A stretch of 64,000 bases of DNA, taken from positions 1 through 64,000 of the IMG/VR virus record IMGVR_UViG_3300005842_000004, one strand, 5' to 3'. The translations under genes and the position numbers were made by a program. The notes under the pieces were generated by a model. The model was given only the letters and a program-made list of their open reading frames with translations, had not been told where the DNA came from and made no database searches. Each line of letters starts with the position of its first letter. Position 1 is the stretch's first letter. Origin of the DNA: a virus. This document shows, piece after piece, positions 1 to 64,000 of the stretch.

Positions 1-993
1 ATGCGATCGCATTTTCATTCCAAGCGTGCGCCATGCTGACGGTTTCAATCCGAGCGGCTCAAGACAGAATAGATAGTTGTCGAATAGGGTGTCGTGGACA
101 TGGGCGTGAAATAAGTCGAGCCCGTCCAATCCGACCATCCGCAAGTCATACATCGAGATATTGTGCCCGGTGATGGCTGACCCGCGATCGGCGCACTCCC
201 GGACAGCGGCAACACCACGGGCAAAATCCGGTTGATCATTCCGAAGCATGTACGCCTGGCCTTCATTGATACATATCTGCCACGAGAAACGATCGGATGG
301 AGTGCCCTCGGTGTCGATCGCGAGCAGAGGGGGGACATCGCCACCACCGCCGGACAAGAGGATGCCGGCCAGCTCAGTTCCGGTAACATCTCGGTATTCG
401 GATCGGCCGGCCCACTTGTCCTCACGATAATCGACAGGTAAACCCTGGGCGATCAATCCCGCCATTCTGACTACTTCTCTGTGATCCCATTCAATCAAGG
501 CCCGAGCGTCGGACGAATGAAACCCTGCCGCAGCTTGAGTGATTGGCATGATGCAGCAATCGGCAGGAGCGCGGTATGCGACGGATGGATCGAGCGCACC
601 AGGCTTATGGGGGATACCGTGAACAGTTGATATTGTCGCCGACTTGCCGAGGAAGAAACGGGCAGCATCAAGCCCAACCGCGATAATTAATCGGGGCCGG
701 GTCGCCTCGACTTCAGCCAATAGATCACGGGACCAGTAGTCGTACTCATCCCGCGTCAGCTCTTTCGATAATGGGACGGACGGGGCAACAAATCGCCGGC
801 ACAGATTGGTCATCCGGATATTGTGCGTGGATAGACCATTACGGGCGAATATTAATCGTTGCTCCCGTCCGGCTCGACCTACGTGCGGGCGCCCGGCAGC
901 GATCTCTTCCGATGCGGGAGCCTTCCCGACCAAGAGGATGCGGGATGAAAATGGCCCGACTGCCGGGACGGTGACAGAAAAGTCGCTGGTCAT
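1..993 (-). CDS. UDG-like plus 3'-5' exonuclease part of a family A DNA polymerase (5' portion, cut by window edge)
   Basis: The reading frame is open from an ATG that overlaps the previous stop (ATGA) to base 1, giving 331 codons with no stop. Residues about 15-190 resemble family 4 uracil-DNA glycosylases: a loop LLVGKAPASEEIAAGRPHVG, then PRLIIAVGLDAARFF. Residues about 220-331 resemble a DEDD proofreading exonuclease: AIDTEGT is the ExoI motif and GHNISMYD the ExoII motif. The last visible residues (LGLKPSAWRTLGM) are typical of the exonuclease end of PolA-type polymerases. The polymerase domain sits at the other window edge, so I infer one UDG-exo-pol protein. An N-terminal UDG-like domain is known in the SPO1 phage polymerase. 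The UDG and exonuclease resemblances are by motif only. Confidence 0.8.
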   Translation of the reverse strand, partial: MTSDFSVTVPAVGPFSSRILLVGKAPASEEIAAGRPHVGRAGREQRLIFARNGLSTHNIRMTNLCRRFVAPSVPLSKELTRDEYDYWSRDLLAEVEATRPRLIIAVGLDAARFFLGKSATISTVHGIPHKPGALDPSVAYRAPADCCIMPITQAAAGFHSSDARALIEWDHREVVRMAGLIAQGLPVDYREDKWAGRSEYRDVTGTELAGILLSGGGGDVPPLLAIDTEGTPSDRFSWQICINEGQAYMLRNDQPDFARGVAAVRECADRGSAITGHNISMYDLRMVGLDGLDLFHAHVHDTLFDNYLFCLEPLGLKPSAWRTLGMKMRSH

Positions 994-1220
994 GTCCGTC
1001 CAAACTTGATTCCGCCCGCCTTGTTGATTGCTTTGCCGATCGCAAGCCGTGGCGTCTTCCGGTCCGGCCGAAAGATAACCGCACCGCCTTTGCAGTCATA
1101 CTCGATTCCGCACGAGCCGCAATATGCCATGGCCGGGTTGACCGCCTGTTCGTTTCCGCAGATACAGCGAAAGAACGTGAATGGTCCCTCTTTCCACACG
1201 CGATTGGCAAGCTGGGGCAT
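990..1220 (-). CDS. small zinc-ribbon-like protein
   Basis: 76 residues. The start is the ATG with a strong GGAGGAG site 7 bases upstream; a longer frame would overlap the preceding gene by 50 bases. Cysteines are arranged CICG and CGSCGIEYDCKGG, giving two knuckles suited to one zinc ion. The stop overlaps the polymerase start (ATGA), so it is co-translated with the UDG/exonuclease gene. No specific function is recognised; a nucleic-acid or protein-binding accessory role is inference. Confidence 0.7.
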   Translation of the reverse strand: MPQLANRVWKEGPFTFFRCICGNEQAVNPAMAYCGSCGIEYDCKGGAVIFRPDRKTPRLAIGKAINKAGGIKFGRT

Positions 1221-1221
1221 C

Positions 1222-1464
1222 TTAGCTCCTCCGCGATTGCAGCCAATTTCGGAACGCGACTTCCGTCCCGTCATCGAAGAGTCGAGCGTGCACGTAATCA
1301 GATTCAGTCTGTTGCGCTCTCTCGCGTTCTGGCTCCTCCTCGTGCGTCTGCCGATAGATCAGCAAGTAGTGGCAATCGTCGCTGCATCCGACGCAGTCCC
1401 GCTCCACTTCGCCGCAATGGCAGGAGTTGCCGCACGCTTCGCACAGGTGGGTTGAGGCGCTCAT
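1222..1464 (-). CDS. small cysteine-rich protein
   Basis: 80 residues with an N-terminal cysteine cluster (CEAC, CHCGEVERDCVGCSDDC) that could bind one or two zinc ions, followed by a charged helical stretch (THEEEPERERAQQ). It begins by ATGA overlap with the sigma-like gene and ends one base before the next start, so it is in the middle of a tightly packed operon. Family not recognised. Confidence 0.65.
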   Translation of the reverse strand: MSASTHLCEACGNSCHCGEVERDCVGCSDDCHYLLIYRQTHEEEPERERAQQTESDYVHARLFDDGTEVAFRNWLQSRRS

Positions 1465-1757
1465 CCGAGCATCCCCTTGCGTGATGGGCTGAGATCCTCT
1501 ATTGCAACCGTGCCTTTACGCTTCGTCGCTTTCATCTTCTTGTGTCTCGCAGAGACGGCGTCTTTGAGTCGAACGAAACATGCGGCACGGTGATCGATCT
1601 CCGGCGGTGGTGGATCGCTTAAAAGTCGAATGGCTGTTTCTTGGATAATATCTTCCGGATCTTCAATTCGTCTCCGCCACAAATACAAACGGAAGCACGG
1701 GTCAGAATAAAGCAGATCAACCGGTGACGGATCGACTTCAAGCGGCGACGGGCGCAT
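1461..1757 (-). CDS. sigma-70 region 2-like small protein
   Basis: 98 residues. The ATG at 1757 follows GGGAGA by 5 bases and lies 20 bases inside the 3' end of the recombinase gene. The segment LWRRRIEDPEDIIQETAIRLL closely resembles the core of ECF sigma region 2 (typically DAEDLVQETFLRL). No region 4 follows; the C-terminus is a basic stretch (KKMKATKRK). It could be a stand-alone -10/core-RNAP-binding module that modifies host RNA polymerase, or a remnant. A second sigma-like protein lies at 57215-57916. Confidence 0.55.
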   Translation of the reverse strand: MRPSPLEVDPSPVDLLYSDPCFRLYLWRRRIEDPEDIIQETAIRLLSDPPPPEIDHRAACFVRLKDAVSARHKKMKATKRKGTVAIEDLSPSRKGMLG

Positions 1758-2601
1758 GCGATCTCCCGAGTTTACGGCCGAAGCTGTGCTCGTGCATCGA
1801 AGCGGCGAGAGATTCTTCGGACAGGTGAAGATAGCGCTCCGTCGTAGCGAGCGAGGAGTGGCCAAGAAGCCGCTGCACATGCCGCGGATTCATTCCTGAT
1901 TCGCAGAAGAGAGTGGCGCAAGTATGCCGAAGCATGTGAGGTGTGACCCCTGGCGCATATCGGGCCAGAATGATGCGCACACTTTGCGTGGAGAGGCTCT
2001 TGCCGCATCGGTTTAGCAGCAGCGGATCAGCAGGTTTAATGCCCCGCCTTGTTGTCAGGTATTTCTTCAGCGCATCGGCAGTCTCGCGGTCTGATATAGG
2101 CACGCACCGTTGCCGATTGCCCTTACCGGTCACTCGCAGATTACCCAGCGTATGGTCGAAGTCGCCAACCCTGAGAGAACACAACTCAGCAACACGCAAG
2201 CCCGTAAAAAGCAATAACGTTACGACCATCTTATCGAATCGATGACCAGTCAATTCCGCCAGCAGATCCCGGACGCGAGAGATCACCAGATTACGCGGAA
2301 GGCGACGCGGGACTTTGACTTTGAAATCCGATTTCCGGAAAGGTATCGCCGTGATGTGCCCAGCGTCCAATAGCCAGTTGCAAAAAGCGGACAAACTCAT
2401 GAGCTTACGCAAGCGTGATGCCGGCGCGAGTGTCGAGATCGTGACCTTATAGGCGGTGAGATCAGCACGGCTGGGGATGCCGCAGCAGCCCGACGCGCTC
2501 AGAAACTGTTTGAGATCGATTCGGTAAGCTTTCAAAGTCAAAGGAGCAAGCCCGCGATCCGCACAAGAGAGGAGATATTCGTCGGTCAAGCTGCTGCTCA
2601 C
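1738..2601 (-). CDS. int: tyrosine recombinase/integrase
   Basis: 287 residues, a normal size for Xer/phage integrases. The GTG start overlaps the previous stop (GTGA) with AGAAGGA upstream. The N-terminal SAM-like core-binding domain spans about 1-95 (LTLKAYRIDLKQFL). The catalytic domain has TGLRVAELCSLR (Arg I), VTGKGNRQRCVPI (Lys), MLRHTCATLF (His-x-x-Arg), LLGHSSLATTERYLH (His and nucleophile Tyr), so it looks complete. It would cut and rejoin DNA for lysogenic integration or dimer resolution. It is embedded in an operon with overlaps on both sides, leaving no room for an attP next to it. Confidence 0.92.
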   Translation of the reverse strand: MSSSLTDEYLLSCADRGLAPLTLKAYRIDLKQFLSASGCCGIPSRADLTAYKVTISTLAPASRLRKLMSLSAFCNWLLDAGHITAIPFRKSDFKVKVPRRLPRNLVISRVRDLLAELTGHRFDKMVVTLLLFTGLRVAELCSLRVGDFDHTLGNLRVTGKGNRQRCVPISDRETADALKKYLTTRRGIKPADPLLLNRCGKSLSTQSVRIILARYAPGVTPHMLRHTCATLFCESGMNPRHVQRLLGHSSLATTERYLHLSEESLAASMHEHSFGRKLGRSHAPVAA

Positions 2602-3017
2602 TTGTCGCCATCCTTCTGGTTGTAATAAATGATCGCTGCCGCCTCCCCGTCCGCTCCACACATGATCAACCGCCGATCCCCTCCGCCTGCTCCTCTCTCC
2701 TTCTCCGGCACAACCACATCTCTGATCTCGCCACCCGGAGCGATATAGCACGGGTGAGATCGAATCCACGTGTCGTGCCCGACCGCACCCACCCACATCG
2801 AAGCGATGATGACCAGGACGAACGCGGCAAGCCGGATGATGGCACGGGCGCGATGATGGCGGGGCAGCTCGGCAGAGGAGAGGAGGACGTGGGCGGGGTT
2901 ACCGCCAGTCTGGCCCACGACCGCACGGGTTATTGTTTGATGAGCTGCGTTGCGGGTGCTGCCACTATCCCGCCGTTCTTGTCGCCATTGGTCGCGCTGT
3001 TCAATCTCGGGTCTCAT
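2598..3017 (-). CDS. single-span membrane protein
   Basis: 139 residues. One clear transmembrane segment in the middle (IIRLAAFVLVIIASMWVGAV), preceded by an Arg/Gln-rich N-terminus and followed by a domain with HPCYIAPGG and MCGADG, ending in AAIIYYNQKDGDK. Start ATG 8 bases after the upstream stop; its own stop overlaps the recombinase GTG. Positive charge before the span predicts the N-terminus inside and the C-terminal domain outside. Function unknown. Confidence 0.65.
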   Translation of the reverse strand: MRPEIEQRDQWRQERRDSGSTRNAAHQTITRAVVGQTGGNPAHVLLSSAELPRHHRARAIIRLAAFVLVIIASMWVGAVGHDTWIRSHPCYIAPGGEIRDVVVPEKERGAGGGDRRLIMCGADGEAAAIIYYNQKDGDK

Positions 3018-3025
3018 GTCGGATC

Positions 3026-3469
3026 TCACTTTCTGCGATCGATGTCGTCCTGGGTCAGTTTGCCGGCGAACGGTTCCGGCGCCTTCATCCCCTTCGCCAC
3101 ATAGGGCATCCCGCGCTCTCGGAGACTCTCTGGCTCGATCAGGCCGACAGTCCGGGCCTCTACCCTGGCACGGGCAGCGGATCGGGCAGAGAGGGCAGCA
3201 GCAGCATCGGCGAGATTGGCAGCTCGGGCGGATTCGGCTTGGAGCTCGCGGGCACGGACGGAGTCCGGAGAGTGGTAGACGAGAAAGGACAGAGTGGCGA
3301 TGATGACGGCGCACGACGGCGGCTGACCGGTCGGTGTTGGCGCGGGCATGATGACTGTCGATGTCGGCACGGTGACCAGATCCTTGGCAGACTGCCGGGC
3401 AAGCTTATCCCCCGTCGTGCGGATGAGGGAGAGGGCTTGGTGGCCGAGAGCGGGGCGGCGAGTGATCAT
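3026..3469 (-). CDS. membrane protein with alanine-rich helical domain
   Basis: 147 residues, ATG by ATGA overlap with the DUF7352-like gene. A proline-rich stretch (VIMPAPTPTGQPPS) leads into a hydrophobic segment CAVIIATLSFLVYHS, then a long Ala/Arg/Glu helix with likely coiled coil (ARELQAESARAANLADAAA). The arrangement resembles spanin-like or holin-associated small proteins but no family is recognised. Sits beside another single-span protein, so the two may act together at the envelope. Confidence 0.6.
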   Translation of the reverse strand: MITRRPALGHQALSLIRTTGDKLARQSAKDLVTVPTSTVIMPAPTPTGQPPSCAVIIATLSFLVYHSPDSVRARELQAESARAANLADAAAALSARSAARARVEARTVGLIEPESLRERGMPYVAKGMKAPEPFAGKLTQDDIDRRK

Positions 3470-3738
3470 GATGCCAATACCTCTTCCCGGTCCTCAAAAA
3501 CATGGAACACGAGCGGGCCGGTTTGGAACGTTGCGATGTATACCCCGGCATCGGTTGCAGGATGACCAGTGCCGTACATTTGGATGCCGCGCTGTTGTGG
3601 TGGCCGACTCGGATCGACAAGAGCCCACAAGCACGGATGGTGACCCTGCATTTGAATGGTGAGCATCTGCGCACCATGCGGCAAGACAACGACCTGCCTG
3701 TCGTTGATTCGCAAGAGGAACTTCCAGATGGTTTTCAT
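3466..3738 (-). CDS. DUF7352-like phage protein
   Basis: 90 residues. The start is the ATG with GGGAGA 9 bases upstream. The pattern WKFLLRINDRQVVVLPHGAQ, then PCLWALVDPS, MYGTGHP and ATFQTGPLVFHVFE matches the small beta-rich phage protein family I know as DUF7352 (typically LWALVDP ... YGTGHP ... G.LVFHVFE). These are common in phage accessory operons; function is unknown. Confidence 0.72.
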   Translation of the reverse strand: MKTIWKFLLRINDRQVVVLPHGAQMLTIQMQGHHPCLWALVDPSRPPQQRGIQMYGTGHPATDAGVYIATFQTGPLVFHVFEDREEVLAS

Positions 3739-3757
3739 TTTGACGGTCTCCCTCGTT

Positions 3758-5491
3758 TTATCCGACGTATACCAGCACACCATCACGCACAGGGTCAGCT
3801 CCTCTTTTCACCCTCGTCCTTGCCACATACTCCAGATTATATTCCTGCTCCTTCTGCCATTCCTGCCGAGCAAACCCACTTGGGCACCGGCTGGAATGTT
3901 CGAACAGGATGACCCGGAACCACTCGCGGCCTTTTGCTCTATGGTATGTGCACAATGTCACACACCCCTTGAGCGTCTCACCTTCCGGCGCATCGCCAAA
4001 TAGATCAGATATATATCTCTCGACATCCGATGTTTTGGTCGACCCTGCCCGGTTGACCTCGTTGACGATCTCGCGGATACAGTCGACCTTCTCATTGATC
4101 GACTCCAACTTGGCGCCGATGCCGTGCCGATCCTTGTCCTCGATGGCGCGGGCGTGGACTTTGGCTTGCTCGCGTTCGGCCCACTCAGAGATTCGGTCCA
4201 TCAGCTCACGAGTCGAGCGGGTCTTCCATCGGCGGATCAGACTGAGCAGACCCTCTCCGATTGACCGGCCTTCAACCCGGGCAGGGATGCGGGTGCGGAT
4301 GAGCTTGTAGGCGAGAGAGATCAACGGGGCCGTGTTCCGGCAAAGTATGGCGTCGAGCTCGGGCCGAAGATCGTCCAGGCAGATGGAGATGGGTTCGGCT
4401 GGGGATTCGTCAGTACGGCGGAGGAGTGCGGGCTGATAGACGACTCGGCCATCGGGCGCGTTGTCATCACAGCGGAAGTCGGGAACGTAATCGATGACCT
4501 CATTGACGATCGATCTCGGGCACCGGAATGTCAGGGTGAGCGGCAGAGTGCGGCACGAGAACGACTCGATTGCACGCCGCATCCCGTCAGTGTCGGCAGC
4601 GGCAAAACCGTAGATCGATTGTTGCGGGTCGCCCACCAGACAGATCCGCCCGCCACCCGGCCTGACAAACTTCTCAATCAACTTCTGCCGGCAGGGGGAG
4701 AGATCCTGCCACTCGTCACCAATGACTAGATCCTTGGCGTATCGTACCGGGATTCGGTGCCAAAGAGGGAGAAGGATCATGTCGTTGAAATCGATCTTGT
4801 CCGTTTGATTGACTGAGATCTGGTAGACCCGAGCACAGCACCTCGCCACCGTCTGCATCTCGCGAGCGGAGTCGATATCAAGGTCTACGTCGAACCGGTC
4901 AGCCAGACTACGCCACGTGCCGGTGTCGTCAACGGGAAGATCGGCGAACGAGCATCCGACCCCGGCTTGCTTACCGTACGATACGAGGGAGTTGATCTGC
5001 CCGCCGAAGATGCGGAATGGGTCGGATAGTCCGCCCGCCATCGATAGGTCGTCGATGATGTGCCACGTCTTCTTGTCGTCGAGCCAGGCGGGATCATTCG
5101 ATGGGTTGAACCGCTTCGACATCAACCCTCGTCCGAGAGCATGGACGGTCGATGCTCGGATCGGATCGGAATAGGCGCCGGAAGATAGGCCAGACGATGT
5201 GAGCTTGCCGGTGAGGTCGGTTGCGGCTGATTTGTTGTACGCCACGAGAACGATCTCACGACCAGGAAAAGCGCGGGAGTACTCCCCGGCACCGTAAACG
5301 GCAGTGGTTGATTTGCCGACACCAGCGCGCGCCACCAGGGCGAGGTTGTCCTGGGTGTCGAGGAGGGCGGAGACGAAGGCGGATTGCTCATCGGTTGGGG
5401 TGAAGGATGATTCCATTCTGGCGGTCATTGTGGCAGTCGCGGAGTCGACAAGGACGGTTGGCATGTCGGGGGTGAAGTTGTAGCGGTTCAC
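3758..5491 (-). CDS. UvrD/Rep-type superfamily 1 helicase
   Basis: 577 residues from a GTG that overlaps the previous stop (GTGA). The Q-like motif TPTDEQSAFVSALL precedes Walker A ALVARAGVGKSTT (residues about 52-64). Motif Ia LVAYNKSAATDL, Walker B VIGDEWQDLSP, motif III LVGDPQQSIYGFA, motif IV LTLTFRCPRSI and C-terminal motifs VTLCTYHRAKGREW and YVARTR follow in order. This is a complete SF1A 3'-5' helicase, used in replication, repair or recombination. It lacks the long 1B/2B insertions of bacterial UvrD (about 720 residues). Lies near the polymerase gene in transcription order. Confidence 0.9.
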   Translation of the reverse strand: MNRYNFTPDMPTVLVDSATATMTARMESSFTPTDEQSAFVSALLDTQDNLALVARAGVGKSTTAVYGAGEYSRAFPGREIVLVAYNKSAATDLTGKLTSSGLSSGAYSDPIRASTVHALGRGLMSKRFNPSNDPAWLDDKKTWHIIDDLSMAGGLSDPFRIFGGQINSLVSYGKQAGVGCSFADLPVDDTGTWRSLADRFDVDLDIDSAREMQTVARCCARVYQISVNQTDKIDFNDMILLPLWHRIPVRYAKDLVIGDEWQDLSPCRQKLIEKFVRPGGGRICLVGDPQQSIYGFAAADTDGMRRAIESFSCRTLPLTLTFRCPRSIVNEVIDYVPDFRCDDNAPDGRVVYQPALLRRTDESPAEPISICLDDLRPELDAILCRNTAPLISLAYKLIRTRIPARVEGRSIGEGLLSLIRRWKTRSTRELMDRISEWAEREQAKVHARAIEDKDRHGIGAKLESINEKVDCIREIVNEVNRAGSTKTSDVERYISDLFGDAPEGETLKGCVTLCTYHRAKGREWFRVILFEHSSRCPSGFARQEWQKEQEYNLEYVARTRVKRGADPVRDGVLVYVG

Positions 5492-5772
5492 TTCGCACCA
5501 CCAGTCAGCACTTGCACATAAGCGTCGGCGATGTACTTCGGGGCCGGGTGTGTATCGTTTTCGTGCGCTGATTCCGTCGCCAGCAGAACCCGCCGGCTGC
5601 AATTGAGCAGCTCGGCAATCGGCATGACATCGATGCCGGCTGCGATTCGGTGAGCGATGAGACTACGCCACGAGGGTGGGGGTGGATCGCTTGCGAGAAC
5701 TCGTGGAAGAGGAAGTGCGGCCGGCTCTTCTGGCAACTGGCACCACTTACCCTCGCCGTCTTGCCGTCTCAT
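5488..5772 (-). CDS. hypothetical protein
   Basis: 94 residues. ATGA overlap at the start and GTGA overlap at the end with the helicase. Contains a possible helix-turn-helix-like stretch (GIDVMPIAELLNCSRRVLL) but it is too weak to call DNA binding. No family recognised. Its position directly before the helicase suggests co-translation. Confidence 0.6.
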   Translation of the reverse strand: MRRQDGEGKWCQLPEEPAALPLPRVLASDPPPPSWRSLIAHRIAAGIDVMPIAELLNCSRRVLLATESAHENDTHPAPKYIADAYVQVLTGGAK

Positions 5773-6167
5773 GACGCCACCGCCCGCACCGCCCGCAGCT
5801 TACTCGCCGCGCACCACCCAACCACCCCAGATGTCAGATTCTTGACCTGGACGGCGGGATCAGTCAGGAGCAACTCAACAGGTTGGTCCGGTGACTGACG
5901 GGTCGGCGATGTGTACTTTTCGATGATCTGGACGACTTCGAGCGGGCCGTCGGTCATGAGGTCGCCAATGTATTCAGAGGCGGTAACGCGGTCGCCTGCG
6001 CTGAGTTTTTGCGATGGTTGGCGGGACATATTGCGGAGTCCGGGCGACCGATGATTTGCCAGGTTGTCGTCCTCATCTCCGCGGCAAGATGAAGGATGAG
6101 CGCCGTCACTCGTGGGCCACTTCAGGCCGGGACATTTGCCGCCATCGCAAAGAAATTCGATGCTCAT
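5769..6167 (-). CDS. hypothetical protein with N-terminal cysteine pair
   Basis: 132 residues. The ATG is chosen because AAAGGAG lies 9 bases upstream; it is 83 bases below the operator-promoter at 6250-6281. The N-terminus has CDGGKCPGLKW and a second cysteine (SSCRGDE), possibly a small metal site. The C-terminal part has VELLLTDPAVQVKNL, compatible with a small beta fold. No homologue recognised. Confidence 0.55.
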   Translation of the reverse strand: MSIEFLCDGGKCPGLKWPTSDGAHPSSCRGDEDDNLANHRSPGLRNMSRQPSQKLSAGDRVTASEYIGDLMTDGPLEVVQIIEKYTSPTRQSPDQPVELLLTDPAVQVKNLTSGVVGWCAASKLRAVRAVAS

Positions 6168-6249
6168 CTTCGGTTCTCCTTTTTGTGCCGGCCTCTCCCC
6201 TCTGTCCTCGGTTCCCCCGCGGCCGGCGGGTTTGACTTCGACGACGATG

Positions 6250-6281
6250 ACTCTACTCGACTCCGGAGCGGTTGTCAACCG
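6250..6281 (-). promoter_or_regulatory. operator-promoter, leftward (site 1)
   Basis: On the minus strand TTGACA (6278-6273) and TAGAGT (6255-6250) are 17 bp apart. The -35 box lies inside the perfect 13-bp palindrome CGGTTGTCAACCG (6269-6281). Same layout as sites at 7289, 12937 and 46653. It overlaps the 3' end of the HTH gene and would drive the gene starting at 6167 and the helicase operon. Palindrome over the -35 implies repression by a phage or host repressor (inference). Confidence 0.65.
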
Positions 6282-6576
6282 TTACTACCCCGTCCATCTG
6301 CTCGACCTGGTCCAGCTCTGCCAACACGCTCTGCAGCCCGTCTATCTTCGCTCTTGCCCCCTCGCCGATCGCCCTCGCCAGCGGTCTCCACAGCGGCACT
6401 CCTGATCGTCCAATCCCACACCTGGAATCGAGCAGCTCAGACTCGGGCGCATGGGACTTGGGATCGAAGTAGCGCCGGATCGTCCTGGCCGGGATACCCG
6501 TCGCCCGGGATAGGGAGGTCTGCCAGGTGCTGGGCCAGACCAGGGCGGCGAGACGGGCGAGGGTGGAGGGGGTCAT
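6253..6576 (-). CDS. helix-turn-helix DNA-binding protein
   Basis: 107 residues, ATGA overlap with the upstream gene. Residues about 20-45 form a helix-turn-helix: TSLSRATGIPARTIRRYFDP, with the Ala/Gly turn and Arg-rich recognition helix typical of this fold. The rest is helical (AKIDGLQSVLAELDQVEQ). A candidate regulator: the operator palindrome at 6269-6281 lies within the 3' end of its own gene and a second one lies just upstream at 7308, so it could bind them, but that is inference. Confidence 0.68.
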   Translation of the reverse strand: MTPSTLARLAALVWPSTWQTSLSRATGIPARTIRRYFDPKSHAPESELLDSRCGIGRSGVPLWRPLARAIGEGARAKIDGLQSVLAELDQVEQMDGVVTVDNRSGVE

Positions 6577-7061
6577 CGAGCCGAGCTCCACACGAAGTCC
6601 ACCCCTTCCGTCTTCCCGCAGACAATCGGCCCGATCTCTCTGTCCCATGCCTCCTGCGCCCGGATGACCCTCTCCCGCTGCCCGTCTATGGCGAGCTGGG
6701 CGGCCCTACGTGTGGCGCAGTTGTGGACCCCATACTCACGGCAGGACCACTTATGTCCACCGCGTACAGGAGCGGCTAGAGGGGGTGCGGGTGGGCGCCG
6801 AGGGTAGACGGGGAGAGGAGGGGGGAGAGCAGCGGCTCGGGCGAGGAGGGATTCGAGCGACTCATCCCGCAACTCCGGCCCGTTGATAGCTTTGGTCGTG
6901 GAGAAGACCCAATACCGTGCTGAGGTCTGCCCGGCGCGCCAGAATGCCCAACCCGCGGCGCCGCCATGACGAGCATCAAGAGTGGCAATGTAGCCGTCGA
7001 TGGTGAGGACGCGGAGGGGAGAGGCCTTGGAGCCGTCGACCTTCGGATGGGCGATGCTCAC
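6573..7061 (-). CDS. hypothetical protein
   Basis: 162 residues from a GTG overlapping the previous stop (GTGA). N-terminal half has an alpha/beta look (VLTIDGYIATLDARHGGAAGWAFWR); the middle is Pro-rich (PPPLPVYPRRPPAPPL) and a cysteine pair (CREYGVHNC) follows. The C-terminal half is helical. Nothing specific recognised. Second gene of the leaderless operon that starts at 7282. Confidence 0.6.
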   Translation of the reverse strand: MSIAHPKVDGSKASPLRVLTIDGYIATLDARHGGAAGWAFWRAGQTSARYWVFSTTKAINGPELRDESLESLLARAAALPPPLPVYPRRPPAPPLAAPVRGGHKWSCREYGVHNCATRRAAQLAIDGQRERVIRAQEAWDREIGPIVCGKTEGVDFVWSSAR

Positions 7062-7282
7062 GACGCCACCACAAGCCCATAAGCGCAGCCATGCCGGAAA
7101 GCGATGAACAGGTCATTCGTCAACCCGTCCTGGTAGAGATGACCCTTGGACCACATGTCTTTGGCTTCACGGTCGAAGCGCACCCGTACCGGAACGCTCT
7201 TGTAGACCATCTCGAATTGCCGCATGAGATCTTCGTGGCCTTTGCTGCCGAGAGATAGGGTGGCGTCGCTTGTGTTGCTCAT
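7058..7282 (-). CDS. small hypothetical protein, predicted leaderless
   Basis: 74 residues, ATG start. No ribosome binding site exists; only six bases separate the -10 box of the operator-promoter from the ATG, so the transcript should begin at or next to the start codon. The sequence has an alpha/beta pattern (MRQFEMVYKSVPVRVRFDRE, DLFIAFRHGCAYGLVV) with no known family. First gene of an operator-controlled operon. Confidence 0.65.
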   Translation of the reverse strand: MSNTSDATLSLGSKGHEDLMRQFEMVYKSVPVRVRFDREAKDMWSKGHLYQDGLTNDLFIAFRHGCAYGLVVAS

Positions 7283-7288
7283 GGCCGT

Positions 7289-7321
7289 AGACTAGGCCAT
7301 ATCGTCACGGTTGTCAAACCG
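7289..7321 (-). promoter_or_regulatory. operator-promoter, leftward (site 2)
   Basis: TTGACA (7317-7312) and TAGTCT (7294-7289) are 17 bp apart on the minus strand. The -35 box lies in CGGTTGTCAAACCG (7308-7321), the palindrome with one extra base. The ATG of the downstream gene is at 7282, so the mRNA is probably leaderless. The 67-base gap between genes here holds nothing else I can name. Confidence 0.65.
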
Positions 7322-7348
7322 TAACACTTAGAGTATCGTCCGCCCCGT

Positions 7349-10180
7349 CTAAGGTATCGGATACGCCTGCTTGGCCGGCCGCCAGATCGTCACCGTCGCC
7401 ACGTCATCAACGATCTCCAAGCCGATGACGACCCAATCACTCAGATTCAACTCCGCTTCCTCGACATCGAATGCTGCCTCGTGCAAGATCGACCTCGACC
7501 CTGCCAATATCCAAAGCGGAATCCCCTTCGTATCGGAGGCATATCGGTGCAGGGCCAAGAGTCGCGCTGCCTCAGTCATCGCATCTCGCCGATTGATTAA
7601 TGCAGTCTGGCGGATCTTGGATATCGCAGTCGGGTATCGTCCGGCCGCACCCGTCGCCGTGGCCTTGATCGAATAGTCTTGCTTGACCGCGGGGCGATCC
7701 AACATAGATCCGTAAAGGTATCGATCCGGATCAGACATGGCCAATGCCCCGGCAATGTTGGCAGGGTCCATCTTGCTGTCATTGTGGGCGTACAGGACGG
7801 TCCACTGCCACACTGCCGGATCATGCGATTCGGGTGTGATCTCGCCGGATTGAACATCACGATTGATTGAGTATGTGGCGTCCGGTGTACCAGTCACACC
7901 GACAAATTGCTTAATGTAGATTGTCGACCCTGTCTTGTACGGGATGAACCCAAGCCCGCCCAAGATGATCCGCGAGATCTCTAACGCTGTCTCGCCCTGT
8001 CCGACATACCACCCGCAATCGGAAGGGTTGGCATTGAGACATGCCCGCCATGTCATCGAGTCGAGATCAGCGGCGAGATATCCAGCCAGGTAATAGCACT
8101 TCCGGGCCAAATCCGCCGCAGTCGATCGCCCACCCGTCCACGTCACGTTAGTCAGAGTCAATGCTGTCCCGCCCAGCATTGAGCTCGCGGATGAGCCGGT
8201 CGCATCGTCACAATGCCAGCCATAGGCTAGATTCGCTTCTGACCCCGTCGCCGGCAACATGTGCAGCGCTTGCAAGTCGGATTGACTCAGCGCCCGAGCG
8301 AATACGAGCGGCTCGTCATATCGGCCTTCCGCTTGAGTGCCTGTCGTAGAGTCCGGCCGGCATCCGATCCCGAACGCGGTACGGGTTGTCGAGAATGTCC
8401 CCGTAATCGTCACCACCGCCGATGACAGAGTGCCATTGACCCAGACAGCCAGCGTCGCCCCGGTCGTGGCGGTGTTCCCGGCTTGGTTCATATTGCGGAC
8501 CAAGGCGAGAGAGTAGGTCGTCCCTTCGGATAGATTCGGCCCTGATGATGTGGTGAAGATCGTCCCGGCATCATTGATGCAGAACGCTTCGAGACAGTTT
8601 GCGCCGCCTGTTGACTTGAGCCGGAGAATGATCGATCCGGCCGACGCTGAGGTCTGCCATCCCATGAGGACATAAGAGGCTCCGGTGTGGGACTTGGACG
8701 GGGTGTATTGACAAGTCAGAGTGCACGATCCGTTGACCGAGTTTATCGTTGCCAGGACGGTCGAAGTCGAGATGATGGACAGGGCGGAATTCCAGAAGTT
8801 ATTCCCCGTCACTGTCGCTGAATACGTCCCGGACAATGCGCCGGATGTGATCTGGAATGTGCCAGCGGCGAGGTTGGGTGTCCAGATGGCGCCGAGCGCA
8901 TTATGTCCAGATTGGACTTCAGATATCAGCGCTGCGCCACCATAGGACACTTCACCTATCTGATTGACCGGATCGACCCATGACACCGGGACTCTCGATA
9001 CCGTGCCGAGAACGTACGGGCGGAAATTCCCTGCGATCGATTGCCAGGCCCAGCTCGCAGTATCCCAGGTTACGGATGCGTCAGCGGTACCGGTTAGAGC
9101 TGAGCCGGACTTGCGATCATGGATGGTTGACCCGACTCCCTCATCGCCCGGAAAATAAGCCAAGAGTCCGGATGCCGAGGGGAGGACAGGTTGACGGGAT
9201 TCGGCATACATTGCGGCGACAGTCTTGGCCGAATTCCAGTACGTCCATCGCGATAATTTTCCCTTCAACCCTTTGCCCATCGTCAGAGAGATCGAGTTGG
9301 CTGAGGGCGATCCGGCGATAGACGATGACGATACGACCGACACCCCGTCGACTCCAATCTCTCGTGTACCCGCTGCGGTGTTGACGCTGAATGACAGATA
9401 GTGCCATTGCCGTGCGTGGAGAGGGGAAGCGATCGAGGTTAATGGAGACGGGGTCTGACCTCGAATCGTCATGCCCAACGCCACCCCGGCATCGAACACA
9501 TATCCAGTCGAGCCGGCGGAGTCTTTGAAGAATAGGAATTGATTGGCAATGGTGGGATCGTCGAGGTTGACCCAGCCAGCCAAAGAGAAGGACGAGGTCT
9601 GGTCTAGATTGTCGCCGAGGTCGACTGTGCCGGATGACGTGCCGGGGAAGTACAGGCAGGAGGGGGAGTAGGTGACAGGTTGCAAAGGTTGGTCGAGACT
9701 ATGACTGTCGTCCCGGACAGAGATGATTGCCTTTGCGTCGCCAACTTCGGGAACACCTATGCCCCGGAGAGAGAAAAGGGGAGAGGTGAGGACATCGGAT
9801 AGATTGACTCGGGTGCCAGATGAGAGAATGCCGACAAGATAAATCTGAATCAATCTATTGTCGATCGAATTATGAATCCAAGCATCCCAATGCCCGGCGT
9901 ATTCTCGGACATCGTTGATCAGCTCTAATTGTGAGTATGTGCCGAACGCTTCCGATGGATTGAGCGGGTCGATATGTTGGGATATTTGAAGCCCGGTTGC
10001 CAGGAGAGGGGGGATGTAGGCGGCGACGGGGCCGGAAGGAGGATCGGCCCACCCGCGGCCTTGATTACCCTGGCATATCCATTCGATCGATTCAACGTTG
10101 GATGAGGAGAGATAGGCGATCGAGCAGACGACTTCTATGCGGGCAGAGGGATCGGCGAGGAGGTCGGCGAGGGTTGCCAT
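7349..10180 (-). CDS. tail-tip/receptor-binding protein with two LamG-like domains
   Basis: 943 residues. N-terminus (about 1-165) is conserved-looking tail-tip sequence. Two concanavalin-type LamG-like domains follow: about 175-370 (CLYFPGTSSGTVDLGD, FSLAGWVNLDD, WHYLSFSV) and about 490-680 (CQYTPSKSHTGASYVLMGW, YSLALVRN, RYDEPLVFARALS). The C-terminal part (about 700-943) resembles baseplate/tail hub sequence (GETALEISRIILGGLGFIPY, IWRPAKQ). LamG domains bind glycans or surface proteins, so this is the best candidate for host recognition. It is last in the leftward tail operon, 7 bases after the leader-like peptide. Confidence 0.7.
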   Translation of the reverse strand: MATLADLLADPSARIEVVCSIAYLSSSNVESIEWICQGNQGRGWADPPSGPVAAYIPPLLATGLQISQHIDPLNPSEAFGTYSQLELINDVREYAGHWDAWIHNSIDNRLIQIYLVGILSSGTRVNLSDVLTSPLFSLRGIGVPEVGDAKAIISVRDDSHSLDQPLQPVTYSPSCLYFPGTSSGTVDLGDNLDQTSSFSLAGWVNLDDPTIANQFLFFKDSAGSTGYVFDAGVALGMTIRGQTPSPLTSIASPLHARQWHYLSFSVNTAAGTREIGVDGVSVVSSSSIAGSPSANSISLTMGKGLKGKLSRWTYWNSAKTVAAMYAESRQPVLPSASGLLAYFPGDEGVGSTIHDRKSGSALTGTADASVTWDTASWAWQSIAGNFRPYVLGTVSRVPVSWVDPVNQIGEVSYGGAALISEVQSGHNALGAIWTPNLAAGTFQITSGALSGTYSATVTGNNFWNSALSIISTSTVLATINSVNGSCTLTCQYTPSKSHTGASYVLMGWQTSASAGSIILRLKSTGGANCLEAFCINDAGTIFTTSSGPNLSEGTTYSLALVRNMNQAGNTATTGATLAVWVNGTLSSAVVTITGTFSTTRTAFGIGCRPDSTTGTQAEGRYDEPLVFARALSQSDLQALHMLPATGSEANLAYGWHCDDATGSSASSMLGGTALTLTNVTWTGGRSTAADLARKCYYLAGYLAADLDSMTWRACLNANPSDCGWYVGQGETALEISRIILGGLGFIPYKTGSTIYIKQFVGVTGTPDATYSINRDVQSGEITPESHDPAVWQWTVLYAHNDSKMDPANIAGALAMSDPDRYLYGSMLDRPAVKQDYSIKATATGAAGRYPTAISKIRQTALINRRDAMTEAARLLALHRYASDTKGIPLWILAGSRSILHEAAFDVEEAELNLSDWVVIGLEIVDDVATVTIWRPAKQAYPIP

Positions 10181-10187
10181 CAGACGA

Positions 10188-10253
10188 TCAGTCCAGAGCC
10201 TGGACAGCGAGCAGGCGGATTGTTTCGCGGGTGAGCTTCAATTTACGCGACAT
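10188..10253 (-). CDS. 21-residue peptide resembling a RiPP leader without a core
   Basis: ATG with an excellent GGCGGAGG site 7 bases upstream (overlapping the stop of the tail gene), ending in TGA 7 bases before the LamG tail gene. Residues 3-20 include RKLKLTRETIRLL, which aligns with the leader of the peptide at 12668-12877 (RRLTLSRETLRNL): 9 of 19 residues are identical and several more conservative. After the stop there is no cysteine/threonine-rich core in frame. It may be a coupling peptide for the downstream gene, a relic of a precursor, or a decoy that occupies a leader-binding enzyme. Function is inference. Confidence 0.6.
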   Translation of the reverse strand: MSRKLKLTRETIRLLAVQALD

Positions 10254-10254
10254 G

Positions 10255-11763
10255 CTATCCTCCGCCTGATCTCTGGCCATTGTGATCGATCCAATGCAAC
10301 ACCATGTCCCACCTGTCTCGGGTGTGGTTCATCCCGTCAGCGAGTACGTCCGGATCGATCCCGGTAAATCGGCCTATATGTGTCTCCGCTTTCGACCCGA
10401 CGACCATCCAGCGGGGACGGGTTTGCTCATCCGAATACCCCTCGGTCATGTTCGGATCGGGGATGAGCAGAGTAGGGACGCGCATGATCCCGAGTGTGCG
10501 GATGAGACGTTCGATCGCCTGGACGGTCAATCGGGATATGCCGATGATGGTCATGTCGGCCTCGGTCCATTCCAGGGGGGATCGTCCACCGCGGAACGAG
10601 CCGGCACGGGTACGGGCAGGGGTGGAATCGGAGGCGGAGGAAAGATTCCAGCCGGAGGGGGAGGCGAGAGGGGTGATGATGGTATCGGCGGCGAGGAAAC
10701 GACCGGCGTGGAAACGGCCATCAGGATCGCCAGGATTGACAATCGACGAGTAAATGTGCGCGTTCAGCACACCGCCAATCACGCGCGTGAACGGAGTTGT
10801 CAGGTAACTATTGAATGGTCCCGGCTCGACATACACATATGTTGTGGTTGAGATCGTAATGTCGGGTCGCAGCGTAAAGCTATCCATATCGACGTTTGGA
10901 AAATCCAGCAGTCCGGAATCATAACTATATCCCGAGTGATCGAGCACCAGCTCGACGCCGATGAAGTCACAAGCAGTCGAAGTACTCAGATGCAGCTCCA
11001 TAGCTGCTGTTTGACTCGCAAGAGCAGAGGCCAAGAAAGAATAGGTGAACACGAACCCGCCGCTCGAATTGCCCACTTCGACGTGCTCTAGATCCACGTA
11101 CGATACAAGTGATATTACCGAAGATCCCGACTGCCATATCGACGCCGTGACGCTTGGGATCAAAAGCGGGTTGTTCACATCTCGCAGATGGAAGCGGACA
11201 ACGCAAGTGCCAGCTAGCGGCCGTTCGGTCGCGTAGTAATTCGCCCATGTGCCTACAATCGACGTCGCAATTGCTGGATTGGTCGGCGTCAATTTGGTCT
11301 CAGCATAGCCAACAGGCGCCGGATCATCAGGAGGATCAAGAGGATGCCCGGTGAAGTTTGCGTCAGCACCGGTGAGATTTACTTTCGAATTGAGCGTCAT
11401 CGGCGGGCGGACTCGGCTGGCGATTGGGTACGTGTCGACGATGAGTCGGAACAAGTTATTGCCGTAGGTGACACCCGGCAGCACTGCGCTCGGTGTTCTT
11501 CTGTTGATTCCGATCAAAGACACTACACCGAGATTTCTATTGACAATCACATTGTCTGATTGCGCTTGTACCCAACTGCAAGAGCTTCTATGGTTGATGG
11601 CGGACCAGTAATCGCCGAGTATGTCACCCGTCAATTTGCTCGTATCGAATCCTGGCATGGCAGACCCGGTTGTGATTGTCCACCTATCTGACGGATACAG
11701 AACTGCGCCTGTAGTCGACAAATCACGGACAGCGAAGCGGAGACCAGCAACCGGGTCAGTCAT
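10255..11763 (-). CDS. minor tail protein
   Basis: 502 residues. Beta-rich, Ser/Thr-rich with sections such as GGFVFTYSFLASALASQTAAMELHL and a C-terminal tail-like segment (LEWTEADMTIIGISRLTVQAIERLI). Called tail by position between the tape measure/lysis block and the LamG tip protein, and by composition; no specific family is recognised. Start ATG with GAAGG 6 bases upstream, 13 bases after the exported-protein gene. Confidence 0.6.
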   Translation of the reverse strand: MTDPVAGLRFAVRDLSTTGAVLYPSDRWTITTGSAMPGFDTSKLTGDILGDYWSAINHRSSCSWVQAQSDNVIVNRNLGVVSLIGINRRTPSAVLPGVTYGNNLFRLIVDTYPIASRVRPPMTLNSKVNLTGADANFTGHPLDPPDDPAPVGYAETKLTPTNPAIATSIVGTWANYYATERPLAGTCVVRFHLRDVNNPLLIPSVTASIWQSGSSVISLVSYVDLEHVEVGNSSGGFVFTYSFLASALASQTAAMELHLSTSTACDFIGVELVLDHSGYSYDSGLLDFPNVDMDSFTLRPDITISTTTYVYVEPGPFNSYLTTPFTRVIGGVLNAHIYSSIVNPGDPDGRFHAGRFLAADTIITPLASPSGWNLSSASDSTPARTRAGSFRGGRSPLEWTEADMTIIGISRLTVQAIERLIRTLGIMRVPTLLIPDPNMTEGYSDEQTRPRWMVVGSKAETHIGRFTGIDPDVLADGMNHTRDRWDMVLHWIDHNGQRSGGG

Positions 11764-11776
11764 AGCCTTCAGTGTA

Positions 11777-12457
11777 TCAGGGTGCGCCGCAAAGTTTCAC
11801 GCCGTTCGGATCGACACCGCATCCGATCGCGTCCCCGTGATCGTGAAGCCGGCGAAAGCACTTGCCGACTGTTCGCACGGGATCTCCGGTCATGCTGGTC
11901 ACAACGCCGGCCGGGAGACAGGAAGCAGCGCACGGCGGAAGGAACGCCACGTACTCATCATATTGCGGACAGTCCGTCGTGTACCCGACGATATCGACAA
12001 CGTAATCCGCCGCTGCTGTCGAATAGAGCGACACATCTGCCGGGAAGTTGAAGTCAGCCAGTGTGATCGGCGCCGTGACCACATTGCCGTTCTCGTTCGC
12101 AGTCATGAGCAGAGTGATCGCGAGAGGCTGAGACGGCGCATTCCACGGCCACAGGCGGGCGTATCCGGCAGCGCTAGGGTTGACCACGGACAGGCCGACG
12201 AGGACACCGGTTGCGTACTTTGGCACACCGCAACCGGCCTCGCCGCCCTGGTTGGTTCCGGCGTCTTCTCGCACACGGAAACTCATCGTGCTCCCCGCCG
12301 TCATCCGCGCATTGATCAGCCGGGTATCGAGCACTCGGCACGGACGCGGAAGGAGGATGACGTCATCTGCACTCGCCCGATCCACCCCAGCGAGCGCCAT
12401 GACTCCGAATCCGAGAACCACCACCAACTTCATCTTCATCCTCATCTTGAGATTCAT
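11777..12457 (-). CDS. exported protein with RVLDTR motif
   Basis: 226 residues. N-terminal signal peptide: Lys/Met-rich start, hydrophobic LVVVLGFGVMALAGV and a cleavage site near ASA|DD (residue 30). Mature start RPCRVLDTRLIN and later VVDIVGYTTDC match a beta-sandwich repeat common in secreted proteins of Acidobacteriota, Planctomycetota and Actinobacteria (known as PxRVLDTR ... VDVVGY). Six or more C-terminal cysteines suggest disulfides. It is an unusual exported product for a tail operon; cargo altering the lysogen surface or a secreted virion part are both possible. Confidence 0.7.
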   Translation of the reverse strand: MNLKMRMKMKLVVVLGFGVMALAGVDRASADDVILLPRPCRVLDTRLINARMTAGSTMSFRVREDAGTNQGGEAGCGVPKYATGVLVGLSVVNPSAAGYARLWPWNAPSQPLAITLLMTANENGNVVTAPITLADFNFPADVSLYSTAAADYVVDIVGYTTDCPQYDEYVAFLPPCAASCLPAGVVTSMTGDPVRTVGKCFRRLHDHGDAIGCGVDPNGVKLCGAP

Positions 12458-12524
12458 AAGCTCTGATCCCCATCTCGCCCCATTATCGGGGCCGTTATCT
12501 ACTACATTAACTTTCTTGCGTGAG

Positions 12525-12565
12525 CGTCGGACCGAGAGCGCAAGACCTGATATCCCGGTCCGACG
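12525..12565. repeat. 10-bp perfect inverted repeat (stem-loop)
   Basis: CGTCGGACCG (12525-12534) and CGGTCCGACG (12556-12565) can pair with a 21-base loop. It lies in the 210-base gap between the RiPP precursor gene and the exported-protein gene. No T-run follows on either strand, so it may be an RNA processing or attenuation hairpin rather than a simple terminator. Confidence 0.55.
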
Positions 12566-12667
12566 AGTGAGAGCGTTTGCAGCGGGGTCAGTTCACCAAC
12601 TGAGACCGTTCCACCTTTCCACACTTTGATTTATCCGGATCACCTCCCAATTAAATAAATGTTGGGT

Positions 12668-12877
12668 TCAGATGCAACCAGTTCTTGCGGCAGAATCGAC
12701 ATGCCCACAAACAGTGAAGACGCCAGTAGGACAATTGCAATTGGTGTTGTTGCACGTCTCGGTACACCAATCAGTCGTCGTACAGCCGTCTTGATTGCTC
12801 TCGCCTCCAACGACTCGGCGTAGAGAGGATTCGGTGAGATTTCTCAGCGTCTCACGACTAAGAGTCAGCCGCCGCAT
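12668..12877 (-). CDS. lanthipeptide-like RiPP precursor peptide
   Basis: 69 residues. The ATG at 12877 follows AGGAGGTG by 8 bases, an excellent site. Leader (1-25): RRLTLSRETLRNLTESSLRR then VVGG, the pattern of class I lanthipeptide-type and related precursors (LxLxRETLRxLxxxxLxxVxGG). Core (26-69): rich in Cys and Thr, with GCTTTDWCTETC, NCNCPTG and CGHVDSAARTGCI; 7 Cys, 9 Thr, 2 Ser, consistent with thioether ring formation by dehydration and cyclisation. First gene after the operator-promoter at 12937. No maturation enzyme is visible in the window. Assignment is by motif; chemistry is inference. Confidence 0.78.
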   Translation of the reverse strand: MRRLTLSRETLRNLTESSLRRVVGGESNQDGCTTTDWCTETCNNTNCNCPTGVFTVCGHVDSAARTGCI

Positions 12878-12936
12878 TTCGCCACCTCCTGGCATTTCCC
12901 TGAGACCGGCCGTCTATTCGTCCGGTCGGCGATCAA

Positions 12937-12969
12937 ACAATACCGCGTATCCTCGGCGGTTGTCAACCG
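12937..12969 (-). promoter_or_regulatory. operator-promoter for the RiPP/tail-tip operon, leftward (site 3)
   Basis: TTGACA (12966-12961) and TATTGT (12942-12937) are 18 bp apart on the minus strand; the -35 lies in the perfect palindrome CGGTTGTCAACCG (12957-12969). Eleven bases further upstream is ACTTACGCTC, also present upstream of the promoter at 46653 and of the rightward candidate at 45649. Start of transcription is predicted near 12930, giving a leader of about 53 bases with a good ribosome binding site. Confidence 0.7.
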
Positions 12970-12995
12970 GGCGAATAGAGCGTAAGTGTCCAGGC

Positions 12996-13022
12996 CAAAA
13001 AGAGCCCCCGTCTCCGGGAGCT
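12996..13022 (-). terminator. rho-independent terminator of the lysis operon
   Basis: On the minus strand AGCTCCCG, loop GAGA, CGGGGGCT (eight pairs with one G-U) is followed by CTTTTT. It sits directly upstream of the operator-promoter at 12937, so lysis-gene transcription ends here and the RiPP operon starts anew. Confidence 0.75.
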
Positions 13023-13042
13023 GTCGAAGGAGGAAACCCCTG

Positions 13043-13059
13043 ACCGAGATGATCTCGGT
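13043..13059. repeat. 17-bp palindrome
   Basis: ACCGAGAT, one central base, ATCTCGGT: perfect 8-bp arms. Located between the lysozyme stop (13118) and the terminator. Could be an operator-like site or part of the 3' structure of the lysis mRNA. Nearby (13088-13120) the unit GCACAGTCAG recurs about three times in imperfect form. Confidence 0.5.
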
Positions 13060-13117
13060 TACCGGAGTCGCCACAAGGGAGAATAGCACAGTCAGCAGTG
13101 GCACAGTCAGCGCACGG

Positions 13118-13579
13118 TCAGACAGGGACAGAGGGGAATGCATCCTGGACAAACAGTGCCATCTCCGCCGCACGTCGAGACATGAGACCTCTCAGCGGCT
13201 TATGATTCTGATTGATCCACAAGCCGAACCCGCGCCACGCCGCAATGTAGTCTTTCGACCGCAGTGCTGATCCGATCGTCCCTATCCTGTTGAGCGTGTC
13301 CGGCCCGACATTGAACACCAGCGACACGAGCGCATCAAACATCGACTGAGATAGAGGAGTGCCGAGGGATATGATTTCGTTGACGGTCTGCTCAGCGTCG
13401 ATCAGATCCTGTTGCAGCCAGATTAGGGCTTGGGTCCGGGTGCACGTATCCCCCATCTTGACGCCGCGGGTATGGCCGAATGCGATCGTGGGCACATCAT
13501 CCGCGGTTGGCTTATACGCATGATCAGCGTACGTCTCGAATGACTTGATCAGATCGATTCCGCGTGTTCCGGTTTTCAT
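13118..13579 (-). CDS. endolysin, GH24 T4-type lysozyme
   Basis: 153 residues, typical of the family. Start ATG overlaps the upstream stop (ATGA) with AGGAAAGG upstream. Catalytic region: Glu15 in LIKSFETYADHAY and the block DDVPTIAFGHT (family TIGYGHT). Then the helical half: LNRIGTIGSALRSKDY, GLWINQNHKPLRGLMSRRAAEM (family W..G...GL..RR..E). Hydrolyses the glycan strand of peptidoglycan. No signal peptide, so release needs a holin; the two upstream membrane-anchored proteins are candidates. Confidence 0.92.
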   Translation of the reverse strand: MKTGTRGIDLIKSFETYADHAYKPTADDVPTIAFGHTRGVKMGDTCTRTQALIWLQQDLIDAEQTVNEIISLGTPLSQSMFDALVSLVFNVGPDTLNRIGTIGSALRSKDYIAAWRGFGLWINQNHKPLRGLMSRRAAEMALFVQDAFPSVPV

Positions 13580-14007
13580 CCTTTCCTCGCAATCAGCTCT
13601 TCCAACAGTGCCAACCGATGCGCCGACTCCGCCCGATCCACCCGCGACAACTCCTTGACCGCAGCGACACTCTCCTCCAATACCTGCGCTTTGATCCGGA
13701 GTACACTCGCTGCCTCGGCATTTACCCGTGCCGCCTCCGCGCTGATCCTCGCCGACTCCTGCAACCCATTGACGATGTCGCGGAGGGTTGACCCGGAATC
13801 TGATTTGAACTGTGCGGCAATCTCCTTGACCACATCGAACAATTCCGGATTGTCTTTGAACCGATCGGTTATCGTGATGAGCAGAGGGATGACATCGTGA
13901 GCGTAGAGGATGAGACGATCGAGCGGGCGGATGAGTTTGGAATAGATCACGGAGCAAGCGCCGAGGAGAGCACCCGCCCCAATGATCCACTGGAACCAAG
14001 TCGGCAC
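13576..14007 (-). CDS. membrane-anchored coiled-coil protein of the lysis cassette
   Basis: 143 residues from GTG. N-terminal hydrophobic span WIIGAGALLGACSVIYSK then a long amphipathic helix with Ala heptads (ISAEAARVNAEAASVLRIKAQVLEE). This topology (one span plus a coiled coil) is typical of phage proteins found next to lysins, sometimes annotated holin- or spanin-like. Stop overlaps the lysozyme start. A role in lysis is inferred from position. Confidence 0.62.
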   Translation of the reverse strand: MPTWFQWIIGAGALLGACSVIYSKLIRPLDRLILYAHDVIPLLITITDRFKDNPELFDVVKEIAAQFKSDSGSTLRDIVNGLQESARISAEAARVNAEAASVLRIKAQVLEESVAAVKELSRVDRAESAHRLALLEELIARKG

Positions 14008-14009
14008 GG

Positions 14010-14126
14010 TTAGTGATCACCCGACCCGGCCGGTGGCAAGACTTGTGCGGCCGGATCAGAGGTCTGAGGAGGAGTGAAGGTGACACTGGCCGGCGATGGT
14101 GGCATGATCGGAGCGACGAGAGACAT
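14010..14126 (-). CDS. 38-residue proline-rich protein
   Basis: ATG at 14126 with AGAGGGGTG about 9 bases upstream; stop TAA three bases before the next start. Composition is Pro/Ala/Ser-rich with no membrane segment (MPPSPASVTFTPPQTSDP). It fills what would otherwise be a gap in the lysis operon. Small size makes the call moderate; function unknown. Confidence 0.5.
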   Translation of the reverse strand: MSLVAPIMPPSPASVTFTPPQTSDPAAQVLPPAGSGDH

Positions 14127-14131
14127 CGGGA

Positions 14132-14416
14132 TCACCCCTCTTCAGACGTATCGAGCCCAAGCGCCGCGTAGATGTCGATCAGTTCGCGCACAGCATGCCG
14201 TTTGAGTTTGGCAAGCCGGTCGACGCACTTTTGATGATCGGTGGCGACAATCTGTGCGTTGGTCGGCGGCAATTCCCGCGGCACCAACACGGCCACCTCT
14301 CCGGCGATCTTCTTCCCTGCATCGAGCGAGACCCCGAAGTGCTCACTGATCTGTACCGCCATCGCTTCCGGCGGACAACACACACCCGACAGACAACAAA
14401 CGTGACCGTTGCTCAT
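14132..14416 (-). CDS. small cysteine-rich protein of the lysis region
   Basis: 94 residues. N-terminal cysteines (HVCCLSGVCCPP) precede a helical domain (VQISEHFGVSLDAGKKIAGE, KCVDRLAKLKRHAVRELIDIY). No signal peptide. Family not recognised. Confidence 0.58.
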   Translation of the reverse strand: MSNGHVCCLSGVCCPPEAMAVQISEHFGVSLDAGKKIAGEVAVLVPRELPPTNAQIVATDHQKCVDRLAKLKRHAVRELIDIYAALGLDTSEEG

Positions 14417-14420
14417 GTTT

Positions 14421-14771
14421 CTACCTATCCTCCTTGGGCGTAGACGGTGGATACCTGATCTTGATTCCGGCCTGGGACATGGAATACTTCAGGGTGGCAA
14501 TCTCATACGCTTCGACATTCAGCAAGCGGTCGAGACGATTGATGGAGTCGGTCAGAGTGCGGTTGCGATCGTCATCGATCTTGATCTGTGCCTCTTGGCG
14601 GGTCTTCTGATCTCTCATATCATAGCGGAGATCGCTCAGCTCTTGACGGGCAGACAGTGCCAGGTTGACAATGAACAGGCATATTGCAGCCACAGCGCCG
14701 ACCATCGAGCAGACCAGCTTGAATCCGAACGTGAGCCTGTCTGCGGGCATTTCCTTAATGTCGTCCGGCAT
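14421..14771 (-). CDS. single-span membrane protein with coiled coil, possible holin
   Basis: 116 residues from the ATG with GGGAGG upstream (a GTG 18 bases earlier, touching the tape measure stop, is possible). One transmembrane span (FKLVCSMVGAVAAICLFIVN) then a heptad helix (ELSDLRYDMRDQKTRQEAQIKI). Position immediately after the tape measure and before the lysozyme suits a holin or spanin. Holin assignment is inference. Confidence 0.6.
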   Translation of the reverse strand: MPDDIKEMPADRLTFGFKLVCSMVGAVAAICLFIVNLALSARQELSDLRYDMRDQKTRQEAQIKIDDDRNRTLTDSINRLDRLLNVEAYEIATLKYSMSQAGIKIRYPPSTPKEDR

Positions 14772-14789
14772 GATTGATCGGCCTCCCAC

Positions 14790-17700
14790 TTACTTGCGTG
14801 TCCTACGGTCAACCATCGTTCTGATCCGATCCGTCCTCACCAACGCGTCATTGCTCTTCGCCATCTGACTCGACTTGGTGGCGATCGTAGACAAGTGCTT
14901 ATCTGCTCTCCCCTGTGCCGCGGTCAGCCGGTCAATCGAATGTGCTAATGACCGAATCGCCTGATCATGCGCCGGCGAGCTCGACGCCGATCCGCCCATC
15001 CCACCCGCACCAGCTCCCGCGCCCGCACCCGCGCCAATACCCCCCTGACTACGATACTGCAATACTCTAGCACCGTCCATCATCGGGTGCGAGAGGCGAG
15101 TGCTCACCGGCATCATGGGCATCTTGAGTATGGGGATGATCGCTTCCGGGCCTCGATCGCCAACCATGGCCATATGAGGTCTCAGGGCGATCCCACCCTC
15201 GGCATAGTGGGGCAAACCATTGAAGCTGGCATAGATCTGATTTGCTACTTGGTTCGCCCCGGCATAGATAGCACTCGCAATCGTGGCAGCGTTGGCGTCG
15301 GCTCCAGCCACAATAGCGTTTGCTGCCATCTGCATCGCTCCTTGCTCCCCCGCTTGGGCATTGGCCAGCAGATTGGCGCTCCCTGTCATGACTTGATTCC
15401 AGATATCGGCAAACCCTTGCCCACCCTGATACATCGTATGACCCAGGGCGAGGAGAGCTTGTCGCGCCTGGTCCAGCTGATTGAGCGCCCCGACATCGCC
15501 ACCCTGCGCCCGGGCCAGAAGAGAGTTGTAATTCGCCTGTGCCGCGGCAAGCTGCTGCTCTGGAGTCAGACCGGTCAACGCTGGATTGATTAGGAGAGAT
15601 TGCGTCGACTGCGTGAACGCCTGGATTCCTTGTTGCCAGGCTTGCGCCGCCGACTTCATCGCATTCAGCAAGTCCTCAGTCGTGGCACCGCTTGTCGGCT
15701 GATAGATCCGCGCCGCCGCTGCAATCACGTTCCCGGCTTCAATCGTTTTCTTGGCCGCGTCGTGTGCCGCCGTCCACAATGCCTCTGTCGAATCGTTCCA
15801 CGCCCCGAGCGCTTTCAATTGCGCTTCCATCAACTGAAAATTCAGCTCCATCATCTGGAGATCGAATGCCTGCTTATCCTTCTGGTATGCCTCGTCATCT
15901 TTCAGATAGTTATAGAGATTTCCGATGATGCCATTGACCGCGTTTTGCCGCTGATAATCAATGCCAGCCTGGACTTCGTCGAGCATCTTTTTGATTTGCT
16001 CGTCTGTCCATCCCATTGCCTTGCCGTATGCGAGGACATTTTGCCGCATCGCATCAGCCTGGGTGTTGATCGCAAGCATCGGGTCAACCAGACCCATAAA
16101 CGCATTAATCGACGCCTGCAATTCATCGCCGAACCGTTTGAACGACTCGCCCTCGCGCGGGTCTTTCTGCGAGCCTCTTCCCTTGCGCTGGATTTCCTTG
16201 TCAAACTCGACCCAAAACTGCTGCATCGCCTTCAAGCGGGCGGTAAAGTCGGTCCCGATCCCGGCATAGGAATCAGCAGCGGCCTGCTTTGTCTCCTCGA
16301 ATTTCTTCTTGAGTAAGGCAATCCCCGCCGCCAGCTCATCCGCCGGGAGCTTGGCTTCTTTGGCTCGCTTGGTGAAGTCGGCGATGGATTGGTCGAGGCT
16401 GAATTTCTGACTTGCCAAATCGCCAAGTTGCGCCGCCCGCATCCCGCCGATCTCAGAGCGGAGGCTGGCTTGCTGATCAGAACGAGATGTCCCACCGCCG
16501 CCCGGCTTCTGCCTCGCCTGGATTACTGCCGCACCTTCCGCCGCAGTGAGTGCGTCTTGCCACATCCCGGCGAATTCTTCCCACTTGTTCAACACCACGA
16601 GCTGGAGTCGGATCGCCTCAAACTCGATGTCCACCTTCATCTTGGCATAGGCGGCAGCCTGGGCGGCATATTTACCCGAACCTTGCAGATATTTATAGAG
16701 CGAATCAAACACCGCCATGTTGACTTGGCTGTCTGACAGCGCTTCAGGTATCTTTTTCAGCAAATCGGTATATTTTGCGACCTCCGCCTCCAACGCCGCC
16801 CGCTGAGTATTCCAATCCTCTTTGACCTTGTCCGATTCGTCGCTCGTCAACCCGGGCTTGGTCTTCGGCCCCGCGCCCATCGCTGACAGTGCCATGTTTG
16901 CCTTGTCCAGATCCGCCTGCAATTGCGACGCGATCTGATCGGTTGCTTTGGACATCCGATCTTGCAGCCCGACCAATCCAGCGAGAAAGTCGGCCGTGCT
17001 AGTGTCGATTCCGAGAGCGGAGTTTTTGATTCCTTGGACGGTATCGCTGAATTTCTGCGCGATGCTTATCGTGGCATCATTCAGCGCGGTCAAATCGTCA
17101 GCGAATTGAGCTTGAGCCTGGTGCAAGTCGGAGAAGTACTGCTGACTCGCCGCAGATAGTTGGCCGGAAATACCGGGCAGATTCTGCGTTGCGATACGCT
17201 GAGCAAAGTCGACTTGCGCTTTAAACTCATCGATCGACTTGCCGGCATAGTCTTTGATCGCCGCGATGACAAGCGGGTCCAATCCTTGCGAGCTGGAATG
17301 CTTGACCGCCTGAATCAGCGCATACCCGAGCGCCGCATTCATATCCTTACCGAAAGAAGTCACTACACCATCAGCGTAGACTTTCCACTCGGTATTATTT
17401 CCTCGCCCTCTGCGCTTGATCCCGATCGACTCATCCAACGATGCGAATATCCCATCGTACGCAGTGAAGAATTGTTTGATCTGATATGCGAGCTGCTTAC
17501 CCTGTCCGATCAGATTAGAGATGTGCGCCCCGCCACCCGCCGCCGACATCGACACATCCAATGTCTTGTTGAGATCAATGGCGTCTTGTTCGGTCGACTT
17601 CATGTGGTCGTTGAGCTTGTTGACCGCATACCCGAATGCGGCCAATGCAACAACCCAAGCTCCGACCATGCCGACCGCGCCATATGATCCGGTGCCAGAG

Positions 17701-20700
17701 AACAGGGCGCCCATTCCCCCGCTACTGCCTCCCGCCGCGCTTGTCGATCCGCTCCCGGCCCACGCCGACCATGCTGCCGAGCTCGCGGTAGACGTCACCG
17801 CTCCCGTGTAATCGGCACCTTCTGCGTTTGCTCCTCCTCCACCGCCGAGTACCGCCGACCCCGCCTTTGCCGCCGCTTGAGTCGCAAGCCAACGACTCAG
17901 CCATGCGGCCATTGCTTCAAACTGCTGGGTGAGCCAATCTTGAAGCACCTTTTGCGTCGTGGAAGCGAATGCGTCACGGAATGCGCCGAGGAAATCAGAT
18001 ACCTTGACCTCGCCGCCCTTCAATATGTTGCCGATCACATTGGACAGGTTCGACGCCAGCGAGTCAGCCAAGTCCTTATAGTTCTTCTCCGCGATGACGA
18101 TCTCGGCTTGCATCTGGTGCAAACCATTGACGATCTTTTGCTGCGCTTCCAATGTGTCACGGAGACGGGCGACCTCTTCCGGCGCATCTCCTCGTTCGAT
18201 CGCGGCCAAGACCTTCTCGTCGATTACACGTTGTTGAGTCGCCGCAGAGAGTAACCCGTATTGCTTCAATATCCCTGCAACGACCGGACCGTATTCGAGC
18301 GCCGCCTGTCTCTCCGATTGCCAGTCCGTAACACTCGCTCGGATTGATTGGGTTGCCAGCTCGGCAGCGTTGATTTGTAACTGGACTGCCGTCTGCTGCT
18401 TTAGATTATTGGTCAAGTCGAACGATGCCGCCGCCTGATCCTTGGCCGATTGAATCTTCGCCTTGTCTGTCGTGAGTGACGACGCCGCCGCTTCCGCTTG
18501 CCTGATAACCCAATCCCGCTCAACTTGCAGACTGGCAACATGATTATGATTGATCGCATCGGCAAGTGCGGCCTTGGCCACAGCGGCAGAATGGTCATAT
18601 GCGATCGATTGCTGAGTGACGGCGAGCGCATCCTTGTTGATTGATTTGGCGTCAAATGTTGCTGCTGCCTGATTAGCGATCGCATACGTCGTCGCCTCGT
18701 ATGACGCTTCGAGTGCGTCCAGCTCTTTCTTCTTCTCCGCTTCATCGTTGGTCTTGCCGGCGTCGTGGAGTTTCTTGATGACATCGATCAGCTTATCTAC
18801 TTCAGCCGCGTGTACCTTTGCCGCTTCGGCCAATGCCTTAGTGACCGCGGCCGATCGCTGTTGGACTTGCTGCTCTTGGTTGTACGCGACCATCCCGCGG
18901 CCGAGCGCAACCGTCAATATGTTTATCGAATCCTCTTCGTCGCCCAATACTCGGAGCTGATTAGCGAGATCTTCGTTTAATTTGCGGACGGTCTTATCCC
19001 ATTCGGCTTGTGCGTCGGCGGCTGACTTTGACTTCTTGGCGATGTCGTCGGCGCCACCGGGTTTGGCGGGAGGTTTGGCATCGCTTCCAGACAATGCTTT
19101 CGGACCATAGACGAGATCATTCTGCGCTGATAATATGAGTGCTCCGGCCCGCTCCATCCGCGACTTGAGATCAGCGATCGTCTTATCCGCTTCAGCGTTC
19201 ATCTCAGCGCGCCACTTTTCCATCCCGGCGACCGCTTGAGACCCAGCATCATTCTTGACCCCCGGCACCCACCCCCCACCAAGGAATACCGGTATTCTCG
19301 CCCAGACCTTTACCGCTGCCTCAGCCAAGTCATACCAAGTATTTTTCATCTTCTTGGCATTCTCGACCGACTCCATCGCGGCGTACGTCTGTTCCATCGT
19401 ATGTTCGTTGTACGAGATGATCAGACCGTCGATCACAGTGCGGATAACCCGTCCAACCTCTTCGCCCTTCTCCTTGATCAGGGAAAGGAAATTCTCCCAC
19501 CCTCCTGCTTGTTTGATCAGCTCATTGGCAAGGTTTTCGAGCGCCGGAATAACCTCTGACGCAATCTCTTCCTTGAACGCGGCATATACAACCTTGGCCC
19601 GGTTGACATTGATGAGCAATGATCCGCCAGTCAGATCGCCAAGCTTGCCCCACTTCTCGGTCAATATGCCAATGACCTCGGCCTGATATTCTCCGAGCTT
19701 CCCGCCATCAATAAGTGATTGGAGGAATTTCTTCTGCTCAGGCTGGAGAACGACGCCAGCTTCCTTCAATTGCATCAGCGCCCGGACATCACCATCCATC
19801 ACACGGGATAGAGTTGAGAACGCCTGCTCGATCGATTCTCCGGGCAGCGCCTTGACCATCGCCAACGCGGCCTCGGCAACTTGAGGGAATACGTTATGGC
19901 CGATGTGAGTGAAGCGGGTCTCGATCGCGAGCCCGGCGATGATCGATTCTTTCGACTTGCCGGTGAGGAGAGCGAGAGACTCGGCATAATCGACTAGTTC
20001 ATGCGCGCTGAATCCGGCCGCCGCGCCATTAGCAAGGATTGATCGGTTAAGCTGGCCGATTACGACTTGGGTCTGCAATCCTTCCGCTACCACGTCTTTG
20101 AGGAATTCAAACGCTTTCCATGCCACGCCAACCGTTGCTGCCGCTGCCGCAACCGCGAGGATCAGAGGGAGAAATTCGCCCACCGACGCTGCCATCCCTC
20201 CGATCACATTGATGAATCCGCCACCCTCCTCTGCCGACTTGGCCAGCGTTTCGCCCATGTGGGTCAGACGCTCAGTCATCTCAGTGATGATTAGACCGCC
20301 CTCACCCGTGACGCCACCGAGTTTGCCCAAGATTGCGGAAAGGATCGACGTGTTGCCGCCGACTTCGGACATGGCTGACTTTTCGTGTTGCAACTCCTGG
20401 GTCAGCTTCTGCCGCTGGGTAATGAGGGCGGCGATCTGCTTACCAGCATCAGATTCAGCCGACACCCCCGCTCTGACTTGAGCAGTGAGGATTTGCTGAG
20501 CACTGGCTGCGTCACGGAGACTCTGCTGATACTTCGCCCACGCGGCCGGCCCGCCTTTGAGCGCTTCAAGCTCTTTGTCCAGGGTTGAATTTAGCGCGGT
20601 CAGATCAGAAACCAGGGCTTTGGATTTCCCCGTATCCGCCATCTGATCGGATAGTTTTTTCGCTGCCTCTTGGGTGCGGCGAAGGGCGGTCTCGGCTTTG

Positions 20701-20822
20701 AGCGCGGATGCTTCGACCTTGGAATTAGCAGATTGGGCGGATGTGCCGACTGAAGCGAATGATGCGTTAGCTTCTGGCACACCCGCGGCATTGACCAGGA
20801 TTTCGACCAGAAATTTCGCCAC
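14790..20822 (-). CDS. tail tape measure protein
   Basis: 2010 residues, GTG start. N-terminus MAKFLVEILVNAAGVPEANA is typical of tape measure proteins. Long helical stretches alternate with hydrophobic segments (LPLILAVAAAAATVGVAW about residue 220; ALFSGTGSYGAVGMVGAWVV about 1050) and Gly-rich linkers (GGAGAGAGAGAG near the C-terminus). By the usual 0.15 nm per residue the tail would be about 300 nm long. It sets tail length and is ejected with DNA. Follows the chaperone pair, as in other siphoviruses. A hairpin covers its ribosome binding site. Confidence 0.95.
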   Translation of the reverse strand: MAKFLVEILVNAAGVPEANASFASVGTSAQSANSKVEASALKAETALRRTQEAAKKLSDQMADTGKSKALVSDLTALNSTLDKELEALKGGPAAWAKYQQSLRDAASAQQILTAQVRAGVSAESDAGKQIAALITQRQKLTQELQHEKSAMSEVGGNTSILSAILGKLGGVTGEGGLIITEMTERLTHMGETLAKSAEEGGGFINVIGGMAASVGEFLPLILAVAAAAATVGVAWKAFEFLKDVVAEGLQTQVVIGQLNRSILANGAAAGFSAHELVDYAESLALLTGKSKESIIAGLAIETRFTHIGHNVFPQVAEAALAMVKALPGESIEQAFSTLSRVMDGDVRALMQLKEAGVVLQPEQKKFLQSLIDGGKLGEYQAEVIGILTEKWGKLGDLTGGSLLINVNRAKVVYAAFKEEIASEVIPALENLANELIKQAGGWENFLSLIKEKGEEVGRVIRTVIDGLIISYNEHTMEQTYAAMESVENAKKMKNTWYDLAEAAVKVWARIPVFLGGGWVPGVKNDAGSQAVAGMEKWRAEMNAEADKTIADLKSRMERAGALILSAQNDLVYGPKALSGSDAKPPAKPGGADDIAKKSKSAADAQAEWDKTVRKLNEDLANQLRVLGDEEDSINILTVALGRGMVAYNQEQQVQQRSAAVTKALAEAAKVHAAEVDKLIDVIKKLHDAGKTNDEAEKKKELDALEASYEATTYAIANQAAATFDAKSINKDALAVTQQSIAYDHSAAVAKAALADAINHNHVASLQVERDWVIRQAEAAASSLTTDKAKIQSAKDQAAASFDLTNNLKQQTAVQLQINAAELATQSIRASVTDWQSERQAALEYGPVVAGILKQYGLLSAATQQRVIDEKVLAAIERGDAPEEVARLRDTLEAQQKIVNGLHQMQAEIVIAEKNYKDLADSLASNLSNVIGNILKGGEVKVSDFLGAFRDAFASTTQKVLQDWLTQQFEAMAAWLSRWLATQAAAKAGSAVLGGGGGANAEGADYTGAVTSTASSAAWSAWAGSGSTSAAGGSSGGMGALFSGTGSYGAVGMVGAWVVALAAFGYAVNKLNDHMKSTEQDAIDLNKTLDVSMSAAGGGAHISNLIGQGKQLAYQIKQFFTAYDGIFASLDESIGIKRRGRGNNTEWKVYADGVVTSFGKDMNAALGYALIQAVKHSSSQGLDPLVIAAIKDYAGKSIDEFKAQVDFAQRIATQNLPGISGQLSAASQQYFSDLHQAQAQFADDLTALNDATISIAQKFSDTVQGIKNSALGIDTSTADFLAGLVGLQDRMSKATDQIASQLQADLDKANMALSAMGAGPKTKPGLTSDESDKVKEDWNTQRAALEAEVAKYTDLLKKIPEALSDSQVNMAVFDSLYKYLQGSGKYAAQAAAYAKMKVDIEFEAIRLQLVVLNKWEEFAGMWQDALTAAEGAAVIQARQKPGGGGTSRSDQQASLRSEIGGMRAAQLGDLASQKFSLDQSIADFTKRAKEAKLPADELAAGIALLKKKFEETKQAAADSYAGIGTDFTARLKAMQQFWVEFDKEIQRKGRGSQKDPREGESFKRFGDELQASINAFMGLVDPMLAINTQADAMRQNVLAYGKAMGWTDEQIKKMLDEVQAGIDYQRQNAVNGIIGNLYNYLKDDEAYQKDKQAFDLQMMELNFQLMEAQLKALGAWNDSTEALWTAAHDAAKKTIEAGNVIAAAARIYQPTSGATTEDLLNAMKSAAQAWQQGIQAFTQSTQSLLINPALTGLTPEQQLAAAQANYNSLLARAQGGDVGALNQLDQARQALLALGHTMYQGGQGFADIWNQVMTGSANLLANAQAGEQGAMQMAANAIVAGADANAATIASAIYAGANQVANQIYASFNGLPHYAEGGIALRPHMAMVGDRGPEAIIPILKMPMMPVSTRLSHPMMDGARVLQYRSQGGIGAGAGAGAGAGGMGGSASSSPAHDQAIRSLAHSIDRLTAAQGRADKHLSTIATKSSQMAKSNDALVRTDRIRTMVDRRTRK

Positions 20823-20831
20823 GCTCGGCCA

Positions 20832-20886
20832 CCTCTCAAGGGAAGAGTACCTATGCTATACTCGCCGCCATCCTCCCCCTGAGAGG
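20832..20886. repeat. inverted repeat covering the tape measure ribosome binding site
   Basis: CCTCTCA (20832-20838) pairs with TGAGAGG (20880-20886), with three extra G-C pairs inside the stem and a loop of about 33 bases. On the minus-strand mRNA the downstream arm contains GAGAGG, the only Shine-Dalgarno-like sequence for the GTG at 20822. It may slow tape measure translation relative to the chaperones. Confidence 0.5.
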
Positions 20887-20940
20887 TCTCCGCACACGTC
20901 TTAATGCCTCGCTCGACACGGGGCACTTTTTATTTCTAGC

Positions 20941-21360
20941 CTACTTGTCTCTATCCTCGGACATGATAGCCGATCTGATCTCTGCCATCGTACCCTCTAA
21001 CGTAGCGATGAGAAAGTGACCGGCCTCGATCTCGCCCGGGTCATGATTCCACGAGCACGACGCCCGCAACCATGATTCCCGCTCAGAGTGGAGAGTCGTC
21101 CCGTTCATGTCTCGGCCGAGTCCTGCCCACCCATAATATAAGTCTGATAATGGCCCGGGCCAAGGATAGACCGGATTTGGTCCTCCCTGACTGGTCCATA
21201 GTCGATCACGGAGAAGGTGGAGCGGTATGTCGTCCCAGCCAGAATTTGGCGGTGGTGGCGAGTCTAGCTGTCGGTCGACGATGTCGGCGAGGAGATCGGA
21301 TGATCCGCGTTGCTTTCGCCGCCCTCTGACGTATTGATTGAACCAGAGGACGGCTGAGAG
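20941..21360 (-). CDS. tail assembly chaperone T-domain reached by -1 frameshift
   Basis: An open frame of 139 codons with no own start of note, ending at TAG 20941-20943. It continues the upstream chaperone gene in the -1 frame from the slippery site at 21360-21366. First residues after the slip are LSAVLWFNQYVRGRRKQRG, then SSDLLADIVDR, then a Pro/Trp/Tyr-rich section (PVYPWPGPLSDLYYGWAGLG) and helix IEAGHFLIATLEGTMAEIR. This is the G-T arrangement of lambda-like tails. It fills the 323 bases between the zero-frame stop and the end of this frame; 118 bases then remain to the tape measure. Confidence 0.8.
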   Translation of the reverse strand, partial: LSAVLWFNQYVRGRRKQRGSSDLLADIVDRQLDSPPPPNSGWDDIPLHLLRDRLWTSQGGPNPVYPWPGPLSDLYYGWAGLGRDMNGTTLHSERESWLRASCSWNHDPGEIEAGHFLIATLEGTMAEIRSAIMSEDRDK

Positions 21361-22319
21361 TTTTTTGCGGCAGCCTCCATGACCTGGTCACGAAAGAGAG
21401 AACGGTCGGCGGAGGTGGCGATGATCCAGAGTTGGTAGGCGCGGCCGAGAGTGAGATTGGCGATGGGGAGATTTTCCATCCAGACGTAGACTCGATGATC
21501 ATCAGCAGCCAACGCGAATGGATTCTCGGCGACAGCCGTGAGCGGGTATGCTTCGTTTTTTCCGACCGCCTTGTCTTTGGGCGCCGGCTGATCGTAGATC
21601 TGATAGCCGGCCGGGATCTTGTCCGCCAACCCGAATTGCATCTGCTCGCTCATCCAACACGGGTTTGACTTGAGCAGAGCAGACACACCATCAATCGTAC
21701 TATCGAGCGGGGTGTCATTGGTCAGCAAGGCGAGTGCCGAATCCCGGACGAATGGGATAGACACCTCTTCCACCTGTCCGTCGCGCTCATCGAGTCCTGG
21801 CATATCCGCCCACGACCGCAACAGGAATGCCGACTCCGCGAGCTGGTCATCCTCCTGCTTCCGGAACACATCCGATGTCCTGATCTTGCCCGATGCCAGG
21901 AGCGCCGACACCACACTCTGCTGCGTGTTGGATTCAACCGATGCCAAGCTGAGCCGGTCGATGATCGGGATGAGGTATTTGGCGGTGTCATCCTTGTCTT
22001 GATTGGCACGGTATCGGTCGACCGTCTCCGTCTCATCTTTGGTCAACGGTGCGGCGGCCGACCCGTTACCTGCCATCATGGCCGAGGCAGCGGCAATGGC
22101 CATGGGATCGTTGTCGGCACGCTCACGGGACCAATCGCGATGAGCATTACACCCCGCCCGCATGATGGTGAATGACGCTCCGGCGCCGAAGGGGTCAGGG
22201 ATGGTGACGGTATCCCGAAACGCTCCGAATCGACTTGCGATGACGAAACGGGGCGGGGCCGGCGGGACAGACGACGGGGATGATTGAGAGGATGCGAGTT
22301 TCATGCTGCCGGTTTTCAT
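21264..22319 (-). CDS. tail assembly chaperone (G-type), zero-frame product
   Basis: 351 residues. ATG with GGAG 8 bases upstream. N-terminal Ser/Pro-rich tail, then a globular part (RFVIASRFGAFRDTVTIPD), helices with AESAFLLRSWADMPG and a C-terminal acidic Ser/Thr tail. Immediately upstream of the tape measure and carrying a slippery site near its 3' end, as expected for the chaperone that coats the tape measure during tail assembly. It is larger than typical G proteins (about 140-250). Tail chaperone is inferred from position and frameshift. Confidence 0.75.
   Translation of the reverse strand: MKTGSMKLASSQSSPSSVPPAPPRFVIASRFGAFRDTVTIPDPFGAGASFTIMRAGCNAHRDWSRERADNDPMAIAAASAMMAGNGSAAAPLTKDETETVDRYRANQDKDDTAKYLIPIIDRLSLASVESNTQQSVVSALLASGKIRTSDVFRKQEDDQLAESAFLLRSWADMPGLDERDGQVEEVSIPFVRDSALALLTNDTPLDSTIDGVSALLKSNPCWMSEQMQFGLADKIPAGYQIYDQPAPKDKAVGKNEAYPLTAVAENPFALAADDHRVYVWMENLPIANLTLGRAYQLWIIATSADRSLFRDQVMEAAAKNSQPSSGSINTSEGGESNADHPISSPTSSTDS
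21360..21366 (-). promoter_or_regulatory. -1 ribosomal frameshift slippery heptamer A AAA AAC
   Basis: On the minus strand the zero frame reads GCA AAA AAC, so A-AAA-AAC is positioned exactly as X-XXY-YYZ. A -1 slip places the ribosome in a 140-codon frame that ends at 20941. The zero frame stops about 96 bases further at 21264. The position just before the tape measure gene is where tail chaperone frameshifts are found in lambda-like phages. Confidence 0.82.
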
Positions 22320-22354
22320 GTGAGAGATCTCCGATAAGAATGGAATGGATCAAA

Positions 22355-22780
22355 TTACGACGTGGCGAACACCGGGAGCGCCGGGCCGGCGTTGATGAAG
22401 GTGACGTCCTTCTCCAGGTGGGCGCCGACCTGTCCGCCGGACTTGAGGGTGCCGAATGTCCCCGTCATGGTCAGCACCTCGTTTGTCGTCGCCGGGGTAG
22501 ACCCATTGATTGCGGCCTTGACTTCGAACGTCGTGCCGAATAGACCTTTGAGTGTCTGGTGTGGAGCGGACGCGGCGAAGTCATCCGAGAACTTGACCAC
22601 GACGCTGACCTTCTGAATCCCGACGAGATTGCGCTCGAATCCGACCGTAGCACCTGGGACGCTGGTCGAGAACGCTTGCATCGTGGCGTCCCGCTGAATT
22701 TCCAAGCTTTCGACCCAGAGGGAGAGATCGGTCGTACCGCCGACCTTGAGGTAATATCCGAATCCGACCTGCTCTGCCAT
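22355..22780 (-). CDS. tail tube-like protein (shorter paralogue)
   Basis: 141 residues. ATG with AAAGGAG upstream. Contains GYYLKVGGTTDLSLWV and the motif VGFERNLVGIQKVSVVV, which recurs in the adjacent larger protein (PFERNLVGLESAKIAY). Both end with a Gly-rich repeat of the KSGGQVG type. I infer tail tube or tube-terminator proteins by position next to the chaperone and tape measure genes. Confidence 0.65.
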   Translation of the reverse strand: MAEQVGFGYYLKVGGTTDLSLWVESLEIQRDATMQAFSTSVPGATVGFERNLVGIQKVSVVVKFSDDFAASAPHQTLKGLFGTTFEVKAAINGSTPATTNEVLTMTGTFGTLKSGGQVGAHLEKDVTFINAGPALPVFATS

Positions 22781-22825
22781 GACAAGGGCTCCTTTTTACT
22801 TGAGCGATTATGCTCGATTGTGTGC

Positions 22826-23572
22826 CTATCTGACGCCCTCGCACATGCGGACCAGAAACGAGGGACTACCGGTACCGCCGATCGTCCAGCTAAATCGGCC
22901 ATTCAAATCAGAGACGAGGCCAGTCTTCACGGCTCGCTCTTTAAGATAGGTGGTGTTGAACTGAGTGAAGGTGTGGCGAGTGACAGCGTCGGAATAGTCG
23001 CCAATCGCTGAGGTTTCATAGATCACGGTCAGGGTCGGCGTCGTTCCGGACAGTGCGACGATATGGACGTGGAGATATCGGGCCTTCCCGCTCGTCACCG
23101 CCAGAGTCGATCGGGACGTGCCGGCCAGAGTGGATGTCTTGGCGCCGAATTCGTACAGCTTGCCCGGGGTTACTACACCATCGCTGACGATGTTCGCTGT
23201 GCACGGGATGACCTTGCCAACCGGAACCCCGCCATACTTGAACATGCCGGACTTGCCGACGAACATGGTCACGTCAGAGCCGAGCGCCCGGCCTTCACCT
23301 TTCGTCACAATGGGGGATGGTCCGCCGAATGCCGCAGTCAACCCGACAAAGTTGGTGAGCATGTCGAGGAGGCCAGCGTAGGCGATCTTGGCCGACTCAA
23401 GTCCGACCAGATTCCGCTCAAATGGCAGAGACCCGGACGTGTCGGTCGGGAGAGGGAAGGTGGTGATGGGTTCGAGGGCGACGTCTCGTTCAAACCCGAA
23501 ATTGGTAGCCGAGCCTGAGATGTCATATCCGTCGATGGCCAGGAATTCGTCATATGCGATCTGCTCAGCCAC
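22826..23572 (-). CDS. major tail tube-like protein
   Basis: 248 residues from GTG overlapping the previous gene by 8 bases. N-terminus IAYDEFLAIDGYDISGSATN, central FERNLVGLE motif shared with the next gene, and GKSGMFKYGGVPVGKVIPCTANI. C-terminal domain (YLHVHIVALSGTTPTLTVIYET) looks like a beta-sandwich addition. Tail tube identity is by position and paralogy, not a direct family match. Confidence 0.65.
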   Translation of the reverse strand: MAEQIAYDEFLAIDGYDISGSATNFGFERDVALEPITTFPLPTDTSGSLPFERNLVGLESAKIAYAGLLDMLTNFVGLTAAFGGPSPIVTKGEGRALGSDVTMFVGKSGMFKYGGVPVGKVIPCTANIVSDGVVTPGKLYEFGAKTSTLAGTSRSTLAVTSGKARYLHVHIVALSGTTPTLTVIYETSAIGDYSDAVTRHTFTQFNTTYLKERAVKTGLVSDLNGRFSWTIGGTGSPSFLVRMCEGVR

Positions 23573-23933
23573 GAGACACCGCCTTGCTGCTACGGACGCC
23601 ACCGGTGCCGATTTTCACGTCGACTCCCGGGCCATTGGTTTCGAGGTCGGTCACGATCGGAGGCGTCGGAAGCTCAGATCGGATGGGCATCTTCGGCAGC
23701 TCGGTATGTGTCGGGCGGGTAGCCGGCTCCGCTACCGGCCGGATGTGGCCAGATTTCCGCATGTGCTCAGCTCTCTCCGGATCGACACGGACAGTATCGC
23801 CAGCCTCGTGTCCGCACCACTCCTTTGCAAGAGTATATGATTCGAACCCGTCATCCGGAGCCGGCGGCATCTCGGCATAGGCCACAGGTGGGTGATCCGG
23901 CGCCGACCCTGTCTCTTCTATTACGTCTTCCAT
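23565..23933 (-). CDS. hypothetical protein in tail region
   Basis: 122 residues. ATG with GAGGTGATC 4 bases upstream. N-terminal half contains FESYTLAKEWCGHEAGDTVRVDPERAEHMRKS split over a small beta domain (a pattern of short phage proteins ending ...A..L...G...); C-terminal half is Pro/Thr-rich and low complexity. Position between the tail terminator-like and tube genes suggests a head-tail joining or tail accessory role, unproven. Confidence 0.55.
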   Translation of the reverse strand: MEDVIEETGSAPDHPPVAYAEMPPAPDDGFESYTLAKEWCGHEAGDTVRVDPERAEHMRKSGHIRPVAEPATRPTHTELPKMPIRSELPTPPIVTDLETNGPGVDVKIGTGGVRSSKAVSRG

Positions 23934-23937
23934 CTGA

Positions 23938-24411
23938 TCACCTCGCAGTGTAGTCGATCATCCAAAGTATATACCGAGCCGGCGGGTCAGGGTCGGTCGT
24001 CGGGGCTGGACGTTCGAATCGCCGATTCTGCCACGATTCAAAGATCAGCTCACCCGGGAAAGCCGTCTCGACGAATGACCGTATGTCCGCTGCCAGCGTG
24101 TGCCATTCGCCGCTCGCTTGGGTCCGGTTGAATTCAATCCACACTGCTTGCCCAAACCATGCTTTATTCGTCTCGCCCGGGTCGCAGAGGTCGGGTTCCG
24201 GTGCTCCATACCAGACCTTGCCGGCGGATGTGCGGGTGAGCGTGTCGCACTGGGCGTCAAGTATGTCCAGATAGCCACGAGTAGTGCCATTTGTACTGTC
24301 CCCGTCACCGTAGATGAGGAGGGTGCCGGCGTCGATCTGGACCCAGAATTCCAGGTAGATGTGCGCGTGGACGATGCGGGTGCGTCCGACCGATTTGACC
24401 TCGACGCTCAC
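23938..24411 (-). CDS. tail terminator-like protein
   Basis: 157 residues, GTG start three bases after the upstream stop. Alpha/beta pattern with HIYLEFWVQIDAGTLLIYGDGD and QAVWIEFNRTQASGEWHTL, then DIRSFVETAFPGELIFE. Size and place (between the neck proteins and the tube proteins) match lambda U/tail terminator genes. Called by position only. Confidence 0.52.
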   Translation of the reverse strand: MSVEVKSVGRTRIVHAHIYLEFWVQIDAGTLLIYGDGDSTNGTTRGYLDILDAQCDTLTRTSAGKVWYGAPEPDLCDPGETNKAWFGQAVWIEFNRTQASGEWHTLAADIRSFVETAFPGELIFESWQNRRFERPAPTTDPDPPARYILWMIDYTAR

Positions 24412-24413
24412 GG

Positions 24414-24587
24414 CTATTCTTCTTTAGCTTGGGCGAGCGCGTGAATGATTGTCGATTTATCGATCAGCAGGCAGCACTTGCCATCACCGGCAGACTGCAA
24501 AATCTCTTCGGCCTCTTCAATCTCCAAGTAGATAACGACACGCCGTGGGCCGTTTCGGCCATACTTGTTCTCACCTTCGACATACAT
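24414..24587 (-). CDS. small hypothetical protein
   Basis: 57 residues. Start ATG has AAAGGA upstream and sits right after the stop of the preceding gene. Pattern RRVVIYLEIEEAEEILQSAGDGKCCLLIDKSTI suggests a small alpha/beta fold. Inserted between neck genes; unknown function. Confidence 0.55.
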   Translation of the reverse strand: MYVEGENKYGRNGPRRVVIYLEIEEAEEILQSAGDGKCCLLIDKSTIIHALAQAKEE

Positions 24588-24588
24588 C

Positions 24589-24990
24589 TCAGAATTCCTT
24601 TCCCGCGTTCGACACCGTTTCATCCCACACCCCTCTAAGCCCTTCAATCGCTGGTCGCGTAAACCCCTCCGGTCTATCCGGCGACCCGAGCATACGAGAG
24701 AATGGCTTACTCTTCGCGCCGGACTTGGTAATCCTTGTCATCGTCTTGGACATGATGCGGCCAGGGTCGATGCCGATCGCTCTCTGTGCTGTCCAAGCAA
24801 ATCGTATCCCACCGTTGACCGTCTGCCGAGTACGGGATGAGCGGAGAGTACCAGTCGATGTCGGCTCTTGGATCAATGAATCGAGCTTGTCCGCCGCAGA
24901 AGTGACGACATCAGCAGCGAGCTTCTCGACCTTCTCTTTCATCTCGGCAGGAAAGCGGTCGGCAAACTCGCTGAAACGGAGCGCGGTCAT
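24589..24990 (-). CDS. HK97 gp10-like neck protein (tentative)
   Basis: 133 residues. ATG with AAGGTG 6 bases upstream. N-terminus FSEFADRFPAEMKEKVEKLAADVVTSAADKL and a middle segment RQTVNGGIRFAWTAQRAIGIDPG look like HK97 gp10/neck-type proteins (N-terminal helix, then RTGRLRRS-type region, here TGTLRSSRTRQ). Position between connector and terminator supports it. Confidence 0.6.
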   Translation of the reverse strand: MTALRFSEFADRFPAEMKEKVEKLAADVVTSAADKLDSLIQEPTSTGTLRSSRTRQTVNGGIRFAWTAQRAIGIDPGRIMSKTMTRITKSGAKSKPFSRMLGSPDRPEGFTRPAIEGLRGVWDETVSNAGKEF

Positions 24991-25003
24991 GTCGTCACCT
25001 TGC

Positions 25004-26122
25004 TCATGCCGTCGCCGCCTTTGCCCCGTCAATATGACAACGGTAATATGCGTCGGTGTCGTCGCCAGAAATAGGCTGAACTCGGATGATTGGCACGCCA
25101 TCAAGCGTATCATTCAAACGTGGAGCAGGCTTGGTCGGATCGAACGGTAATAATCGGACCAACTGCCCACCATCAACCGCCTTCTGATCAACGTCCGACA
25201 CTTGGCGAGTGAGTATTGGATATGGCGTGTCGGTGTATGAACGGGTAAATGTTACCGCCGCTCCCGTCGCCGCACCAAGTGCCAGCGCGGGAACAAACGT
25301 AATAGGCAGCGTGCCGGATACCTGTGCTTCGATGGAATCCGACGCCAGCATATACATTCCAGGTATCCCGGCGATCGTAAACACTGAGCCTTTAATTGCA
25401 TGTCCAGTCAAACGAGGACCGCTAGCCGACTTGATTGATAATGTCGTCGCACTCGATAGCACATTCGAGGACAGTACTAGATTTTGTGTGCTGATGTTGT
25501 TGGCTCGGCGTAAGACTGTAACTTTCCCACCTGCCCGCTTTCGGATCACTCCTGCCGCCCATCTGCCCCGGCGACCAGAAAACAGAGAACCAGAAACGTC
25601 CGGAATGGTGCTCAATGTAACTGGCAATCCCGCCGTCCACGATCGCATCGACACCACACCCAGATACTCCCACACCAGCACCCACACCGCGCCATCTGAT
25701 TCAATCGGCCAGCCGGAAATACGGTAATCTCCCGGACCATATGTCGAACCGATCTCGACACATGCAAGGGTGATATCCGAACGCTCAATAGATGATTTAT
25801 AGATTCGCAAAGATAGACTAGATGTCGTCAGGCCGCTTATTCGTATCGGGATGATGACGAATGCCGGAGTGCCTGAATACCCGTATTCGAACGCTGCCGA
25901 TTGTCCGTCGATCTCACGCGTGATGCCACAATATGACGACAATGGTGACGGGAGAGATAGTGCGTCCGGGCTCGGTCCGGCGATGATGTAATCGTCCGCC
26001 ACTTCAGTCAGTGTGACGCTTGATACCTCTCCCGCCGACACCCCGCTGGCACGGTAGAACCTCGGGCTTATATCCCCGATAGTAAGGCCGGACCGCGGCA
26101 AGGTGTCGACAAAGGAAGGCAT
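25004..26122 (-). CDS. structural protein, unknown
   Basis: 372 residues, ATG. Beta-rich and Ser/Thr-rich (LSSNVLSSATTLSIKSASG) with a C-terminal globular part (DGVPIIRVQPISGDDTDAYYRCHIDGA). Large for a neck protein; may be a head decoration or adaptor with an inserted beta domain. Called structural by composition and position only. Confidence 0.6.
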   Translation of the reverse strand: MPSFVDTLPRSGLTIGDISPRFYRASGVSAGEVSSVTLTEVADDYIIAGPSPDALSLPSPLSSYCGITREIDGQSAAFEYGYSGTPAFVIIPIRISGLTTSSLSLRIYKSSIERSDITLACVEIGSTYGPGDYRISGWPIESDGAVWVLVWEYLGVVSMRSWTAGLPVTLSTIPDVSGSLFSGRRGRWAAGVIRKRAGGKVTVLRRANNISTQNLVLSSNVLSSATTLSIKSASGPRLTGHAIKGSVFTIAGIPGMYMLASDSIEAQVSGTLPITFVPALALGAATGAAVTFTRSYTDTPYPILTRQVSDVDQKAVDGGQLVRLLPFDPTKPAPRLNDTLDGVPIIRVQPISGDDTDAYYRCHIDGAKAATA

Positions 26123-26133
26123 ATTCGGTCGAC

Positions 26134-26373
26134 TTACTCGACGACGATCAGTCCGTCTTCATCTGCCAGGAAGATGGCACGCGCCGCCTCATCCAGTCCA
26201 TGGCGGACGATCTTCAGCTTACCGCCGGATGCCGGGTCGGCGACGATGGAGGCGAAGTTGATACGAAGGCCGGTGTCGGTGGTGTCGACGAGAGCGCAGT
26301 CGCCGGACGACGGCTCGGCACCAATTCCCGGCGAAAGGGCGATGGATGGAATAGAGACGAGGACTTCGGACAT
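26134..26373 (-). CDS. small structural/hypothetical protein
   Basis: 79 residues with GAGGAG about 10 bases upstream of the ATG. Pattern INFASIVADPASGGKLKIVRHGLDEAARAIFLADEDGLIVVE is alpha/beta. No family recognised; lies between collagen-like and structural genes, 12 bases from the next start. Confidence 0.55.
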   Translation of the reverse strand: MSEVLVSIPSIALSPGIGAEPSSGDCALVDTTDTGLRINFASIVADPASGGKLKIVRHGLDEAARAIFLADEDGLIVVE

Positions 26374-26396
26374 TGGGATGATTTCTCCTCTTAGTA

Positions 26397-27560
26397 TTAA
26401 TCACATACCCCGGTTAGCGGAGCGGGTGTCCAACTTGATCCATTGCACGAGCAGAATGATCCGTCTGTCGCACAGTATGTAGTACCTTTGGCTGCGGAAT
26501 TGCAAGTCAGACCCAGCGAACCGCAGAGGTATTGGAATTTGGTCGCACGGATTGCTCCTGCGCCATTGCCATATGTCCCGGTGTCGACAGACAGGACGCC
26601 GAGAGTACCGGGCTGAGTCAAGCCGAGAGTGTGGGCGGCTTCGGCATTATCGGGTGCGTTTGACCAAGCGACTGTGCTATCCGAGCTGAGCTGAATACCG
26701 TTAATGTCAAGCGCCATTTGTTCGGTCGAAGTGTCCGGCCCGCCCTGGTAGACATAGATTCCGCGGAGTCTGATCTGCCGGAATATTGAGCGGTCCGGTG
26801 CTTGGAAATTAATCAGCGGTCCGGCAGTCCTGACCATCGCAATGTCAGACCAGCCATAACTATTCGTCCCAGAGAGGATGACACTTCCACTTGAGTCGAT
26901 CTGTGCGCCACTATCCCGCAGGGTGGAGCCGTCTGTTCCATTGAACGTGGGGATGTCGCGATCGGTCGATGTGCCGGGCCCGGACACGCCGCCACCACTT
27001 GACCCGGGGATGGTGCAATCGATACGGGATGCGCCGGAATTGTCAGCGCACGTGACACCAGCACCAATCATGTTCAAGGTGGAGCGGTCGGCAAGGGTGG
27101 AGCCTTCATCCGCAATATGGCGAGGGAGACCGTCGATACCGGGAGTGCCTTGGACACCTTGAACGCCTTGGATACCTTGGATACCTTGGGAGCCCTGCGG
27201 ACCGGTCGAACCAGTCGCACCGGTCAACCCTTGAATCCCCTGTGGTCCAGTCGGTCCGGCTGGTCCTTGTGGTCCTTGTGGCCCAGTCGGCCCTTGCGCC
27301 CCCGCACTAATCAAATCGACCCACGCGCTCCCCGTCCACAGTGCAATCGTCTGCACACCAGAACCATACACGCTCCTGATCTCTCCGACATATAGTCCGG
27401 CCGGGAGCGCACCAATACTCGTCGCCGTCTCTCGCCAACCTTTCCAACCAAACGCGCCAGGACGGATCGTCTGAGATGACGGTTGAGCAGAGACAGAGCG
27501 CGGAGACAATACGACAACAGACACAAGCAAAAGACCGAATGTGATGGATTTAATTCTCAT
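26397..27560 (-). CDS. exported collagen-like protein
   Basis: 387 residues. Signal peptide: MRIK, hydrophobic [15 protein letters not shown] and cleavage near SVSA|QP (residue 25). Residues about 85-145 are about 19 Gly-X-Y triplets ([16 protein letters not shown]), a collagen-like helix; after it an Ala/Gly/Ser-rich linker, a beta-rich region and a C-terminal cysteine cluster ([23 protein letters not shown]). Collagen-like fibres are common in phage tail fibres, but those lack Sec signals. This one sits inside the head/neck operon and overlaps the connector stop (ATGA). Confidence 0.78.
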
Positions 27561-28399
27561 GCCACCCCCACCAATCCGAGCTCACGTTTCCACGCAATCA
27601 ATCCGGACATGGTCTTAGGTGCTAAGGTGCCATCGTCCTGCTTACGGGCGAAACGAGACTCTGACACCCCTTCGACCGTGCGGGATATAAGCCCCGGCTC
27701 CCAGCCAAGATCAGATAATAATGAGAGCACTTCGATATAGCACCATTGCGACACGACAGAGGGTAATTCGATCGCAGCCCGGGCAGTCCATATAATCGAC
27801 CCGTCAGAGATCGTGGCGCCGATGGTTGATGGCCATGCCGGCTCAGATAGGGCAGACGTGCCGGCGGATGTGCACTCGAAGCAGAGAAGGGACGGGTATG
27901 TCGGACGTGCCCAGGAGCCGAGAGTGCGTGCTGACGATATTGTCCATGTGGAAATCTGATCAGGCAGGAGAAACCCGGCATAGTAAGTGTCGATCAGATT
28001 CCGGCCAAACAGTGGCACGTTGGATCGCCATCCGATCTGGCGCGACACGCTGCCGATGGAAGGATCGTCCAAGGTGTATTGCGTCATGTCATATGTGGAT
28101 GGATCGTCATTGTATTCGACAAGAGCGATTCCGTCCAATGTGATAGACAGTGTGCCCGGCTCGACAGGCAGACGAGAGAGATATCGCAACGATGATCCTG
28201 TGCCGCTGCTCTTCTCCTCGTATTTCTGCCGCGCAATTTCTACCCCGATAAACCTGACCATCGCGGACGACGCATCGACAATGAGCGGAGAGAGGACGGA
28301 ATCGGGGACGGTCGGATCTTGCAGATAGGTTTTGACTTGCGCCAATGAGATTAGATTCGTGGCGCCGGGCGGAATGATCGTGCGGACAGAGGAGGACAT
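27557..28399 (-). CDS. head-tail connector with an inserted beta domain
   Basis: 280 residues, ATG. N-terminus [40 protein letters not shown] is the gp6/connector signature (L..lK.yl.i....D..l..li..As..i..y). The C-terminal helix ([16 protein letters not shown]) closes the fold. Between them residues about 145-210 carry an extra domain rich in Trp and Tyr ([29 protein letters not shown]). No ribosome binding site precedes the ATG; a long hairpin ends 24 bases upstream. Confidence 0.68.
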
Positions 28400-28423
28400 A
28401 TATTTGATTTGTTTTCAGATCAA

Positions 28424-28486
28424 GCCGCCCGTAGAGCCTCCCCGGCGTTCCCCTTCGCGGGTTCCTTCCGAGTCGACACGGGCGGC
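28424..28486. repeat. 9-bp inverted repeat in the connector leader
   Basis: GCCGCCCGT (28424-28432) pairs perfectly with ACGGGCGGC (28478-28486), loop 45 bases, inside the 106-base gap between the stop at 28506 and the ATG at 28399. No T-run follows on the minus strand. Possible translational control or processing structure for the SD-less connector gene. Confidence 0.55.
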
Positions 28487-28505
28487 CTGTCTATGGTATC
28501 AGGTT

Positions 28506-28964
28506 TTAGCCGTAGCTCCCGGTCACGAGTTGGGCCGACACCACGATCGCCCGCCCGCCGAGACTCACCGCAGCATAAAAACCTGTCTTCGCGGTGTCAG
28601 TGATCGCGACAACGGCCACGCCCGTCGCTAGAGTTTGAATCCGCAGCGCCTTCTTCGCCGTATATGTCTGGAGCACGATGCCACTCGTGGTAGTCACCGT
28701 GCCACTTGCGGTCGTGCCTGTCAACCCTGCCCCGGCTGGATCATCGGTCAAGGTGAAGTCGAGATGGTGGACCGCTGCCACCGTCGCCCCTTCCCCATCC
28801 TTGACCGTGATAGTGATATTTGAGACATTGGCCGATCCTGCCGCCGCACTAATCGTCACAGTCTGCGCCTGACCCGGAGTCGAGAGTGTCCCGACGACTT
28901 TGAATTTGGAATCGGCCTCCACTTCGACCGTAGTCCCGTTGTTGATGTATCGAAGACCGCTCAT
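28506..28964 (-). CDS. hypothetical capsid-associated (decoration-like) protein
   Basis: 152 residues. N-terminus GLRYINNGTTVEVEADSKFKVVG then a beta-sandwich-like body (VTISAAAGSANVSNITITVKDG) and C-terminal FYAAVSLGGRAIVVSAQLVTG. Position next to the major capsid gene suggests decoration or a Z-ring protein; unproven. Confidence 0.55.
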   Translation of the reverse strand: MSGLRYINNGTTVEVEADSKFKVVGTLSTPGQAQTVTISAAAGSANVSNITITVKDGEGATVAAVHHLDFTLTDDPAGAGLTGTTASGTVTTTSGIVLQTYTAKKALRIQTLATGVAVVAITDTAKTGFYAAVSLGGRAIVVSAQLVTGSYG

Positions 28965-28997
28965 CCTGTTTCCTCCTCTTTGGGTGATCGATACGGT

Positions 28998-29450
28998 TTA
29001 CGGCGCCGGGACCGTCACAACCTCGTCGACGGTGGTGATATTCGTACCCGGGCCATAGTGTGCGCCGAGCCCCTGCACGATCGCGCATACAAGACTCGCC
29101 GCCGTCGCCGGAGTGATCGTCAGTCGGAAATAAGCGAATGCGTTGTCGAGATCGAGATGGGCCGGGCGAAGATTGATCACCACTTGCTTGTTCCCGTCGA
29201 CGTCGGTGAGCTGGGTTGCCAGCGAGAGCGGGATGTTCTTGACCCCAGTGCCGGAAGAGTCGGTCGCCTGCTCAAGCTTGATGTCGTCGGTGCCAGTCGA
29301 AGTGATGGCGCCGACGAGGACGGTGGCGAAGTAGCTGACATGGGTGTTGGCGGGGAGCCATCCGGTCGACTTCGCGGTTGTGGCAGATTGCGGATTGATC
29401 ACGGCGAGGAGAGTGACGATGTCGGATGCGATCGGGTTAAGGCTGCTCAT
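28998..29450 (-). CDS. hypothetical capsid-region protein
   Basis: 150 residues. ATG with AAAAGGAAA 8 bases upstream. Repeated Thr/Ala-rich beta segments (VSYFATVLVGAITSTGTDDIKLEQ, FRLTITPATAASLVCAIVQG). The gene starts 47 bases after the capsid stop. Likely structural by position; specific role unknown. Confidence 0.5.
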   Translation of the reverse strand: MSSLNPIASDIVTLLAVINPQSATTAKSTGWLPANTHVSYFATVLVGAITSTGTDDIKLEQATDSSGTGVKNIPLSLATQLTDVDGNKQVVINLRPAHLDLDNAFAYFRLTITPATAASLVCAIVQGLGAHYGPGTNITTVDEVVTVPAP

Positions 29451-29497
29451 ATCGGATTTCCTTTTTGTCCTTTCTGGCTTGGTCTGTCTGGCTTGCC

Positions 29498-30829
29498 TTA
29501 TGCCCGAGTGTCGAGGAGGACGAAATGACTCTTGGTGTTCGACCCGTGCGCCGGAGTGATCGGCTTCGACATGAACGGCTGACCGCCCATGCGGAATGTC
29601 CACCGGAACGCCTGCTCGCCGGTATCGAACCAGAAATGGATAGACGTTGCGAAGATCACTCCGTCTGTCCGCTTGATTCCGTAATACCCGGACAGATCGA
29701 CGAGCTGGATATCGCCCTTGGTGCCGAGGGTTTGAGCGTGCTCGGTGAACTTGGTGGCGACGCCGAGGATCGATCCGTCTGGCGCCTCATGAATCCCTGC
29801 GTTGGACGGAATCCACACCGGCACCGTACCCAGCGTCAGCTCGATCAGGGACGGGAGGATGTCACTGTTGCAGATGAAGAGAGGACGCGCACCCGACCCA
29901 CGATAGAGCCGAGAATACATCTTGGCGAGGTTCTTGAGGTAGATCGTCCCCGCAGCCTGGCTCGTCTCTTTCGCTACCGATACGACAGCCGGCGAGTTGA
30001 CCCATCCCCGCGGCTTGCCCACCCCATCCCCCCACATGATCGCGTCGGACGAAACCCACTCGATCGCACGGGCAGACCCGACAGTCAGACGGCTATTGAG
30101 ACGTGGATAGTCTTGAAGCAGCTCATCCGTCGCCGAGACGAAGGCATAGAGCTCGTTCAGCTCCATGACTTCGGGCTTGGTTTCGAGCTTGGACTCGCGC
30201 ATCTTCTTCGATTCGGTGCGCCAATACGCCTGGACTCCGGTGCCGCCCCACGGCGTCGACTCATCCCGATACATCCACACCGCATTCGAGATCGTCGGCT
30301 CCATGGTCAGGAGAGAGAGGAGGTCATTCCCGTCGAGCACGAGTGTCCAGATGTCGGTGCGGAACTCGGGCGGAATCGGCCAACCTTCAGACGAGTTGGT
30401 CTCGCGGTGGGGATCGGCAGCGGCAGCGGTGAACACGCCGCCAGGGCCTTGCACGAGACCGCCTGCCGCACGGTTGCCATAGAGAGCGGACAGGCGTTCG
30501 GACGGCTGCGCCTCGTGCCGGCAGACGGTGCGGATTTCGAGCGCGAGATCGGCGAGGTTTCGATACCCGCCTTTGGGATCGCGCTCGACTTGCGGATTGG
30601 CGCTGAGCGGGCCGGTCGAATTGGTCTGGATGACGGCGGCAGCGGGAGCGGCGAGCTGCTCATTGACCAAAGCCTGAGCAGCGGCAACATCCCGGCGAGC
30701 AGACTGTACGGCTAGGGTGTGTGCCTCGATCTGCTCAGTCGTCGCGGTCGAGTCGGCCGCGAGCATGGTGGCGGTTTGTGCTTCCAATTCGGCAAGTCGT
30801 GCCTGCCGCGTGGTGAGGAGTGAAGCCAT
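29498..30829 (-). CDS. major capsid protein, HK97 fold
   Basis: 443 residues. N-terminal helix (about 1-100: LLTTRQARLAELEAQTATML, IEAHTLAVQSARRDVAAAQ) is a delta-domain scaffold, cleaved in many relatives. The fold core follows: FRTDIWTLVLDGNDLLSLL, LNELYAFVSATDELLQD, the E-loop/P-domain region ARAIEWVSSDAIMWGDG and the C-terminal strands IFATSIHFWFDTGEQAFRW. It follows the S49 protease and portal, the usual order. Expressed from its own promoter at 31002 with a hairpin covering the ribosome binding site. Confidence 0.9.
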   Translation of the reverse strand: MASLLTTRQARLAELEAQTATMLAADSTATTEQIEAHTLAVQSARRDVAAAQALVNEQLAAPAAAVIQTNSTGPLSANPQVERDPKGGYRNLADLALEIRTVCRHEAQPSERLSALYGNRAAGGLVQGPGGVFTAAAADPHRETNSSEGWPIPPEFRTDIWTLVLDGNDLLSLLTMEPTISNAVWMYRDESTPWGGTGVQAYWRTESKKMRESKLETKPEVMELNELYAFVSATDELLQDYPRLNSRLTVGSARAIEWVSSDAIMWGDGVGKPRGWVNSPAVVSVAKETSQAAGTIYLKNLAKMYSRLYRGSGARPLFICNSDILPSLIELTLGTVPVWIPSNAGIHEAPDGSILGVATKFTEHAQTLGTKGDIQLVDLSGYYGIKRTDGVIFATSIHFWFDTGEQAFRWTFRMGGQPFMSKPITPAHGSNTKSHFVLLDTRA

Positions 30830-30835
30830 AGAGTA

Positions 30836-30866
30836 GGTCCCTCATAGTGGGTGCGTGAGAGGGACC
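30836..30866. repeat. hairpin at the capsid ribosome binding site
   Basis: GGTCCCTC (30836-30843) pairs perfectly with GAGGGACC (30859-30866), loop 15 bases. On the mRNA the downstream arm, GAGGGACC, contains the GAGG Shine-Dalgarno eight bases before the capsid ATG (30829), so the site would be occluded. Possible translational autoregulation. Confidence 0.62.
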
Positions 30867-30996
30867 AGATATACGCCTAGCCGATCTCGCACGCGGGTTT
30901 GCGTGTGTGGTCCGGACGTGCCGACCGGAGAGACTGGCTAGCTGTGGGACAAGGCGCACGGCAAAGTGCGGCTCATCCGTCAGGTAGATTGAGAGG

Positions 30997-31026
30997 ATAT
31001 TAAGCGGTGAATGGGTGACGTGTCAA
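30997..31026 (-). promoter_or_regulatory. promoter for the major capsid gene, leftward, without operator
   Basis: TTGACA (31026-31021) and TAATAT (31002-30997) are 18 bp apart on the minus strand, immediately after the previous gene's stop at 31041. No palindrome overlaps the -35 box, unlike the other TTGACA promoters. Predicted transcript start near 30990 gives a 160-base leader. The 210-base gap also contains a G/C-rich stretch but I see no other gene. Confidence 0.65.
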
Positions 31027-31040
31027 GGATCGATCGTTGA

Positions 31041-31385
31041 TCACCATGCCGGCGGCTGGCCGGAGTTCTTCGCATAGTCCGGGATTCGGTAATACACGAC
31101 CACCCGGCATGACCCGGCGATTCGATTGAGCCAGATCCCGCCCGGGCATGGTATCCCATTCTCGCCAAACATGACCGTAGCAGCGCCGGACGCTGGGAGA
31201 GAATACGCCGCCATCTCTTTGGTCAGATCGGTTGCGGCTGATTCCTGGAGAGAAATAGAACATGCGGCCGGTGATCCTGCTGACTCGGCGACAGAGAACC
31301 CGATCAGGCGGAGATTGACAGTCGGCGCCACGATGGCAAGGGATGACGTGCCGGATGCGACGGTGACGCGGGCGGTATCGGCCAT
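31041..31385 (-). CDS. hypothetical virion-region protein
   Basis: 114 residues. ATG with AAAGGAAAA 8 bases upstream. Beta-rich with TARVTVASGTSSLAIVAPTVNLR and CSISLQESAATDLTK; Cys at three places, end VYYRIPDYAKNSGQPPAW. Position between protease and capsid genes suggests a head accessory or scaffold-like role, unproven. Confidence 0.52.
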   Translation of the reverse strand: MADTARVTVASGTSSLAIVAPTVNLRLIGFSVAESAGSPAACSISLQESAATDLTKEMAAYSLPASGAATVMFGENGIPCPGGIWLNRIAGSCRVVVYYRIPDYAKNSGQPPAW

Positions 31386-31405
31386 GACGTTTTCCTTTCC
31401 AAATT

Positions 31406-32638
31406 TCAAGCTAAGCGGAGACGGTGAAGCGCACGAGCACGCGCACGAAGATCAGCGACGTCATCAGCGATCACGGTAGAACTGCCCGACTTGCTTGATC
31501 TCGACTTCTTACTTTTTTTGCCGGTGCCGCCACACTCAGAACACGGCGGGTCTTGCGCTTGGCCTTTGCACACAGGGCAATCATCATCATCGTCATCGTC
31601 GTCATCATCAAGATCATCGTCCAGCTCGTCCTCTATCTCGTCCTCCGGATCTGCCTTCTTTTCCGCTGCCACGCCCGCAACATTGACTATCTCATTGTTC
31701 ATCCCGCCCCCCGACTTCCCGCCCAGCTTCTTCGCCATCCGGTCGATCTCTTGCTGTAAGGTGGCGACACGGGTGATCATGCCGAGGGATTTGGCAATTT
31801 TCGCTGAGACCATCCGCCCTCTACCCCAATTCAAATCGATAATCATTGCGGCCGACTTGTTGCCTTGCGCCGAGACTCCACACCCGCGGACCAGGGCGGA
31901 AAGGAACATCTGATAGTACTCGTCAGATTGAGCCATGAGATAGGCAATCGTATCGTCAGAGAGCGGGGTGAACGGGTTGCCCTCCGCCTTGTTCCCATTC
32001 TCCGGAGAGGTTATGTACGTTACCTTGACCCCGGCATCCTCCGCCATCTTGCTCATATCGTCATGCCGCATCAATACGCCGATCGACCCGATCTGACTTG
32101 AGGGCGATCCGACCAGCTCATTGAACTGTGACCCAATCCAGAACCCCGCCGATGCGCAGTTCCCCATCACTACGCCGACATTCGGCTTCAATAACCTGAG
32201 TGAATAGATCATGTCGGCGCACTCGGGGACTTGGAATACATTGCCGCCTGGGGTGTCGATACGGACGATAACCCCGGCGATATTGGAATCCGTCATCGCG
32301 GTTTGGTATGCCTTGCAGAATCGATCAATCGAGCAACACGCCTGGCTCATGTCATCCATCCCACCACCCCGAGGAGAGATGGCGCCAAACATGTCCATGA
32401 TGCAGATTGTGGCAGGGGCTTGATACCCCTGTGCTGGACGTGCGGCCTCATTGACTGCGCGGGCCTCAGAAATGGCGATGTCTTTCTCTGCTCGGGAAAT
32501 CTGAGGGAGAACGCCGGACCAGCGAGCGATAATTGCTCGGGCCGACTCGTACGCCGCTGGGTGCATCGCCATGTGTTGGGCATCAAACCAAGCTAAGACG
32601 GAAGTGGACTCTTCGCCGGATGAAAGTCGGACAGTCAT
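31406..32638 (-). CDS. S49-type head maturation protease with C-terminal zinc-ribbon tail
   Basis: 410 residues. Peptidase domain (about 80-280): GVIVRIDTPGGNVF, MGNCASAGFWIGS with the nucleophile Ser, SSQIGSIGVL (SppA/ClpP-type). Processes capsid/scaffold during head maturation. The C-terminal part (about 330-410) is a run of Asp/Glu (about 20 acidic residues encoded by a GAT/GAC microsatellite) then CPVCKG and CSECGGTG, a DnaJ-type zinc ribbon, and a Lys/Ser-rich tail. A scaffold function for the tail is inference. Precedes the capsid, follows the portal. Confidence 0.88.
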   Translation of the reverse strand: MTVRLSSGEESTSVLAWFDAQHMAMHPAAYESARAIIARWSGVLPQISRAEKDIAISEARAVNEAARPAQGYQAPATICIMDMFGAISPRGGGMDDMSQACCSIDRFCKAYQTAMTDSNIAGVIVRIDTPGGNVFQVPECADMIYSLRLLKPNVGVVMGNCASAGFWIGSQFNELVGSPSSQIGSIGVLMRHDDMSKMAEDAGVKVTYITSPENGNKAEGNPFTPLSDDTIAYLMAQSDEYYQMFLSALVRGCGVSAQGNKSAAMIIDLNWGRGRMVSAKIAKSLGMITRVATLQQEIDRMAKKLGGKSGGGMNNEIVNVAGVAAEKKADPEDEIEDELDDDLDDDDDDDDDDCPVCKGQAQDPPCSECGGTGKKSKKSRSSKSGSSTVIADDVADLRARARALHRLRLA

Positions 32639-32641
32639 GAT

Positions 32642-34357
32642 CTATTCCTCACTTCCCAGATCCATCATCTCGGATATCCCTATCCCGTTCTCTTCCCACG
32701 AATCGATAACCCCAATCCCACCCGATAGTATAAGATCCCGATGCCGATCCGCATATACCGTCGTCTGCGCCACCGTCAATGCCAACCTCTGCGCCATCAA
32801 CACCGCATGCTGCTGATAGTGCTTGGTCAAGTATCGAGACCAGTCGTCGGGCTTAGATGCATATTGTGGTGCATGCCGGCGGATCGGCTCAGTTTCTCGG
32901 GCAAGGAGAAATACAGCATGCTCTCTTGCCAAGATTGCGCTCTTCTTCTTCTCGGCTGCGAGTTGTGACATTACGTGATGGATCAGATCAGCGCCAGCCG
33001 GCTCATGGTGCGGATAGACAGCCCGGATCGGCGCCATCGCTTCGGCCATCGGATCAGACATCATCCGATCAGCTCCCGGGTGTTGCTGATCGCCCGGATT
33101 ATCTGGCGTCGGCTGCCTCGGATCGCCACCCGTATCATTGCCCTGTTTGCCTTGATTGACACTTCTCTGCGGCGGGCCAGAACCATATGGATTCCATCCG
33201 CGCTCAATTCTAATCTCATCTTCTGATCTGATCCCGCTATTGACATAGATGGCGTCGACTTGGGCCTGAGCGAGAGAATCGCCTTGCGTCAGATATCCAA
33301 CATCAATCAGACATCCGACATCCTTCTCTGAGATGAGATCACGCTTGAAACTCGCCTCAGTCGACGTGGTGCATGCGCGAACATGGAGGTTGAGCCACTC
33401 TCTTGCTGCGGATTCGCGTGATGCATACGGCAACCCGACGTCTACCCCGAGCATGTACGGATGAACGAGCATCCATCGTGCGACCTCTTCTGCCTGTTTA
33501 TCCCAAATCTCAGGGAGCTGGGCATTGCGGGCATGATCGCCGAATTCCTTTGTCGTGATGCCCTCTTCGACGACCAATGCTGTATGTGAGTTTGCCGACC
33601 CGCCAACCCGATTCAATACTTGGGATTTGAACCGTTTCAATGCCGGGTCTGACATTGTCCCTGGGTGCTGGAATATGATCGACGGGCTCGCCCCACGCTT
33701 AAAGTATGAATTCCGGTGCCGCTCTTGAGCAAGCCACCCAGCAACCGACTCCCGGCAGCGGCGCAATAGACTTTCCGGAATAAGCTTGTGCGTGCTGAAT
33801 CCCTTAAGATATAATACTTGATCCTGCATTACTTGTCGCGATTGCTTGCCAGGCTCGGTCACAGTGAACCGCTGATGCCCCGAATCGATCTGCTCTATCT
33901 GGCTGATCCACTCCGCTTCGATCGGCCAAAGCTCTAGACCGTTCGCTCCGAATTTGATATCCGATATGCACAGGCCCCAAAGCCGTCTCTGACACTCTGC
34001 CCACATGCGCCACTCAACCGCAGTCTGCCAAGGGTTGGCAACACCGTCGACATCGAGCGTGCGGGCGAGAGAGTAATCGTAGAGAGGTTTGGTGCCCTCG
34101 TCTTCGGGGAGTTTGCGGTAGAACTTGACTGGCGATGTGCCAACGACGCCGGCCCAAATAGACAGTGCCATGAATACGCACGACACGCCAATGACATCAT
34201 CGGGGCGGACATATGACCCGGTCGCCGCCGCACCCGAGAACCCGCCCCAGACATCGCGATAGCCGTACGGAAACCATCCCTGCGACATCGGGTCGTTCGG
34301 ATCGCCGGCGGATGGCATGTCCGACCGAAACCCGAGGAGAAAGTCAAGGGCGCTCAC
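32642..34357 (-). CDS. portal protein (HK97 family)
   Basis: 571 residues, GTG start. Motifs of phage portal proteins: YGYRDVWGGF, VSCVFMALSIWAGVVGTSPVKFYRK, the wing/clip region AGWLAQERHRNSYFKRGASPSIIF, and AREWLNLHVRACTTSTEASFKRDL. C-terminal charged tail with Pro/Gln stretch (GGDPRQPTPDNPGDQQHPGADR). Forms the dodecameric DNA entry ring. Sits directly between TerL and the protease. Confidence 0.92.
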   Translation of the reverse strand: MSALDFLLGFRSDMPSAGDPNDPMSQGWFPYGYRDVWGGFSGAAATGSYVRPDDVIGVSCVFMALSIWAGVVGTSPVKFYRKLPEDEGTKPLYDYSLARTLDVDGVANPWQTAVEWRMWAECQRRLWGLCISDIKFGANGLELWPIEAEWISQIEQIDSGHQRFTVTEPGKQSRQVMQDQVLYLKGFSTHKLIPESLLRRCRESVAGWLAQERHRNSYFKRGASPSIIFQHPGTMSDPALKRFKSQVLNRVGGSANSHTALVVEEGITTKEFGDHARNAQLPEIWDKQAEEVARWMLVHPYMLGVDVGLPYASRESAAREWLNLHVRACTTSTEASFKRDLISEKDVGCLIDVGYLTQGDSLAQAQVDAIYVNSGIRSEDEIRIERGWNPYGSGPPQRSVNQGKQGNDTGGDPRQPTPDNPGDQQHPGADRMMSDPMAEAMAPIRAVYPHHEPAGADLIHHVMSQLAAEKKKSAILAREHAVFLLARETEPIRRHAPQYASKPDDWSRYLTKHYQQHAVLMAQRLALTVAQTTVYADRHRDLILSGGIGVIDSWEENGIGISEMMDLGSEE

Positions 34358-34366
34358 CCGTTTGTC

Positions 34367-34657
34367 TTATCCCTGGTCATCGTGCTTTCCTTTTCGCCCG
34401 CTCTGCCGCCACCGAAACGCTAGACTGATCAGCCCGAATACACCTATCCCGACTCCGACTCCTAGTCGGAAATGTAGCACTGTCGGGAGGCATGACGCAA
34501 CCATGCCCATTCCAATCGAAAAGAGGAGGGAGGGGACGAACTGCGGGTCTCGTTCGTTGGCGAGGATGATGAGGAGGCGGTTGAGAGGGCGGTAGGCAGA
34601 AATGCGGCTGCGGAGAGAGCGGAAGTAAAGGCGAGTGCGGCGGATGGGATGAATCAC
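34367..34657 (-). CDS. small membrane protein
   Basis: 96 residues from GTG, overlapping the upstream stop by GTGA. Two hydrophobic segments: about 45-60 (PSLLFSIGMGMVASCLPTVL) and 65-82 (LGVGVGIGVFGLISLAF), with a basic N-terminus (RRTRLYFRSLRSR). Topology of a small phage membrane protein. Function unknown. Confidence 0.6.
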   Translation of the reverse strand: MIHPIRRTRLYFRSLRSRISAYRPLNRLLIILANERDPQFVPSLLFSIGMGMVASCLPTVLHFRLGVGVGIGVFGLISLAFRWRQSGRKGKHDDQG

Positions 34658-34932
34658 AAAGACACCACCGGCAGCTCGCCAAGATCCACGTAATAGTCTG
34701 GCCGGCCGAATTCCTGTTCCGGATTATCGGTCAGCCACCAGTCACCATCGAACCATACGAGAATTTTGTTCGCGAACACAGTCCCGGACTCGAAGTTGTA
34801 AGGCGCAGGGACCAACCTCACAGGTCTTATCTCTCGGTTCTCTCCGTCTATTTCCTCGCCGACCTCAAGCCCGCCAGTGATTTTGTTTGTCTTGTGCTCG
34901 ATGATTCGATATACCGTTTTGTCTGCGTTCAT
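34654..34932 (-). CDS. hypothetical protein
   Basis: 92 residues. Beta-rich, Glu-rich: YRIIEHKTNKITGGLEVGEE, FANKILVWFDGDWWLTDNPEQEFG. Lies between TerL and the membrane protein. No family recognised. Confidence 0.58.
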   Translation of the reverse strand: MNADKTVYRIIEHKTNKITGGLEVGEEIDGENREIRPVRLVPAPYNFESGTVFANKILVWFDGDWWLTDNPEQEFGRPDYYVDLGELPVVSL

Positions 34933-34944
34933 CGCGCCTATCCT

Positions 34945-36921
34945 TTATCCCCAATCCAACACAATTACATCTCTCTCCTCGTAATGCTTACTCCCTCCGC
35001 CTTCCGCCCCCTTATTGATCGTCATGCATATTCCAACCGCATTAGCCAACGCGACCGGCCCGTCCACCTTCTCCACTGACCGCTGCTTATCAATCATACC
35101 ATTCAGATTTACATCCGTCCTCAACATCACATTCCGCATCATCCATCGCATTGCCTTGTGCGCCCGATGTCGGAACAATTTTGCGGTGACTCTCCGTGCT
35201 ATCTCAGCGACCGGCGCACCCATCCGATAATGCGTCTGCGCGAAGTCTATCATGGTAAACCCGTCGTTGGTCAGACTGGTCACGAGCTGGTGGACAAACG
35301 TGCGGTCATACCCGATCGCCTGAATAAGATAGCGATGTGCCAAAGTATTAAGCAGAAAGTCTCGTATTGGTGTCGGATCGAATACCTCTCCCTCGGTCAC
35401 AAATATGTCGCCCTCATCCCGCCATTGTTCGATAATCTGGCTCTTGTCTCTCCGCTTCTTATATGTCCCTTCGTCAATCCAGAAGTATTCCAAAATTGAA
35501 TAGACTTGATTGTTCGGGTCGCCGCCCGCCTCATCGTCAGGAAATAGCAAGATCAGAGCTGACCAGTCATTTGTCCGGGCCAGGTCAATCCCGCCATAGC
35601 ACCTTTTCCCGAGCAGTTGCGCCTCAAGATTGGATATCATCCCATATTTTTGGTGCTCTATCTTAGTCGCTAATATTGGCTTAGAGCATGCCATCCATTG
35701 CTCATCCGGAATCCACACCGACACCGCATCAGTCCACAGGCAGAAATGCAGCCGTAATGTCAGATTCTTCTTACTCGGAGTGGCCAGTGCTCGGCGTAGA
35801 TGTTGCTCGACATATTCGTACGCTGGCAACCCTTCATTTATTCCTGGGTTCGCCTTAACCCACAGCTCCCGATGATCAAGCAGATATTGGATCGAATTGA
35901 CGCCTTCCGGGATATCGCCAGGAGTCTTGTCTTCGCCTTCACCATCCGGGGTATCTAGGCCAAGAATAAATGCGAACAGGTGATCGTCCGGCATCGTACC
36001 CTCTAGCATCTGCTCCGCTTCCCGTCGATGCAGATAGCAGACCGACTCGGTGCCGACACCGGAATTCGTAATCTCATAACACAACGGCTGAGTCCGGTTT
36101 TTGCCTATCGCCTCCCGCATCATATCGACTACGGTTTCCCGCTTGATCTCGTGGAGCTCATCAAACGCAACACCGTGAGGACGAGGGCCAGATTGGGTTT
36201 GATCTGACGCGATAGGGCAGAAATACGATCCGAGTAAGTGATATTCTTTGTCACTCTGTGCATTGGCGAAAGTGAGCTGAGAGACATTCGGCATCTTCCC
36301 GGTACAGATCAGCCGGCACTCCAGCTCGGGCGAGTTGTCCCGCATCTTGACCGCTTCCCGGAACAGGACCATTGCCTGATCCTTGTCACCGGCCGCGGCA
36401 TAACACTCGGCATCAGGCTCTCCGTCTGCCGTGGTCAAGTAGAGCATGGTGCCGGCGACTAGAGGGGTTTTGCCGCATCCTTTAGCCCCTTCGACATAGA
36501 CAATCTGGAATCGGCGATACCCGAGTGATCCGTCCGGGTTGACTCTGCGCCATCCAAATATCGATCCCTGGACAAACTTCTGCCACAGGTGAAGGTCGAA
36601 TGGGCGAAGGTGTGGCGTCTCTTTGAATCGGAGGCGGAGGATTTGCGGGAAGTACTCTAAATGACGATGGCACGCATCAAGATCGAAATAGATATCGGTG
36701 CGGGATAGATCAGATATGTGACGTTTACACGCGAGCTTGACCCACCGATTTGCAAGGATGCGACCGGCGAGTACTAGGCGGGCGTAATATGTGACAGGGT
36801 CGTGATCAGGGTCACCAAAGTCATCGACAGGGATAGACGGCGGGTGGACCTGCGTTCTCTTCGGCAATGCTGTGCTTGTCGGTTTTACCGCCGGTCGTAC
36901 ACCGGCAGACTTAAACCCCAC
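34945..36921 (-). CDS. terL: terminase large subunit
   Basis: 658 residues, GTG start. ATPase: Walker A QIVYVEGAKGCGKTPLVAG (about 140-150) and Walker B PHGVAFDELHEI, then TNSGVGTESVC. Nuclease domain starts at CYGGIDLARTNDWSALILLF with the catalytic Asp. HK97/lambda-like family. Cuts and packages DNA into the prohead. Directly downstream of the P27-type small subunit and the 47-residue gene. Confidence 0.95.
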   Translation of the reverse strand: MGFKSAGVRPAVKPTSTALPKRTQVHPPSIPVDDFGDPDHDPVTYYARLVLAGRILANRWVKLACKRHISDLSRTDIYFDLDACHRHLEYFPQILRLRFKETPHLRPFDLHLWQKFVQGSIFGWRRVNPDGSLGYRRFQIVYVEGAKGCGKTPLVAGTMLYLTTADGEPDAECYAAAGDKDQAMVLFREAVKMRDNSPELECRLICTGKMPNVSQLTFANAQSDKEYHLLGSYFCPIASDQTQSGPRPHGVAFDELHEIKRETVVDMMREAIGKNRTQPLCYEITNSGVGTESVCYLHRREAEQMLEGTMPDDHLFAFILGLDTPDGEGEDKTPGDIPEGVNSIQYLLDHRELWVKANPGINEGLPAYEYVEQHLRRALATPSKKNLTLRLHFCLWTDAVSVWIPDEQWMACSKPILATKIEHQKYGMISNLEAQLLGKRCYGGIDLARTNDWSALILLFPDDEAGGDPNNQVYSILEYFWIDEGTYKKRRDKSQIIEQWRDEGDIFVTEGEVFDPTPIRDFLLNTLAHRYLIQAIGYDRTFVHQLVTSLTNDGFTMIDFAQTHYRMGAPVAEIARRVTAKLFRHRAHKAMRWMMRNVMLRTDVNLNGMIDKQRSVEKVDGPVALANAVGICMTINKGAEGGGSKHYEERDVIVLDWG

Positions 36922-37054
36922 GATCTGCCCCTCTCGTCAATCGTGCCAGATCGATCAGTTTATCTGCAAACTCGGCCGGCATCTCTGCCCTCTGCCGCTT
37001 CGACATCCGCTGACATATCCCCGTCTTGATCAATCTGGCGCGCTCTATCCTCAT
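36911..37054 (-). CDS. 47-residue basic protein between TerS and TerL
   Basis: ATG at 37054 with only a weak GGAT-type site, stop TAA overlapping the TerL GTG by 11 bases. Sequence is Arg/Lys-rich and helical (RIERARLIKTGICQRMSKRQ, EFADKLIDLARLTRG). It fills the 144-base gap between the terminase genes. Could be a small DNA-binding terminase accessory, or the gap could be a leader; size makes this tentative. Confidence 0.5.
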   Translation of the reverse strand: MRIERARLIKTGICQRMSKRQRAEMPAEFADKLIDLARLTRGADRGV

Positions 37055-37065
37055 GTGTCGGTATT

Positions 37066-37647
37066 CTATCCTGCGTGCCCGAAGAAATCTAACACTTTCT
37101 CTCTTGGGTGCAGGCGCTTACCTGGTGCGGCTAGCTTACTCGTTCCTGTCGGTGCTGCTCCTGCCTGTGCTGCCGCCGCTTGTGCCTGTGTCGGCTTCTT
37201 CTTGACCACACTGACCCGCGCTCGATCGGCCGGACTCAACCCGAATTTCCCCAAATACACCCCAAGTGCCTGCGTTGCCCACTCGTGCCGCGCCACTTCC
37301 GGCCGAGTCTTGAGCACCGTTTCACCCTTGATGTTGATGTGCTCCATGGTCAGCCCGCCAGACCGGATCATATTTCCGAGCTTGACCCACTCGGCATATA
37401 TCTCACACAAGATCCCGAGCGCGGTTAGATCGACATCGGTCAGCACGCCCATGCCGTGGACACTGGTGCCGATCTCGCCGAACCAATGCACCCGGCCCGC
37501 TTCCGATAGCGTTGACGGCGGATCAGGCATCGGATCGTCTAGAGCAAGGACAGGTACTTGCGGCTCATCTGGCGGAAGAGGACGCCGACCGCGGTTGCCT
37601 TCCCTGGCACGGAGAGCGGTGGGCTTGCGCGGCCGGCCGGCGGGCAT
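37066..37647 (-). CDS. terminase small subunit, P27-like
   Basis: 193 residues. Starts at the ATG of a TAATG junction with the lipoprotein gene. N-terminus MPAGRPRKPTALRAREGNRG is the P27 family signature; then LSEAGRVHWFGEIG, GVLTDVDLTALGILCEIYAEW and a C-terminal RPEVARHEWATQALGVYLGKFGLSPADRARV, the family's end (fits GLTPSSRSRV). Binds the packaging site and recruits TerL. Long Ala/Gln tail follows. Confidence 0.9.
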   Translation of the reverse strand: MPAGRPRKPTALRAREGNRGRRPLPPDEPQVPVLALDDPMPDPPSTLSEAGRVHWFGEIGTSVHGMGVLTDVDLTALGILCEIYAEWVKLGNMIRSGGLTMEHINIKGETVLKTRPEVARHEWATQALGVYLGKFGLSPADRARVSVVKKKPTQAQAAAAQAGAAPTGTSKLAAPGKRLHPREKVLDFFGHAG

Positions 37648-38129
37648 TAGCGGGACACTCCGGCGCTGACACCCGCAGCGAGCCCACCCTTGCACCCATC
37701 AAGCGCCGCCTTGACCGCGAGATACGCATCCGACCCCTTCGCCGGGGCGACATTCAACCCACCCGCCTGACCTTGAAAATACGTATCCAGCAAGTCCAAT
37801 GCCGGCGATACGATGACCACCTCTTCAGGGCTAAGGTTGGCGTTCTTGAGCACCAGTGCCCGGATGACATCGTACGTCTTCCCCTCGACCAGGGCAGTAC
37901 TTGCGACAGCGAGATCAGCCGAATATGCATCGAGTCGATCGTGGTGCTTCTCCGCCACCTTGAGGCATGCCAAACCCGACGCTGACTTGATCCCGGCTTG
38001 GGCGAGCTGGGCCTGAGTCGGACCGCTGGACGTGCCGCCGGATGACGCACACCCAGACAGAACAACAGCGGCCATGACAACGGCGAGCAGAACAAACGGG
38101 CAGATAAATGACTTACTGTTTTCTCGCAT
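37647..38129 (-). CDS. predicted lipoprotein
   Basis: 160 residues. Lipoprotein signal: positive N-terminus, hydrophobic ICPFVLLAVVMAAVV and lipobox LSGC with Cys27. The mature part is Ser/Gly-rich then helical (LACLKVAEKHHDRLDAYS). Exported and membrane-anchored. T5 Llp-type receptor-blocking lipoproteins and outer-membrane spanins are known phage lipoproteins, but position before TerS does not fit spanin; a surface or exclusion role is inference. Confidence 0.72.
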   Translation of the reverse strand: MRENSKSFICPFVLLAVVMAAVVLSGCASSGGTSSGPTQAQLAQAGIKSASGLACLKVAEKHHDRLDAYSADLAVASTALVEGKTYDVIRALVLKNANLSPEEVVIVSPALDLLDTYFQGQAGGLNVAPAKGSDAYLAVKAALDGCKGGLAAGVSAGVSR

Positions 38130-38160
38130 AGGTTGATCTCTCCTTACGCTCGATTTTACC

Positions 38161-38382
38161 CTAATCTCCGCCCCACGTCTCCAATCTCATCCGAGCAATG
38201 GCCGCTTTCTTTCCTCGCCCATGGTTCGGATACTTATGCTTATGCGCCCGGCTGACACAATCCCGGCAGTCGACATTCATCCCATCGGCATTCCCCGACA
38301 CCACCGAGAATGCGAGAACATGCTTTGCCTCCCCGCACGATTTGCACGTCTTCATTCCGACTGTCAGAGGCTCGTGATGCAT
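38161..38382 (-). CDS. small zinc-binding protein, HNH/endonuclease VII-like finger
   Basis: 73 residues. ATG at 38382 (AGGTG 8 bases upstream); GTG three codons earlier is possible. Motif CKSCGEAKHVLAFSVVSGN then DCRDC: two CxxC knuckles around a DG-type stretch as in endonuclease VII and HNH fingers; His later (RAHKHKYPNHG). Sits beside the palindrome cluster at 38431-38489 and upstream of packaging genes. Nuclease function is tentative. Confidence 0.6.
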   Translation of the reverse strand: MHHEPLTVGMKTCKSCGEAKHVLAFSVVSGNADGMNVDCRDCVSRAHKHKYPNHGRGKKAAIARMRLETWGGD

Positions 38383-38430
38383 ACAATTCACCTATCGACT
38401 ATTTATGAGTGAACTGTTGACATGCCGATT

Positions 38431-38489
38431 GTTCACATGTGAACGTGTGTTGTGACAATAATTCACTGGTGAATGGTTCATGGGTGAAA
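38431..38489. promoter_or_regulatory. cluster of GTTCAC...GTGAAC palindromes
   Basis: GTTCACATGTGAAC (38431-38444) is a perfect 14-bp palindrome; ATTCACTGGTGAAT (38461-38474) has the same arms with a mismatched center; TTCATGGGTGAA (38478-38489) is a weaker third. Further half sites ATTCAC (38387) and GAGTGAAC (38407) flank. Centers of the first two are 30 bp apart. Looks like a multi-site operator controlling the leftward operon that begins with the zinc-finger gene. The 167-base gap 38392-38558 also holds a G/C-rich hairpin-like stretch, no gene. Confidence 0.6.
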
Positions 38490-38558
38490 TGTTACGCCTG
38501 AATACCGCGCCGCGGTAAATTTCACCACGGAGCGGTCTGCCGAACAGACTGGTTGGCA

Positions 38559-39626
38559 TCATTCCGCCTGCCCCTCTCTCCTCTGCGGAATGGCCTGACG
38601 CTCAGTATCGATGATCAAATCTAGCTCAACTGCGCTCACGTGCTTGTCGCACAGAGGTCCGCTGTGGTGCTTCTTCCCTTTCGCCGTTAACCACACGCTG
38701 GCGATCGAGGTGCACCTGGCCCCATCCTCACCGTAGTAGCAACAACGGAATATTCGATGCTTTCTGTTCTCTTCCCGCAGCGCGATAACACCATCTAGAC
38801 CGTCGTCACCGCTATTGCTCCTGATAGCTCTCGCTTGCTGATATATGGACGACGCTTCGGCAACGGTCTCGAACGAGCCAAGAGATATATTTTTCCCTCC
38901 GATCCGGATAGTTGCGTTGAATGATCTCGTGCCGTCCTCATAATCGTTCGGCCTTACTCCGCGCGGAAGGCCGGTCTTGCTCCGCGCGCCTCTGTCTTTC
39001 TCTGCCATGTCGCGCGCGTTATCCAACTTTGAACCCGCAAACAGATGATTCACCTCGACGCATGCTCGGTTATCGCAACGATGACAGATGAGAGGTTTCT
39101 CAAGATCGAATGCTCTGCCCGATAACACCCACGCAAGTCTGTGGGCTTTAGTTTGTTTTTTACCTGGCAGGATTTGACTATTGTGCAATCGCAACTGCCC
39201 GTACCCACTTTTGTCCAACCGTCCAACCCACACGAGACAGCCTGTCTTCTCGTCACGCACAGTCCAATGAGCCAGCCGCTTGCGCAATCTGTCCTCTTCG
39301 CTATCTCCAGGCAGAACTTCCGTTTGAAATCTACGGATCTCAATACCGTGCTTCTTCCTGGCTTGTCTTATCTCGTACGTCGTTCGCCCGAGCCTCTTGG
39401 CGATCACGTGATCGTAGTCAGTGCCCAAGATTGCCGGATCTAGCGGCTCTGACTCCTCGCGCCGCTTGAATCTCTGCGGCTGAAACGCACTAATGCCGCG
39501 GTGGCGCCGTGCTCGATGCACTGCCGCAAGAGAACATCCGATTCGCTTAGCCAGAGACGCATCCGGCATCTTGCCTAGAGGCTGATCTTCCCAATTGATA
39601 CTCAGCGGCTTCGCGTCTTGATTCAT
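38559..39626 (-). CDS. HNH homing-type endonuclease with AP2-like domain
   Basis: 355 residues. Residues about 1-75 contain two DNA-binding repeats of a small helix type (LAKRIGCSLAAVHRARRHRG and AKRLGRTTYEIRQARKKHG). Then HNH_3 nuclease: VWVGRLDKSGYGQL, AHRLAWVLSGR, ICHRCDNRACVEVNHLFAG. An AP2-like domain follows (FNATIRIGGKNISLGSFETV). C-terminal Cys cluster (CCYYGEDGARC). Resembles free-standing phage homing endonucleases (HNH plus AP2 plus repeats). Confidence 0.82.
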   Translation of the reverse strand: MNQDAKPLSINWEDQPLGKMPDASLAKRIGCSLAAVHRARRHRGISAFQPQRFKRREESEPLDPAILGTDYDHVIAKRLGRTTYEIRQARKKHGIEIRRFQTEVLPGDSEEDRLRKRLAHWTVRDEKTGCLVWVGRLDKSGYGQLRLHNSQILPGKKQTKAHRLAWVLSGRAFDLEKPLICHRCDNRACVEVNHLFAGSKLDNARDMAEKDRGARSKTGLPRGVRPNDYEDGTRSFNATIRIGGKNISLGSFETVAEASSIYQQARAIRSNSGDDGLDGVIALREENRKHRIFRCCYYGEDGARCTSIASVWLTAKGKKHHSGPLCDKHVSAVELDLIIDTERQAIPQRREGQAE

Positions 39627-40111
39627 TCGGTTGCCCTCTTCCGGCCGAACCCGCCGTCAACCCGGACTGTCTCCCGACTGTGGCAAGGTGTGCATGTCGC
39701 CTGGAAATTAGTCGGATCGAGTTTTAGCTCCGGATACTCCTCAATCGACTTGACGTGATGGACCTCGCGTGACGGTTTGCGATGGCAGATCTCGCAGATG
39801 GGGTGGGCGATGATGTATTCGGATCGAGCCAAGCGCCAGGCTGATGAGTTGTAGAAGGGCTTGTGGGTATGGTTGCGGGTGAACTTGGACGGCAAGACAG
39901 ACGACGTATCGGGGCCTACCGTGTTGTCTGGAGTCGGTGTGGGTGTGCTGAGTTTGACTGTGCGAGCTCCGCGACGGGTGACGCATGACGGGCAATACCC
40001 CGAGTGCACGATGGACGGGCACCCGGGGGTAGAGCAGAGGCGGAGAGGGCGAGGAGGCACGGACAGCTCGGCTCGATCAGTCGGTATACACGTGCAGCGC
40101 GTCGCCGCCAT
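39623..40111 (-). CDS. HNH nuclease with N-terminal zinc finger
   Basis: 162 residues from the ATG at 40111 (a GTG at 40060 would avoid a 35-base overlap with the previous gene; which is used is unclear). Zinc finger CSTPGCPSIVHSGYCPSC, then the HNH: FYNSSAWRLARSEYIIAH, CEICHRKPSREVHHVKS, TCTPCHSRETVR. Phage HNH proteins next to terminases assist head packaging in HK97-like phages; here it is separated from terS by about 2.5 kb. Confidence 0.82.
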   Translation of the reverse strand: MAATRCTCIPTDRAELSVPPRPLRLCSTPGCPSIVHSGYCPSCVTRRGARTVKLSTPTPTPDNTVGPDTSSVLPSKFTRNHTHKPFYNSSAWRLARSEYIIAHPICEICHRKPSREVHHVKSIEEYPELKLDPTNFQATCTPCHSRETVRVDGGFGRKRATE

Positions 40112-40496
40112 TCGTCCGATGGTTGTGACGGTTGCCCATGTCCATACGTGGGCCGTGTGTGGTGGCGAAGATGCGGCCTGGACCTTGCGGCACATACGGA
40201 CGGGTGCTCTTGTTGCCCTTGAGATCACGGCGAATCGACTTGAACACCTTGGACTCGATACGGGTGTCGGACAGACTGACAGAGAGTCCGATCAGCCCTG
40301 GCACACGGGAAGCAGGCGAACGGTCGGCCACCAGCTCTGTCTTGCCGTTGGCGCGCACACTCGCACACGGACAGCAGATCGACACTTCTCCTTTCTTTGC
40401 TTTTGCGCCGCTCGCGCACTTGGAGCACACGAGTTTGTTGCATATCGCGCACCGTGACCGCTTACCGTTGTCGACTTTGCACACATCGCATTTCAT
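40077..40496 (-). CDS. zinc-finger protein
   Basis: 139 residues. N-terminus CDVCKVDNGKRSRCAICNK, CSKCASG and CCPCA: eight Cys in a RING/FYVE/ZZ-like order, suitable for two zinc ions. The rest is basic and disordered. DNA/protein-binding role unknown. Stop lies inside the HNH gene start region. Confidence 0.62.
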   Translation of the reverse strand: MKCDVCKVDNGKRSRCAICNKLVCSKCASGAKAKKGEVSICCPCASVRANGKTELVADRSPASRVPGLIGLSVSLSDTRIESKVFKSIRRDLKGNKSTRPYVPQGPGRIFATTHGPRMDMGNRHNHRTNGGDALHVYTD

Positions 40497-40554
40497 ATCA
40501 AGAGATCTCCGTTGCTCTGTTCGTTCGTTTGGTTCTGCGTTTATCCTACGTATC

Positions 40555-40896
40555 CTACGTCTTCCGCTTCATCCCGAGTGGCACGATCCGCTCACGTCTT
40601 GCCTTGATCTTGGCGAGCTTGGCATCCTGGAATGGGCGCACGGCATGGAGTGGACACGCTACCGATTGACAGTCACGTATGGCATCGATTGCACCGGCTT
40701 CATACCCCATGCACTCCAAGCACATGGCCTTCACTGCGCATACCCGGGATGGAGATTTGACGATGGCGTCGCCGGATTCCGATTCGTACGGCAACCCCCA
40801 CGCCCGCTTGAGCAAACGTGCGACACGGGGAGTGACAGTCGATAAATGCGACTCCTTGGAACGGGCAAGATAAGCATATTGGGTGTCGATGCTCAT
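40555..40896 (-). CDS. zinc-binding phage protein (CxxCMG type)
   Basis: 113 residues. Contains CAVKAMCLECMGYEAGAI...RDCQSVACPLH and a basic tail KARRERIVPLG, which I recognise as a small phage family (KxxxCxxCMG ... C.s..CPL.P.R). Starts inside the ATGA at the end of the ParB-like gene. Function unknown, probably nucleic-acid binding. Confidence 0.66.
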   Translation of the reverse strand: MSIDTQYAYLARSKESHLSTVTPRVARLLKRAWGLPYESESGDAIVKSPSRVCAVKAMCLECMGYEAGAIDAIRDCQSVACPLHAVRPFQDAKLAKIKARRERIVPLGMKRKT

Positions 40897-42176
40897 GCCG
40901 GCACCGGTTCCCCATTCTCGTCCAACACGTATTCTCCCTCACCATCGTCATCGATATCCGACCCACTCTCATCTTCATCCTCATCCGGCCACTTCGACTT
41001 GCTCATTTCATCCCACTGATAGATCACATCGGCCACAGTGTTGACATGGCCAGACGACCCAGGCTCGCGAGTCAAAGCGCAATAGAGATAATAGGCGAGC
41101 GGCACCGAGTCATGCTCCTCGCCAGTTTCAGGGTGCTTGTGCGGGGACATCAAGAGCTGGCAGAGATCGAGCAGCTCCTTCATCTTGACGGGCGGGACTG
41201 CCAACCCCTTGCCGGCACCCTTGGCAGCAGCAGCAGCAGTGATCTTGGCAGCGAGCTTGCGAACAGAGGCAGGAGCATTACCCTTGCCGGGCTTCTTCGT
41301 TGTCTTAGGCGCGGGCTTGGGTTTCAGATTGTCAGACTTCGGCCGGCCACGGGGACGTTTGGGCGCGTCGGCAGGAGCAGAGTCGCCACCTGGAGCGTGA
41401 TCGGCGCCATCACCACGGCTGATATCGTCGCCCTCCTCTACATCCGCTGATTTATTCATCGAATCGTCGACGGGCAATTCCGCCGTCGCCTCTGCCAGCA
41501 TCCGGGCGACCTCTGCTGTCTCCTCCTCGGCATGCTCGCGGAACAGGGTCTCGATCTCCTCGTCGGTCAGAGTGAGACTGGCTTGGGCGGCTTTCATAGT
41601 CATGCGTCCGTCATGCAACCGGTCCAGGATCGCTGGGGATGCAGACAAGAGCTTGGACAGGGTGTGCGTAATCCATCCCTCTGAGACGCGAAGGAGCTTG
41701 GCAATCTCGGCGTCGGACATGTCGGATTTACGAGCCTGGCGGACGACTTCGACCTGGTCAGCGTAGGAGAGGGGGTTATGGGCGTTGTCCTGCACCATGA
41801 CCTTGAGCCATTCGGACTGCGGTGCATCATAGATCACATATCGCAACCCGAGCGGCGCAGTGAATCCGTGGATGACCGACAGCTCGTCGAAATTGTCCCG
41901 AATCCGCTTGATCGCTTCGAGCCGACGCCGACCACCGAGCAGGCGCAATCCACCATCCGGCTTTTTGACCAGGATTGCCGGGGACTGCTGACCGATCGGG
42001 TTGTCGGCAAGCATTTGGATCATTTCTTCGATCGAATTGGGGCCGGTCTCGGGGATGGCATGGCGGATATTGTTCCCAACGTCGATGGAGTCGAGGTCTT
42101 TGGGATCGATAACTTGATAGACGTCGCGCGGGGCCTTGGTGGTGATGGTGGAATCGCCGGAACCATACGTGGGCAT
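40893..42176 (-). CDS. ParB/Spo0J-like nuclease-domain protein
   Basis: 427 residues. N-terminal ParB domain: IDPKDLDSIDVGNNIRHAIP, LADNPIGQQSPAILV and GLRLLGGRRRLEAIKRI (ParB box II, GERR type). Then a KorB-like HTH: MSDAEIAKLLRVSEGWITHTLSKLL. The C-terminal half is Lys/Pro/Ala-rich (RPRGRPKSDN) and Asp/Glu-rich at the end. In phages ParB-like proteins act in partition, regulation or as nucleases. ATG with AAAGGAG 9 bases upstream. Confidence 0.85.
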   Translation of the reverse strand: MPTYGSGDSTITTKAPRDVYQVIDPKDLDSIDVGNNIRHAIPETGPNSIEEMIQMLADNPIGQQSPAILVKKPDGGLRLLGGRRRLEAIKRIRDNFDELSVIHGFTAPLGLRYVIYDAPQSEWLKVMVQDNAHNPLSYADQVEVVRQARKSDMSDAEIAKLLRVSEGWITHTLSKLLSASPAILDRLHDGRMTMKAAQASLTLTDEEIETLFREHAEEETAEVARMLAEATAELPVDDSMNKSADVEEGDDISRGDGADHAPGGDSAPADAPKRPRGRPKSDNLKPKPAPKTTKKPGKGNAPASVRKLAAKITAAAAAKGAGKGLAVPPVKMKELLDLCQLLMSPHKHPETGEEHDSVPLAYYLYCALTREPGSSGHVNTVADVIYQWDEMSKSKWPDEDEDESGSDIDDDGEGEYVLDENGEPVPA

Positions 42177-42209
42177 GAGAGGGTCTCCTTTGCAGCAAAA
42201 TAGAGGAAA

Positions 42210-42506
42210 TCAATCTGGTGGTGTGATCTTGACGATGTATCCGGACGGTCCGGACACCTCAGAGAAATTCAATCCTAATCGTGTGGCCGATTCGACAATA
42301 TGGCAGGTTTCGCAAGTCACAGCGTCGGCCGAACAGTCATAGCTTCGAATCATGAAGCGATGGCCATTGTCAGCGCAGTCTTCAAGAAGTAGACGGCGTT
42401 CGCATGCCTGGGTGTGACTGCCGATAGAGTGTTCGATCGCGCAGACAGAGCAAGAGCACCCGCAACATGGATGGATGATCGGTGCCGGTGTCGGGTTGTC
42501 GCTCAT
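42210..42506 (-). CDS. small cysteine-rich protein
   Basis: 98 residues. Cysteine runs CCGCSCSVC, ACERR, DCADNG, DCSADAVTCETC; up to 11 Cys and several His, so zinc binding is likely. C-terminus is beta-like (SGPSGYIVKITPP). Overlaps the following gene by ATGA. Unknown. Confidence 0.6.
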   Translation of the reverse strand: MSDNPTPAPIIHPCCGCSCSVCAIEHSIGSHTQACERRLLLEDCADNGHRFMIRSYDCSADAVTCETCHIVESATRLGLNFSEVSGPSGYIVKITPPD

Positions 42507-42802
42507 CGATTTATCCGTCGTGAAATGCAGCTCATCCGCTCAGCGTGCATGCATACGTTGCACCGTGTTCCGATCGATGCCCGCATTTCTACCGCGTCGC
42601 CATCAGTCTTGCCGCATGCGCACGGGCCACAAGTCAGAGCATGGAGTAGCTCGGATCGAAATGCGCTCTCTTGAATAGATGCCGCACCGGTCGGCTCAGC
42701 AACAAGAACCGAAAAGGCGATGAGATTGACTCGCTCGGCTTGATTGATCCGGGCTTGCCTTAGACTGCACGACCTCATTTCGGATCTCATTTCGGATCTC
42801 AT
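42503..42802 (-). CDS. small cysteine-containing protein with triplicated start
   Basis: 99 residues. The start region is three tandem copies of a 12-bp unit, so the protein starts MRSEMRSEMRS and three ATGs are possible. Body is Ala/Arg-rich; Cys near the C-terminus (CGPCACGKTDGDAV, RCNVCMHAERMSC) could bind zinc. Function unknown. Confidence 0.58.
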   Translation of the reverse strand: MRSEMRSEMRSCSLRQARINQAERVNLIAFSVLVAEPTGAASIQESAFRSELLHALTCGPCACGKTDGDAVEMRASIGTRCNVCMHAERMSCISRRINR

Positions 42803-42810
42803 TTCGGATC
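42775..42810 (-). repeat. three tandem 12-bp repeats at a gene junction
   Basis: TCATTTCGGATC occurs three times in a row at 42775, 42787 and 42799. On the minus strand each copy is GATCCGAAATGA and carries the AAATGA stop/start overlap, so the upstream gene's end and the downstream gene's start motif are triplicated. Confidence 0.8.
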
Positions 42811-43167
42811 AATCTCCGGATTGGCGACGTCCAGCATGCACCCAGCGCACACGTCTCCAGCTCTGGCCGATCTGTCAATGACTGCCGCTTGATGGCACCC
42901 AGGACAGACTAGGGGTAGATGGGACATCGCCCGGCTGACCATCATGCCGACCGCCTGAGGGGTAATGCCGAGCGCTCGGGCGACTTCGGACTTGACCCCA
43001 AGCCGGCGGTAGAGCTCGTACACGGCGGACTGGCGGGGGGTCATATGGCGAGCGGATCGACCGGATTTGCCGGACTTCGACTTGGACTTTGACTTCGACT
43101 TTGGCTTGGGCCGGAGCGCAATCGGGCGGCGACGGCGAGTGGGGACGGATTGGGCGCGCTTGGACAT
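42799..43167 (-). CDS. DNA-binding protein with sigma region 4-like HTH and zinc finger, leaderless
   Basis: 122 residues. N-terminal basic disordered tail: Arg/Lys/Ser, with KSKSKSKSKS repeats. HTH: MTPRQSAVYELYRRLGVKSE, VARALGITPQAVGMMVSRA (region 4-like). C-terminal zinc pair CPGC...CAGC. The ATG lies 8 bases after the -10 box TACCAT of its own operator-promoter, so translation is probably leaderless. Autoregulated transcription factor is plausible; no direct homologue recognised. Confidence 0.72.
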   Translation of the reverse strand: MSKRAQSVPTRRRRPIALRPKPKSKSKSKSKSGKSGRSARHMTPRQSAVYELYRRLGVKSEVARALGITPQAVGMMVSRAMSHLPLVCPGCHQAAVIDRSARAGDVCAGCMLDVANPEIDPK

Positions 43168-43175
43168 TGGCGTAG

Positions 43176-43208
43176 ATGGTAGCGGGTGAAGAGTGGAGTT
43201 GTCAACCG
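43176..43208 (-). promoter_or_regulatory. operator-promoter, leftward (site 4, half-palindrome)
   Basis: TTGACA (43205-43200) and TACCAT (43181-43176) are 18 bp apart on the minus strand. Only the right half of the palindrome is conserved (GTTGTCAACCG with GAG instead of CGG on the left). Drives the HTH/zinc gene at 43167 with a leader of about 2-3 bases. Overlaps the end of the 43202-44092 gene. Confidence 0.6.
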
Positions 43209-44092
43209 TCACGACGGCGAAGTGATGCATCTCGGAGCGCGGTCGCCTTATTCCCCGTCGCATCGTCTAGCAGCTCATCTCGCAACGGGAAGAGTCCGTC
43301 AGGTTTCTTCGCCTTCGATTCAATAATCACCACGCCATCGACCATCAGCCGCCATCGAGGGTATAGATGAGATCCTCGATTGTCGATCTCAATTCGGATA
43401 GGCAAGGTCAATATGTCCATCCGCTCGATAGTCGGAATGTGGTTGGTGATGATGCGGAACGGGAAATGGTATTCGACAAACGACCCGACATACATCATGA
43501 CATCCGGCCCGAGTGCGGTAGACAGGTCGTCGATCGATGCGTGTGGGTCGATGTCGCCCGGGATGGATGAGCCAGGAAACCGCTGCCCGTGGTTTGGGTT
43601 GCGCATCGACTCGCACGGGGATAGGCGGGAATAGGACAGGAGATGGTCGTCGGTGTCGAAGGTCAGGCGCCCGGATTCCAGCGCTCGAAACAGGGCGGAC
43701 ATACCGGCTGGGCGGGAGTGGGTGCCGATATGGTGGGCAAGATAGATGCCGGACGCCACAGAATCGACCGTACGCGCCCAATACAACCCAGGGCCTAGCA
43801 GACCTCCTACCCTGTCGTCCGATGTCTCAGCGGGGCGGGGCGGGCCAGAGAATGCGTCCATCTCCCACGAGTAGCGGTCGGCGTCGGACAAGATCAGCGG
43901 CTCGTCGTATGGGTCGAAAGGGAGGCGGCACGGGCACACGGTGTCGGATGATGTCATATCGCACGCGCACTCGCAGCCGGCACCGTGGTCATGATCATGC
44001 TCAGCAGGGCCAACCCGTGTCGCTTGGGCGTGCCGGGCTTGTGCGGTCGCCTCCCATTTGCCGGGGCGGGAACGATTCGAGCGGAAGGCCAT
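43202..44092 (-). CDS. hypothetical protein with histidine/cysteine-rich N-terminus
   Basis: 296 residues. N-terminal region: EHDHDHGAGCECACDM then TVCPCRLPFD, so metal binding is likely; the middle and C-terminal regions are alpha/beta with LTLPIRIEIDNRGSHLYPRWRL. Begins by TAATG with the upstream gene. Not recognised. Confidence 0.6.
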   Translation of the reverse strand: MAFRSNRSRPGKWEATAQARHAQATRVGPAEHDHDHGAGCECACDMTSSDTVCPCRLPFDPYDEPLILSDADRYSWEMDAFSGPPRPAETSDDRVGGLLGPGLYWARTVDSVASGIYLAHHIGTHSRPAGMSALFRALESGRLTFDTDDHLLSYSRLSPCESMRNPNHGQRFPGSSIPGDIDPHASIDDLSTALGPDVMMYVGSFVEYHFPFRIITNHIPTIERMDILTLPIRIEIDNRGSHLYPRWRLMVDGVVIIESKAKKPDGLFPLRDELLDDATGNKATALRDASLRRRDG

Positions 44093-45018
44093 TACGCCCT
44101 CTCTTCTCGCGACAAGCGGCGAACAACCGCTTTCCGCAAGTGTTCTGCCAGCTTGCCGGATACTTCGGCGGTCTCTTGTGAGATCGGACCGTCTACCTCG
44201 ATCGCAACTCGGACACGTTCGCCAAGATCTGTCGCCACGAAATTATCAGCCTCACCAACGGCAGTGCAGTGGCCAACAAGCGCCCGGATCGCTTGGATGA
44301 ATAGAGGTGGCGCCGGCTTGCCATAGAACGTCAGCAATGACCACGGCTGAGCTTCGTCGGGTTCTGGAATCTGACCGGCGGGCGCATATGCCGTGTCCCG
44401 CTGCTCAATTCCGCGCGAGGTCAGACGGAATTCCTGCAACTCGGAAGCGTCGATCCAACGGTAAATCTCGGCGTTACCGACATCGTCAACGTCGTCTGCA
44501 CTGCCTGCCGCCATCCCATGCGTGCCATCAAATCCCCGCCATCCGGTAGTGTGGAACTCCTCACCTTCAAGCTTGGCGGCGGCGCGCTGAATCACATCCA
44601 TCGCTTTGAGGTCTCCTGCTGACGCGGCTCTGCTGCCGAGTACTACTTCCGCCGTCTCGCCCAGGATCGCCTCTTGGATATATCCGTGGACATTCGACCG
44701 TCCGTCTCGTGGGTTTCCTCGGATCTCGTGTCGTCCTTTGACCGTGCGCCGGTCGACCGCGTCTCGGATGAAGTCAGGAGTGCCGACGTATTCGAGGACG
44801 CGGAGGATGCGGTGTTGGGGGATAGGCGCGGCAGAAACACGTGGCGCGCTCTCGGCGAACGCTGTCACTCGCACGACACCGATCATCTCCTCTGCATTGA
44901 CATACCCTTGCTCGCGACACTCGGAGCAGATCCGCATTGGGTCGTCTGTCGGCGTGCGACACCAGAGACAACCGGCTTTGCGCGGCTCACTCTGATCACT
45001 CTCGACTTGATCGCTCAT
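44092..45018 (-). CDS. hypothetical protein with N-terminal zinc finger
   Basis: 308 residues. N-terminus CLWCRTPTDDPMRICSECRE is a CxxC-CxxC finger. The rest is alpha/beta with no known motif (HRILRVLEYVGTPDFIRDAV, FVATDLGERVRVAIEVDG). ATGA overlap with the previous gene. Unknown. Confidence 0.58.
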   Translation of the reverse strand: MSDQVESDQSEPRKAGCLWCRTPTDDPMRICSECREQGYVNAEEMIGVVRVTAFAESAPRVSAAPIPQHRILRVLEYVGTPDFIRDAVDRRTVKGRHEIRGNPRDGRSNVHGYIQEAILGETAEVVLGSRAASAGDLKAMDVIQRAAAKLEGEEFHTTGWRGFDGTHGMAAGSADDVDDVGNAEIYRWIDASELQEFRLTSRGIEQRDTAYAPAGQIPEPDEAQPWSLLTFYGKPAPPLFIQAIRALVGHCTAVGEADNFVATDLGERVRVAIEVDGPISQETAEVSGKLAEHLRKAVVRRLSREERA

Positions 45019-45470
45019 GACTCATCTCCTTCTGGAGTATTGCGGATGAAAATCGTCGGACGGCTCCCCTTCCCGTGCGCAGGCGATCCAACGGCGATAT
45101 CTGGCGTGTCCCACAACGCTTGACGAAGGGTTTCCGGGTCGGCCGTGTGTCCACGCTCAGCCAGAGCCGCTCGGACATCATTGCGAGTGAATCGCGGTGG
45201 AAGACTCGGCAGTAGCTCGCGGATGATCGAGACGAGATCGAGACGACGCCAAATCGTGGCCTTGGACGGGATTTGGCGCGGACGAGGTAAGACGAATGCG
45301 ACCGCGGCGAGAAGATCGGCATACGCCCTGTCCATGTCCAGGCAATGGGTGACGGAGCCGCGCAAGCTCTCATCCACGGTCTCTGCACGGGCGAGATCGA
45401 CGACACGCTCAGCCGCAATCAGCACGCGAGAGCGGACAGAGGGAGGACTCTCGACTTTTTCTTGACTCAT
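45015..45470 (-). CDS. hypothetical protein
   Basis: 151 residues. ATG at 45470 with GAGG 7 bases upstream. Helical N-terminus (VLIAAERVVDLARAETVDES) and a winged-helix-like C-terminal part (RFTRNDVRAALAERGHTADP). No family recognised. The 273-base gap upstream (45471-45743) holds no gene. Confidence 0.55.
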   Translation of the reverse strand: MSQEKVESPPSVRSRVLIAAERVVDLARAETVDESLRGSVTHCLDMDRAYADLLAAVAFVLPRPRQIPSKATIWRRLDLVSIIRELLPSLPPRFTRNDVRAALAERGHTADPETLRQALWDTPDIAVGSPAHGKGSRPTIFIRNTPEGDES

Positions 45471-45527
45471 TATGTTCCTCGTTTCTGTATTCAAAGGTTA
45501 CCGCAGCGCCGGACCCGTCCATTACCT

Positions 45528-45544
45528 ATAAGTAGTTCTTATAC
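45528..45544. repeat. TATAAG/CTTATA inverted repeat in the 45471-45743 gap
   Basis: TATAAG, 5 bases, CTTATA: perfect 6-bp arms in the non-coding gap, which is more A/T-rich than its surroundings. The gap also contains CCGC-GCGG (about 45599) and a rightward promoter candidate. Could be an operator of the leftward gene at 45470 or part of a replication or immunity control region. Confidence 0.45.
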
Positions 45545-45648
45545 CAATAGGGCGTCTTCCCGCATTACACTAGCCTACTAACCGTCCACATCGACATACC
45601 GCGTAATCTGCGGAACCCGGCCCGTACCACTTACGCTCCAGTCGTGAA

Positions 45649-45677
45649 TTGTTAGAGTTTTGTACGTTTCCGATAAT
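45649..45677 (+). promoter_or_regulatory. candidate rightward promoter
   Basis: TTGTTA (45649-45654) and GATAAT (45672-45677) are 17 bp apart on the plus strand. The 10 bp ACTTACGCTC (45629) lies 10 bp before the -35 box, just as it lies 11 bp before the -35 boxes at 12961 and 46677 on the other strand. It points away from the leftward genes, with no plus-strand gene beyond, so an antisense or small RNA is implied. Confidence 0.42.
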
Positions 45678-45743
45678 CATTGACTGTAGCACTCTCCGAG
45701 ACCGATAAGACGCTGTTAGTCCTAATGCTTGACTGGTCATCTA

Positions 45744-46385
45744 CTACTTCCCGAGTCTCACCTGCTTCCGAATGAGTACATTTCCGGACAGGTCGAAAGT
45801 GATTCCTTTGTTAAGCATTAGCCAATCAATGACCGAGCGGAGGTGTTTGCGCTTGGTTGGGACGGTGTCAGCGTTCATCATCTGGTCGTAGATTGGGCGG
45901 AAAATGGGGTCAGAGTAGAGCGACTTGATCAGGTCTGACACGGTCGCCATGAATCGGGTAATCGACGTCCATTTGTCGCAGAGCTCGCGGCCGGCATCCG
46001 AGCCGGAGTGGAGCTTTTTGAAGGCGGCTGCGGATCGGGCGTCATGTTCTCGGCGGGCAGCAGACTCAGCCTCGATACCCGCCTCGTATGCGCGGATCTC
46101 GCTATCGCGGCCGGCCGATTCTTCGTCCTCTCGGCAGCGAAGAATGAGGAGAGGGTGCTGTGGGGCAGCGCCTGGATCGATCGAATCCAGGGCCGATTCC
46201 ACGTCCTTCCACACGCCGAGCAAGTGCCAGCGCTCGACAACTCCGCGACGGATGTATCGGTGATAGAGGAGGACATCCGAGCCATACACCAGTCCGCCCG
46301 GGCGATCGGCGCCACGTGATCTCCACTCTCTTTCGGCATCGTCAGGATCGACCTGGCTGAGTGCCCATTCCGATCGTAATGTCAT
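45744..46385 (-). CDS. hypothetical protein
   Basis: 213 residues from ATG at 46385 (a TTG at 46412 is possible). Contains LVYGSDVLLYHRYIRRGVVERWHLLGVW and helical SITRFMATVSDLIKSLYSD. No family recognised. Neither start has a good ribosome binding site. Confidence 0.5.
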   Translation of the reverse strand: MTLRSEWALSQVDPDDAEREWRSRGADRPGGLVYGSDVLLYHRYIRRGVVERWHLLGVWKDVESALDSIDPGAAPQHPLLILRCREDEESAGRDSEIRAYEAGIEAESAARREHDARSAAAFKKLHSGSDAGRELCDKWTSITRFMATVSDLIKSLYSDPIFRPIYDQMMNADTVPTKRKHLRSVIDWLMLNKGITFDLSGNVLIRKQVRLGK

Positions 46386-46418
46386 CCGGCCGGAACGATA
46401 GGGCGATGACAAGTTGAT

Positions 46419-46643
46419 TCATTTCGGCAGCTCCCCACCGCCGGCACGATAGGCCCGGCGCTCGGATTCGGTGAGTGATTCGTAAACTGTGACAAGTAAG
46501 GGAGGCCGGGAACCGCGCACATTGGACAGGCCGGATCGCTCGGATCGGCCAGATTGGACGGGTACGTCTTGAGGATGAGTGTGCGAGGGTGCTACTCGGC
46601 GGGTAGACCTAAGGTTGATGATTGCGCGGTTCCCGGTTCTCAT
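46419..46643 (-). CDS. small hypothetical protein, leaderless
   Basis: 74 residues. Basic and disordered N-terminus (RSTRRVAPSHTHPQD) with C-terminal VTVYESLTESERRAYRAG, a short helix. The ATG is 9 bases after the -10 box TATTCT of the operator-promoter, so the mRNA has almost no leader and no Shine-Dalgarno. Unknown function. Confidence 0.55.
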   Translation of the reverse strand: MRTGNRAIINLRSTRRVAPSHTHPQDVPVQSGRSERSGLSNVRGSRPPLLVTVYESLTESERRAYRAGGGELPK

Positions 46644-46652
46644 GGTGAGACC

Positions 46653-46685
46653 AGAATAGGCGCATCGCTAGGCGGTTGTCAACCG
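46653..46685 (-). promoter_or_regulatory. operator-promoter, leftward (site 5)
   Basis: TTGACA (46682-46677) and TATTCT (46658-46653), spacer 18 bp, inside perfect palindrome CGGTTGTCAACCG (46673-46685). Directly upstream is ACTTACGCTC in the same relative place as at site 3; the 15 bases GAATAGAGCGTAAGT are identical in the two sites. Drives the leaderless gene at 46643. Confidence 0.66.
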
Positions 46686-46719
46686 GAGGAATAGAGCGTA
46701 AGTCAGAGGAGTCTACCCG

Positions 46720-47553
46720 TCATCCCCCGTCGTCCTCTCCTCTGGGCGTCTTGCTCGCCTCTCCGCCCCCCTCCTCGATCTCCCGCACCCTCCGCATCGC
46801 CTCCTCCAGCATCAACACCTTAACCTCTAACATGACCTCCAGCTCGCGGGCACGGCTCAGCAACTTCTTCCTGTCGCTCGGATTAACGCACCTATCTGTC
46901 TGATTAGCCAGAACGATCATCATGGCATAGCTCGCCACCGTGCCATCCGTAGCACCATGAAATCCGCGTTTGTGTAGATCGCCCAATGCATCCGACACGA
47001 ATATCGGCACAGTAAACGACCGGGTATTCGTTGGCAGCTCCCTGGGTTGCACGACTTGAATGAGATGGTCTTTGATCTCGATGGACAGCTCGGATAGTTT
47101 GGCCTGATCCCGGTGAAAGTCATCAACCAGTGCGGCCAGTCGTTTTATGCTCTCCCATCTGGCCATGTGCAGACACCCGATGTGCATTGCGAGGCTGGCA
47201 ATGGTGCCGATGCCGACAGGGGAATGGGCGTAATGCTGGATTGAGCCGGCAATACGTGACATCTCGGCCGAATAGGATGGAATGCGGAGGGAGACGTTTT
47301 TGTCTTGGATGTAGCGGCCAGCAGAATAGCGTTTGCGGACGGGTTCGGATGAGAGGAGAGAGGAGAGATCGGCGTCGATTGTTAATGTGGATGGGTCGAT
47401 GTAGTCGGGATCGGGCGGAGAGGTGGAAGGGAGGCGGGCGAAAGTGAGGATGCGCGCGCCCGGTTCTCCGGCAGAGACGCCACCAGACATACCGGATGCG
47501 GATACACTGGTGGCGGATGGATCACTGAGTTTCGGTTGTACCGGATCGATCAT
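46720..47553 (-). CDS. hypothetical protein
   Basis: 277 residues. Ser/Pro-rich N-terminus (about 1-60) and a helical domain (RIPSYSAEMSRIAGSIQHYA, HLIQVVQPRELPTNTRSFTV) with C-terminal Glu/Arg helix (LEVMLEVKVLMLEEAMRRVR). No family recognised. Its stop is close to operator site 5. ATG start 7 bases after the PAPS-like gene's stop. Confidence 0.55.
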   Translation of the reverse strand: MIDPVQPKLSDPSATSVSASGMSGGVSAGEPGARILTFARLPSTSPPDPDYIDPSTLTIDADLSSLLSSEPVRKRYSAGRYIQDKNVSLRIPSYSAEMSRIAGSIQHYAHSPVGIGTIASLAMHIGCLHMARWESIKRLAALVDDFHRDQAKLSELSIEIKDHLIQVVQPRELPTNTRSFTVPIFVSDALGDLHKRGFHGATDGTVASYAMMIVLANQTDRCVNPSDRKKLLSRARELEVMLEVKVLMLEEAMRRVREIEEGGGEASKTPRGEDDGG

Positions 47554-47559
47554 TTTGGA

Positions 47560-48498
47560 TCACGAATCCGCGAAACATCCACAACCGCCAATATCAAAGC
47601 GATCGATTTCTTCTCCAGCCATGATGCGGTGCCGGAGTTGTGCAAGTGTCAGTGTCTTGTCGGCTCCAATCCGCCTATCACGAAGAATTGAGATGTCCGT
47701 GCGCCCCAAAAACTGCCGCATCTCTTCTTCTCGGCGTTCCCACTCATCGAACACGTCGGGGAGTTTATGGTAAAGATTGGTGAAGTGCCCAATGCCGGCT
47801 TTGACACACCCGCCGGAACAATTATTATGCGAGAATCCGAGATCATACAGGCCCGGACGTGCGATACCGTCAGTGGCCAGCTCTTCGAACATTTGATTCT
47901 TTGTCAGATATGGAGCTGAGCACATCGGGGCTTCGTAGATCCACGGATATCGACGATCACGCAAGCCGGTGAAACGGTGCTCTTCACTCCAATCGATCCC
48001 GACATAGACACGGGTCGACTCTGGCCTGCAATTTTCTCGCAGCCATTTATCGGCCATCTCCCGCTTCAAAATCTTGGAGCAAGGGTCTGTGCGTGAATTG
48101 CCCAGGAATCGTTCATCCCGGAAGACATCCCAAATCGTTCGCCCTTCTGCCAGCCAGATTAAACGTGGAATGCAAGAGCATACTTCAATACGCAAAACGG
48201 TTATAGCTTCTAATCTGGACTTCTCTTCCCTGGCAGGGGGAAGTGAGGCAGCTCGGATAACTAGATCCGGTCGTGATAATCCACTGATCTGGAGTGCAGT
48301 CTCCACCAAGAATCTGTATAGGTCGGAATCCTCACCCAGAGTGTCAGTAAACAGTAAGAGAGTTTCAGTGATTCCACGCCGTTGGATCACTCTACGAGCC
48401 GCACAATACGATCCGATGCCGCCGGAATACATAACAACATGTCGGCATGGTGGACGAGCGGACGATTTAAACGCCAAGTCGATCTCCGATCTGAGCAA
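47560..48498 (-). CDS. PAPS reductase-like/ATP-PP loop protein
   Basis: 312 residues, TTG start with AGGATAGA. P-loop VVMYSGGIGSYCAARR is the ATP-pyrophosphatase SGGxxS motif. LLFTDTLGEDSDLYRF and conserved Cys (CSCIPRLIW, DPCSKILKREM, CSGGCVKAGIGHF, GGCGCFADS) follow. It is the phage-type PAPS reductase/adenylyltransferase-like family seen in many phages, with possible roles in sulfur or nucleotide chemistry. Substrate cannot be read from the sequence. Gene 61 in order; preceded by an HNH gene. Confidence 0.75.
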   Translation of the reverse strand: MLRSEIDLAFKSSARPPCRHVVMYSGGIGSYCAARRVIQRRGITETLLLFTDTLGEDSDLYRFLVETALQISGLSRPDLVIRAASLPPAREEKSRLEAITVLRIEVCSCIPRLIWLAEGRTIWDVFRDERFLGNSRTDPCSKILKREMADKWLRENCRPESTRVYVGIDWSEEHRFTGLRDRRYPWIYEAPMCSAPYLTKNQMFEELATDGIARPGLYDLGFSHNNCSGGCVKAGIGHFTNLYHKLPDVFDEWERREEEMRQFLGRTDISILRDRRIGADKTLTLAQLRHRIMAGEEIDRFDIGGCGCFADS

Positions 48499-48499
48499 T

Positions 48500-49027
48500 C
48501 TATCCTAATCTATCACTTTTTGCTGCTCGCCCTAGAATAGCACCATACCTCGGCCAGTCTAGTTCTCGCGGAGGATCGGGCGGATCAAGAGAGATAAACC
48601 GGCCATCTTCCCCCCGTCCGACATAGATGGCGGAAGCGTGGATTCGTCCGTGATATTCGACCGCCACGAGCTCTAATGCGCCGAGAGAATCATCGGATAT
48701 GCCGTTGCGGTGGTGGGTGTGCTCATCCGAACGCGGTAAGTATCCCAGACTCTCGGCAATGAGAAACCGGGCCAGGCGTTGATAGCCGGCGGAATTGGCG
48801 TATGGGTGGCGAGGGTGGAGTGTGACGCAGCGGCGAGATTTATGATCAACCCAGACATTAAGTCCAATCGTGGCGCGGTCGGCCAGATCCCATCCATTCG
48901 GTGTGCGGATCAGGCGAATGCCAGGCGGGTATCCGGTTGACAGGCAGACAGAGCAGAATAGATATCTGGTGTTGCGTGCGCGCATTGGCCGGCCACAACA
49001 GAGCTGGATATCGGCGATGGCAGTCAC
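48500..49027 (-). CDS. HNH endonuclease with zinc finger
   Basis: 175 residues. N-terminal finger (CCGRPMRARNTRYLFCSVC). HNH_3 core: QRLARFLIAESLGYLPRSD, HTHHRNGISDDSLGALELV. Shares architecture with homing-type nucleases. ATGA overlap with the upstream gene. Confidence 0.78.
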   Translation of the reverse strand: MTAIADIQLCCGRPMRARNTRYLFCSVCLSTGYPPGIRLIRTPNGWDLADRATIGLNVWVDHKSRRCVTLHPRHPYANSAGYQRLARFLIAESLGYLPRSDEHTHHRNGISDDSLGALELVAVEYHGRIHASAIYVGRGEDGRFISLDPPDPPRELDWPRYGAILGRAAKSDRLG

Positions 49028-49692
49028 GAATAAACCAGTGGGATCTGCTCATTAATAATCCGGCGCTGAACAAACCAAGCAATCGAGGCCAGCCTATTGC
49101 CGAGTCCTTCCCGCCGCCCGAGCTGGGTGTACGCCTTCTCGACCGCAACATAGACCTCTCGTGATCCGGCCGTCTTAGATAATGTGACATTGTCGAGGAT
49201 CTTGACCCCGAGTGCCAGACATAATAGGTGGCGATCGACCGGGATGGGTTTGTGGTCGTCTGGATTGGCGATCCCACGGTAGAACGCTCGAACCTTTGAC
49301 CCGTGCAACACATCGAGCGGTTTCTCTCCTCGCGCGATGCGAATGGCCTTAGCTCGGTTTACTTTCGGCGTGTTGACCTTGAGATAATGGAAGAGCAGCC
49401 CGCCGGCCGCGAGCTGGGCGCGGATCGGATTCTTAGCCCATCGGAGCACATCGGCAATGTTTGATACGTTCGTGCCCCAAGTGTTGAGCGGGGAAAGTGC
49501 GGCATAGATCCCGGCCACTTGATCGACCGACACGCGGAATATCCGAGAGTAAAGCATGCAGATGTAATGTGCGCCGGGATAGAAAGACATCCCATCGTGG
49601 ATCTCTTGATGCGATGCAGATAGACACGCGCGCCAGATATTATGGCGGAGAGTGTGAGGAGAAAGATCAAGGTCTAATCGCTCGCTGATCAT
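49024..49692 (-). CDS. DUF7178-like phage protein
   Basis: 222 residues. Conserved pattern FYPGAHYICMLYSRIFRVS, VAGIYAALSPLNTW, KAIRIARGEKPLDVLHG and PIPVDRHLLCLALGV. I recognise this as a phage family (DUF7178) found in replication/accessory modules; function unknown, perhaps nucleotide-related. ATGA overlap both sides. Confidence 0.66.
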   Translation of the reverse strand: MISERLDLDLSPHTLRHNIWRACLSASHQEIHDGMSFYPGAHYICMLYSRIFRVSVDQVAGIYAALSPLNTWGTNVSNIADVLRWAKNPIRAQLAAGGLLFHYLKVNTPKVNRAKAIRIARGEKPLDVLHGSKVRAFYRGIANPDDHKPIPVDRHLLCLALGVKILDNVTLSKTAGSREVYVAVEKAYTQLGRREGLGNRLASIAWFVQRRIINEQIPLVYS

Positions 49693-50558
49693 CTCACCAC
49701 CTCCGCAATCTTCTTAGCGATCGATTTTCCGACCCGCCGCCCGTTCGTCTTGACTTCGGCCCACGCCCGCTCATCATCCTCGACATCGCCACCACCACAC
49801 GTACAGGCTGGATTGATCATCTTTTGTACGGTGGGGAACGCCTCCGCCATGGCTAAGGCTCGCTCGAATCGGATCTCGGGAAGACTGGCCGCGGTGGCAA
49901 CACGCTGGGCGAATCGTGGATCACGCATACGAGGATCAGGTAAGCCGGCAAACGGTCCGGATGACGTCGAAGTCGGCAGCCCAACCCCTGACCGATCTAA
50001 CGTCCTCATTGACTTGTGACCGTTATATGGTTTCTGCCACAAATGATAGGTGTTGAACAGCCAGTGTGCGACCGTTGATTCATTCGGCAGCATTATCAAA
50101 TGTACACCCAGACGTAAGAATTCCGGAGAGGCGAGAAAATTAAACGGGTACGACCAAGAGAATGTGCGTTGCCGGTTCTTAGGCTTCCAATCAATCCATT
50201 GCCACGTATCATTTATCTTACGCCGGACTTGGAATATGCCGGTGTCGGGGTTGGGCCGGTGATCACCCTCAATAACGACCAACCATTGCATATCGTATAT
50301 GGCCAACAGTCCGGGGAGCTGAGTACCCTGGAGCCGCCCGGTTTCAATCTTGGTGATTAGTTCTGTTAATTTGGCGACTTCGAACCCGAATAGTAGGGTT
50401 GATCCGTCCGGCCCGTTCGCCTCGAACATGACGTCGGCCCGAGACTCGGCTAATGGCGCGGGCGGGATTGGGAGCTGACATGATTGAGCAAACCCGGCCA
50501 AAGGAGGCAGAGAGAGGAGTGCGGACGATCCTGCGGCGGAATCGATATAGATTGTCAT
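49689..50558 (-). CDS. ERCC4/XPF-type nuclease
   Basis: 289 residues; start ATG in a TGATG overlap. Central domain: ADVMFEANGPDGSTLLFGFE, VAKLTELITKIETGRLQGTQ, LLAIYDMQWLVVIEGDHRP is the XPF nuclease pattern (GIERK...DL..SI..GR...Q). C-terminus NGRRVGKSIAKKIAEVV resembles a helix-hairpin-helix. Would cut branched DNA or flaps in recombination, replacing a resolvase. Middle part has an extra insertion with Trp-rich WHLWQKPYNG. Confidence 0.7.
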   Translation of the reverse strand: MTIYIDSAAGSSALLSLPPLAGFAQSCQLPIPPAPLAESRADVMFEANGPDGSTLLFGFEVAKLTELITKIETGRLQGTQLPGLLAIYDMQWLVVIEGDHRPNPDTGIFQVRRKINDTWQWIDWKPKNRQRTFSWSYPFNFLASPEFLRLGVHLIMLPNESTVAHWLFNTYHLWQKPYNGHKSMRTLDRSGVGLPTSTSSGPFAGLPDPRMRDPRFAQRVATAASLPEIRFERALAMAEAFPTVQKMINPACTCGGGDVEDDERAWAEVKTNGRRVGKSIAKKIAEVVR

Positions 50559-50935
50559 CACGCGATGACTGCCGTGGTCACAATCAAGTCGAATACTTCC
50601 GGGTCCGTGTCAACAAAGAAAACAGGAATGCCCAGCTCTGCCGCGATCTGCATCTCACCGGCAACACCGACCGACTTATCCCACCCGGCGAGCTGGAGGA
50701 CGTACAGCTTATGGCACACGCTGAGAATCGTCCGGTCGTACCCTTGCCAATGATCCCACCCGTGTGGCAGATCACCCGCCATCGCGATTGGGTGCGTGTG
50801 GGATATCGGGGAGAAGACGTACTCTCCCTTCGCCATGAAGTAGGCGGCGGCTCGATTAACCGCTTCGAATCGTGCAATACGGATGGCCGGATCGGGATCG
50901 TTATATGGGCACGCAAGATAGATCAGTGGCATCAT
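50558..50935 (-). CDS. DUF1937-type protein
   Basis: 125 residues. ATG with GGAG 5-6 bases upstream. LIYLACPYNDPDPAIRIARF and GEYVFSPISHTHPIAMAGDLP, then DRTILSVCHKLYVLQLAGWD match DUF1937 (nucleoside 2-deoxyribosyltransferase-like fold). These phage proteins probably act on nucleotides or their derivatives. Confidence 0.8.
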   Translation of the reverse strand: MMPLIYLACPYNDPDPAIRIARFEAVNRAAAYFMAKGEYVFSPISHTHPIAMAGDLPHGWDHWQGYDRTILSVCHKLYVLQLAGWDKSVGVAGEMQIAAELGIPVFFVDTDPEVFDLIVTTAVIA

Positions 50936-51005
50936 AAGGTCTCCAGAAAATGCCGGACATCCTTTCGAACGCCCGGCAGGCATCAGATCGGCTCGGGTCG
51001 ACTGC

Positions 51006-51722
51006 TCAGCTCTGCGGCTCGCTCACGTCCAGCTTGACGCTTTCGATCGGGTTGGTGTCGACCGGCGGAGTCACCACCACCGACAGCACGAGATCGACGC
51101 TCCCCGACACCTCATTGACTGCGCTCGGATCGTCAGAGATATCGACATCGCACGTGAAGGTGAGCCGGGCGTTGATGGTCTGGCTGGCAGTGGCGTCGGA
51201 TCGGACGAAAGCGGTGACGGCGCCGCCCGGGGTGTCGGACGAGAACGTGATCGATCCGCTGACCTCGGTACCGGCACCACCGTTGGAGAGGTTGCCGAAG
51301 TCGGAGAGGGTGGACCCGTCGTCGGCGAGCTGGGTCAGGGTCCAAGTGGGGGACTGAACATCGGCGAGGGTGGCGGGGGTGCCATCGCGACGGATCGGGG
51401 TGGCGGTGATGGTGATGTGCTGGCCGGGGGTGAGATTCATGGTGTAAGTTTCTCCTGTAGAAAGTGAGGTGAGCGTGCAAAACTTGAGCAGATCGGCGAC
51501 GGATTTGATCGGGCCGAAGACACGGAACTCGATGGCGGTGATGGGGTTACGGCGATGATGATGGCAATGGTCGCGGTCGTAGTCGTGGTCGTCGGCGTCG
51601 TCAATGATGTCGAGCAGCTTGGCCAGCTCTTTGGCCTTCCCGGCGAACGAGAAAGATGAGCGGCTGACGGTGTGAGTGCCGCGGATGGTGGTGTGGGTTT
51701 CGTCTGTTACGTTGAAGCGCAT
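51006..51722 (-). CDS. phage protein with C-terminal Ig-like domain and possible internal start
   Basis: 238 residues from ATG with AAAGGAG. N-terminal part (1-90) has AKELAKLLDIIDDADDHDYD and HCHHHRR, then an Ig-like domain (about 95-238: LTPGQHITITATPIRRDGTP, SGSITFSSDTPGGAVTAFVR). A second ATG at about residue 95 has AGGAGAA upstream, so two products are possible. Placed beside the Sak4-like ATPase. Function unknown. Confidence 0.6.
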   Translation of the reverse strand: MRFNVTDETHTTIRGTHTVSRSSFSFAGKAKELAKLLDIIDDADDHDYDRDHCHHHRRNPITAIEFRVFGPIKSVADLLKFCTLTSLSTGETYTMNLTPGQHITITATPIRRDGTPATLADVQSPTWTLTQLADDGSTLSDFGNLSNGGAGTEVSGSITFSSDTPGGAVTAFVRSDATASQTINARLTFTCDVDISDDPSAVNEVSGSVDLVLSVVVTPPVDTNPIESVKLDVSEPQS

Positions 51723-51754
51723 GGGTTTGGTCTCCTTTGACCTCCTTCTACGGC

Positions 51755-52795
51755 TTACGGTTGATTGATCCAATCGTCCACTGATCCGGGCAGAGTCTCG
51801 GCGCTTGTCTCCTGCCGTTTGAGCCGGGATACACAATACTCTATCGCACTCATTCCCGCTTCTTCCCACTCCGCCTGTTTATAGCTCTTCCCCATCTGAT
51901 CGAGCGCACACCCCGACTTCGCCACTTCGATTGAGAATCGGCCGCCCTGATTCCCCGCGTTGATGATCTGCATTGGGGAGAGGTTGCCGCCGCCATCGGC
52001 CATGACTTCACGCGGGGACAGCAGTGCGAGCTCTACAGCCCAATCCACTGCATCAAAAAATATCCGGTGCGCGGTGTACTCATTCCGTCCGGTCAGCTCT
52101 CGGCCTTCTCGCTCTTGCTTGGCGCGAGAGATGAGGACGAGATTGGCTTGTCGCTGCTCTCTGACCTTGTTGGAGAAATACCAGAGGCAATCGTTAATGA
52201 GTGCGTCGGACTTGCCGTAATCCCCTTTGTCTTCCTTGGTGCCGAGAGGGCGATCGGTGCGACCGCGGACAGCAAGTTTAATCAGGAGGAGCAACTCGTC
52301 TACGGTGTCGATGACGATGTGACCGCCGGATCTACATGCGAGGTTGAAATTGCGCTTGAACCGAGCGAGAACGGTCTGGGCGATTTGTTTGGCCGCATCG
52401 TATTCCATTTCGAGGATGTCGAGAGGGTAATTGGACCGGAGGAATCGGATGTCCCGTCGAGGCCACGACGGCCCACCCGCCATGAGACTGCGCACGGTAT
52501 CCTCAGCGCGACCATCCAGATTAAGCAACCACACCGGCCCGTCCACATTGCACGAGAAGAATGTCTTGCCTTCGCCACCGTACCCATAGACCAGGGCAAC
52601 GTAATATGGGTTGGGCTTGTCGAGGATGACGAAATCCGACCCGTCAACAGGGGTGCCGAGAGCGGAAGTGGAGAATAGCTCGTCCAGGAGTGCGGTGGCA
52701 TCGGCAGAGGTAGAGATAGAGGGCGAGAAGGCGGATGATGCAGCGGCGGATGTGGTGGAGGCGGACTTGCCGGCAGATGAGACAGAAATACCCAT
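51755..52795 (-). CDS. Sak4-like RecA-family ATPase
   Basis: 346 residues from ATG at 52795. N-terminal Ser/Ala linker (about 1-35). Walker A ALVYGYGGEGKTFFSCNVDG; Walker B GGHIVIDTVDELLLLI; then LVLISRAKQEREGRE and a C-terminal region ending DQMGKSYKQAEWEEAGMSAI. Fits the Sak4/DnaB-RecA core type used as single-strand annealing/recombination mediators. Neighbours PD-(D/E)XK and SSB-like genes support recombination. Confidence 0.78.
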   Translation of the reverse strand: MGISVSSAGKSASTTSAAASSAFSPSISTSADATALLDELFSTSALGTPVDGSDFVILDKPNPYYVALVYGYGGEGKTFFSCNVDGPVWLLNLDGRAEDTVRSLMAGGPSWPRRDIRFLRSNYPLDILEMEYDAAKQIAQTVLARFKRNFNLACRSGGHIVIDTVDELLLLIKLAVRGRTDRPLGTKEDKGDYGKSDALINDCLWYFSNKVREQRQANLVLISRAKQEREGRELTGRNEYTAHRIFFDAVDWAVELALLSPREVMADGGGNLSPMQIINAGNQGGRFSIEVAKSGCALDQMGKSYKQAEWEEAGMSAIEYCVSRLKRQETSAETLPGSVDDWINQP

Positions 52796-52802
52796 AATTC
52801 TG

Positions 52803-53213
52803 CTACCACTTCTTTCCGTGTGCGGTGAGACGCGATTCCGGCTTGTGGTCGGCGCGCTCCCGATTGAATACCATTTTTTCCTCGAACGCAGCGCCAAGAT
52901 CGAAACCAAAACCACCCGCATAATCAAGAATTCGGATGATGCAATCGGCCAATTCGACTTCTGCCATTTTGCGGTGCGGTAGATGGTCGTCCATCAAGCC
53001 TCTGCGCTCTCCTTCCATCGCTTCTGCCAGCTCGGAAACCATGAGCATGATCATCTCACCGCGATTTCGTTGAAGTGGCTCCCCGGTTGCCGGATCATGC
53101 CACCAAGTTTTGTTCGCCGCATGAACTGCCGATGTCATTTCTCGCAGATACAGTTTAAACTGACCGACGCCGCTGGGGATTGCTTCTCGTTTTCCAACAT
53201 TAGTCCCTGACAT
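52803..53213 (-). CDS. MazG-like nucleotide pyrophosphohydrolase
   Basis: 136 residues. Core helices: MIMLMVSELAEAMEGERRGL and VELADCIIRILDYAGGFG give the EExxE...ExxD metal-binding set of MazG-type enzymes. The phage type hydrolyses nucleotide triphosphates or alarmone-like substrates. Sits between nuclease and Sak4-like genes. Confidence 0.72.
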   Translation of the reverse strand: MSGTNVGKREAIPSGVGQFKLYLREMTSAVHAANKTWWHDPATGEPLQRNRGEMIMLMVSELAEAMEGERRGLMDDHLPHRKMAEVELADCIIRILDYAGGFGFDLGAAFEEKMVFNRERADHKPESRLTAHGKKW

Positions 53214-53874
53214 GCTTCTCCTCCTCTGTCCGTTCGTTCATCATCATCATCCACGTCGACTCCAGCTCTTCGGGATAGAAATCATACTCCCACCCGCTCG
53301 GCCACTCTCTTTCCTTGTTCCAATCACTTGCGAATAACACGACCAGATATCCAGTCAGGAATGATTTACCGGCTGGCTTGACTGGATAACGTTTCCATTC
53401 CTTCGTCCCGTTCATCCGGATAGACGCTCGGCCAGAGAAGACTTGGCGAAGAGCGTATAGCTCGGCCTTGAGCTGGGTTTCGTAATACCAGAACTTAGCA
53501 CTGCCGGGTTCACTCGTCCCGCTCGCCCACGTCGACTTGACCGACACGCATGATTGACGGGTGACCCAGACCAGATCAGGGGTGATATAGACGCCGGGAC
53601 CATTCAGATTACTCGGATTGTCCAGGCAATGGATCGATGGATTGTGGACAAACTCGCCCGGGTTCTCTCTCTTATATGCCTCGGCAATGATTGATTCAAA
53701 CGCATGTCCCATGAGCCGGTTGCGGTCGGGGATCGGGCCGGACATGGATGGGTCGAAGTGGCCGAGCTTGGTGCACAGGCGATAGATTAATGTTGATGCG
53801 TGAACGCCCGCCGGCCGATCATTGGCATCGGATATAGAGAGAGGCGGGAGTGAGTGGCACGGGCGAACGTTCAC
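53200..53874 (-). CDS. PD-(D/E)XK exonuclease-like protein
   Basis: 224 residues from GTG, with AAAGGAG 11 bases upstream. LMGHAFESIIAEAYKRENP is the helix with the catalytic Glu, GVYITPDLVWVTRQSCVSVKSTW has the D...E/VK core, and ETQLKAELYALRQVFSGRA is the closing QxxxY-type helix. Cas4/YqaJ-type fold. Probable recombination exonuclease acting with the Sak4-like ATPase. Confidence 0.75.
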   Translation of the reverse strand: MNVRPCHSLPPLSISDANDRPAGVHASTLIYRLCTKLGHFDPSMSGPIPDRNRLMGHAFESIIAEAYKRENPGEFVHNPSIHCLDNPSNLNGPGVYITPDLVWVTRQSCVSVKSTWASGTSEPGSAKFWYYETQLKAELYALRQVFSGRASIRMNGTKEWKRYPVKPAGKSFLTGYLVVLFASDWNKEREWPSGWEYDFYPEELESTWMMMMNERTEEEKHVRD

Positions 53875-53930
53875 GAGAGATGGTCTCCTTTGACGATGAC
53901 AGACGAGATGAGCGATGCGGCGACGGGCGT

Positions 53931-55214
53931 CTACCCGATCAGCGCCTGGTTGTCCGCCTCCTCGCGGGTCAGGGTGTACGTTTTCTTTGCCGGGTCATAC
54001 ACGGCCCGTCCGGCGATCCCACCCGCGGCAGCGAATTCGACCATCATGGCCAGAGCAGCGGACCGGAGCTTGCGGAAGTCGGGCAGAGTGTCAGGGAACG
54101 CCCCCTGGATCGCCGGCTTTTGCACTGCCGGGGTCAAAGCGGTGTAGCTGGGTTGGGTGTAGAGATAGGCGCAGATGGCGTCGGTCAGCGGGCCGTAGAT
54201 CGGATCTGCGGTGTTGATGGATGAGGTAGAGGCGGCGGAAGGTGCGGCAGACGAGATGGACGCGGCAGACGGGCTGGCAGGGGCATTGGGCGAGCTGGCG
54301 GGCGTCGAGCTCGTGGTCGTGGTCGCATCGGCTCCGGCGCTCGTGCTCCACTCATCAATGGTGTGGATATAGATCGACTTCATCTCCGCCACTTTGCCGT
54401 CGCTCGTCGTAAACCCTTCCTTGGCGAATCCGAAGAGCCCGGCGATCCCGACGAAATAGTCCGCACCATACGGCATGCCGTCGACCGGGCTGAGTGCGTT
54501 GAGATCGAACGCCATGTGGTCCTTCGCGTCTTTGCCCTTGCCGGGCATGACGATGAGACGGTCAGAGTGAGCGCCTGTCATGTTGAGGACTGACGCCGCT
54601 TCGAACCGGGCATATCCAGACTTGCTATTGATCTTTTTCCCGCCGGCTCCGGGGCGCTCGGTGTACCAGCGGCCGCGGGTGGTTTCGTTCGCCTCCCGTC
54701 CGGTGATCTTCTTGCCGTCCGCCCCGTCGATGTCCCACGAGATGAGCTGGAATCCGGCGCCGGTATCCTTGTTGCCCGAGAACCCGGTATGGAGCAGATC
54801 GAGGATGGCGAACGCCTTGTCCGGGGTGACGCCGGGGAGGACAGGGTAGCCGGGGACGTACTGATTGGCCAGAGCGCCGGTACCGGGCATCCACTCGTTG
54901 AAGGCGTAGAAGTATTGTAGCGATCCCACCTTGAGGATGAGGTCGAAGATGCCTTTGGTCGGCTCCATCTCCCACGTTTCCTTTTCGTCCAGGAGCTCGT
55001 ACACCTGGAACTGGAGATAAAGACCGAGGTGATAGGCGAGGTTTTGGTCGGGTTTCGGCGGGTCAGATACGCGGCGATCGATCTGGAATCCAGACGCGAT
55101 GATCTTGCCGCGGAAGTCGCCGATGGGGCCGAATCCCCCTCCCTCGGAATATTCCCCGAGGACAGGGAGGCCAGAGAAGATCATGCCGGGCTTGGGACGG
55201 AAGACACTTGACAT
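53931..55214 (-). CDS. hypothetical protein, possible single-strand DNA-binding role
   Basis: 427 residues from ATG at 55214. Residues about 1-300 form a domain with VYELLDEKETWEMEPTKGIF, FYAFNEWMPGTGALANQYVP and NSKSGYARFEAASVLNMTG. A linker about 305-345 is Ala/Ser/Thr/Pro-rich; a C-terminal domain (PIYGPLTDAICAYLYTQPSY) follows. No family recognised. Position between the ArsR-type and exonuclease genes suggests replication or recombination. SSB is a guess from context. Confidence 0.55.
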   Translation of the reverse strand: MSSVFRPKPGMIFSGLPVLGEYSEGGGFGPIGDFRGKIIASGFQIDRRVSDPPKPDQNLAYHLGLYLQFQVYELLDEKETWEMEPTKGIFDLILKVGSLQYFYAFNEWMPGTGALANQYVPGYPVLPGVTPDKAFAILDLLHTGFSGNKDTGAGFQLISWDIDGADGKKITGREANETTRGRWYTERPGAGGKKINSKSGYARFEAASVLNMTGAHSDRLIVMPGKGKDAKDHMAFDLNALSPVDGMPYGADYFVGIAGLFGFAKEGFTTSDGKVAEMKSIYIHTIDEWSTSAGADATTTTSSTPASSPNAPASPSAASISSAAPSAASTSSINTADPIYGPLTDAICAYLYTQPSYTALTPAVQKPAIQGAFPDTLPDFRKLRSAALAMMVEFAAAGGIAGRAVYDPAKKTYTLTREEADNQALIG

Positions 55215-55271
55215 AAGGGGTGGTCCTTTCTTTTGTGCCGAGAGGGGCACGAAATTCAATTTGACTGGTGC

Positions 55272-55640
55272 TTACTTTGCAAGTGGTGCAATCAGATACT
55301 CGGCCAGCGCCCTCATCCCATGATCGGATGTGAGCCGGTACCGATGGAATTGATTGTCCCGGACGTGTTCGACCAGTCCCGCCGCTCTCATCCCGGCCAA
55401 GTGTTGCGAGGTCGAAGAGGTCGAGAGTCCGGTGATCATGGCGAGATCGGCGACGGACGGGGCGGGTTGATCTGTCCTGGTTTCTGCCCGAGACATATAG
55501 TCAAGCATGGTCAGACGGGAGATGTTGCCGCCGATGGTGTAGATAGCGGCGAGGGAGGCGAGTGAGATAGGCGAGAGATCAGATGCGAATGGTTCTCGCA
55601 GCTCATCGGATTCAGATTCGGATTTGCTCGGCGAGATCAT
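55272..55640 (-). CDS. ArsR-type winged-helix regulator
   Basis: 122 residues from ATG at 55640. Winged HTH: VADLAMITGLSTSSTSQHLA, GMRAAGLVEHVRDNQFHRYR matches ArsR (helix, recognition helix STSSTSQHLAGMRAAGLV, wing VRDNQFHRYRLT). N-terminal Ser/Glu-rich region. It lacks metal-binding Cys near the recognition helix, so metal sensing is not indicated. Own promoter at 55685. Confidence 0.82.
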   Translation of the reverse strand: MISPSKSESESDELREPFASDLSPISLASLAAIYTIGGNISRLTMLDYMSRAETRTDQPAPSVADLAMITGLSTSSTSQHLAGMRAAGLVEHVRDNQFHRYRLTSDHGMRALAEYLIAPLAK

Positions 55641-55684
55641 CTTTCGATTCAAGTCCTTTCTGCGTTCAAGAGGACGCGGAGAGT

Positions 55685-55693
55685 AGTATAACA
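55685..55693 (-). promoter_or_regulatory. extended -10 promoter of the ArsR-type gene
   Basis: TGTTATACT on the minus strand: TATACT (55690-55685) preceded by TGT. No good -35 box; an extended -10 needs none. Transcript would start near 55678, 38 bases before the ATG. The interval 55641-55709 contains no gene. Confidence 0.5.
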
Positions 55694-55709
55694 CGAGCGC
55701 GAGAATCGA

Positions 55710-57002
55710 TCACGATTTCGTCAATGACCCGATGGCAACATGGATCTCCGCGATCTCCTCCGCTAGTCCTCGCCTATTCCCGCCCCAAGCGATCGAATGC
55801 TTAGCAGTTGTCCTGTCGAGCAGATCGCGCAAAGCCGCCAATCTCCGCTGTTGACTCTCATTGTCGATCCGAAATCGATCGGCGAATAGATCAAGCATCG
55901 AATCTCGATCTGGCCACACTTCAGATTTATACAGACTCCCAACGACCGGAACGTGTTTGTGCGTGTCAGACCAAAAGTCGAGCAAAGGAAGATCCGGATG
56001 CTTTCGCTGCAAATCTTTGACTTCGGGCAGTGTGCCGGGCAGGGGTCGGGCAGCGACAATATTCGAGAAGCTAACAGGCGGACAAGATGCCAAGTCATTG
56101 CCGAGCATTCGATGGGTTCTCTCGATCTTGGCATAGAGCATCGCGCGCAACAGAGGGAGGACGGCCGGATCAAGGTCCACGCCATACAAGGCGGCATTGG
56201 CAAGGTTCGGAAGGTGGAGCAAGAAGGAATCGCCGAATTCGTTGACTAGCGGTGCGTGATCAGCGATCTCATGTTTCCACTGCTCAAGTAAAAAGCATAC
56301 CACGTGATCGTAAGCGGCCAAAATGAAGGCACCCGGGCCGACAGCGGGATCAAGGATCTTGAGCTTGTGTACGCTCTCAGGTGCTTTCTTGATTGCATCG
56401 TCCGGGAATGGTTGCGGCACAAAGTACTTCCACCGATCCTCTAATGCATTCTCGATCGGCATCAATTCATCAGGCGCAACAGCCCCGACATCCATACGTT
56501 CTCGCCATTCAATGCGTCGAGTTTCAAGTGCTGCCAGTGTCGGCTCGGCGTCGGGAGTCCACCCGTGCTTCCGGCACATGCAAAGCCAAGTAAAACCGAG
56601 ACTGTTCTGGAGTATCCATTCGACCATGTATCGCTCGGTAAAAATCTGTGTCTTGCAGCAGATCTCGTGCGGTTCAATCTTGCCACCGTCGACCATTCTC
56701 TTGTCGAGTTTTTCACGGCCCGGATCATTGAGGCATTGGAAAGTCCAACCCAAACAATCGTGATCGCGCCACATCAGGGACAGCATTGGACTTTCGAGTG
56801 CGGCTAGCTCCGGGTAGGGTGCCAGCTCCACGTCTTGAAAGATGTCCAGGCTGCGGCACGGCTCTGTCAATCCGAGTCCGTGTGCCTCGCGATGAAGTGC
56901 ATAGACGGCAGCAAAGATGGATCGCCGAGGTACTTTTCCGCCTAATCCCGTGAGGGTTCGGCGCAGAATCTTGCGAAGCTCGATCGGTGCCTCAAAGCTC
57001 AT
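55710..57002 (-). CDS. Eco57I/BREX-type DNA methylase-like protein without NPPY
   Basis: 430 residues. FTERYMVEWILQNSLGFTWL and motif I KILDPAVGPGAFILAAYDHV are typical of PglX/Eco57I adenine methylases (LDPACGSGHFL), and ALYGVDLDPAVLPLLRAMLY gives the acidic SAM-binding loop. The catalytic (N/D)PPY motif is absent: at the expected place there is SFSNIVAARPLPGTL. So methyl transfer is unlikely unless the residue is supplied differently. Could be a decoy or anti-restriction protein. ATGA overlap with the small upstream gene. Confidence 0.68.
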   Translation of the reverse strand: MSFEAPIELRKILRRTLTGLGGKVPRRSIFAAVYALHREAHGLGLTEPCRSLDIFQDVELAPYPELAALESPMLSLMWRDHDCLGWTFQCLNDPGREKLDKRMVDGGKIEPHEICCKTQIFTERYMVEWILQNSLGFTWLCMCRKHGWTPDAEPTLAALETRRIEWRERMDVGAVAPDELMPIENALEDRWKYFVPQPFPDDAIKKAPESVHKLKILDPAVGPGAFILAAYDHVVCFLLEQWKHEIADHAPLVNEFGDSFLLHLPNLANAALYGVDLDPAVLPLLRAMLYAKIERTHRMLGNDLASCPPVSFSNIVAARPLPGTLPEVKDLQRKHPDLPLLDFWSDTHKHVPVVGSLYKSEVWPDRDSMLDLFADRFRIDNESQQRRLAALRDLLDRTTAKHSIAWGGNRRGLAEEIAEIHVAIGSLTKS

Positions 57003-57211
57003 CGTGTCTGTTTGTCCTTTCGGCGCACTTTGTCGGTCCGTCTGAGAGACCCGTCTGCGGCCACAATATAATTAGCCCGAGTTGCCTTTATCCGCTCGCC
57101 TGGAACAATCACCCCAAACAACTCCGGCTCTAATCCTAAGCGCCCAAAAGCAAAAGGCTCGGGTCCTGGCTTCCAGTCAGTCCTTACGATGTGCCATGTG
57201 GTCTTCTTCAT
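56999..57211 (-). CDS. small hypothetical protein
   Basis: 70 residues. Beta/loop pattern: WHIVRTDWKPGPEPFAFG, PGERIKATRANYIVAADG, ending basic (RTDKVRRKDKQTR). ATGA overlap with the methylase-like gene. No family recognised. Confidence 0.55.
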   Translation of the reverse strand: MKKTTWHIVRTDWKPGPEPFAFGRLGLEPELFGVIVPGERIKATRANYIVAADGSLRRTDKVRRKDKQTR

Positions 57212-57214
57212 GTT

Positions 57215-57916
57215 CTAATCCTGTGCTCCGATATTACGGGCCAAGCGCAAACCGGTCCGATCGCCAATATTAACTCTGAGACAGATGTGCTCCTGCGCCG
57301 CAATGTTGGTAACAGACGTGCGATTGATTCCGAAGCGTTCAGCGATCTGAATTGTCGGCCACCCAGCTTGCAGCAATCGGACCACCTCAGCGCGAATCTT
57401 TCTCCTCTGTCGTCGAGCGCCCAAGAGCGTGCGGGCCTCATTGAGGAGCTTATTCGCCTCGCCTTTCGATAATCCTGCCTCTTCTCGCCAATCGCCCGGG
57501 ATGTGCCCATTTTCCGCTGCAACAATCAAGAGAGACCTCTGCGGCTCTGGCAGACAATCAATGCGCTCACATACCTCTCGCAATTCGACACGTTCCGGTC
57601 CGCCATTCTTTGCGACGCGGCGGTCGTCCAACTCGATGACGGATTGGCGCCGGTCTCGTAATCGCATCTGATTGTGCAGCCACTTGAACGCGGCACGTTT
57701 GGCACAGTAGACATGACCGGCTGTGCCGCGTTCCCAGGATTCGGTAAACGCCAACCATACGGCTTCTTGGCAAGCGTCGTCTAGGTCGGCAGGTTGAACA
57801 TGCTGACGGAGGAATCGCAATATCACGCTCCGATAAAGCGGCAGTAATTCTTCGGCCTCTCCGGCGGTGACGGAAAATTTCTGCGAGATGTTCAGTGAGA
57901 TAAACTCGGCGGTCAT
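57215..57916 (-). CDS. ECF-like sigma factor with extra HTH
   Basis: 233 residues. Region 2: LYRSVILRFLRQHVQPADLD, DACQEAVWLAFTESW. Region 4: IDCLPEPQRSLLIVAAENGH, IPGDWREEAGLSKGEANKLL. A third HTH follows: VVRLLQAGWPTIQIAERFGI, NRTSVTNIAAQEH, as in proteins that read extra DNA. A full two-region protein, unlike the region 2-only one at 1461. Could redirect host RNA polymerase to phage promoters. Sits in the replication module, ATG overlaps the helicase-like gene. Confidence 0.7.
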   Translation of the reverse strand: MTAEFISLNISQKFSVTAGEAEELLPLYRSVILRFLRQHVQPADLDDACQEAVWLAFTESWERGTAGHVYCAKRAAFKWLHNQMRLRDRRQSVIELDDRRVAKNGGPERVELREVCERIDCLPEPQRSLLIVAAENGHIPGDWREEAGLSKGEANKLLNEARTLLGARRQRRKIRAEVVRLLQAGWPTIQIAERFGINRTSVTNIAAQEHICLRVNIGDRTGLRLARNIGAQD

Positions 57917-59544
57917 TTTCTCGTCTCCTCTGGCGGTCCCGGTATCCGATCCTTCTCATTGATCCATCGCTCACACAGCAACACGTCTCCCTTGCACTTC
58001 TTCCTCACCCATCGCCAATTCCCGTCACCGGTATATGTACTCCCCTTGTCGGTGATCGATCTGACTATCCGCCCTCGCATCTGATCCAATTGCGACACGA
58101 TCTGATCATCATAGTAGGCGGGGATTTCGTCGCATCGGGCAGCCATGACCGGATCGGATGTCTTGTTTGGTAGGGGCATTTTCCCGATGATTTGGAATTC
58201 GCCCAATTTCCCCGGCAAATCGACTCCCTCCTTGAGTCCGGCGCCGATGACGAGAGGGTCTGACACCATTCCGATATGAGCAGAAGTGACGAATCCGGGC
58301 TTGGTCATCGATCGGCGCAGGATGTCGAGTGCTTCCCGGCTCGTCTCGCAGTCGGCACCTTTGAACCGACCATATGCAATGAGACGTTTACGGTTGCGAG
58401 TCGAAGCTAATATCTGCTCAGTCAAGTTGTGCGATTGCGTGTGATAAAGCCCCCGATACCCTCGCCACATGTCGATAATCTGGTCGTACTTGCCGACGAT
58501 TTGGCGGATGTCAGATGAGGTCGACTTGTACGAGAGCGAGATTCCCGAATTGACGTAGATGAACGGGCGATTGACTATCGGGAAGGTTGACCCAATCTCG
58601 ATATATTCCGTCTCATCTCGGCTTATCCCAATGTAATCTGTCACCGATGGTAAGAGTGTGGCCGAGGTAATCAATACTCTCGGCGTCGACTGAACAAGTA
58701 GTCGTGACGTGTACGCCTTGCCCCACACCGGAGTAAATGTGTGCTTCCCGTCACGATCTGATTGATAGATCCAGCGAGTCAGTCGATCCTCTGCCACCCC
58801 GGCCAATTCGATCAGATCCCGATGGATGGCGGCTAATCGGGTGCGCGCTTTCGGATTGGATGAGCTTTGATACGCTTGGCTGACACGGGGAAGGGATGAT
58901 CTTGCCCATGATGACCAGACAGATAGGGTGCCAGTGTTCGATGGGACAAGAAGGTCGGCAACCTTTTCGAGCTCGGGTTCTAATAATTCGATCGCACAAA
59001 AGTCAGCGAGTAATTCGGGGAGTCGATGCCCCTCGTCAAATACAACTAGATCGAATGAACCAATGCCGGCGGGGACGGTGCCGGATTCATTTGGGGTTGA
59101 TCGCATCCGGCCCAGAGTGAACCACAGTGCGGTATTGCATACGACCAATGATGATTGTCGTGCATTGTCCATCGCCACTTCTCTAGGGCAACGGGCAGGG
59201 TCGGCGATAGGTGCACGTTTGTGGCCGCACTCGTTCGCGGACCCGATCTCACAATTACCGTAGAGAGGGCAAGGGTATGACGATTGACCCCGGATATCCG
59301 CCGTGTCGGGGAAGTCGCGGATGATCTGGTCTTGGAGTGACTTCTGCGGAGTGACGAAACATGCCCGACCCCCCATCAGCCGGGCAGTGGTCTGATACAT
59401 GAGAGATTTTCCCGAGCCACACGGGCCGAGGAGTTTGGATACGGGGAGAGAGGATAGGGCGAGATCCCCCGCTATTTCGAGCTGACCAGGGCGAAAGGAG
59501 GGAAATGTGTCCGGGTCAAGCCCGAGAGAAGCAGGGGTGATCAT
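57913..59544 (-). CDS. DinG/XPD-like DEAH helicase
   Basis: 543 residues. Q-like PSFRPGQLEIAGDL, Walker A LLGPCGSGKSLMYQ, Cys set YPCPLYGNCEIGSANECGHK with CP (likely Fe-S), Walker B DLVVFDEGHRLPEL, motif VLITSATLL, and C-terminal IVSQLDQMRGRIVRS. Fe-S-containing 5'-3' helicases. Probable replication or repair helicase. ATGA overlap with the sigma-like gene; TGATG with the next. Confidence 0.85.
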   Translation of the reverse strand: MITPASLGLDPDTFPSFRPGQLEIAGDLALSSLPVSKLLGPCGSGKSLMYQTTARLMGGRACFVTPQKSLQDQIIRDFPDTADIRGQSSYPCPLYGNCEIGSANECGHKRAPIADPARCPREVAMDNARQSSLVVCNTALWFTLGRMRSTPNESGTVPAGIGSFDLVVFDEGHRLPELLADFCAIELLEPELEKVADLLVPSNTGTLSVWSSWARSSLPRVSQAYQSSSNPKARTRLAAIHRDLIELAGVAEDRLTRWIYQSDRDGKHTFTPVWGKAYTSRLLVQSTPRVLITSATLLPSVTDYIGISRDETEYIEIGSTFPIVNRPFIYVNSGISLSYKSTSSDIRQIVGKYDQIIDMWRGYRGLYHTQSHNLTEQILASTRNRKRLIAYGRFKGADCETSREALDILRRSMTKPGFVTSAHIGMVSDPLVIGAGLKEGVDLPGKLGEFQIIGKMPLPNKTSDPVMAARCDEIPAYYDDQIVSQLDQMRGRIVRSITDKGSTYTGDGNWRWVRKKCKGDVLLCERWINEKDRIPGPPEETRK

Positions 59545-60035
59545 CAGGCCGACACCATAGACGACAGAGCTGGTGGCAGTTGGATCTCACACCAAGCAAA
59601 TGCCGGAGAATGGCAGAACACCCACTCTGTCGCATATCCGTATGCCAGATCGACGGCAGGGCCATCATCGCCAGACCGTTTTGATCGATAAGCAAAGAGC
59701 AGCTCGTGATCTTTCGGCGCCTTGTCCATCTCGGTCGACCACACCAGGACGCCGACCTGCCACAGTGCGCCGCCATCGATCTGTTTCTCTCCGGCGCGCG
59801 CGCACCATCGATCAAGTATCGCGGGCGGGTATGGATCAGATATCAGATTGAGTGTCAGACGTTGCCCGCCGGTCGGGATGCGCCTAGCGTGCGCGTCGCC
59901 GACTCGCGGTGTGCACTCGTAGATGTCGGCGTTACGTTCACCAGTGAAGTCCCAATCTCGCCCGGACGCCTCCGCGCTCACCGCCTCACGTACGACAGCG
60001 GCGACATGGTCTTTGAGCGTGCCGAGGTCTTTCAT
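59544..60035 (-). CDS. hypothetical protein
   Basis: 163 residues. Alpha/beta pattern: VAAVVREAVSAEASGRDWDF, QRLTLNLISDPYPPAILDRW, VGVLVWSTEMDKAPKDHE. Cys near the middle and end. Directly before the helicase. No family recognised. Confidence 0.55.
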   Translation of the reverse strand: MKDLGTLKDHVAAVVREAVSAEASGRDWDFTGERNADIYECTPRVGDAHARRIPTGGQRLTLNLISDPYPPAILDRWCARAGEKQIDGGALWQVGVLVWSTEMDKAPKDHELLFAYRSKRSGDDGPAVDLAYGYATEWVFCHSPAFAWCEIQLPPALSSMVSA

Positions 60036-60598
60036 CCGAGTTTCTCTCTCAGCTCCGATACCGCCAGTTCGAGCGCCTCGATCCGGCCGGTCAGAGTCAT
60101 ATGGTGATGGGTTGACGTGATGCCTCCGCTCCTCGCCAGATCATCGCCTGGGGTGAATGCGGGCAGAGTGGCGGCCGGCCGTCGTCCTGGCTTCTTCCCA
60201 ACCTTGCGACGGGGCATATCGCCGGGTTTGGCCTCTCCCGTACTCGCCGCTTCATTTCCGCCACCCGCCGGCCTCCCTGGCTTAGCGACCGATTTGATTT
60301 CCTTGAACACTTCGACGACACCGGGCAGATATCGCCGCTTTTTCCCCTCGCCGACAATGAATGGGGAGATGCGGGCAGAGTGGGCGGGATTGGCAACGTA
60401 GCGGGTCAGCGTGGCGGTGGATGCACCCGTGAGCTGGGCGGCTTGAATGAGGGTGATGGGCGCGGTACGGGTTCGGGACATGGGATCGGTCTCCTTGATT
60501 GGATCGGAATCAGCGTTCACGTTCACTTCGGCGTCGATGTCGGCGGCGTTGATCGGATCACTCGGATCACTCAGATTTGATTCTGGTGGTTCTGGCAT
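60032..60598 (-). CDS. HTH DNA-binding protein (MerR/Xis-like), two possible starts
   Basis: 188 residues from 60598 (GGGAGG upstream). An internal ATG at 60481 has AAGGAGACC upstream and gives 149 residues; both are strong. The N-terminal 39 residues are acidic and disordered. HTH: ITLIQAAQLTGASTATLTRY, VANPAHSARISPFIVGEGKK, RRYLPGVVEVFKEI is the Xis/MerR-like pattern. C-terminus is Lys/Arg-rich. Possible excisionase or regulator. Confidence 0.66.
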   Translation of the reverse strand: MPEPPESNLSDPSDPINAADIDAEVNVNADSDPIKETDPMSRTRTAPITLIQAAQLTGASTATLTRYVANPAHSARISPFIVGEGKKRRYLPGVVEVFKEIKSVAKPGRPAGGGNEAASTGEAKPGDMPRRKVGKKPGRRPAATLPAFTPGDDLARSGGITSTHHHMTLTGRIEALELAVSELREKLG

Positions 60599-61490
60599 TC
60601 ACTGCCTCCCTGTGGTTGTGGCAAGCTTCGGTATGTGCGGGTGGTCCGCCATTGTGGCTGACTGCGCATCGATCGCAGACGCAGCCGCAGATGAGGCAAT
60701 AAGCGCTGGCGTTCGGACGGGCTGCCTTGTTGACGACCTTCGCACACGCCAGCCGGAACACTCTCGCCTCCTCTGCCAGCGCGCGGTATGCTCGGTCTTC
60801 AAACCCTACACACCGCATGAAGTCGAGATCGCGGAGAGCTTTCGATAGAGCGGACATTCCCGCTTGGTCGCATGCGAGCTCCAGATCGGAGAGGAGGACT
60901 TCGACCTTTTCCTCTGCGAGGGTGAGATCGGGCAGCGGGTCGGCAGCGTCTCGGCCGGCATCGTTCAATCCGAGTTCACGCAGCTCGCTTTGTCTGAATT
61001 CGAGTGCAGCCTTGACCAGGGCGTCCCGCAGCGCGTCGATCGCCTGCTTATCGGTCGAGCTGGCAGGCTTGGCGTTGACGTATTCGGTTGCGCATCCGAG
61101 GAGTAGGATGGCGCATTCCCGGAGAGTCGGCGGGCGCTCATCACCCCGCACATCGCGCTTTTCACCTTGTCCGAAAAACTCTCGATACTCTGCCTCTCTT
61201 GCGATCTCCGCTCCTCGCTTTCTTGCGGTGTTGATCGAGATCAGACCGGCAAAGACAAGGCGGGCGATTTCTTCGTTATTTATTGCGGCAGCCGCAAGCA
61301 GAGATTCGTTCTGATCTCGATGCTGCTCTTCCGGCTCAAGCGGTGGATTGCACGGGAGATCGACGGCGATGGCGCCAAGCGCCAGTATTGCTTTGTTCAG
61401 CCAGTACGCTTTAGCTTGCTCGGTCATCTCGCACACCAATAGGCCAGACATCGATTCAGCCATCTTTACGCGCATCTCATCCCGAGTCAT
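60567..61490 (-). CDS. hypothetical protein with C-terminal cysteine cluster
   Basis: 307 residues. Long helical body (ESLLAAAAINNEEIARLVFA, LVKAALEFRQSELRELGLND) and C-terminal zinc-like motif YCLICGCVCDRCAVSH then HTEACHNHRE. Repeated helices suggest a structural scaffold. Overlaps the HTH gene at its 3' end. Unknown. Confidence 0.56.
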   Translation of the reverse strand: MTRDEMRVKMAESMSGLLVCEMTEQAKAYWLNKAILALGAIAVDLPCNPPLEPEEQHRDQNESLLAAAAINNEEIARLVFAGLISINTARKRGAEIAREAEYREFFGQGEKRDVRGDERPPTLRECAILLLGCATEYVNAKPASSTDKQAIDALRDALVKAALEFRQSELRELGLNDAGRDAADPLPDLTLAEEKVEVLLSDLELACDQAGMSALSKALRDLDFMRCVGFEDRAYRALAEEARVFRLACAKVVNKAARPNASAYCLICGCVCDRCAVSHNGGPPAHTEACHNHREAVNARTTRIKSE

Positions 61491-62242
61491 ACCGTCCCCC
61501 TTGCCGATCTCGACCCCGTGCTGACCTTGGAGTCATATGTGATCGATCCCTCGCCAACGATCTCGACCACCTTCGACCCGTACGTCTTGATCGCCGCTTT
61601 GATTTTCTTGTCCAGCCACTCACATCCACCCTTGGTTTCGAGCTCGGCAAGGATCGCGGTGTAGAGGAATTGGGGATCGATCTTGTACACGTTGACCAGC
61701 TCGTAGACTCCAACCTTGCGCGATGACAAGCCGGCGATCTGTGGCGCCCGGAACATGACAGGAAGCGGAGCCGGCTGACTTGGTGCGGCCATCCTCTCCT
61801 CTACCTCCGCCAGCTCTTCCGCATCGCCGAGGATATCCGCTTCCAATCTCGCCCTCTCCAGTGCTTCCATCCGATCGGCCTCAGCTTGGGCGGCGATCCG
61901 GCGGGCCTCAGCTTCCCGCGCTCGGATAAGCGAGGTCTGGTACTCGTCTTGCCGAGATTTGATGACGGTGTCGGCGGACTTGAGCGGGCCGACATAGGCG
62001 TTGAGATCAGCCAAGAGACGGGAGTGGAGTGCGTCCGCCTCTTTGATCCCCGGGCGCAGGAGAGATTCGAACCCAGAGATGGCGTCACGCAGGCGTTGAC
62101 GGTGGGCGGCGGCAATTTCAAGGTCGGCGTCGGATGAGACTGTGATCGCCTTCGCCTGGGTGACGAGAGCGGCGCAGTTGGACTGAAGCCGAGTGAGCGC
62201 GGCAGAGGGAACGGGGACGGGTGCGATCGTAGTGTCTGCCAC
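61487..62242 (-). CDS. coiled-coil phage protein of replication region
   Basis: 251 residues. N-terminal Ala-rich coiled coil (LTRLQSNCAALVTQAKAITV, ADALHSRLLADLNAYVGPLK, QDEYQTSLIRAREAEARRIA) and a C-terminal alpha/beta domain (VGVYELVNVYKIDPQFLYTA). Similar to phage proteins next to PolA and helicase genes, but unnamed. ATGA overlap with the upstream gene. Confidence 0.6.
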   Translation of the reverse strand: MADTTIAPVPVPSAALTRLQSNCAALVTQAKAITVSSDADLEIAAAHRQRLRDAISGFESLLRPGIKEADALHSRLLADLNAYVGPLKSADTVIKSRQDEYQTSLIRAREAEARRIAAQAEADRMEALERARLEADILGDAEELAEVEERMAAPSQPAPLPVMFRAPQIAGLSSRKVGVYELVNVYKIDPQFLYTAILAELETKGGCEWLDKKIKAAIKTYGSKVVEIVGEGSITYDSKVSTGSRSARGTV

Positions 62243-62244
62243 GA

Positions 62245-62709
62245 TCAGCCCCAGTAGCTCGACAGATACCAGCTCGGTTCGCCTTCGTATTTAAGATCGT
62301 ATTTGGCGCAGACTTCTTTCAGTGCCTCAATCGCACTCCCGTCCACGCTCAGCTCTTCCGGATTGATCGCAACCGGATTGCCACGATTTGCAGTCTGCAA
62401 GCTGTCAGGAATGGCGAGGATGTATGCAGGGTAATCGCCGGACTGGTAGTTGATCTCTACGACCGGACACGGGTGGGACTTCTTCCAGCTGCTCTGACTA
62501 TCGAAATATGCATCTACGCGCGGGTCGTCCTCTTTGAATCCAGGAGCGAAGTTGCCGTCTGCGTCGAAAGGATTCTCGCCGTCGTATTTCCATCCGCTCT
62601 CTTCAAGCCACCAGTCCTCGATACCGTCGTCGCGATCAGACCACGGGAATTCATAGTCCTCTTCGAACATCACACCGAAACAAATCTGTCCATCTGTGCT
62701 GGTTCCCAT
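62245..62709 (-). CDS. hypothetical phage protein
   Basis: 154 residues. N-terminus TSTDGQICFGVMFEEDYEFP is a recognisable phage pattern (MSTDG.icyG..FeE.yefPW). Acidic and Trp-rich. C-terminal alpha/beta part. Stop two bases before the next start. Function unknown. Confidence 0.66.
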   Translation of the reverse strand: MGTSTDGQICFGVMFEEDYEFPWSDRDDGIEDWWLEESGWKYDGENPFDADGNFAPGFKEDDPRVDAYFDSQSSWKKSHPCPVVEINYQSGDYPAYILAIPDSLQTANRGNPVAINPEELSVDGSAIEALKEVCAKYDLKYEGEPSWYLSSYWG

Positions 62710-62710
62710 C

Positions 62711-64000
62711 TCAAAGTCCTCCCCATGTTTTACTGGTTTTACTCTCCGCCTTCACCTCAATCCCATCCATCAGCTTATACCCGCAATACTCCACCAATCC
62801 CCTCTCCACCTCCTCCATCACATATGCCGCATCCTGCTCTCTCGATAATAGCACAAGTGAATCATGCACGGTCAGCAGCCACATCACGCCGACACCCTCG
62901 ACCTCTCGCATCTCCCATATGCGATTCTTGAGACGGGAGCGGACCGACCGCTGCAATAGATCTTGAGCCGATCCCTGTACTCTATGATTGACTGCTTGTC
63001 TGATCGCCTCGGCTACAACCGATTTATCTTCTGACCATATCCCGGGGAGATATCGCTCCATCCCTGACATTGACCGGACTCGACCACCTAGACATGTCGG
63101 GGTGCCGTGGCGCAATTCGTGTGCGGTCAGCTCCTCAAATCGGCCCACGGAAGGATAGATCTCATATTTGATGCGATCGATAAAATCCTGACAGTCATCG
63201 TCAGTGTACTGGACGAGATTCTGCATCCACAATTGTTCACGTAACCCCGGCCCGGATTGACCATAGATCGGCCCAAAGAATGCGCGTTTCCCGACTGTCT
63301 TCTGCTCATCGGTAACTTCGGCGATCGGGATAGAAAATAGGCGAGATGCCGTCTGCTTATGGAACTGTCCGCGTTGAATAGCTGCGATCAACTCGGGTCC
63401 GCGGGATAAGTGTGCCATGACGCACACTTCGATTGAGGATAGGTCGGACTCGACAAACACCCACCCATCCGGAGCGATATAGCAATCCCGGATCATCTTC
63501 CCATAAATCGAATGTTTGGGCTGAGCAAGTAGATTCGGCCTTGCCATCGCGCACCGCCTGGTCGTCGTCCCCCATGGTTTGATCTGCCCGTGACTCCAGG
63601 CGGAATCGTCCATGTCTTCCGGCTCAGTCATCCCATCATCAAGCAAGCGGAGGGCGGACTTGGCATAGGTATCCCGGGTGTGCTGAGCACTGCGCCACTT
63701 AAAGATCTCCACGACCAGGCCACGACGATGCTTCTCCCGGGCGGACATGTCATCGTCGATGAAGCGGAGATGCTCTATCGACTTCTTACCGGTAGACATC
63801 GACCGCTTGCCTTTGGCATTGGGCCTATTGCGCTTGGTCCCTCTGATGCCAAGACGATCGAATAACCGATTGACTTGAGGCGGAGACTTCGGATTAAACG
63901 GTTGACCATCACAATACTTGGTCGATATGCCGGTCACAATCTCAATCATCGACTCGGTCATCCTGTCCCGGACAGATTCCAGTGCACGTCGGGAACATGG
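62711..64000 (-). CDS. polA: family A DNA polymerase, C-terminal portion cut by window edge
   Basis: 429 residues open through the right edge (frame continues past base 64000). Polymerase motifs: A FVESDLSSIEVCVMAHLS, B KTVGKRAFFGPIYGQSG (with the Lys, Phe and Tyr of the O-helix), C LLTVHDSLVLL. Motif C has Ser where PolA normally has Glu (HDE). Together with bases 1-993 I infer one protein interrupted only by the window edges. It replicates the phage genome. Confidence 0.9.
   Translation of the reverse strand, partial: PCSRRALESVRDRMTESMIEIVTGISTKYCDGQPFNPKSPPQVNRLFDRLGIRGTKRNRPNAKGKRSMSTGKKSIEHLRFIDDDMSAREKHRRGLVVEIFKWRSAQHTRDTYAKSALRLLDDGMTEPEDMDDSAWSHGQIKPWGTTTRRCAMARPNLLAQPKHSIYGKMIRDCYIAPDGWVFVESDLSSIEVCVMAHLSRGPELIAAIQRGQFHKQTASRLFSIPIAEVTDEQKTVGKRAFFGPIYGQSGPGLREQLWMQNLVQYTDDDCQDFIDRIKYEIYPSVGRFEELTAHELRHGTPTCLGGRVRSMSGMERYLPGIWSEDKSVVAEAIRQAVNHRVQGSAQDLLQRSVRSRLKNRIWEMREVEGVGVMWLLTVHDSLVLLSREQDAAYVMEEVERGLVEYCGYKLMDGIEVKAESKTSKTWGGL

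Follow-up and report, generated by a model that had tools for sequence, protein, structure and literature searches.

Why should a phage encode the front half of a lanthipeptide leader and nothing of the peptide that such a leader normally precedes? The question is raised by a 21-codon open reading frame (ORF) on the minus strand of the viral record IMGVR_UViG_3300005842_000004, of which we analysed 64,000 of the 64,714 bases (hereafter the window). The virus is probably a temperate tailed phage, given a Phage_integrase match in the record together with genes for capsid, portal, terminase and DNA polymerase A; no tRNA genes were found in the 64,000-nt window. The small ORF runs from an ATG at 10253 to a TGA at 10190-10188, its product of 21 residues is MSRKLKLTRETIRLLAVQALD, and it begins one base beyond the stop codon of a 502-aa gene and is followed closely by a 943-aa gene (Table 1). 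Both of these larger genes lie downstream of a 2010-aa ORF, which we take for the tape measure, and it is on this assumption that we call their surroundings the tail region.

Table 1. Features around the small ORF, with coordinates as positions in the window.
Feature	Coordinates	Strand	Remarks
Leader-only ORF, 21 aa, without GG site or core	10188..10253	minus	
GGAGG, ribosome-binding site of the small ORF, within the final codons of the 502-aa gene	10259..10263	minus	read by eye; duplex energy -9.5
943-aa gene, Laminin_G_3 match, downstream of the slot	7349..10180	minus	starts 7 nt past the small ORF; SD -3.0 (weak)
502-aa gene, upstream of the slot	10255..11763	minus	
Lanthipeptide-like precursor, leader + GG + Cys/Thr-rich tail	12668..12877	minus	69 aa from the better start
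Promoter-like TTGACA-18-TATTGT, upstream of the precursor	12937..12966	minus	consensus match only
Terminator-like hairpin, upstream of the precursor's promoter-like site	13003..13022	minus	consensus match only

The excellent ribosome-binding site with which a first-pass annotation had credited the ORF is borne out: its SD of -9.5 kcal/mol ranks 12th among the 601 ATG ORFs of 15-40 aa in the window (nested starts counted apart), and an alternative in-frame ATG at 10280, which would give a 30-aa form, has a weak SD (-3.1). The site overlaps the codons that end the 502-aa gene (SGGG*), an ending that is present in the one close relative too, and the strong SD is thus in part a by-product of the SGGG end of that protein.

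That the peptide resembles the leader of the precursor at 12668 was the starting observation, and it stands. Aligned without gaps, the two share 9 of 18 residues (score 41), a score reached by none of 5000 shuffles of the 21-mer and by 4 of 5000 for the 30-aa form. Because this comparison had been chosen after the fact, an independent model was built from 12 leaders, with the peptide excluded, and the whole window was scanned with it. The precursor, itself a member of the model, scored 43.8 bits; two real leaders from another record (G004) outside the model scored 21.0 and 15.5 bits. Since a pattern resembling the peptide had supplied five of the model's 12 leaders, the scan was repeated with the other seven alone, and the peptide then scored 21.0 bits. 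The motif LxL[TSN][RK]E[TS][LI]RxL occurs twice in the window (peptide and precursor) and in none of 200 dinucleotide shuffles, and a loose version gave nine chance matches across 200 such shuffles, both patterns having been composed only after the hits were known. The leader box of the peptide has no broken position, and the half that it retains holds every residue found to be invariant in an alignment of eight leaders that includes the peptide.

Could a coupling ORF look like a leader by accident? The peptide is short, its likeness was spotted after the whole window had been read, and the NCBIfam model NF038153 does not match it at E<=10. Against this, the peptide scored 22.4 bits with the 12-leader model, compared with a maximum of 14.9 in 300 dinucleotide-shuffled windows; it is the window's second-best frame after the precursor, the next reaching 4.5; in the fetched loci, several of them chosen by motif from IMG/VR as a whole, no frame outside the precursors scored above 13.9; and its motif, like that of the other leaders, follows immediately on the start codon. 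We regard a chance resemblance as very improbable and take the likeness to leaders of the class I lanthipeptide type to be real.

Two of the marks of a class I precursor lie beyond the end of the ORF. It stops ahead of the GG-type cleavage site, and in place of a core with Ser/Thr and Cys there are two residues past the leader match, neither of them Ser, Thr or Cys, in agreement with the initial description of a leader without a core. In a third mark, recognition by NF038153, the peptide also falls short, the leave-out models giving the scores reported above. Read-through of the stop codon was considered as a route to a core and is ruled out, as translation past the stop would read the 943-aa gene in a wrong frame. 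Modifying enzymes were also sought. A Pfam scan of 38 ORFs of the window record (peptide and precursor included, smaller ORFs falling outside it) gave no RiPP-enzyme match at the limits used. Across seven records, the LanC cyclase family PF05147 was matched in 0/7, with a positive control that matched in 1 of 14 genomes, and the LanB dehydratase family PF04738 was matched in 0/7, in a search in which no positive control gave a match. LanC could come from the host.

Those seven records, the window's own and G001 to G006, also show how unusual a leader-only ORF is. A pattern scan of IMG/VR gave ten stretches, five of them leader-plus-core ORFs and the other five not precursors; a second pattern gave two stretches with one and the same non-precursor frame. 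Whole-record scans gave 20 hits, of which five (G005:74056, G007, G008, G009 and G010) were dropped for a motif that was fragmentary or without a nearby start codon; besides these, seven of the 15 kept hits, plus the peptide, are rows of the scanning model and match by construction. The 22.4-bit scan and the count of tail lengths used a model without the peptide. Leader-plus-core ORFs number 14 in the seven records (one in the window, one in G001, five in G002, two in G003, three in G004, one in G005 and one in G006), and all 14 continue for 26-49 residues after the leader match; of the 15 leader ORFs, only the window peptide consists of a leader alone, a proportion that describes records chosen for a leader pattern or for their relatedness to the window and is no estimate for phages at large. 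The viral status of G002 to G006 is that assigned by IMG/VR; when two proteins per record were compared with PHROGs, G002 matched an endolysin, G003 a portal, G005 a helicase and G006 a RecT-like protein, and G004 had no phage-type match. Elsewhere in this material, an ORF at L014:1513-3078 matches phrog_850 (RNA-binding protein); the record stretch that holds it also contains a portal gene and a precursor. Scattered lanthipeptide-like precursors with no LanC match number five in G002 (L012, L033, L037, L039, L040) and three in G004 (L021, L035, L038). Since such precursors occur scattered in records without a LanC match, phages may feed cores to host enzymes.

The window's own precursor is better read from the ATG at 12877 than from the annotated start at 12895 (75 aa), because its SD is -11.6 against -5.1. 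The hairpin and promoter-like site before it form what is, by consensus matching, the layout of a phage cargo gene. It had been proposed that peptide and precursor share an operon. A terminator-like site was looked for on the minus strand between the two and none was found; the precursor possesses its own promoter-like site. A common operon is plausible. We could rule out that the peptide is a recent duplicate of this precursor, because seven of the nine residues that they share are encoded by codons with a different third base.

The region before the precursor has further features. A 13-base palindrome, CGGTTGACAACCG, is found at three minus-strand sites (12957-12969, 46673-46685 and 6269-6281), and an equal number of matches, with up to three mismatches allowed, arises in 3 of 100 shuffles. 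At 12.96 and 46.68 kb the palindrome overlaps the TTGACA element of a promoter-like site, which at 46.68 kb is TTGACA-18-TATTCT (read by eye), and both the palindrome and its promoter-like context lie in a 43-base repeat (12945-12987 and 46660-46703, 89% identical). One possible role for the palindrome is that of an operator through which the precursor is co-regulated.

Whether the peptide is kept in related phages could be addressed in one close relative. Among 35 loci with relatives of TerL, only that of G001 is close (61%), the rest being at most 33%. In 20 TerL-relative contigs of at least 10 kb, G001 aside, the 502-aa family was found in 0/20, in a search without a positive control, and a leader model that included the peptide (A4) matched 0/20 of the same distant contigs at E<=0.001. 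Searching a phage collection by tblastn with the 943-aa and 502-aa proteins, the precursor and the 21-mer gave no match. Viral scans were unproductive with the 502-aa protein, gave five stretches and none confirmed with the precursor, and with two-row alignments returned G001 again and nothing else. A genome scan with the 943-aa alignment gave 63 stretches, none confirmed, and one with a close leader variant gave a single stretch, from a Dorea MAG, with 18 residues to the stop and a start codon unseen in the frame shown.

G001 encodes homologues of the 943-aa (65% identical) and 502-aa (58% identical) proteins, and the slot between them is occupied by an 80-aa ORF (L003:5733-5975) that resembles the peptide no more than chance would allow. 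Its product has only weak Pfam matches and none in NCBIfam. We also considered the peptide as a remnant of this slot protein, for which LNREILSFLGL can be set against LTRETIRLLAV, but scores as good arose in 844 of 5000 shuffles and the idea was rejected. The sole leader match in the G001 record is a precursor with a core. This lanthipeptide-like precursor (76 aa, L007:1513-1743, G001:6291-6521) lies elsewhere than that of the window; its ATG overlaps the stop codon of the ORF before it, and the ORF just after it is taken, by position, as the small terminase. Near the position of the window's precursor, G001 has a Cys-rich 159-aa protein with a signal-like N-terminus and no family match (L003:2683-3162).

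What the two slots have in common is their translational layout. In both phages the SD is strong for the slot ORF (-9.5 in the window, -12.8 in G001) and weak for the 943-aa gene (-3.0 and -3.3), and the gap from the slot ORF's stop to the start of the 943-aa gene is 7 nt in the window and 25 nt in G001. A strong SD on a small ORF, a short gap and an SD-poor next start are what a coupling ORF would show, and the layout therefore fits translational coupling, short of proving it. Dependence of the 943-aa gene on coupling is not certain, because several other starts in the window phage have equally weak SDs. An unrelated ORF in the slot of a relative had been named at the outset as the sign of a mere coupling peptide; the G001 slot does point to a coupling ORF, weakly in that it is a single relative, and leaves the leader identity of the peptide unexplained.

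The reading that we favour, as somewhat probable, is that the ORF is a truncated leader which has been retained, or at least tolerated, for its part in translational coupling. On the comparisons above, the peptide corresponds to the N-terminal half of a leader of the class I lanthipeptide type (KLxLxRETIRxL box), and the slot that it occupies varies in content while the tail-region genes on either side are conserved. A leader-bearing ORF would have entered the slot and then lost its remainder; ribosomes would load at the strong SD of the small ORF, stop at 10188 and re-initiate 7 nt on, where the 943-aa gene has its SD-poor start, and the leader sequence itself would no longer matter. That 14 of 15 leader ORFs carry a tail of 26-49 aa, the leader-only form being the exception, counts for truncation, and the absence of a relative with an intact precursor in the slot counts against it; the unbroken leader box counts against an old relic. 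The peptide would derive from another leader that lost its rest, or its protein sequence is held by selection, two origins that one relative cannot separate. Of the three readings first offered, a decayed precursor fits best, once corrected to exclude a recent copy of the window's precursor, and a decoy or a regulator of maturation found no positive evidence. A truncated leader ORF devoid of any role, coupling included, would also accommodate a single case in 15 and the unrelated content of the G001 slot; the strong-then-weak SD layout common to both phages argues against such an inert relic, to which we give a rather small chance.

The leader box is the part bound by the RRE of a LanB. A free peptide of this kind might act in trans, either filling the RRE site of a host lanthipeptide dehydratase as a decoy, by which it would block or tune the maturation of host or rival peptides, or activating an enzyme for a core from elsewhere. 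The retained half carries all the invariant residues described above, the small ORF has its strong SD, and the mostly different codons of the shared residues are what selection at the peptide level would also yield; there is, moreover, a microviridin precedent from another RiPP class (PMC5934393, in excerpt), and a review reports anti-phage lanthipeptides in Streptomyces (PMC12360287, in excerpt). Set against these are the failure of the peptide to be conserved in the slot of one relative, the lack of leader-only ORFs among the other 14 (0/14), a position among structural rather than early genes, the lack of a known target enzyme or host, and the missing NF038153 match, and we hold a function in trans to be possible and on the whole unlikely. 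The narrower proposal, that the free leader half blocks the site at which a host lanthipeptide synthetase recognises leaders, and in this way either counters defence by an anti-phage lanthipeptide or keeps the enzyme for the phage's own precursor, has in our view a low probability. Were a decoy to prove true, it would be a new route for phage action on host peptide biosynthesis; the truncated leader that we prefer, even as a leftover, has led to seven viral records, each of which has between one and five lanthipeptide-like precursors at scattered places and none of which has a LanC match.

In the open-licence PMC literature, most subscription papers lying outside the search, we did not find leader-only phage peptides described. 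The excerpts available from related reports concern RiPPs co-expressed with phage genes (PMC11118758), a complete nisin-like cluster inside a predicted prophage (PMC12506125), and host enzymes and clusters (PMC10604976, PMC10352776). A precedent for an isolated leader that acts on its enzyme is the microviridin ligase, which a minimal leader activates in trans and AMdnAi inhibits competitively; it differs from the present case, as far as the excerpted report goes, in belonging to another RiPP class, in being an in vitro system and in involving no phage gene (PMC5934393).

Two other known systems come close in sequence or layout. Short ORFs can couple translation via re-initiation, and the slot ORF resembles them in its strong SD, its shortness and the nearby SD-poor downstream start; it differs in being recognisable as a leader, and re-initiation would here be deduced from the layout. 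With the class I lanthipeptide leader described by NF038153 (lant_leader_L1a), the peptide shares a KLxLxRETLRxL-type box directly behind the start; the window's precursor matches that model at 17.2-18.0 bits, still below the cut-off of 22, and the peptide, which has neither GG site nor core, gives no match to the model even at E<=10. The peptide is a known leader type in an unusual, core-less form.

Follow-up and report, generated by a model that had tools for sequence, protein, structure and literature searches.

The stretch of DNA analysed here (the window) comprises 64,000 nucleotides, corresponding to positions 1 to 64,000 of the 64.7-kb virus record IMGVR_UViG_3300005842_000004 (IMG/VR). 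It contains an ORF that runs from an ATG at position 12877 to position 12668 and codes for a peptide of 69 amino acids. The ORF is located on the minus strand; the plus frame of the same interval is interrupted by a stop. As described previously in a reading made without database searches (the sequence-only reading), the peptide is composed of a leader ending in GG and a 44-residue core with seven Cys and nine Thr; two Ser are also present in the core. The strong ribosome binding site noted in the same reading was identified as AGGAGG, whose end is separated from the start codon by 7 nt. A second in-frame ATG at position 12895 is unlikely to be used, because it is located before the Shine-Dalgarno sequence itself. 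The DNA pattern of the leader occurred once in the window, as compared to a mean of 0.00 in 100 shuffles. All features are listed in Table 1.

Table 1. Features of the peptide locus, its surroundings and two further phage contigs (window positions unless a locus is named).
Feature	Position	Strand	Evidence or remark
Predicted lanthipeptide precursor, 69 aa	12668..12877	-	translation, leader/core comparison, HMM
Leader MRRLTLSRETLRNLTESSLRRVVGG	12877-12803	-	N-terminal part of precursor, ends in GG
Core ESNQDGCTTTDWCTETCNNTNCNCPTGVFTVCGHVDSAARTGCI (ESNQDGC...TGCI), 44 aa	12802-12671	-	after GG
Precursor stop codon	12670-12668	-	
Shine-Dalgarno AGGAGG	12885..12890	-	sequence
Sigma-70-type promoter TTGACA-18-TATTGT	12937..12966	-	with palindrome GGTTGACAACC over -35
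24-nt promoter/operator motif TACGCTCTATTCNNCCGGTTGACA, copy 1	12961..12984	-	
24-nt promoter/operator motif TACGCTCTATTCNNCCGGTTGACA, copy 2	46677..46700	-	precedes short ORF 46419-46643 and gene 45744-46412
Terminator-like hairpin between endolysin operon and peptide promoter	13003..13022	-	consensus match only
13-bp stem-loop between peptide gene and next gene	12525..12565	-	possible transcript end; z-score -0.95, weak
Endolysin	13118..14086	-	upstream phage gene
Tape measure	14790-20822	-	phage gene, same side as endolysin
226-aa protein, signal-peptide-like N-terminus, CRVLDTR-type domain	11777..12457	-	host-type cargo adjoining peptide gene
502-aa protein	10255..11763	-	downstream phage gene, no family match; tail suggested by position
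Leader-only mini-ORF MSRKLKLTRETIRLLAVQALD*, 21 aa	10188..10253	-	GGAGG before ATG; HMM E = 0.11
943-aa protein, Laminin_G_3 domains	7349..10180	-	tail tip suggested by position
Tyrosine-recombinase integrase	1738..2796	-	PF00589, E 4.9e-32
Class I precursor on contig G150	L117 / L133:234-419	+	
Probable class I precursor on contig G151	L118 / L137:9249-9446	-	convergent to exonuclease gene

The peptide gene is flanked on both sides by phage genes on the same strand, and the record also encodes TerL, portal, protease, capsid and DNA polymerase. The presence of a tyrosine integrase points to a temperate phage. The CRVLDTR-type domain of the adjoining 226-aa protein is repeated many times in Thermoanaerobaculia genomes, and the family of this protein was found in 19 of 147 genomes of the class, with up to 19 matches in one of them. 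Elsewhere in the window, genes for a phosphoadenosine phosphosulfate reductase-like auxiliary protein (47560-48498, minus strand) and a ParB-like protein (40893-42176, minus strand) were observed. The sequence-only reading had seen no lanthipeptide enzymes, and this absence extends to the whole 64.7-kb record, in which neither LanB nor LanC was detected by a search that found both in six bacterial genomes; the phage precursor thus has no LanB and LanC nearby. Pfam scans of 30 further window ORFs (small ORFs scanned in part) revealed no RiPP enzyme or exporter. Since the phage carries no such enzymes, those of the host are probably used.

The window contains precisely two copies of the motif TACGCTCTATTCNNCCGGTTGACA (expected 0.00), and in both of them TTGACA is followed after 18 nt by TATT(G/C)T. 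An operator-promoter common to other phage operons had been proposed for the peptide gene; the shared motif is real, but it is certain for one other place only (46677-46700). By this motif, common to a second phage locus, the peptide gene is wired into the phage. Its GC content of 53% is near the phage average of 57%, that of the related host operon being 72%. The palindrome CCGAGATCATCTCGG, located before the promoter, was considered as a shared operator and not counted, as it has no repeat elsewhere. Because the peptide gene has its own TTGACA/TATTGT promoter, preceded by a terminator-like hairpin that would end the endolysin-operon transcripts, it seems to give rise to a transcript of its own rather than to open the tail operon. 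Its proposed position as the first gene of a tail-tip operon is therefore doubtful, given the hairpin before the promoter (13022-13003) and the 13-bp stem before the next gene, the stability of which was not clearly above that of shuffles. The more general description as part of a phage structural operon holds for its location between lysis and tail genes, but not for its transcription, which has a promoter of its own.

A second leader-like peptide, MSRKLKLTRETIRLLAVQALD, is encoded by a mini-ORF that exactly fills the interval between the 502-aa and 943-aa genes. Its ATG at 10253 is preceded by GGCGGAGG, and its stop codon, with the last base at 10188, lies 7 nt upstream of the following ATG. 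Similarity to the leader extends as far as the conserved leucine, and the peptide ends before the VxGG and core positions. Its local-alignment score against a host leader was 48, with best scores of 27 to 44 in 25 shuffled windows; the HMM match was weak, with E = 0.11 across the complete test set. It is probably a truncated leader and may represent a relic, a coupling ORF or a decoy.

For class assignment, an HMM was constructed from 12 bacterial precursors, leaving out the phage peptide, and applied to a test set consisting of all six-frame stretches from the window, from two further phage contigs and from 30 shuffled windows. This host-only profile ranked the peptide ORF first (E = 1.3e-12), with a value of 0.2 for the best shuffled stretch; the result supersedes an E-value of 4.2e-20 for the window, which was circular because the underlying alignment (A1) included the phage peptide. 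The leader was also compared with RiPP models, as suggested in the sequence-only reading. With the NCBIfam class I L1a leader model NF038153, the phage leader reached 17.4 bits and remained under the cut-off of 22, but so did one bacterial relative (19.8 bits); relatives linked to LanB/LanC scored 23.8 to 40.3 bits. The phage leader is thus placed just under the range of its bacterial relatives (19.8 to 40.3 bits). Two other assignments were rejected: a radical-SAM-modified GG peptide (TIGR04149; 8.6 bits vs a cut-off of 25) and the prochlorosin family proper, as the leader matches L1a and neither Pfam nor NCBIfam gave a Nif11 hit.

Among 84,980 prokaryote genomes (species), the strict leader pattern was found in seven stretches, all of them from Acidobacteriota, in records that include Thermoanaerobaculia, Thermoanaerobaculum and Holophagales. 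When the phage peptide was compared with 149 genomes of the class, the closest match was obtained in genome G090 (56% identity over residues 2-44). On the respective contig (C255), six precursors stand in tandem in one operon with genes for LanC, LanB, an HlyD-like protein and a C39-peptidase ABC exporter. Five of the six G090 cores contain the motif (S/T)T(D/E)xCT(D/E)(S/T)C, for example as CTTTDLCTESC, and the phage core contains CTTTDWCTETC. When the cores alone were compared with each other, none of 20,000 shuffles reached the best score. In both leader and core, the phage peptide is homologous to precursors that have LanB and LanC genes as neighbours. These Thermoanaerobaculia homologs, with one set next to LanC, LanB and a C39 exporter, support the proposal of a lanthipeptide-like precursor that has a class I leader and a GG site and needs host enzymes, whereas the alternative of a virion-associated peptide found no support.

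A second LanB-linked precursor pair with this leader type is located on contig 35 of genome G002. Six host-type genomes contained 2 to 52 candidate precursors, 1 to 8 LanB matches and 4 to 16 LanC-like matches each, counts that include fragment matches and, among the weak precursor hits, possibly false ones. In G003, about 52 candidate precursors are distributed over 32 contigs, so that precursors far outnumber and lie apart from the synthetases; because only 6 of these 52 have a LanB or LanC gene at a distance of 20 kb or less, modification in trans appears to be normal there. Genomes G003, G005 and G006 were each seen to carry 33 to 52 scattered candidate precursors. Acidobacteriota, including a Thermoanaerobaculia species, have been described as rich in biosynthetic clusters (PMC13083261). 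The virus probably has an acidobacterial host, as judged from the confinement of the leader pattern to Acidobacteriota, the family of the 226-aa protein and a TerL that is somewhat closer to the class (best match 38% within the class vs 33-34% in the phage collection); no direct phage-host link was found.

Searches for relatives of the peptide in 50,697 phage and 72,556 plasmid records (near-identity and protein searches) were negative, and queries with the peptide, the 502-aa protein, TerL or alignment A2 retrieved no relatives from viral contigs. The strict leader pattern did not occur in viral contigs. A looser version gave four hits, with precursors on two contigs. One of these, G150 (57.7 kb; TerL, exonuclease), encodes the Cys-rich peptide MKRKRLELKRDTVRNLTVGGLRQVYGGSDTPVTCDSCGCDITRGCNITQRGPGCGPWPDPP, which has an AGGAG site and an HMM E-value of 1.3e-7. 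The other, G151 (52 kb; contractile-tail phage genes), encodes MKKTKVARLALTSDTIRDLSAAQLRVVVGG... (E = 1.1e-6), which is less certain because it has no clear ribosome site. As both were picked from millions of contigs, the G150 precursor is graded as a robust prediction and that of G151 as suggestive. LanB and LanC were not found in either contig, both of which may be fragments. The two remaining hits (L116, L119) lie inside long unrelated ORFs and were attributed to chance. G150 additionally contains a leader-like ORF (L132:5038-5156, plus strand) that has ten consecutive G at its GG site and a Cys/Thr-rich next frame, for which a frameshift, a sequencing error or phase variation is possible. 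A coreless second G150 peptide (L132:4881-5156) was considered as a decoy and rejected, since the ten-G run and the Cys/Thr-rich next frame make a frameshift or sequencing error likelier.

Taken together, we explain the gene with good confidence as cargo of a temperate tailed phage that codes for a class I lanthipeptide precursor of the kind found in Thermoanaerobaculia, whose maturation would depend on host enzymes acting in trans. The precursor gene would be driven by a phage-type promoter of its own and translated, after which host LanB would read the leader and dehydrate Thr and Ser residues. LanC would then join some of the seven Cys into (methyl)lanthionine rings, and a host ABC exporter with a C39 peptidase would cleave after GG and secrete the core. 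The benefit would most likely lie in a bacteriocin or signal that the lysogen or infected cell produces; this is favoured over a decoy because the core has been kept. Counting against this explanation are the NF038153 score under the cut-off and the absence from the phage leader of the basic N-terminal extension present in its relatives; moreover, the host is deduced from indirect evidence, the collections searched contain no close phage relatives, and a Cys-rich peptide can fold by disulfides without modification. A secreted peptide of the latter kind, unmodified or disulfide-bonded and with a GG leader borrowed for C39 export, would agree with the seven Cys, the GG site, the C39 exporter in the related operon and the lack of enzymes in the phage. 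It is nevertheless very improbable, as both the core and the leader match those of precursors whose genes adjoin LanB and LanC, and the nine Thr, many of them just before Cys, fit lanthionine rings.

The leader-only ORF keeps a different role under consideration, in which this ORF and the 69-aa peptide would occupy the leader-binding site of host LanB and thereby blunt a phage-harming host lanthipeptide. We regard such a decoy or anti-defence function as unlikely: the 69-aa peptide retains a Cys/Thr-rich core like that of one particular host family, a part that a decoy could do without, and the leader-only ORF is weak when taken alone (E = 0.11, with 1 of 25 shuffled windows near). To our knowledge, no anti-phage role has been assigned to acidobacterial lanthipeptides, which also counts against it. 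In its favour, one phage carries two leader-like peptides, one of which is coreless, has a ribosome site and fills an intergenic gap. It is also plausible because Streptomyces lanthipeptides were reported to confer protection from phages and to block their late transcription (PMC12360287). A rather unlikely conjecture, put forward tentatively, is that phages of lanthipeptide-rich Acidobacteriota carry enzyme-free precursors, in this case joined by a leader-only peptide, in order to divert or jam the class I synthetase of the host, as a counter-measure or as piracy. Acquisition of a host precursor gene as a passive passenger without use to the phage would be in line with the numerous, scattered precursor genes of likely hosts, but the phage-like GC content, the phage-type promoter common to a second locus, the strong ribosome site and the precursors on other phage contigs make it quite improbable. 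A chance ORF or assembly chimera, to which a single contig without close relatives in the collections searched could give rise, is already contradicted by the E-value of 1.3e-12 from a profile excluding the peptide, by the expression signals and by the same-strand phage genes on both sides, and its probability is negligible.

The phage precursor, here taken as a substrate for host enzymes, resembles the class I precursors with an L1a leader (NF038153) of the G090 C255 operon type in its LxLxxETLRNLxxxxLxxVxGG-type leader with a GG site and in its Cys/Thr core with a CTTTDxCT(D/E)(S/T)C motif. It differs from them in that it is carried by a phage, is present as a single copy, has no adjoining LanB, LanC or exporter gene, possesses a shorter N-terminus and scores below the NF038153 cut-off. 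Sublancin, encoded on SPbeta, is an example of a prophage-borne bacteriocin. In PMC7616364, the share of prophages with biosynthetic clusters, most of them for bacteriocins, is given as up to 3%, and Dragos et al. 2021 is cited there for prophage-borne bacteriocin clusters. Like these, the phage carries a gene for a peptide natural product that the host cell could express; however, such clusters bring their own enzymes, whereas here the substrate gene alone is present and no cluster with modification, export and immunity genes was seen among the ORFs scanned. The many scattered precursors and few trans-acting enzymes of the host-type genomes are reminiscent of prochlorosins and synechococsins, in which one enzyme serves many scattered precursors (PMC10783134), but prochlorosins are class II, ProcM-type products of cyanobacteria with Nif11 leaders, as opposed to a class I leader on a phage carrier. 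The anti-phage lanthipeptides of Streptomyces (PMC12360287) share the link between lanthipeptides and phage infection, except that they serve host defence, whereas here the phage carries the precursor. A search of the open-licence literature revealed no earlier description of a phage that encodes a class I lanthipeptide precursor without the enzymes. If the proposed explanation is true, such phages would provide a cheap way to spread and diversify lanthipeptides and would help explain the scattered Thermoanaerobaculia precursors, and a conflict between phages and lanthipeptides becomes directly testable. Known phage peptide clusters include enzymes, whereas these phages appear to supply the substrate alone and to leave its modification to enzymes of the host, which have dozens of scattered substrates already.
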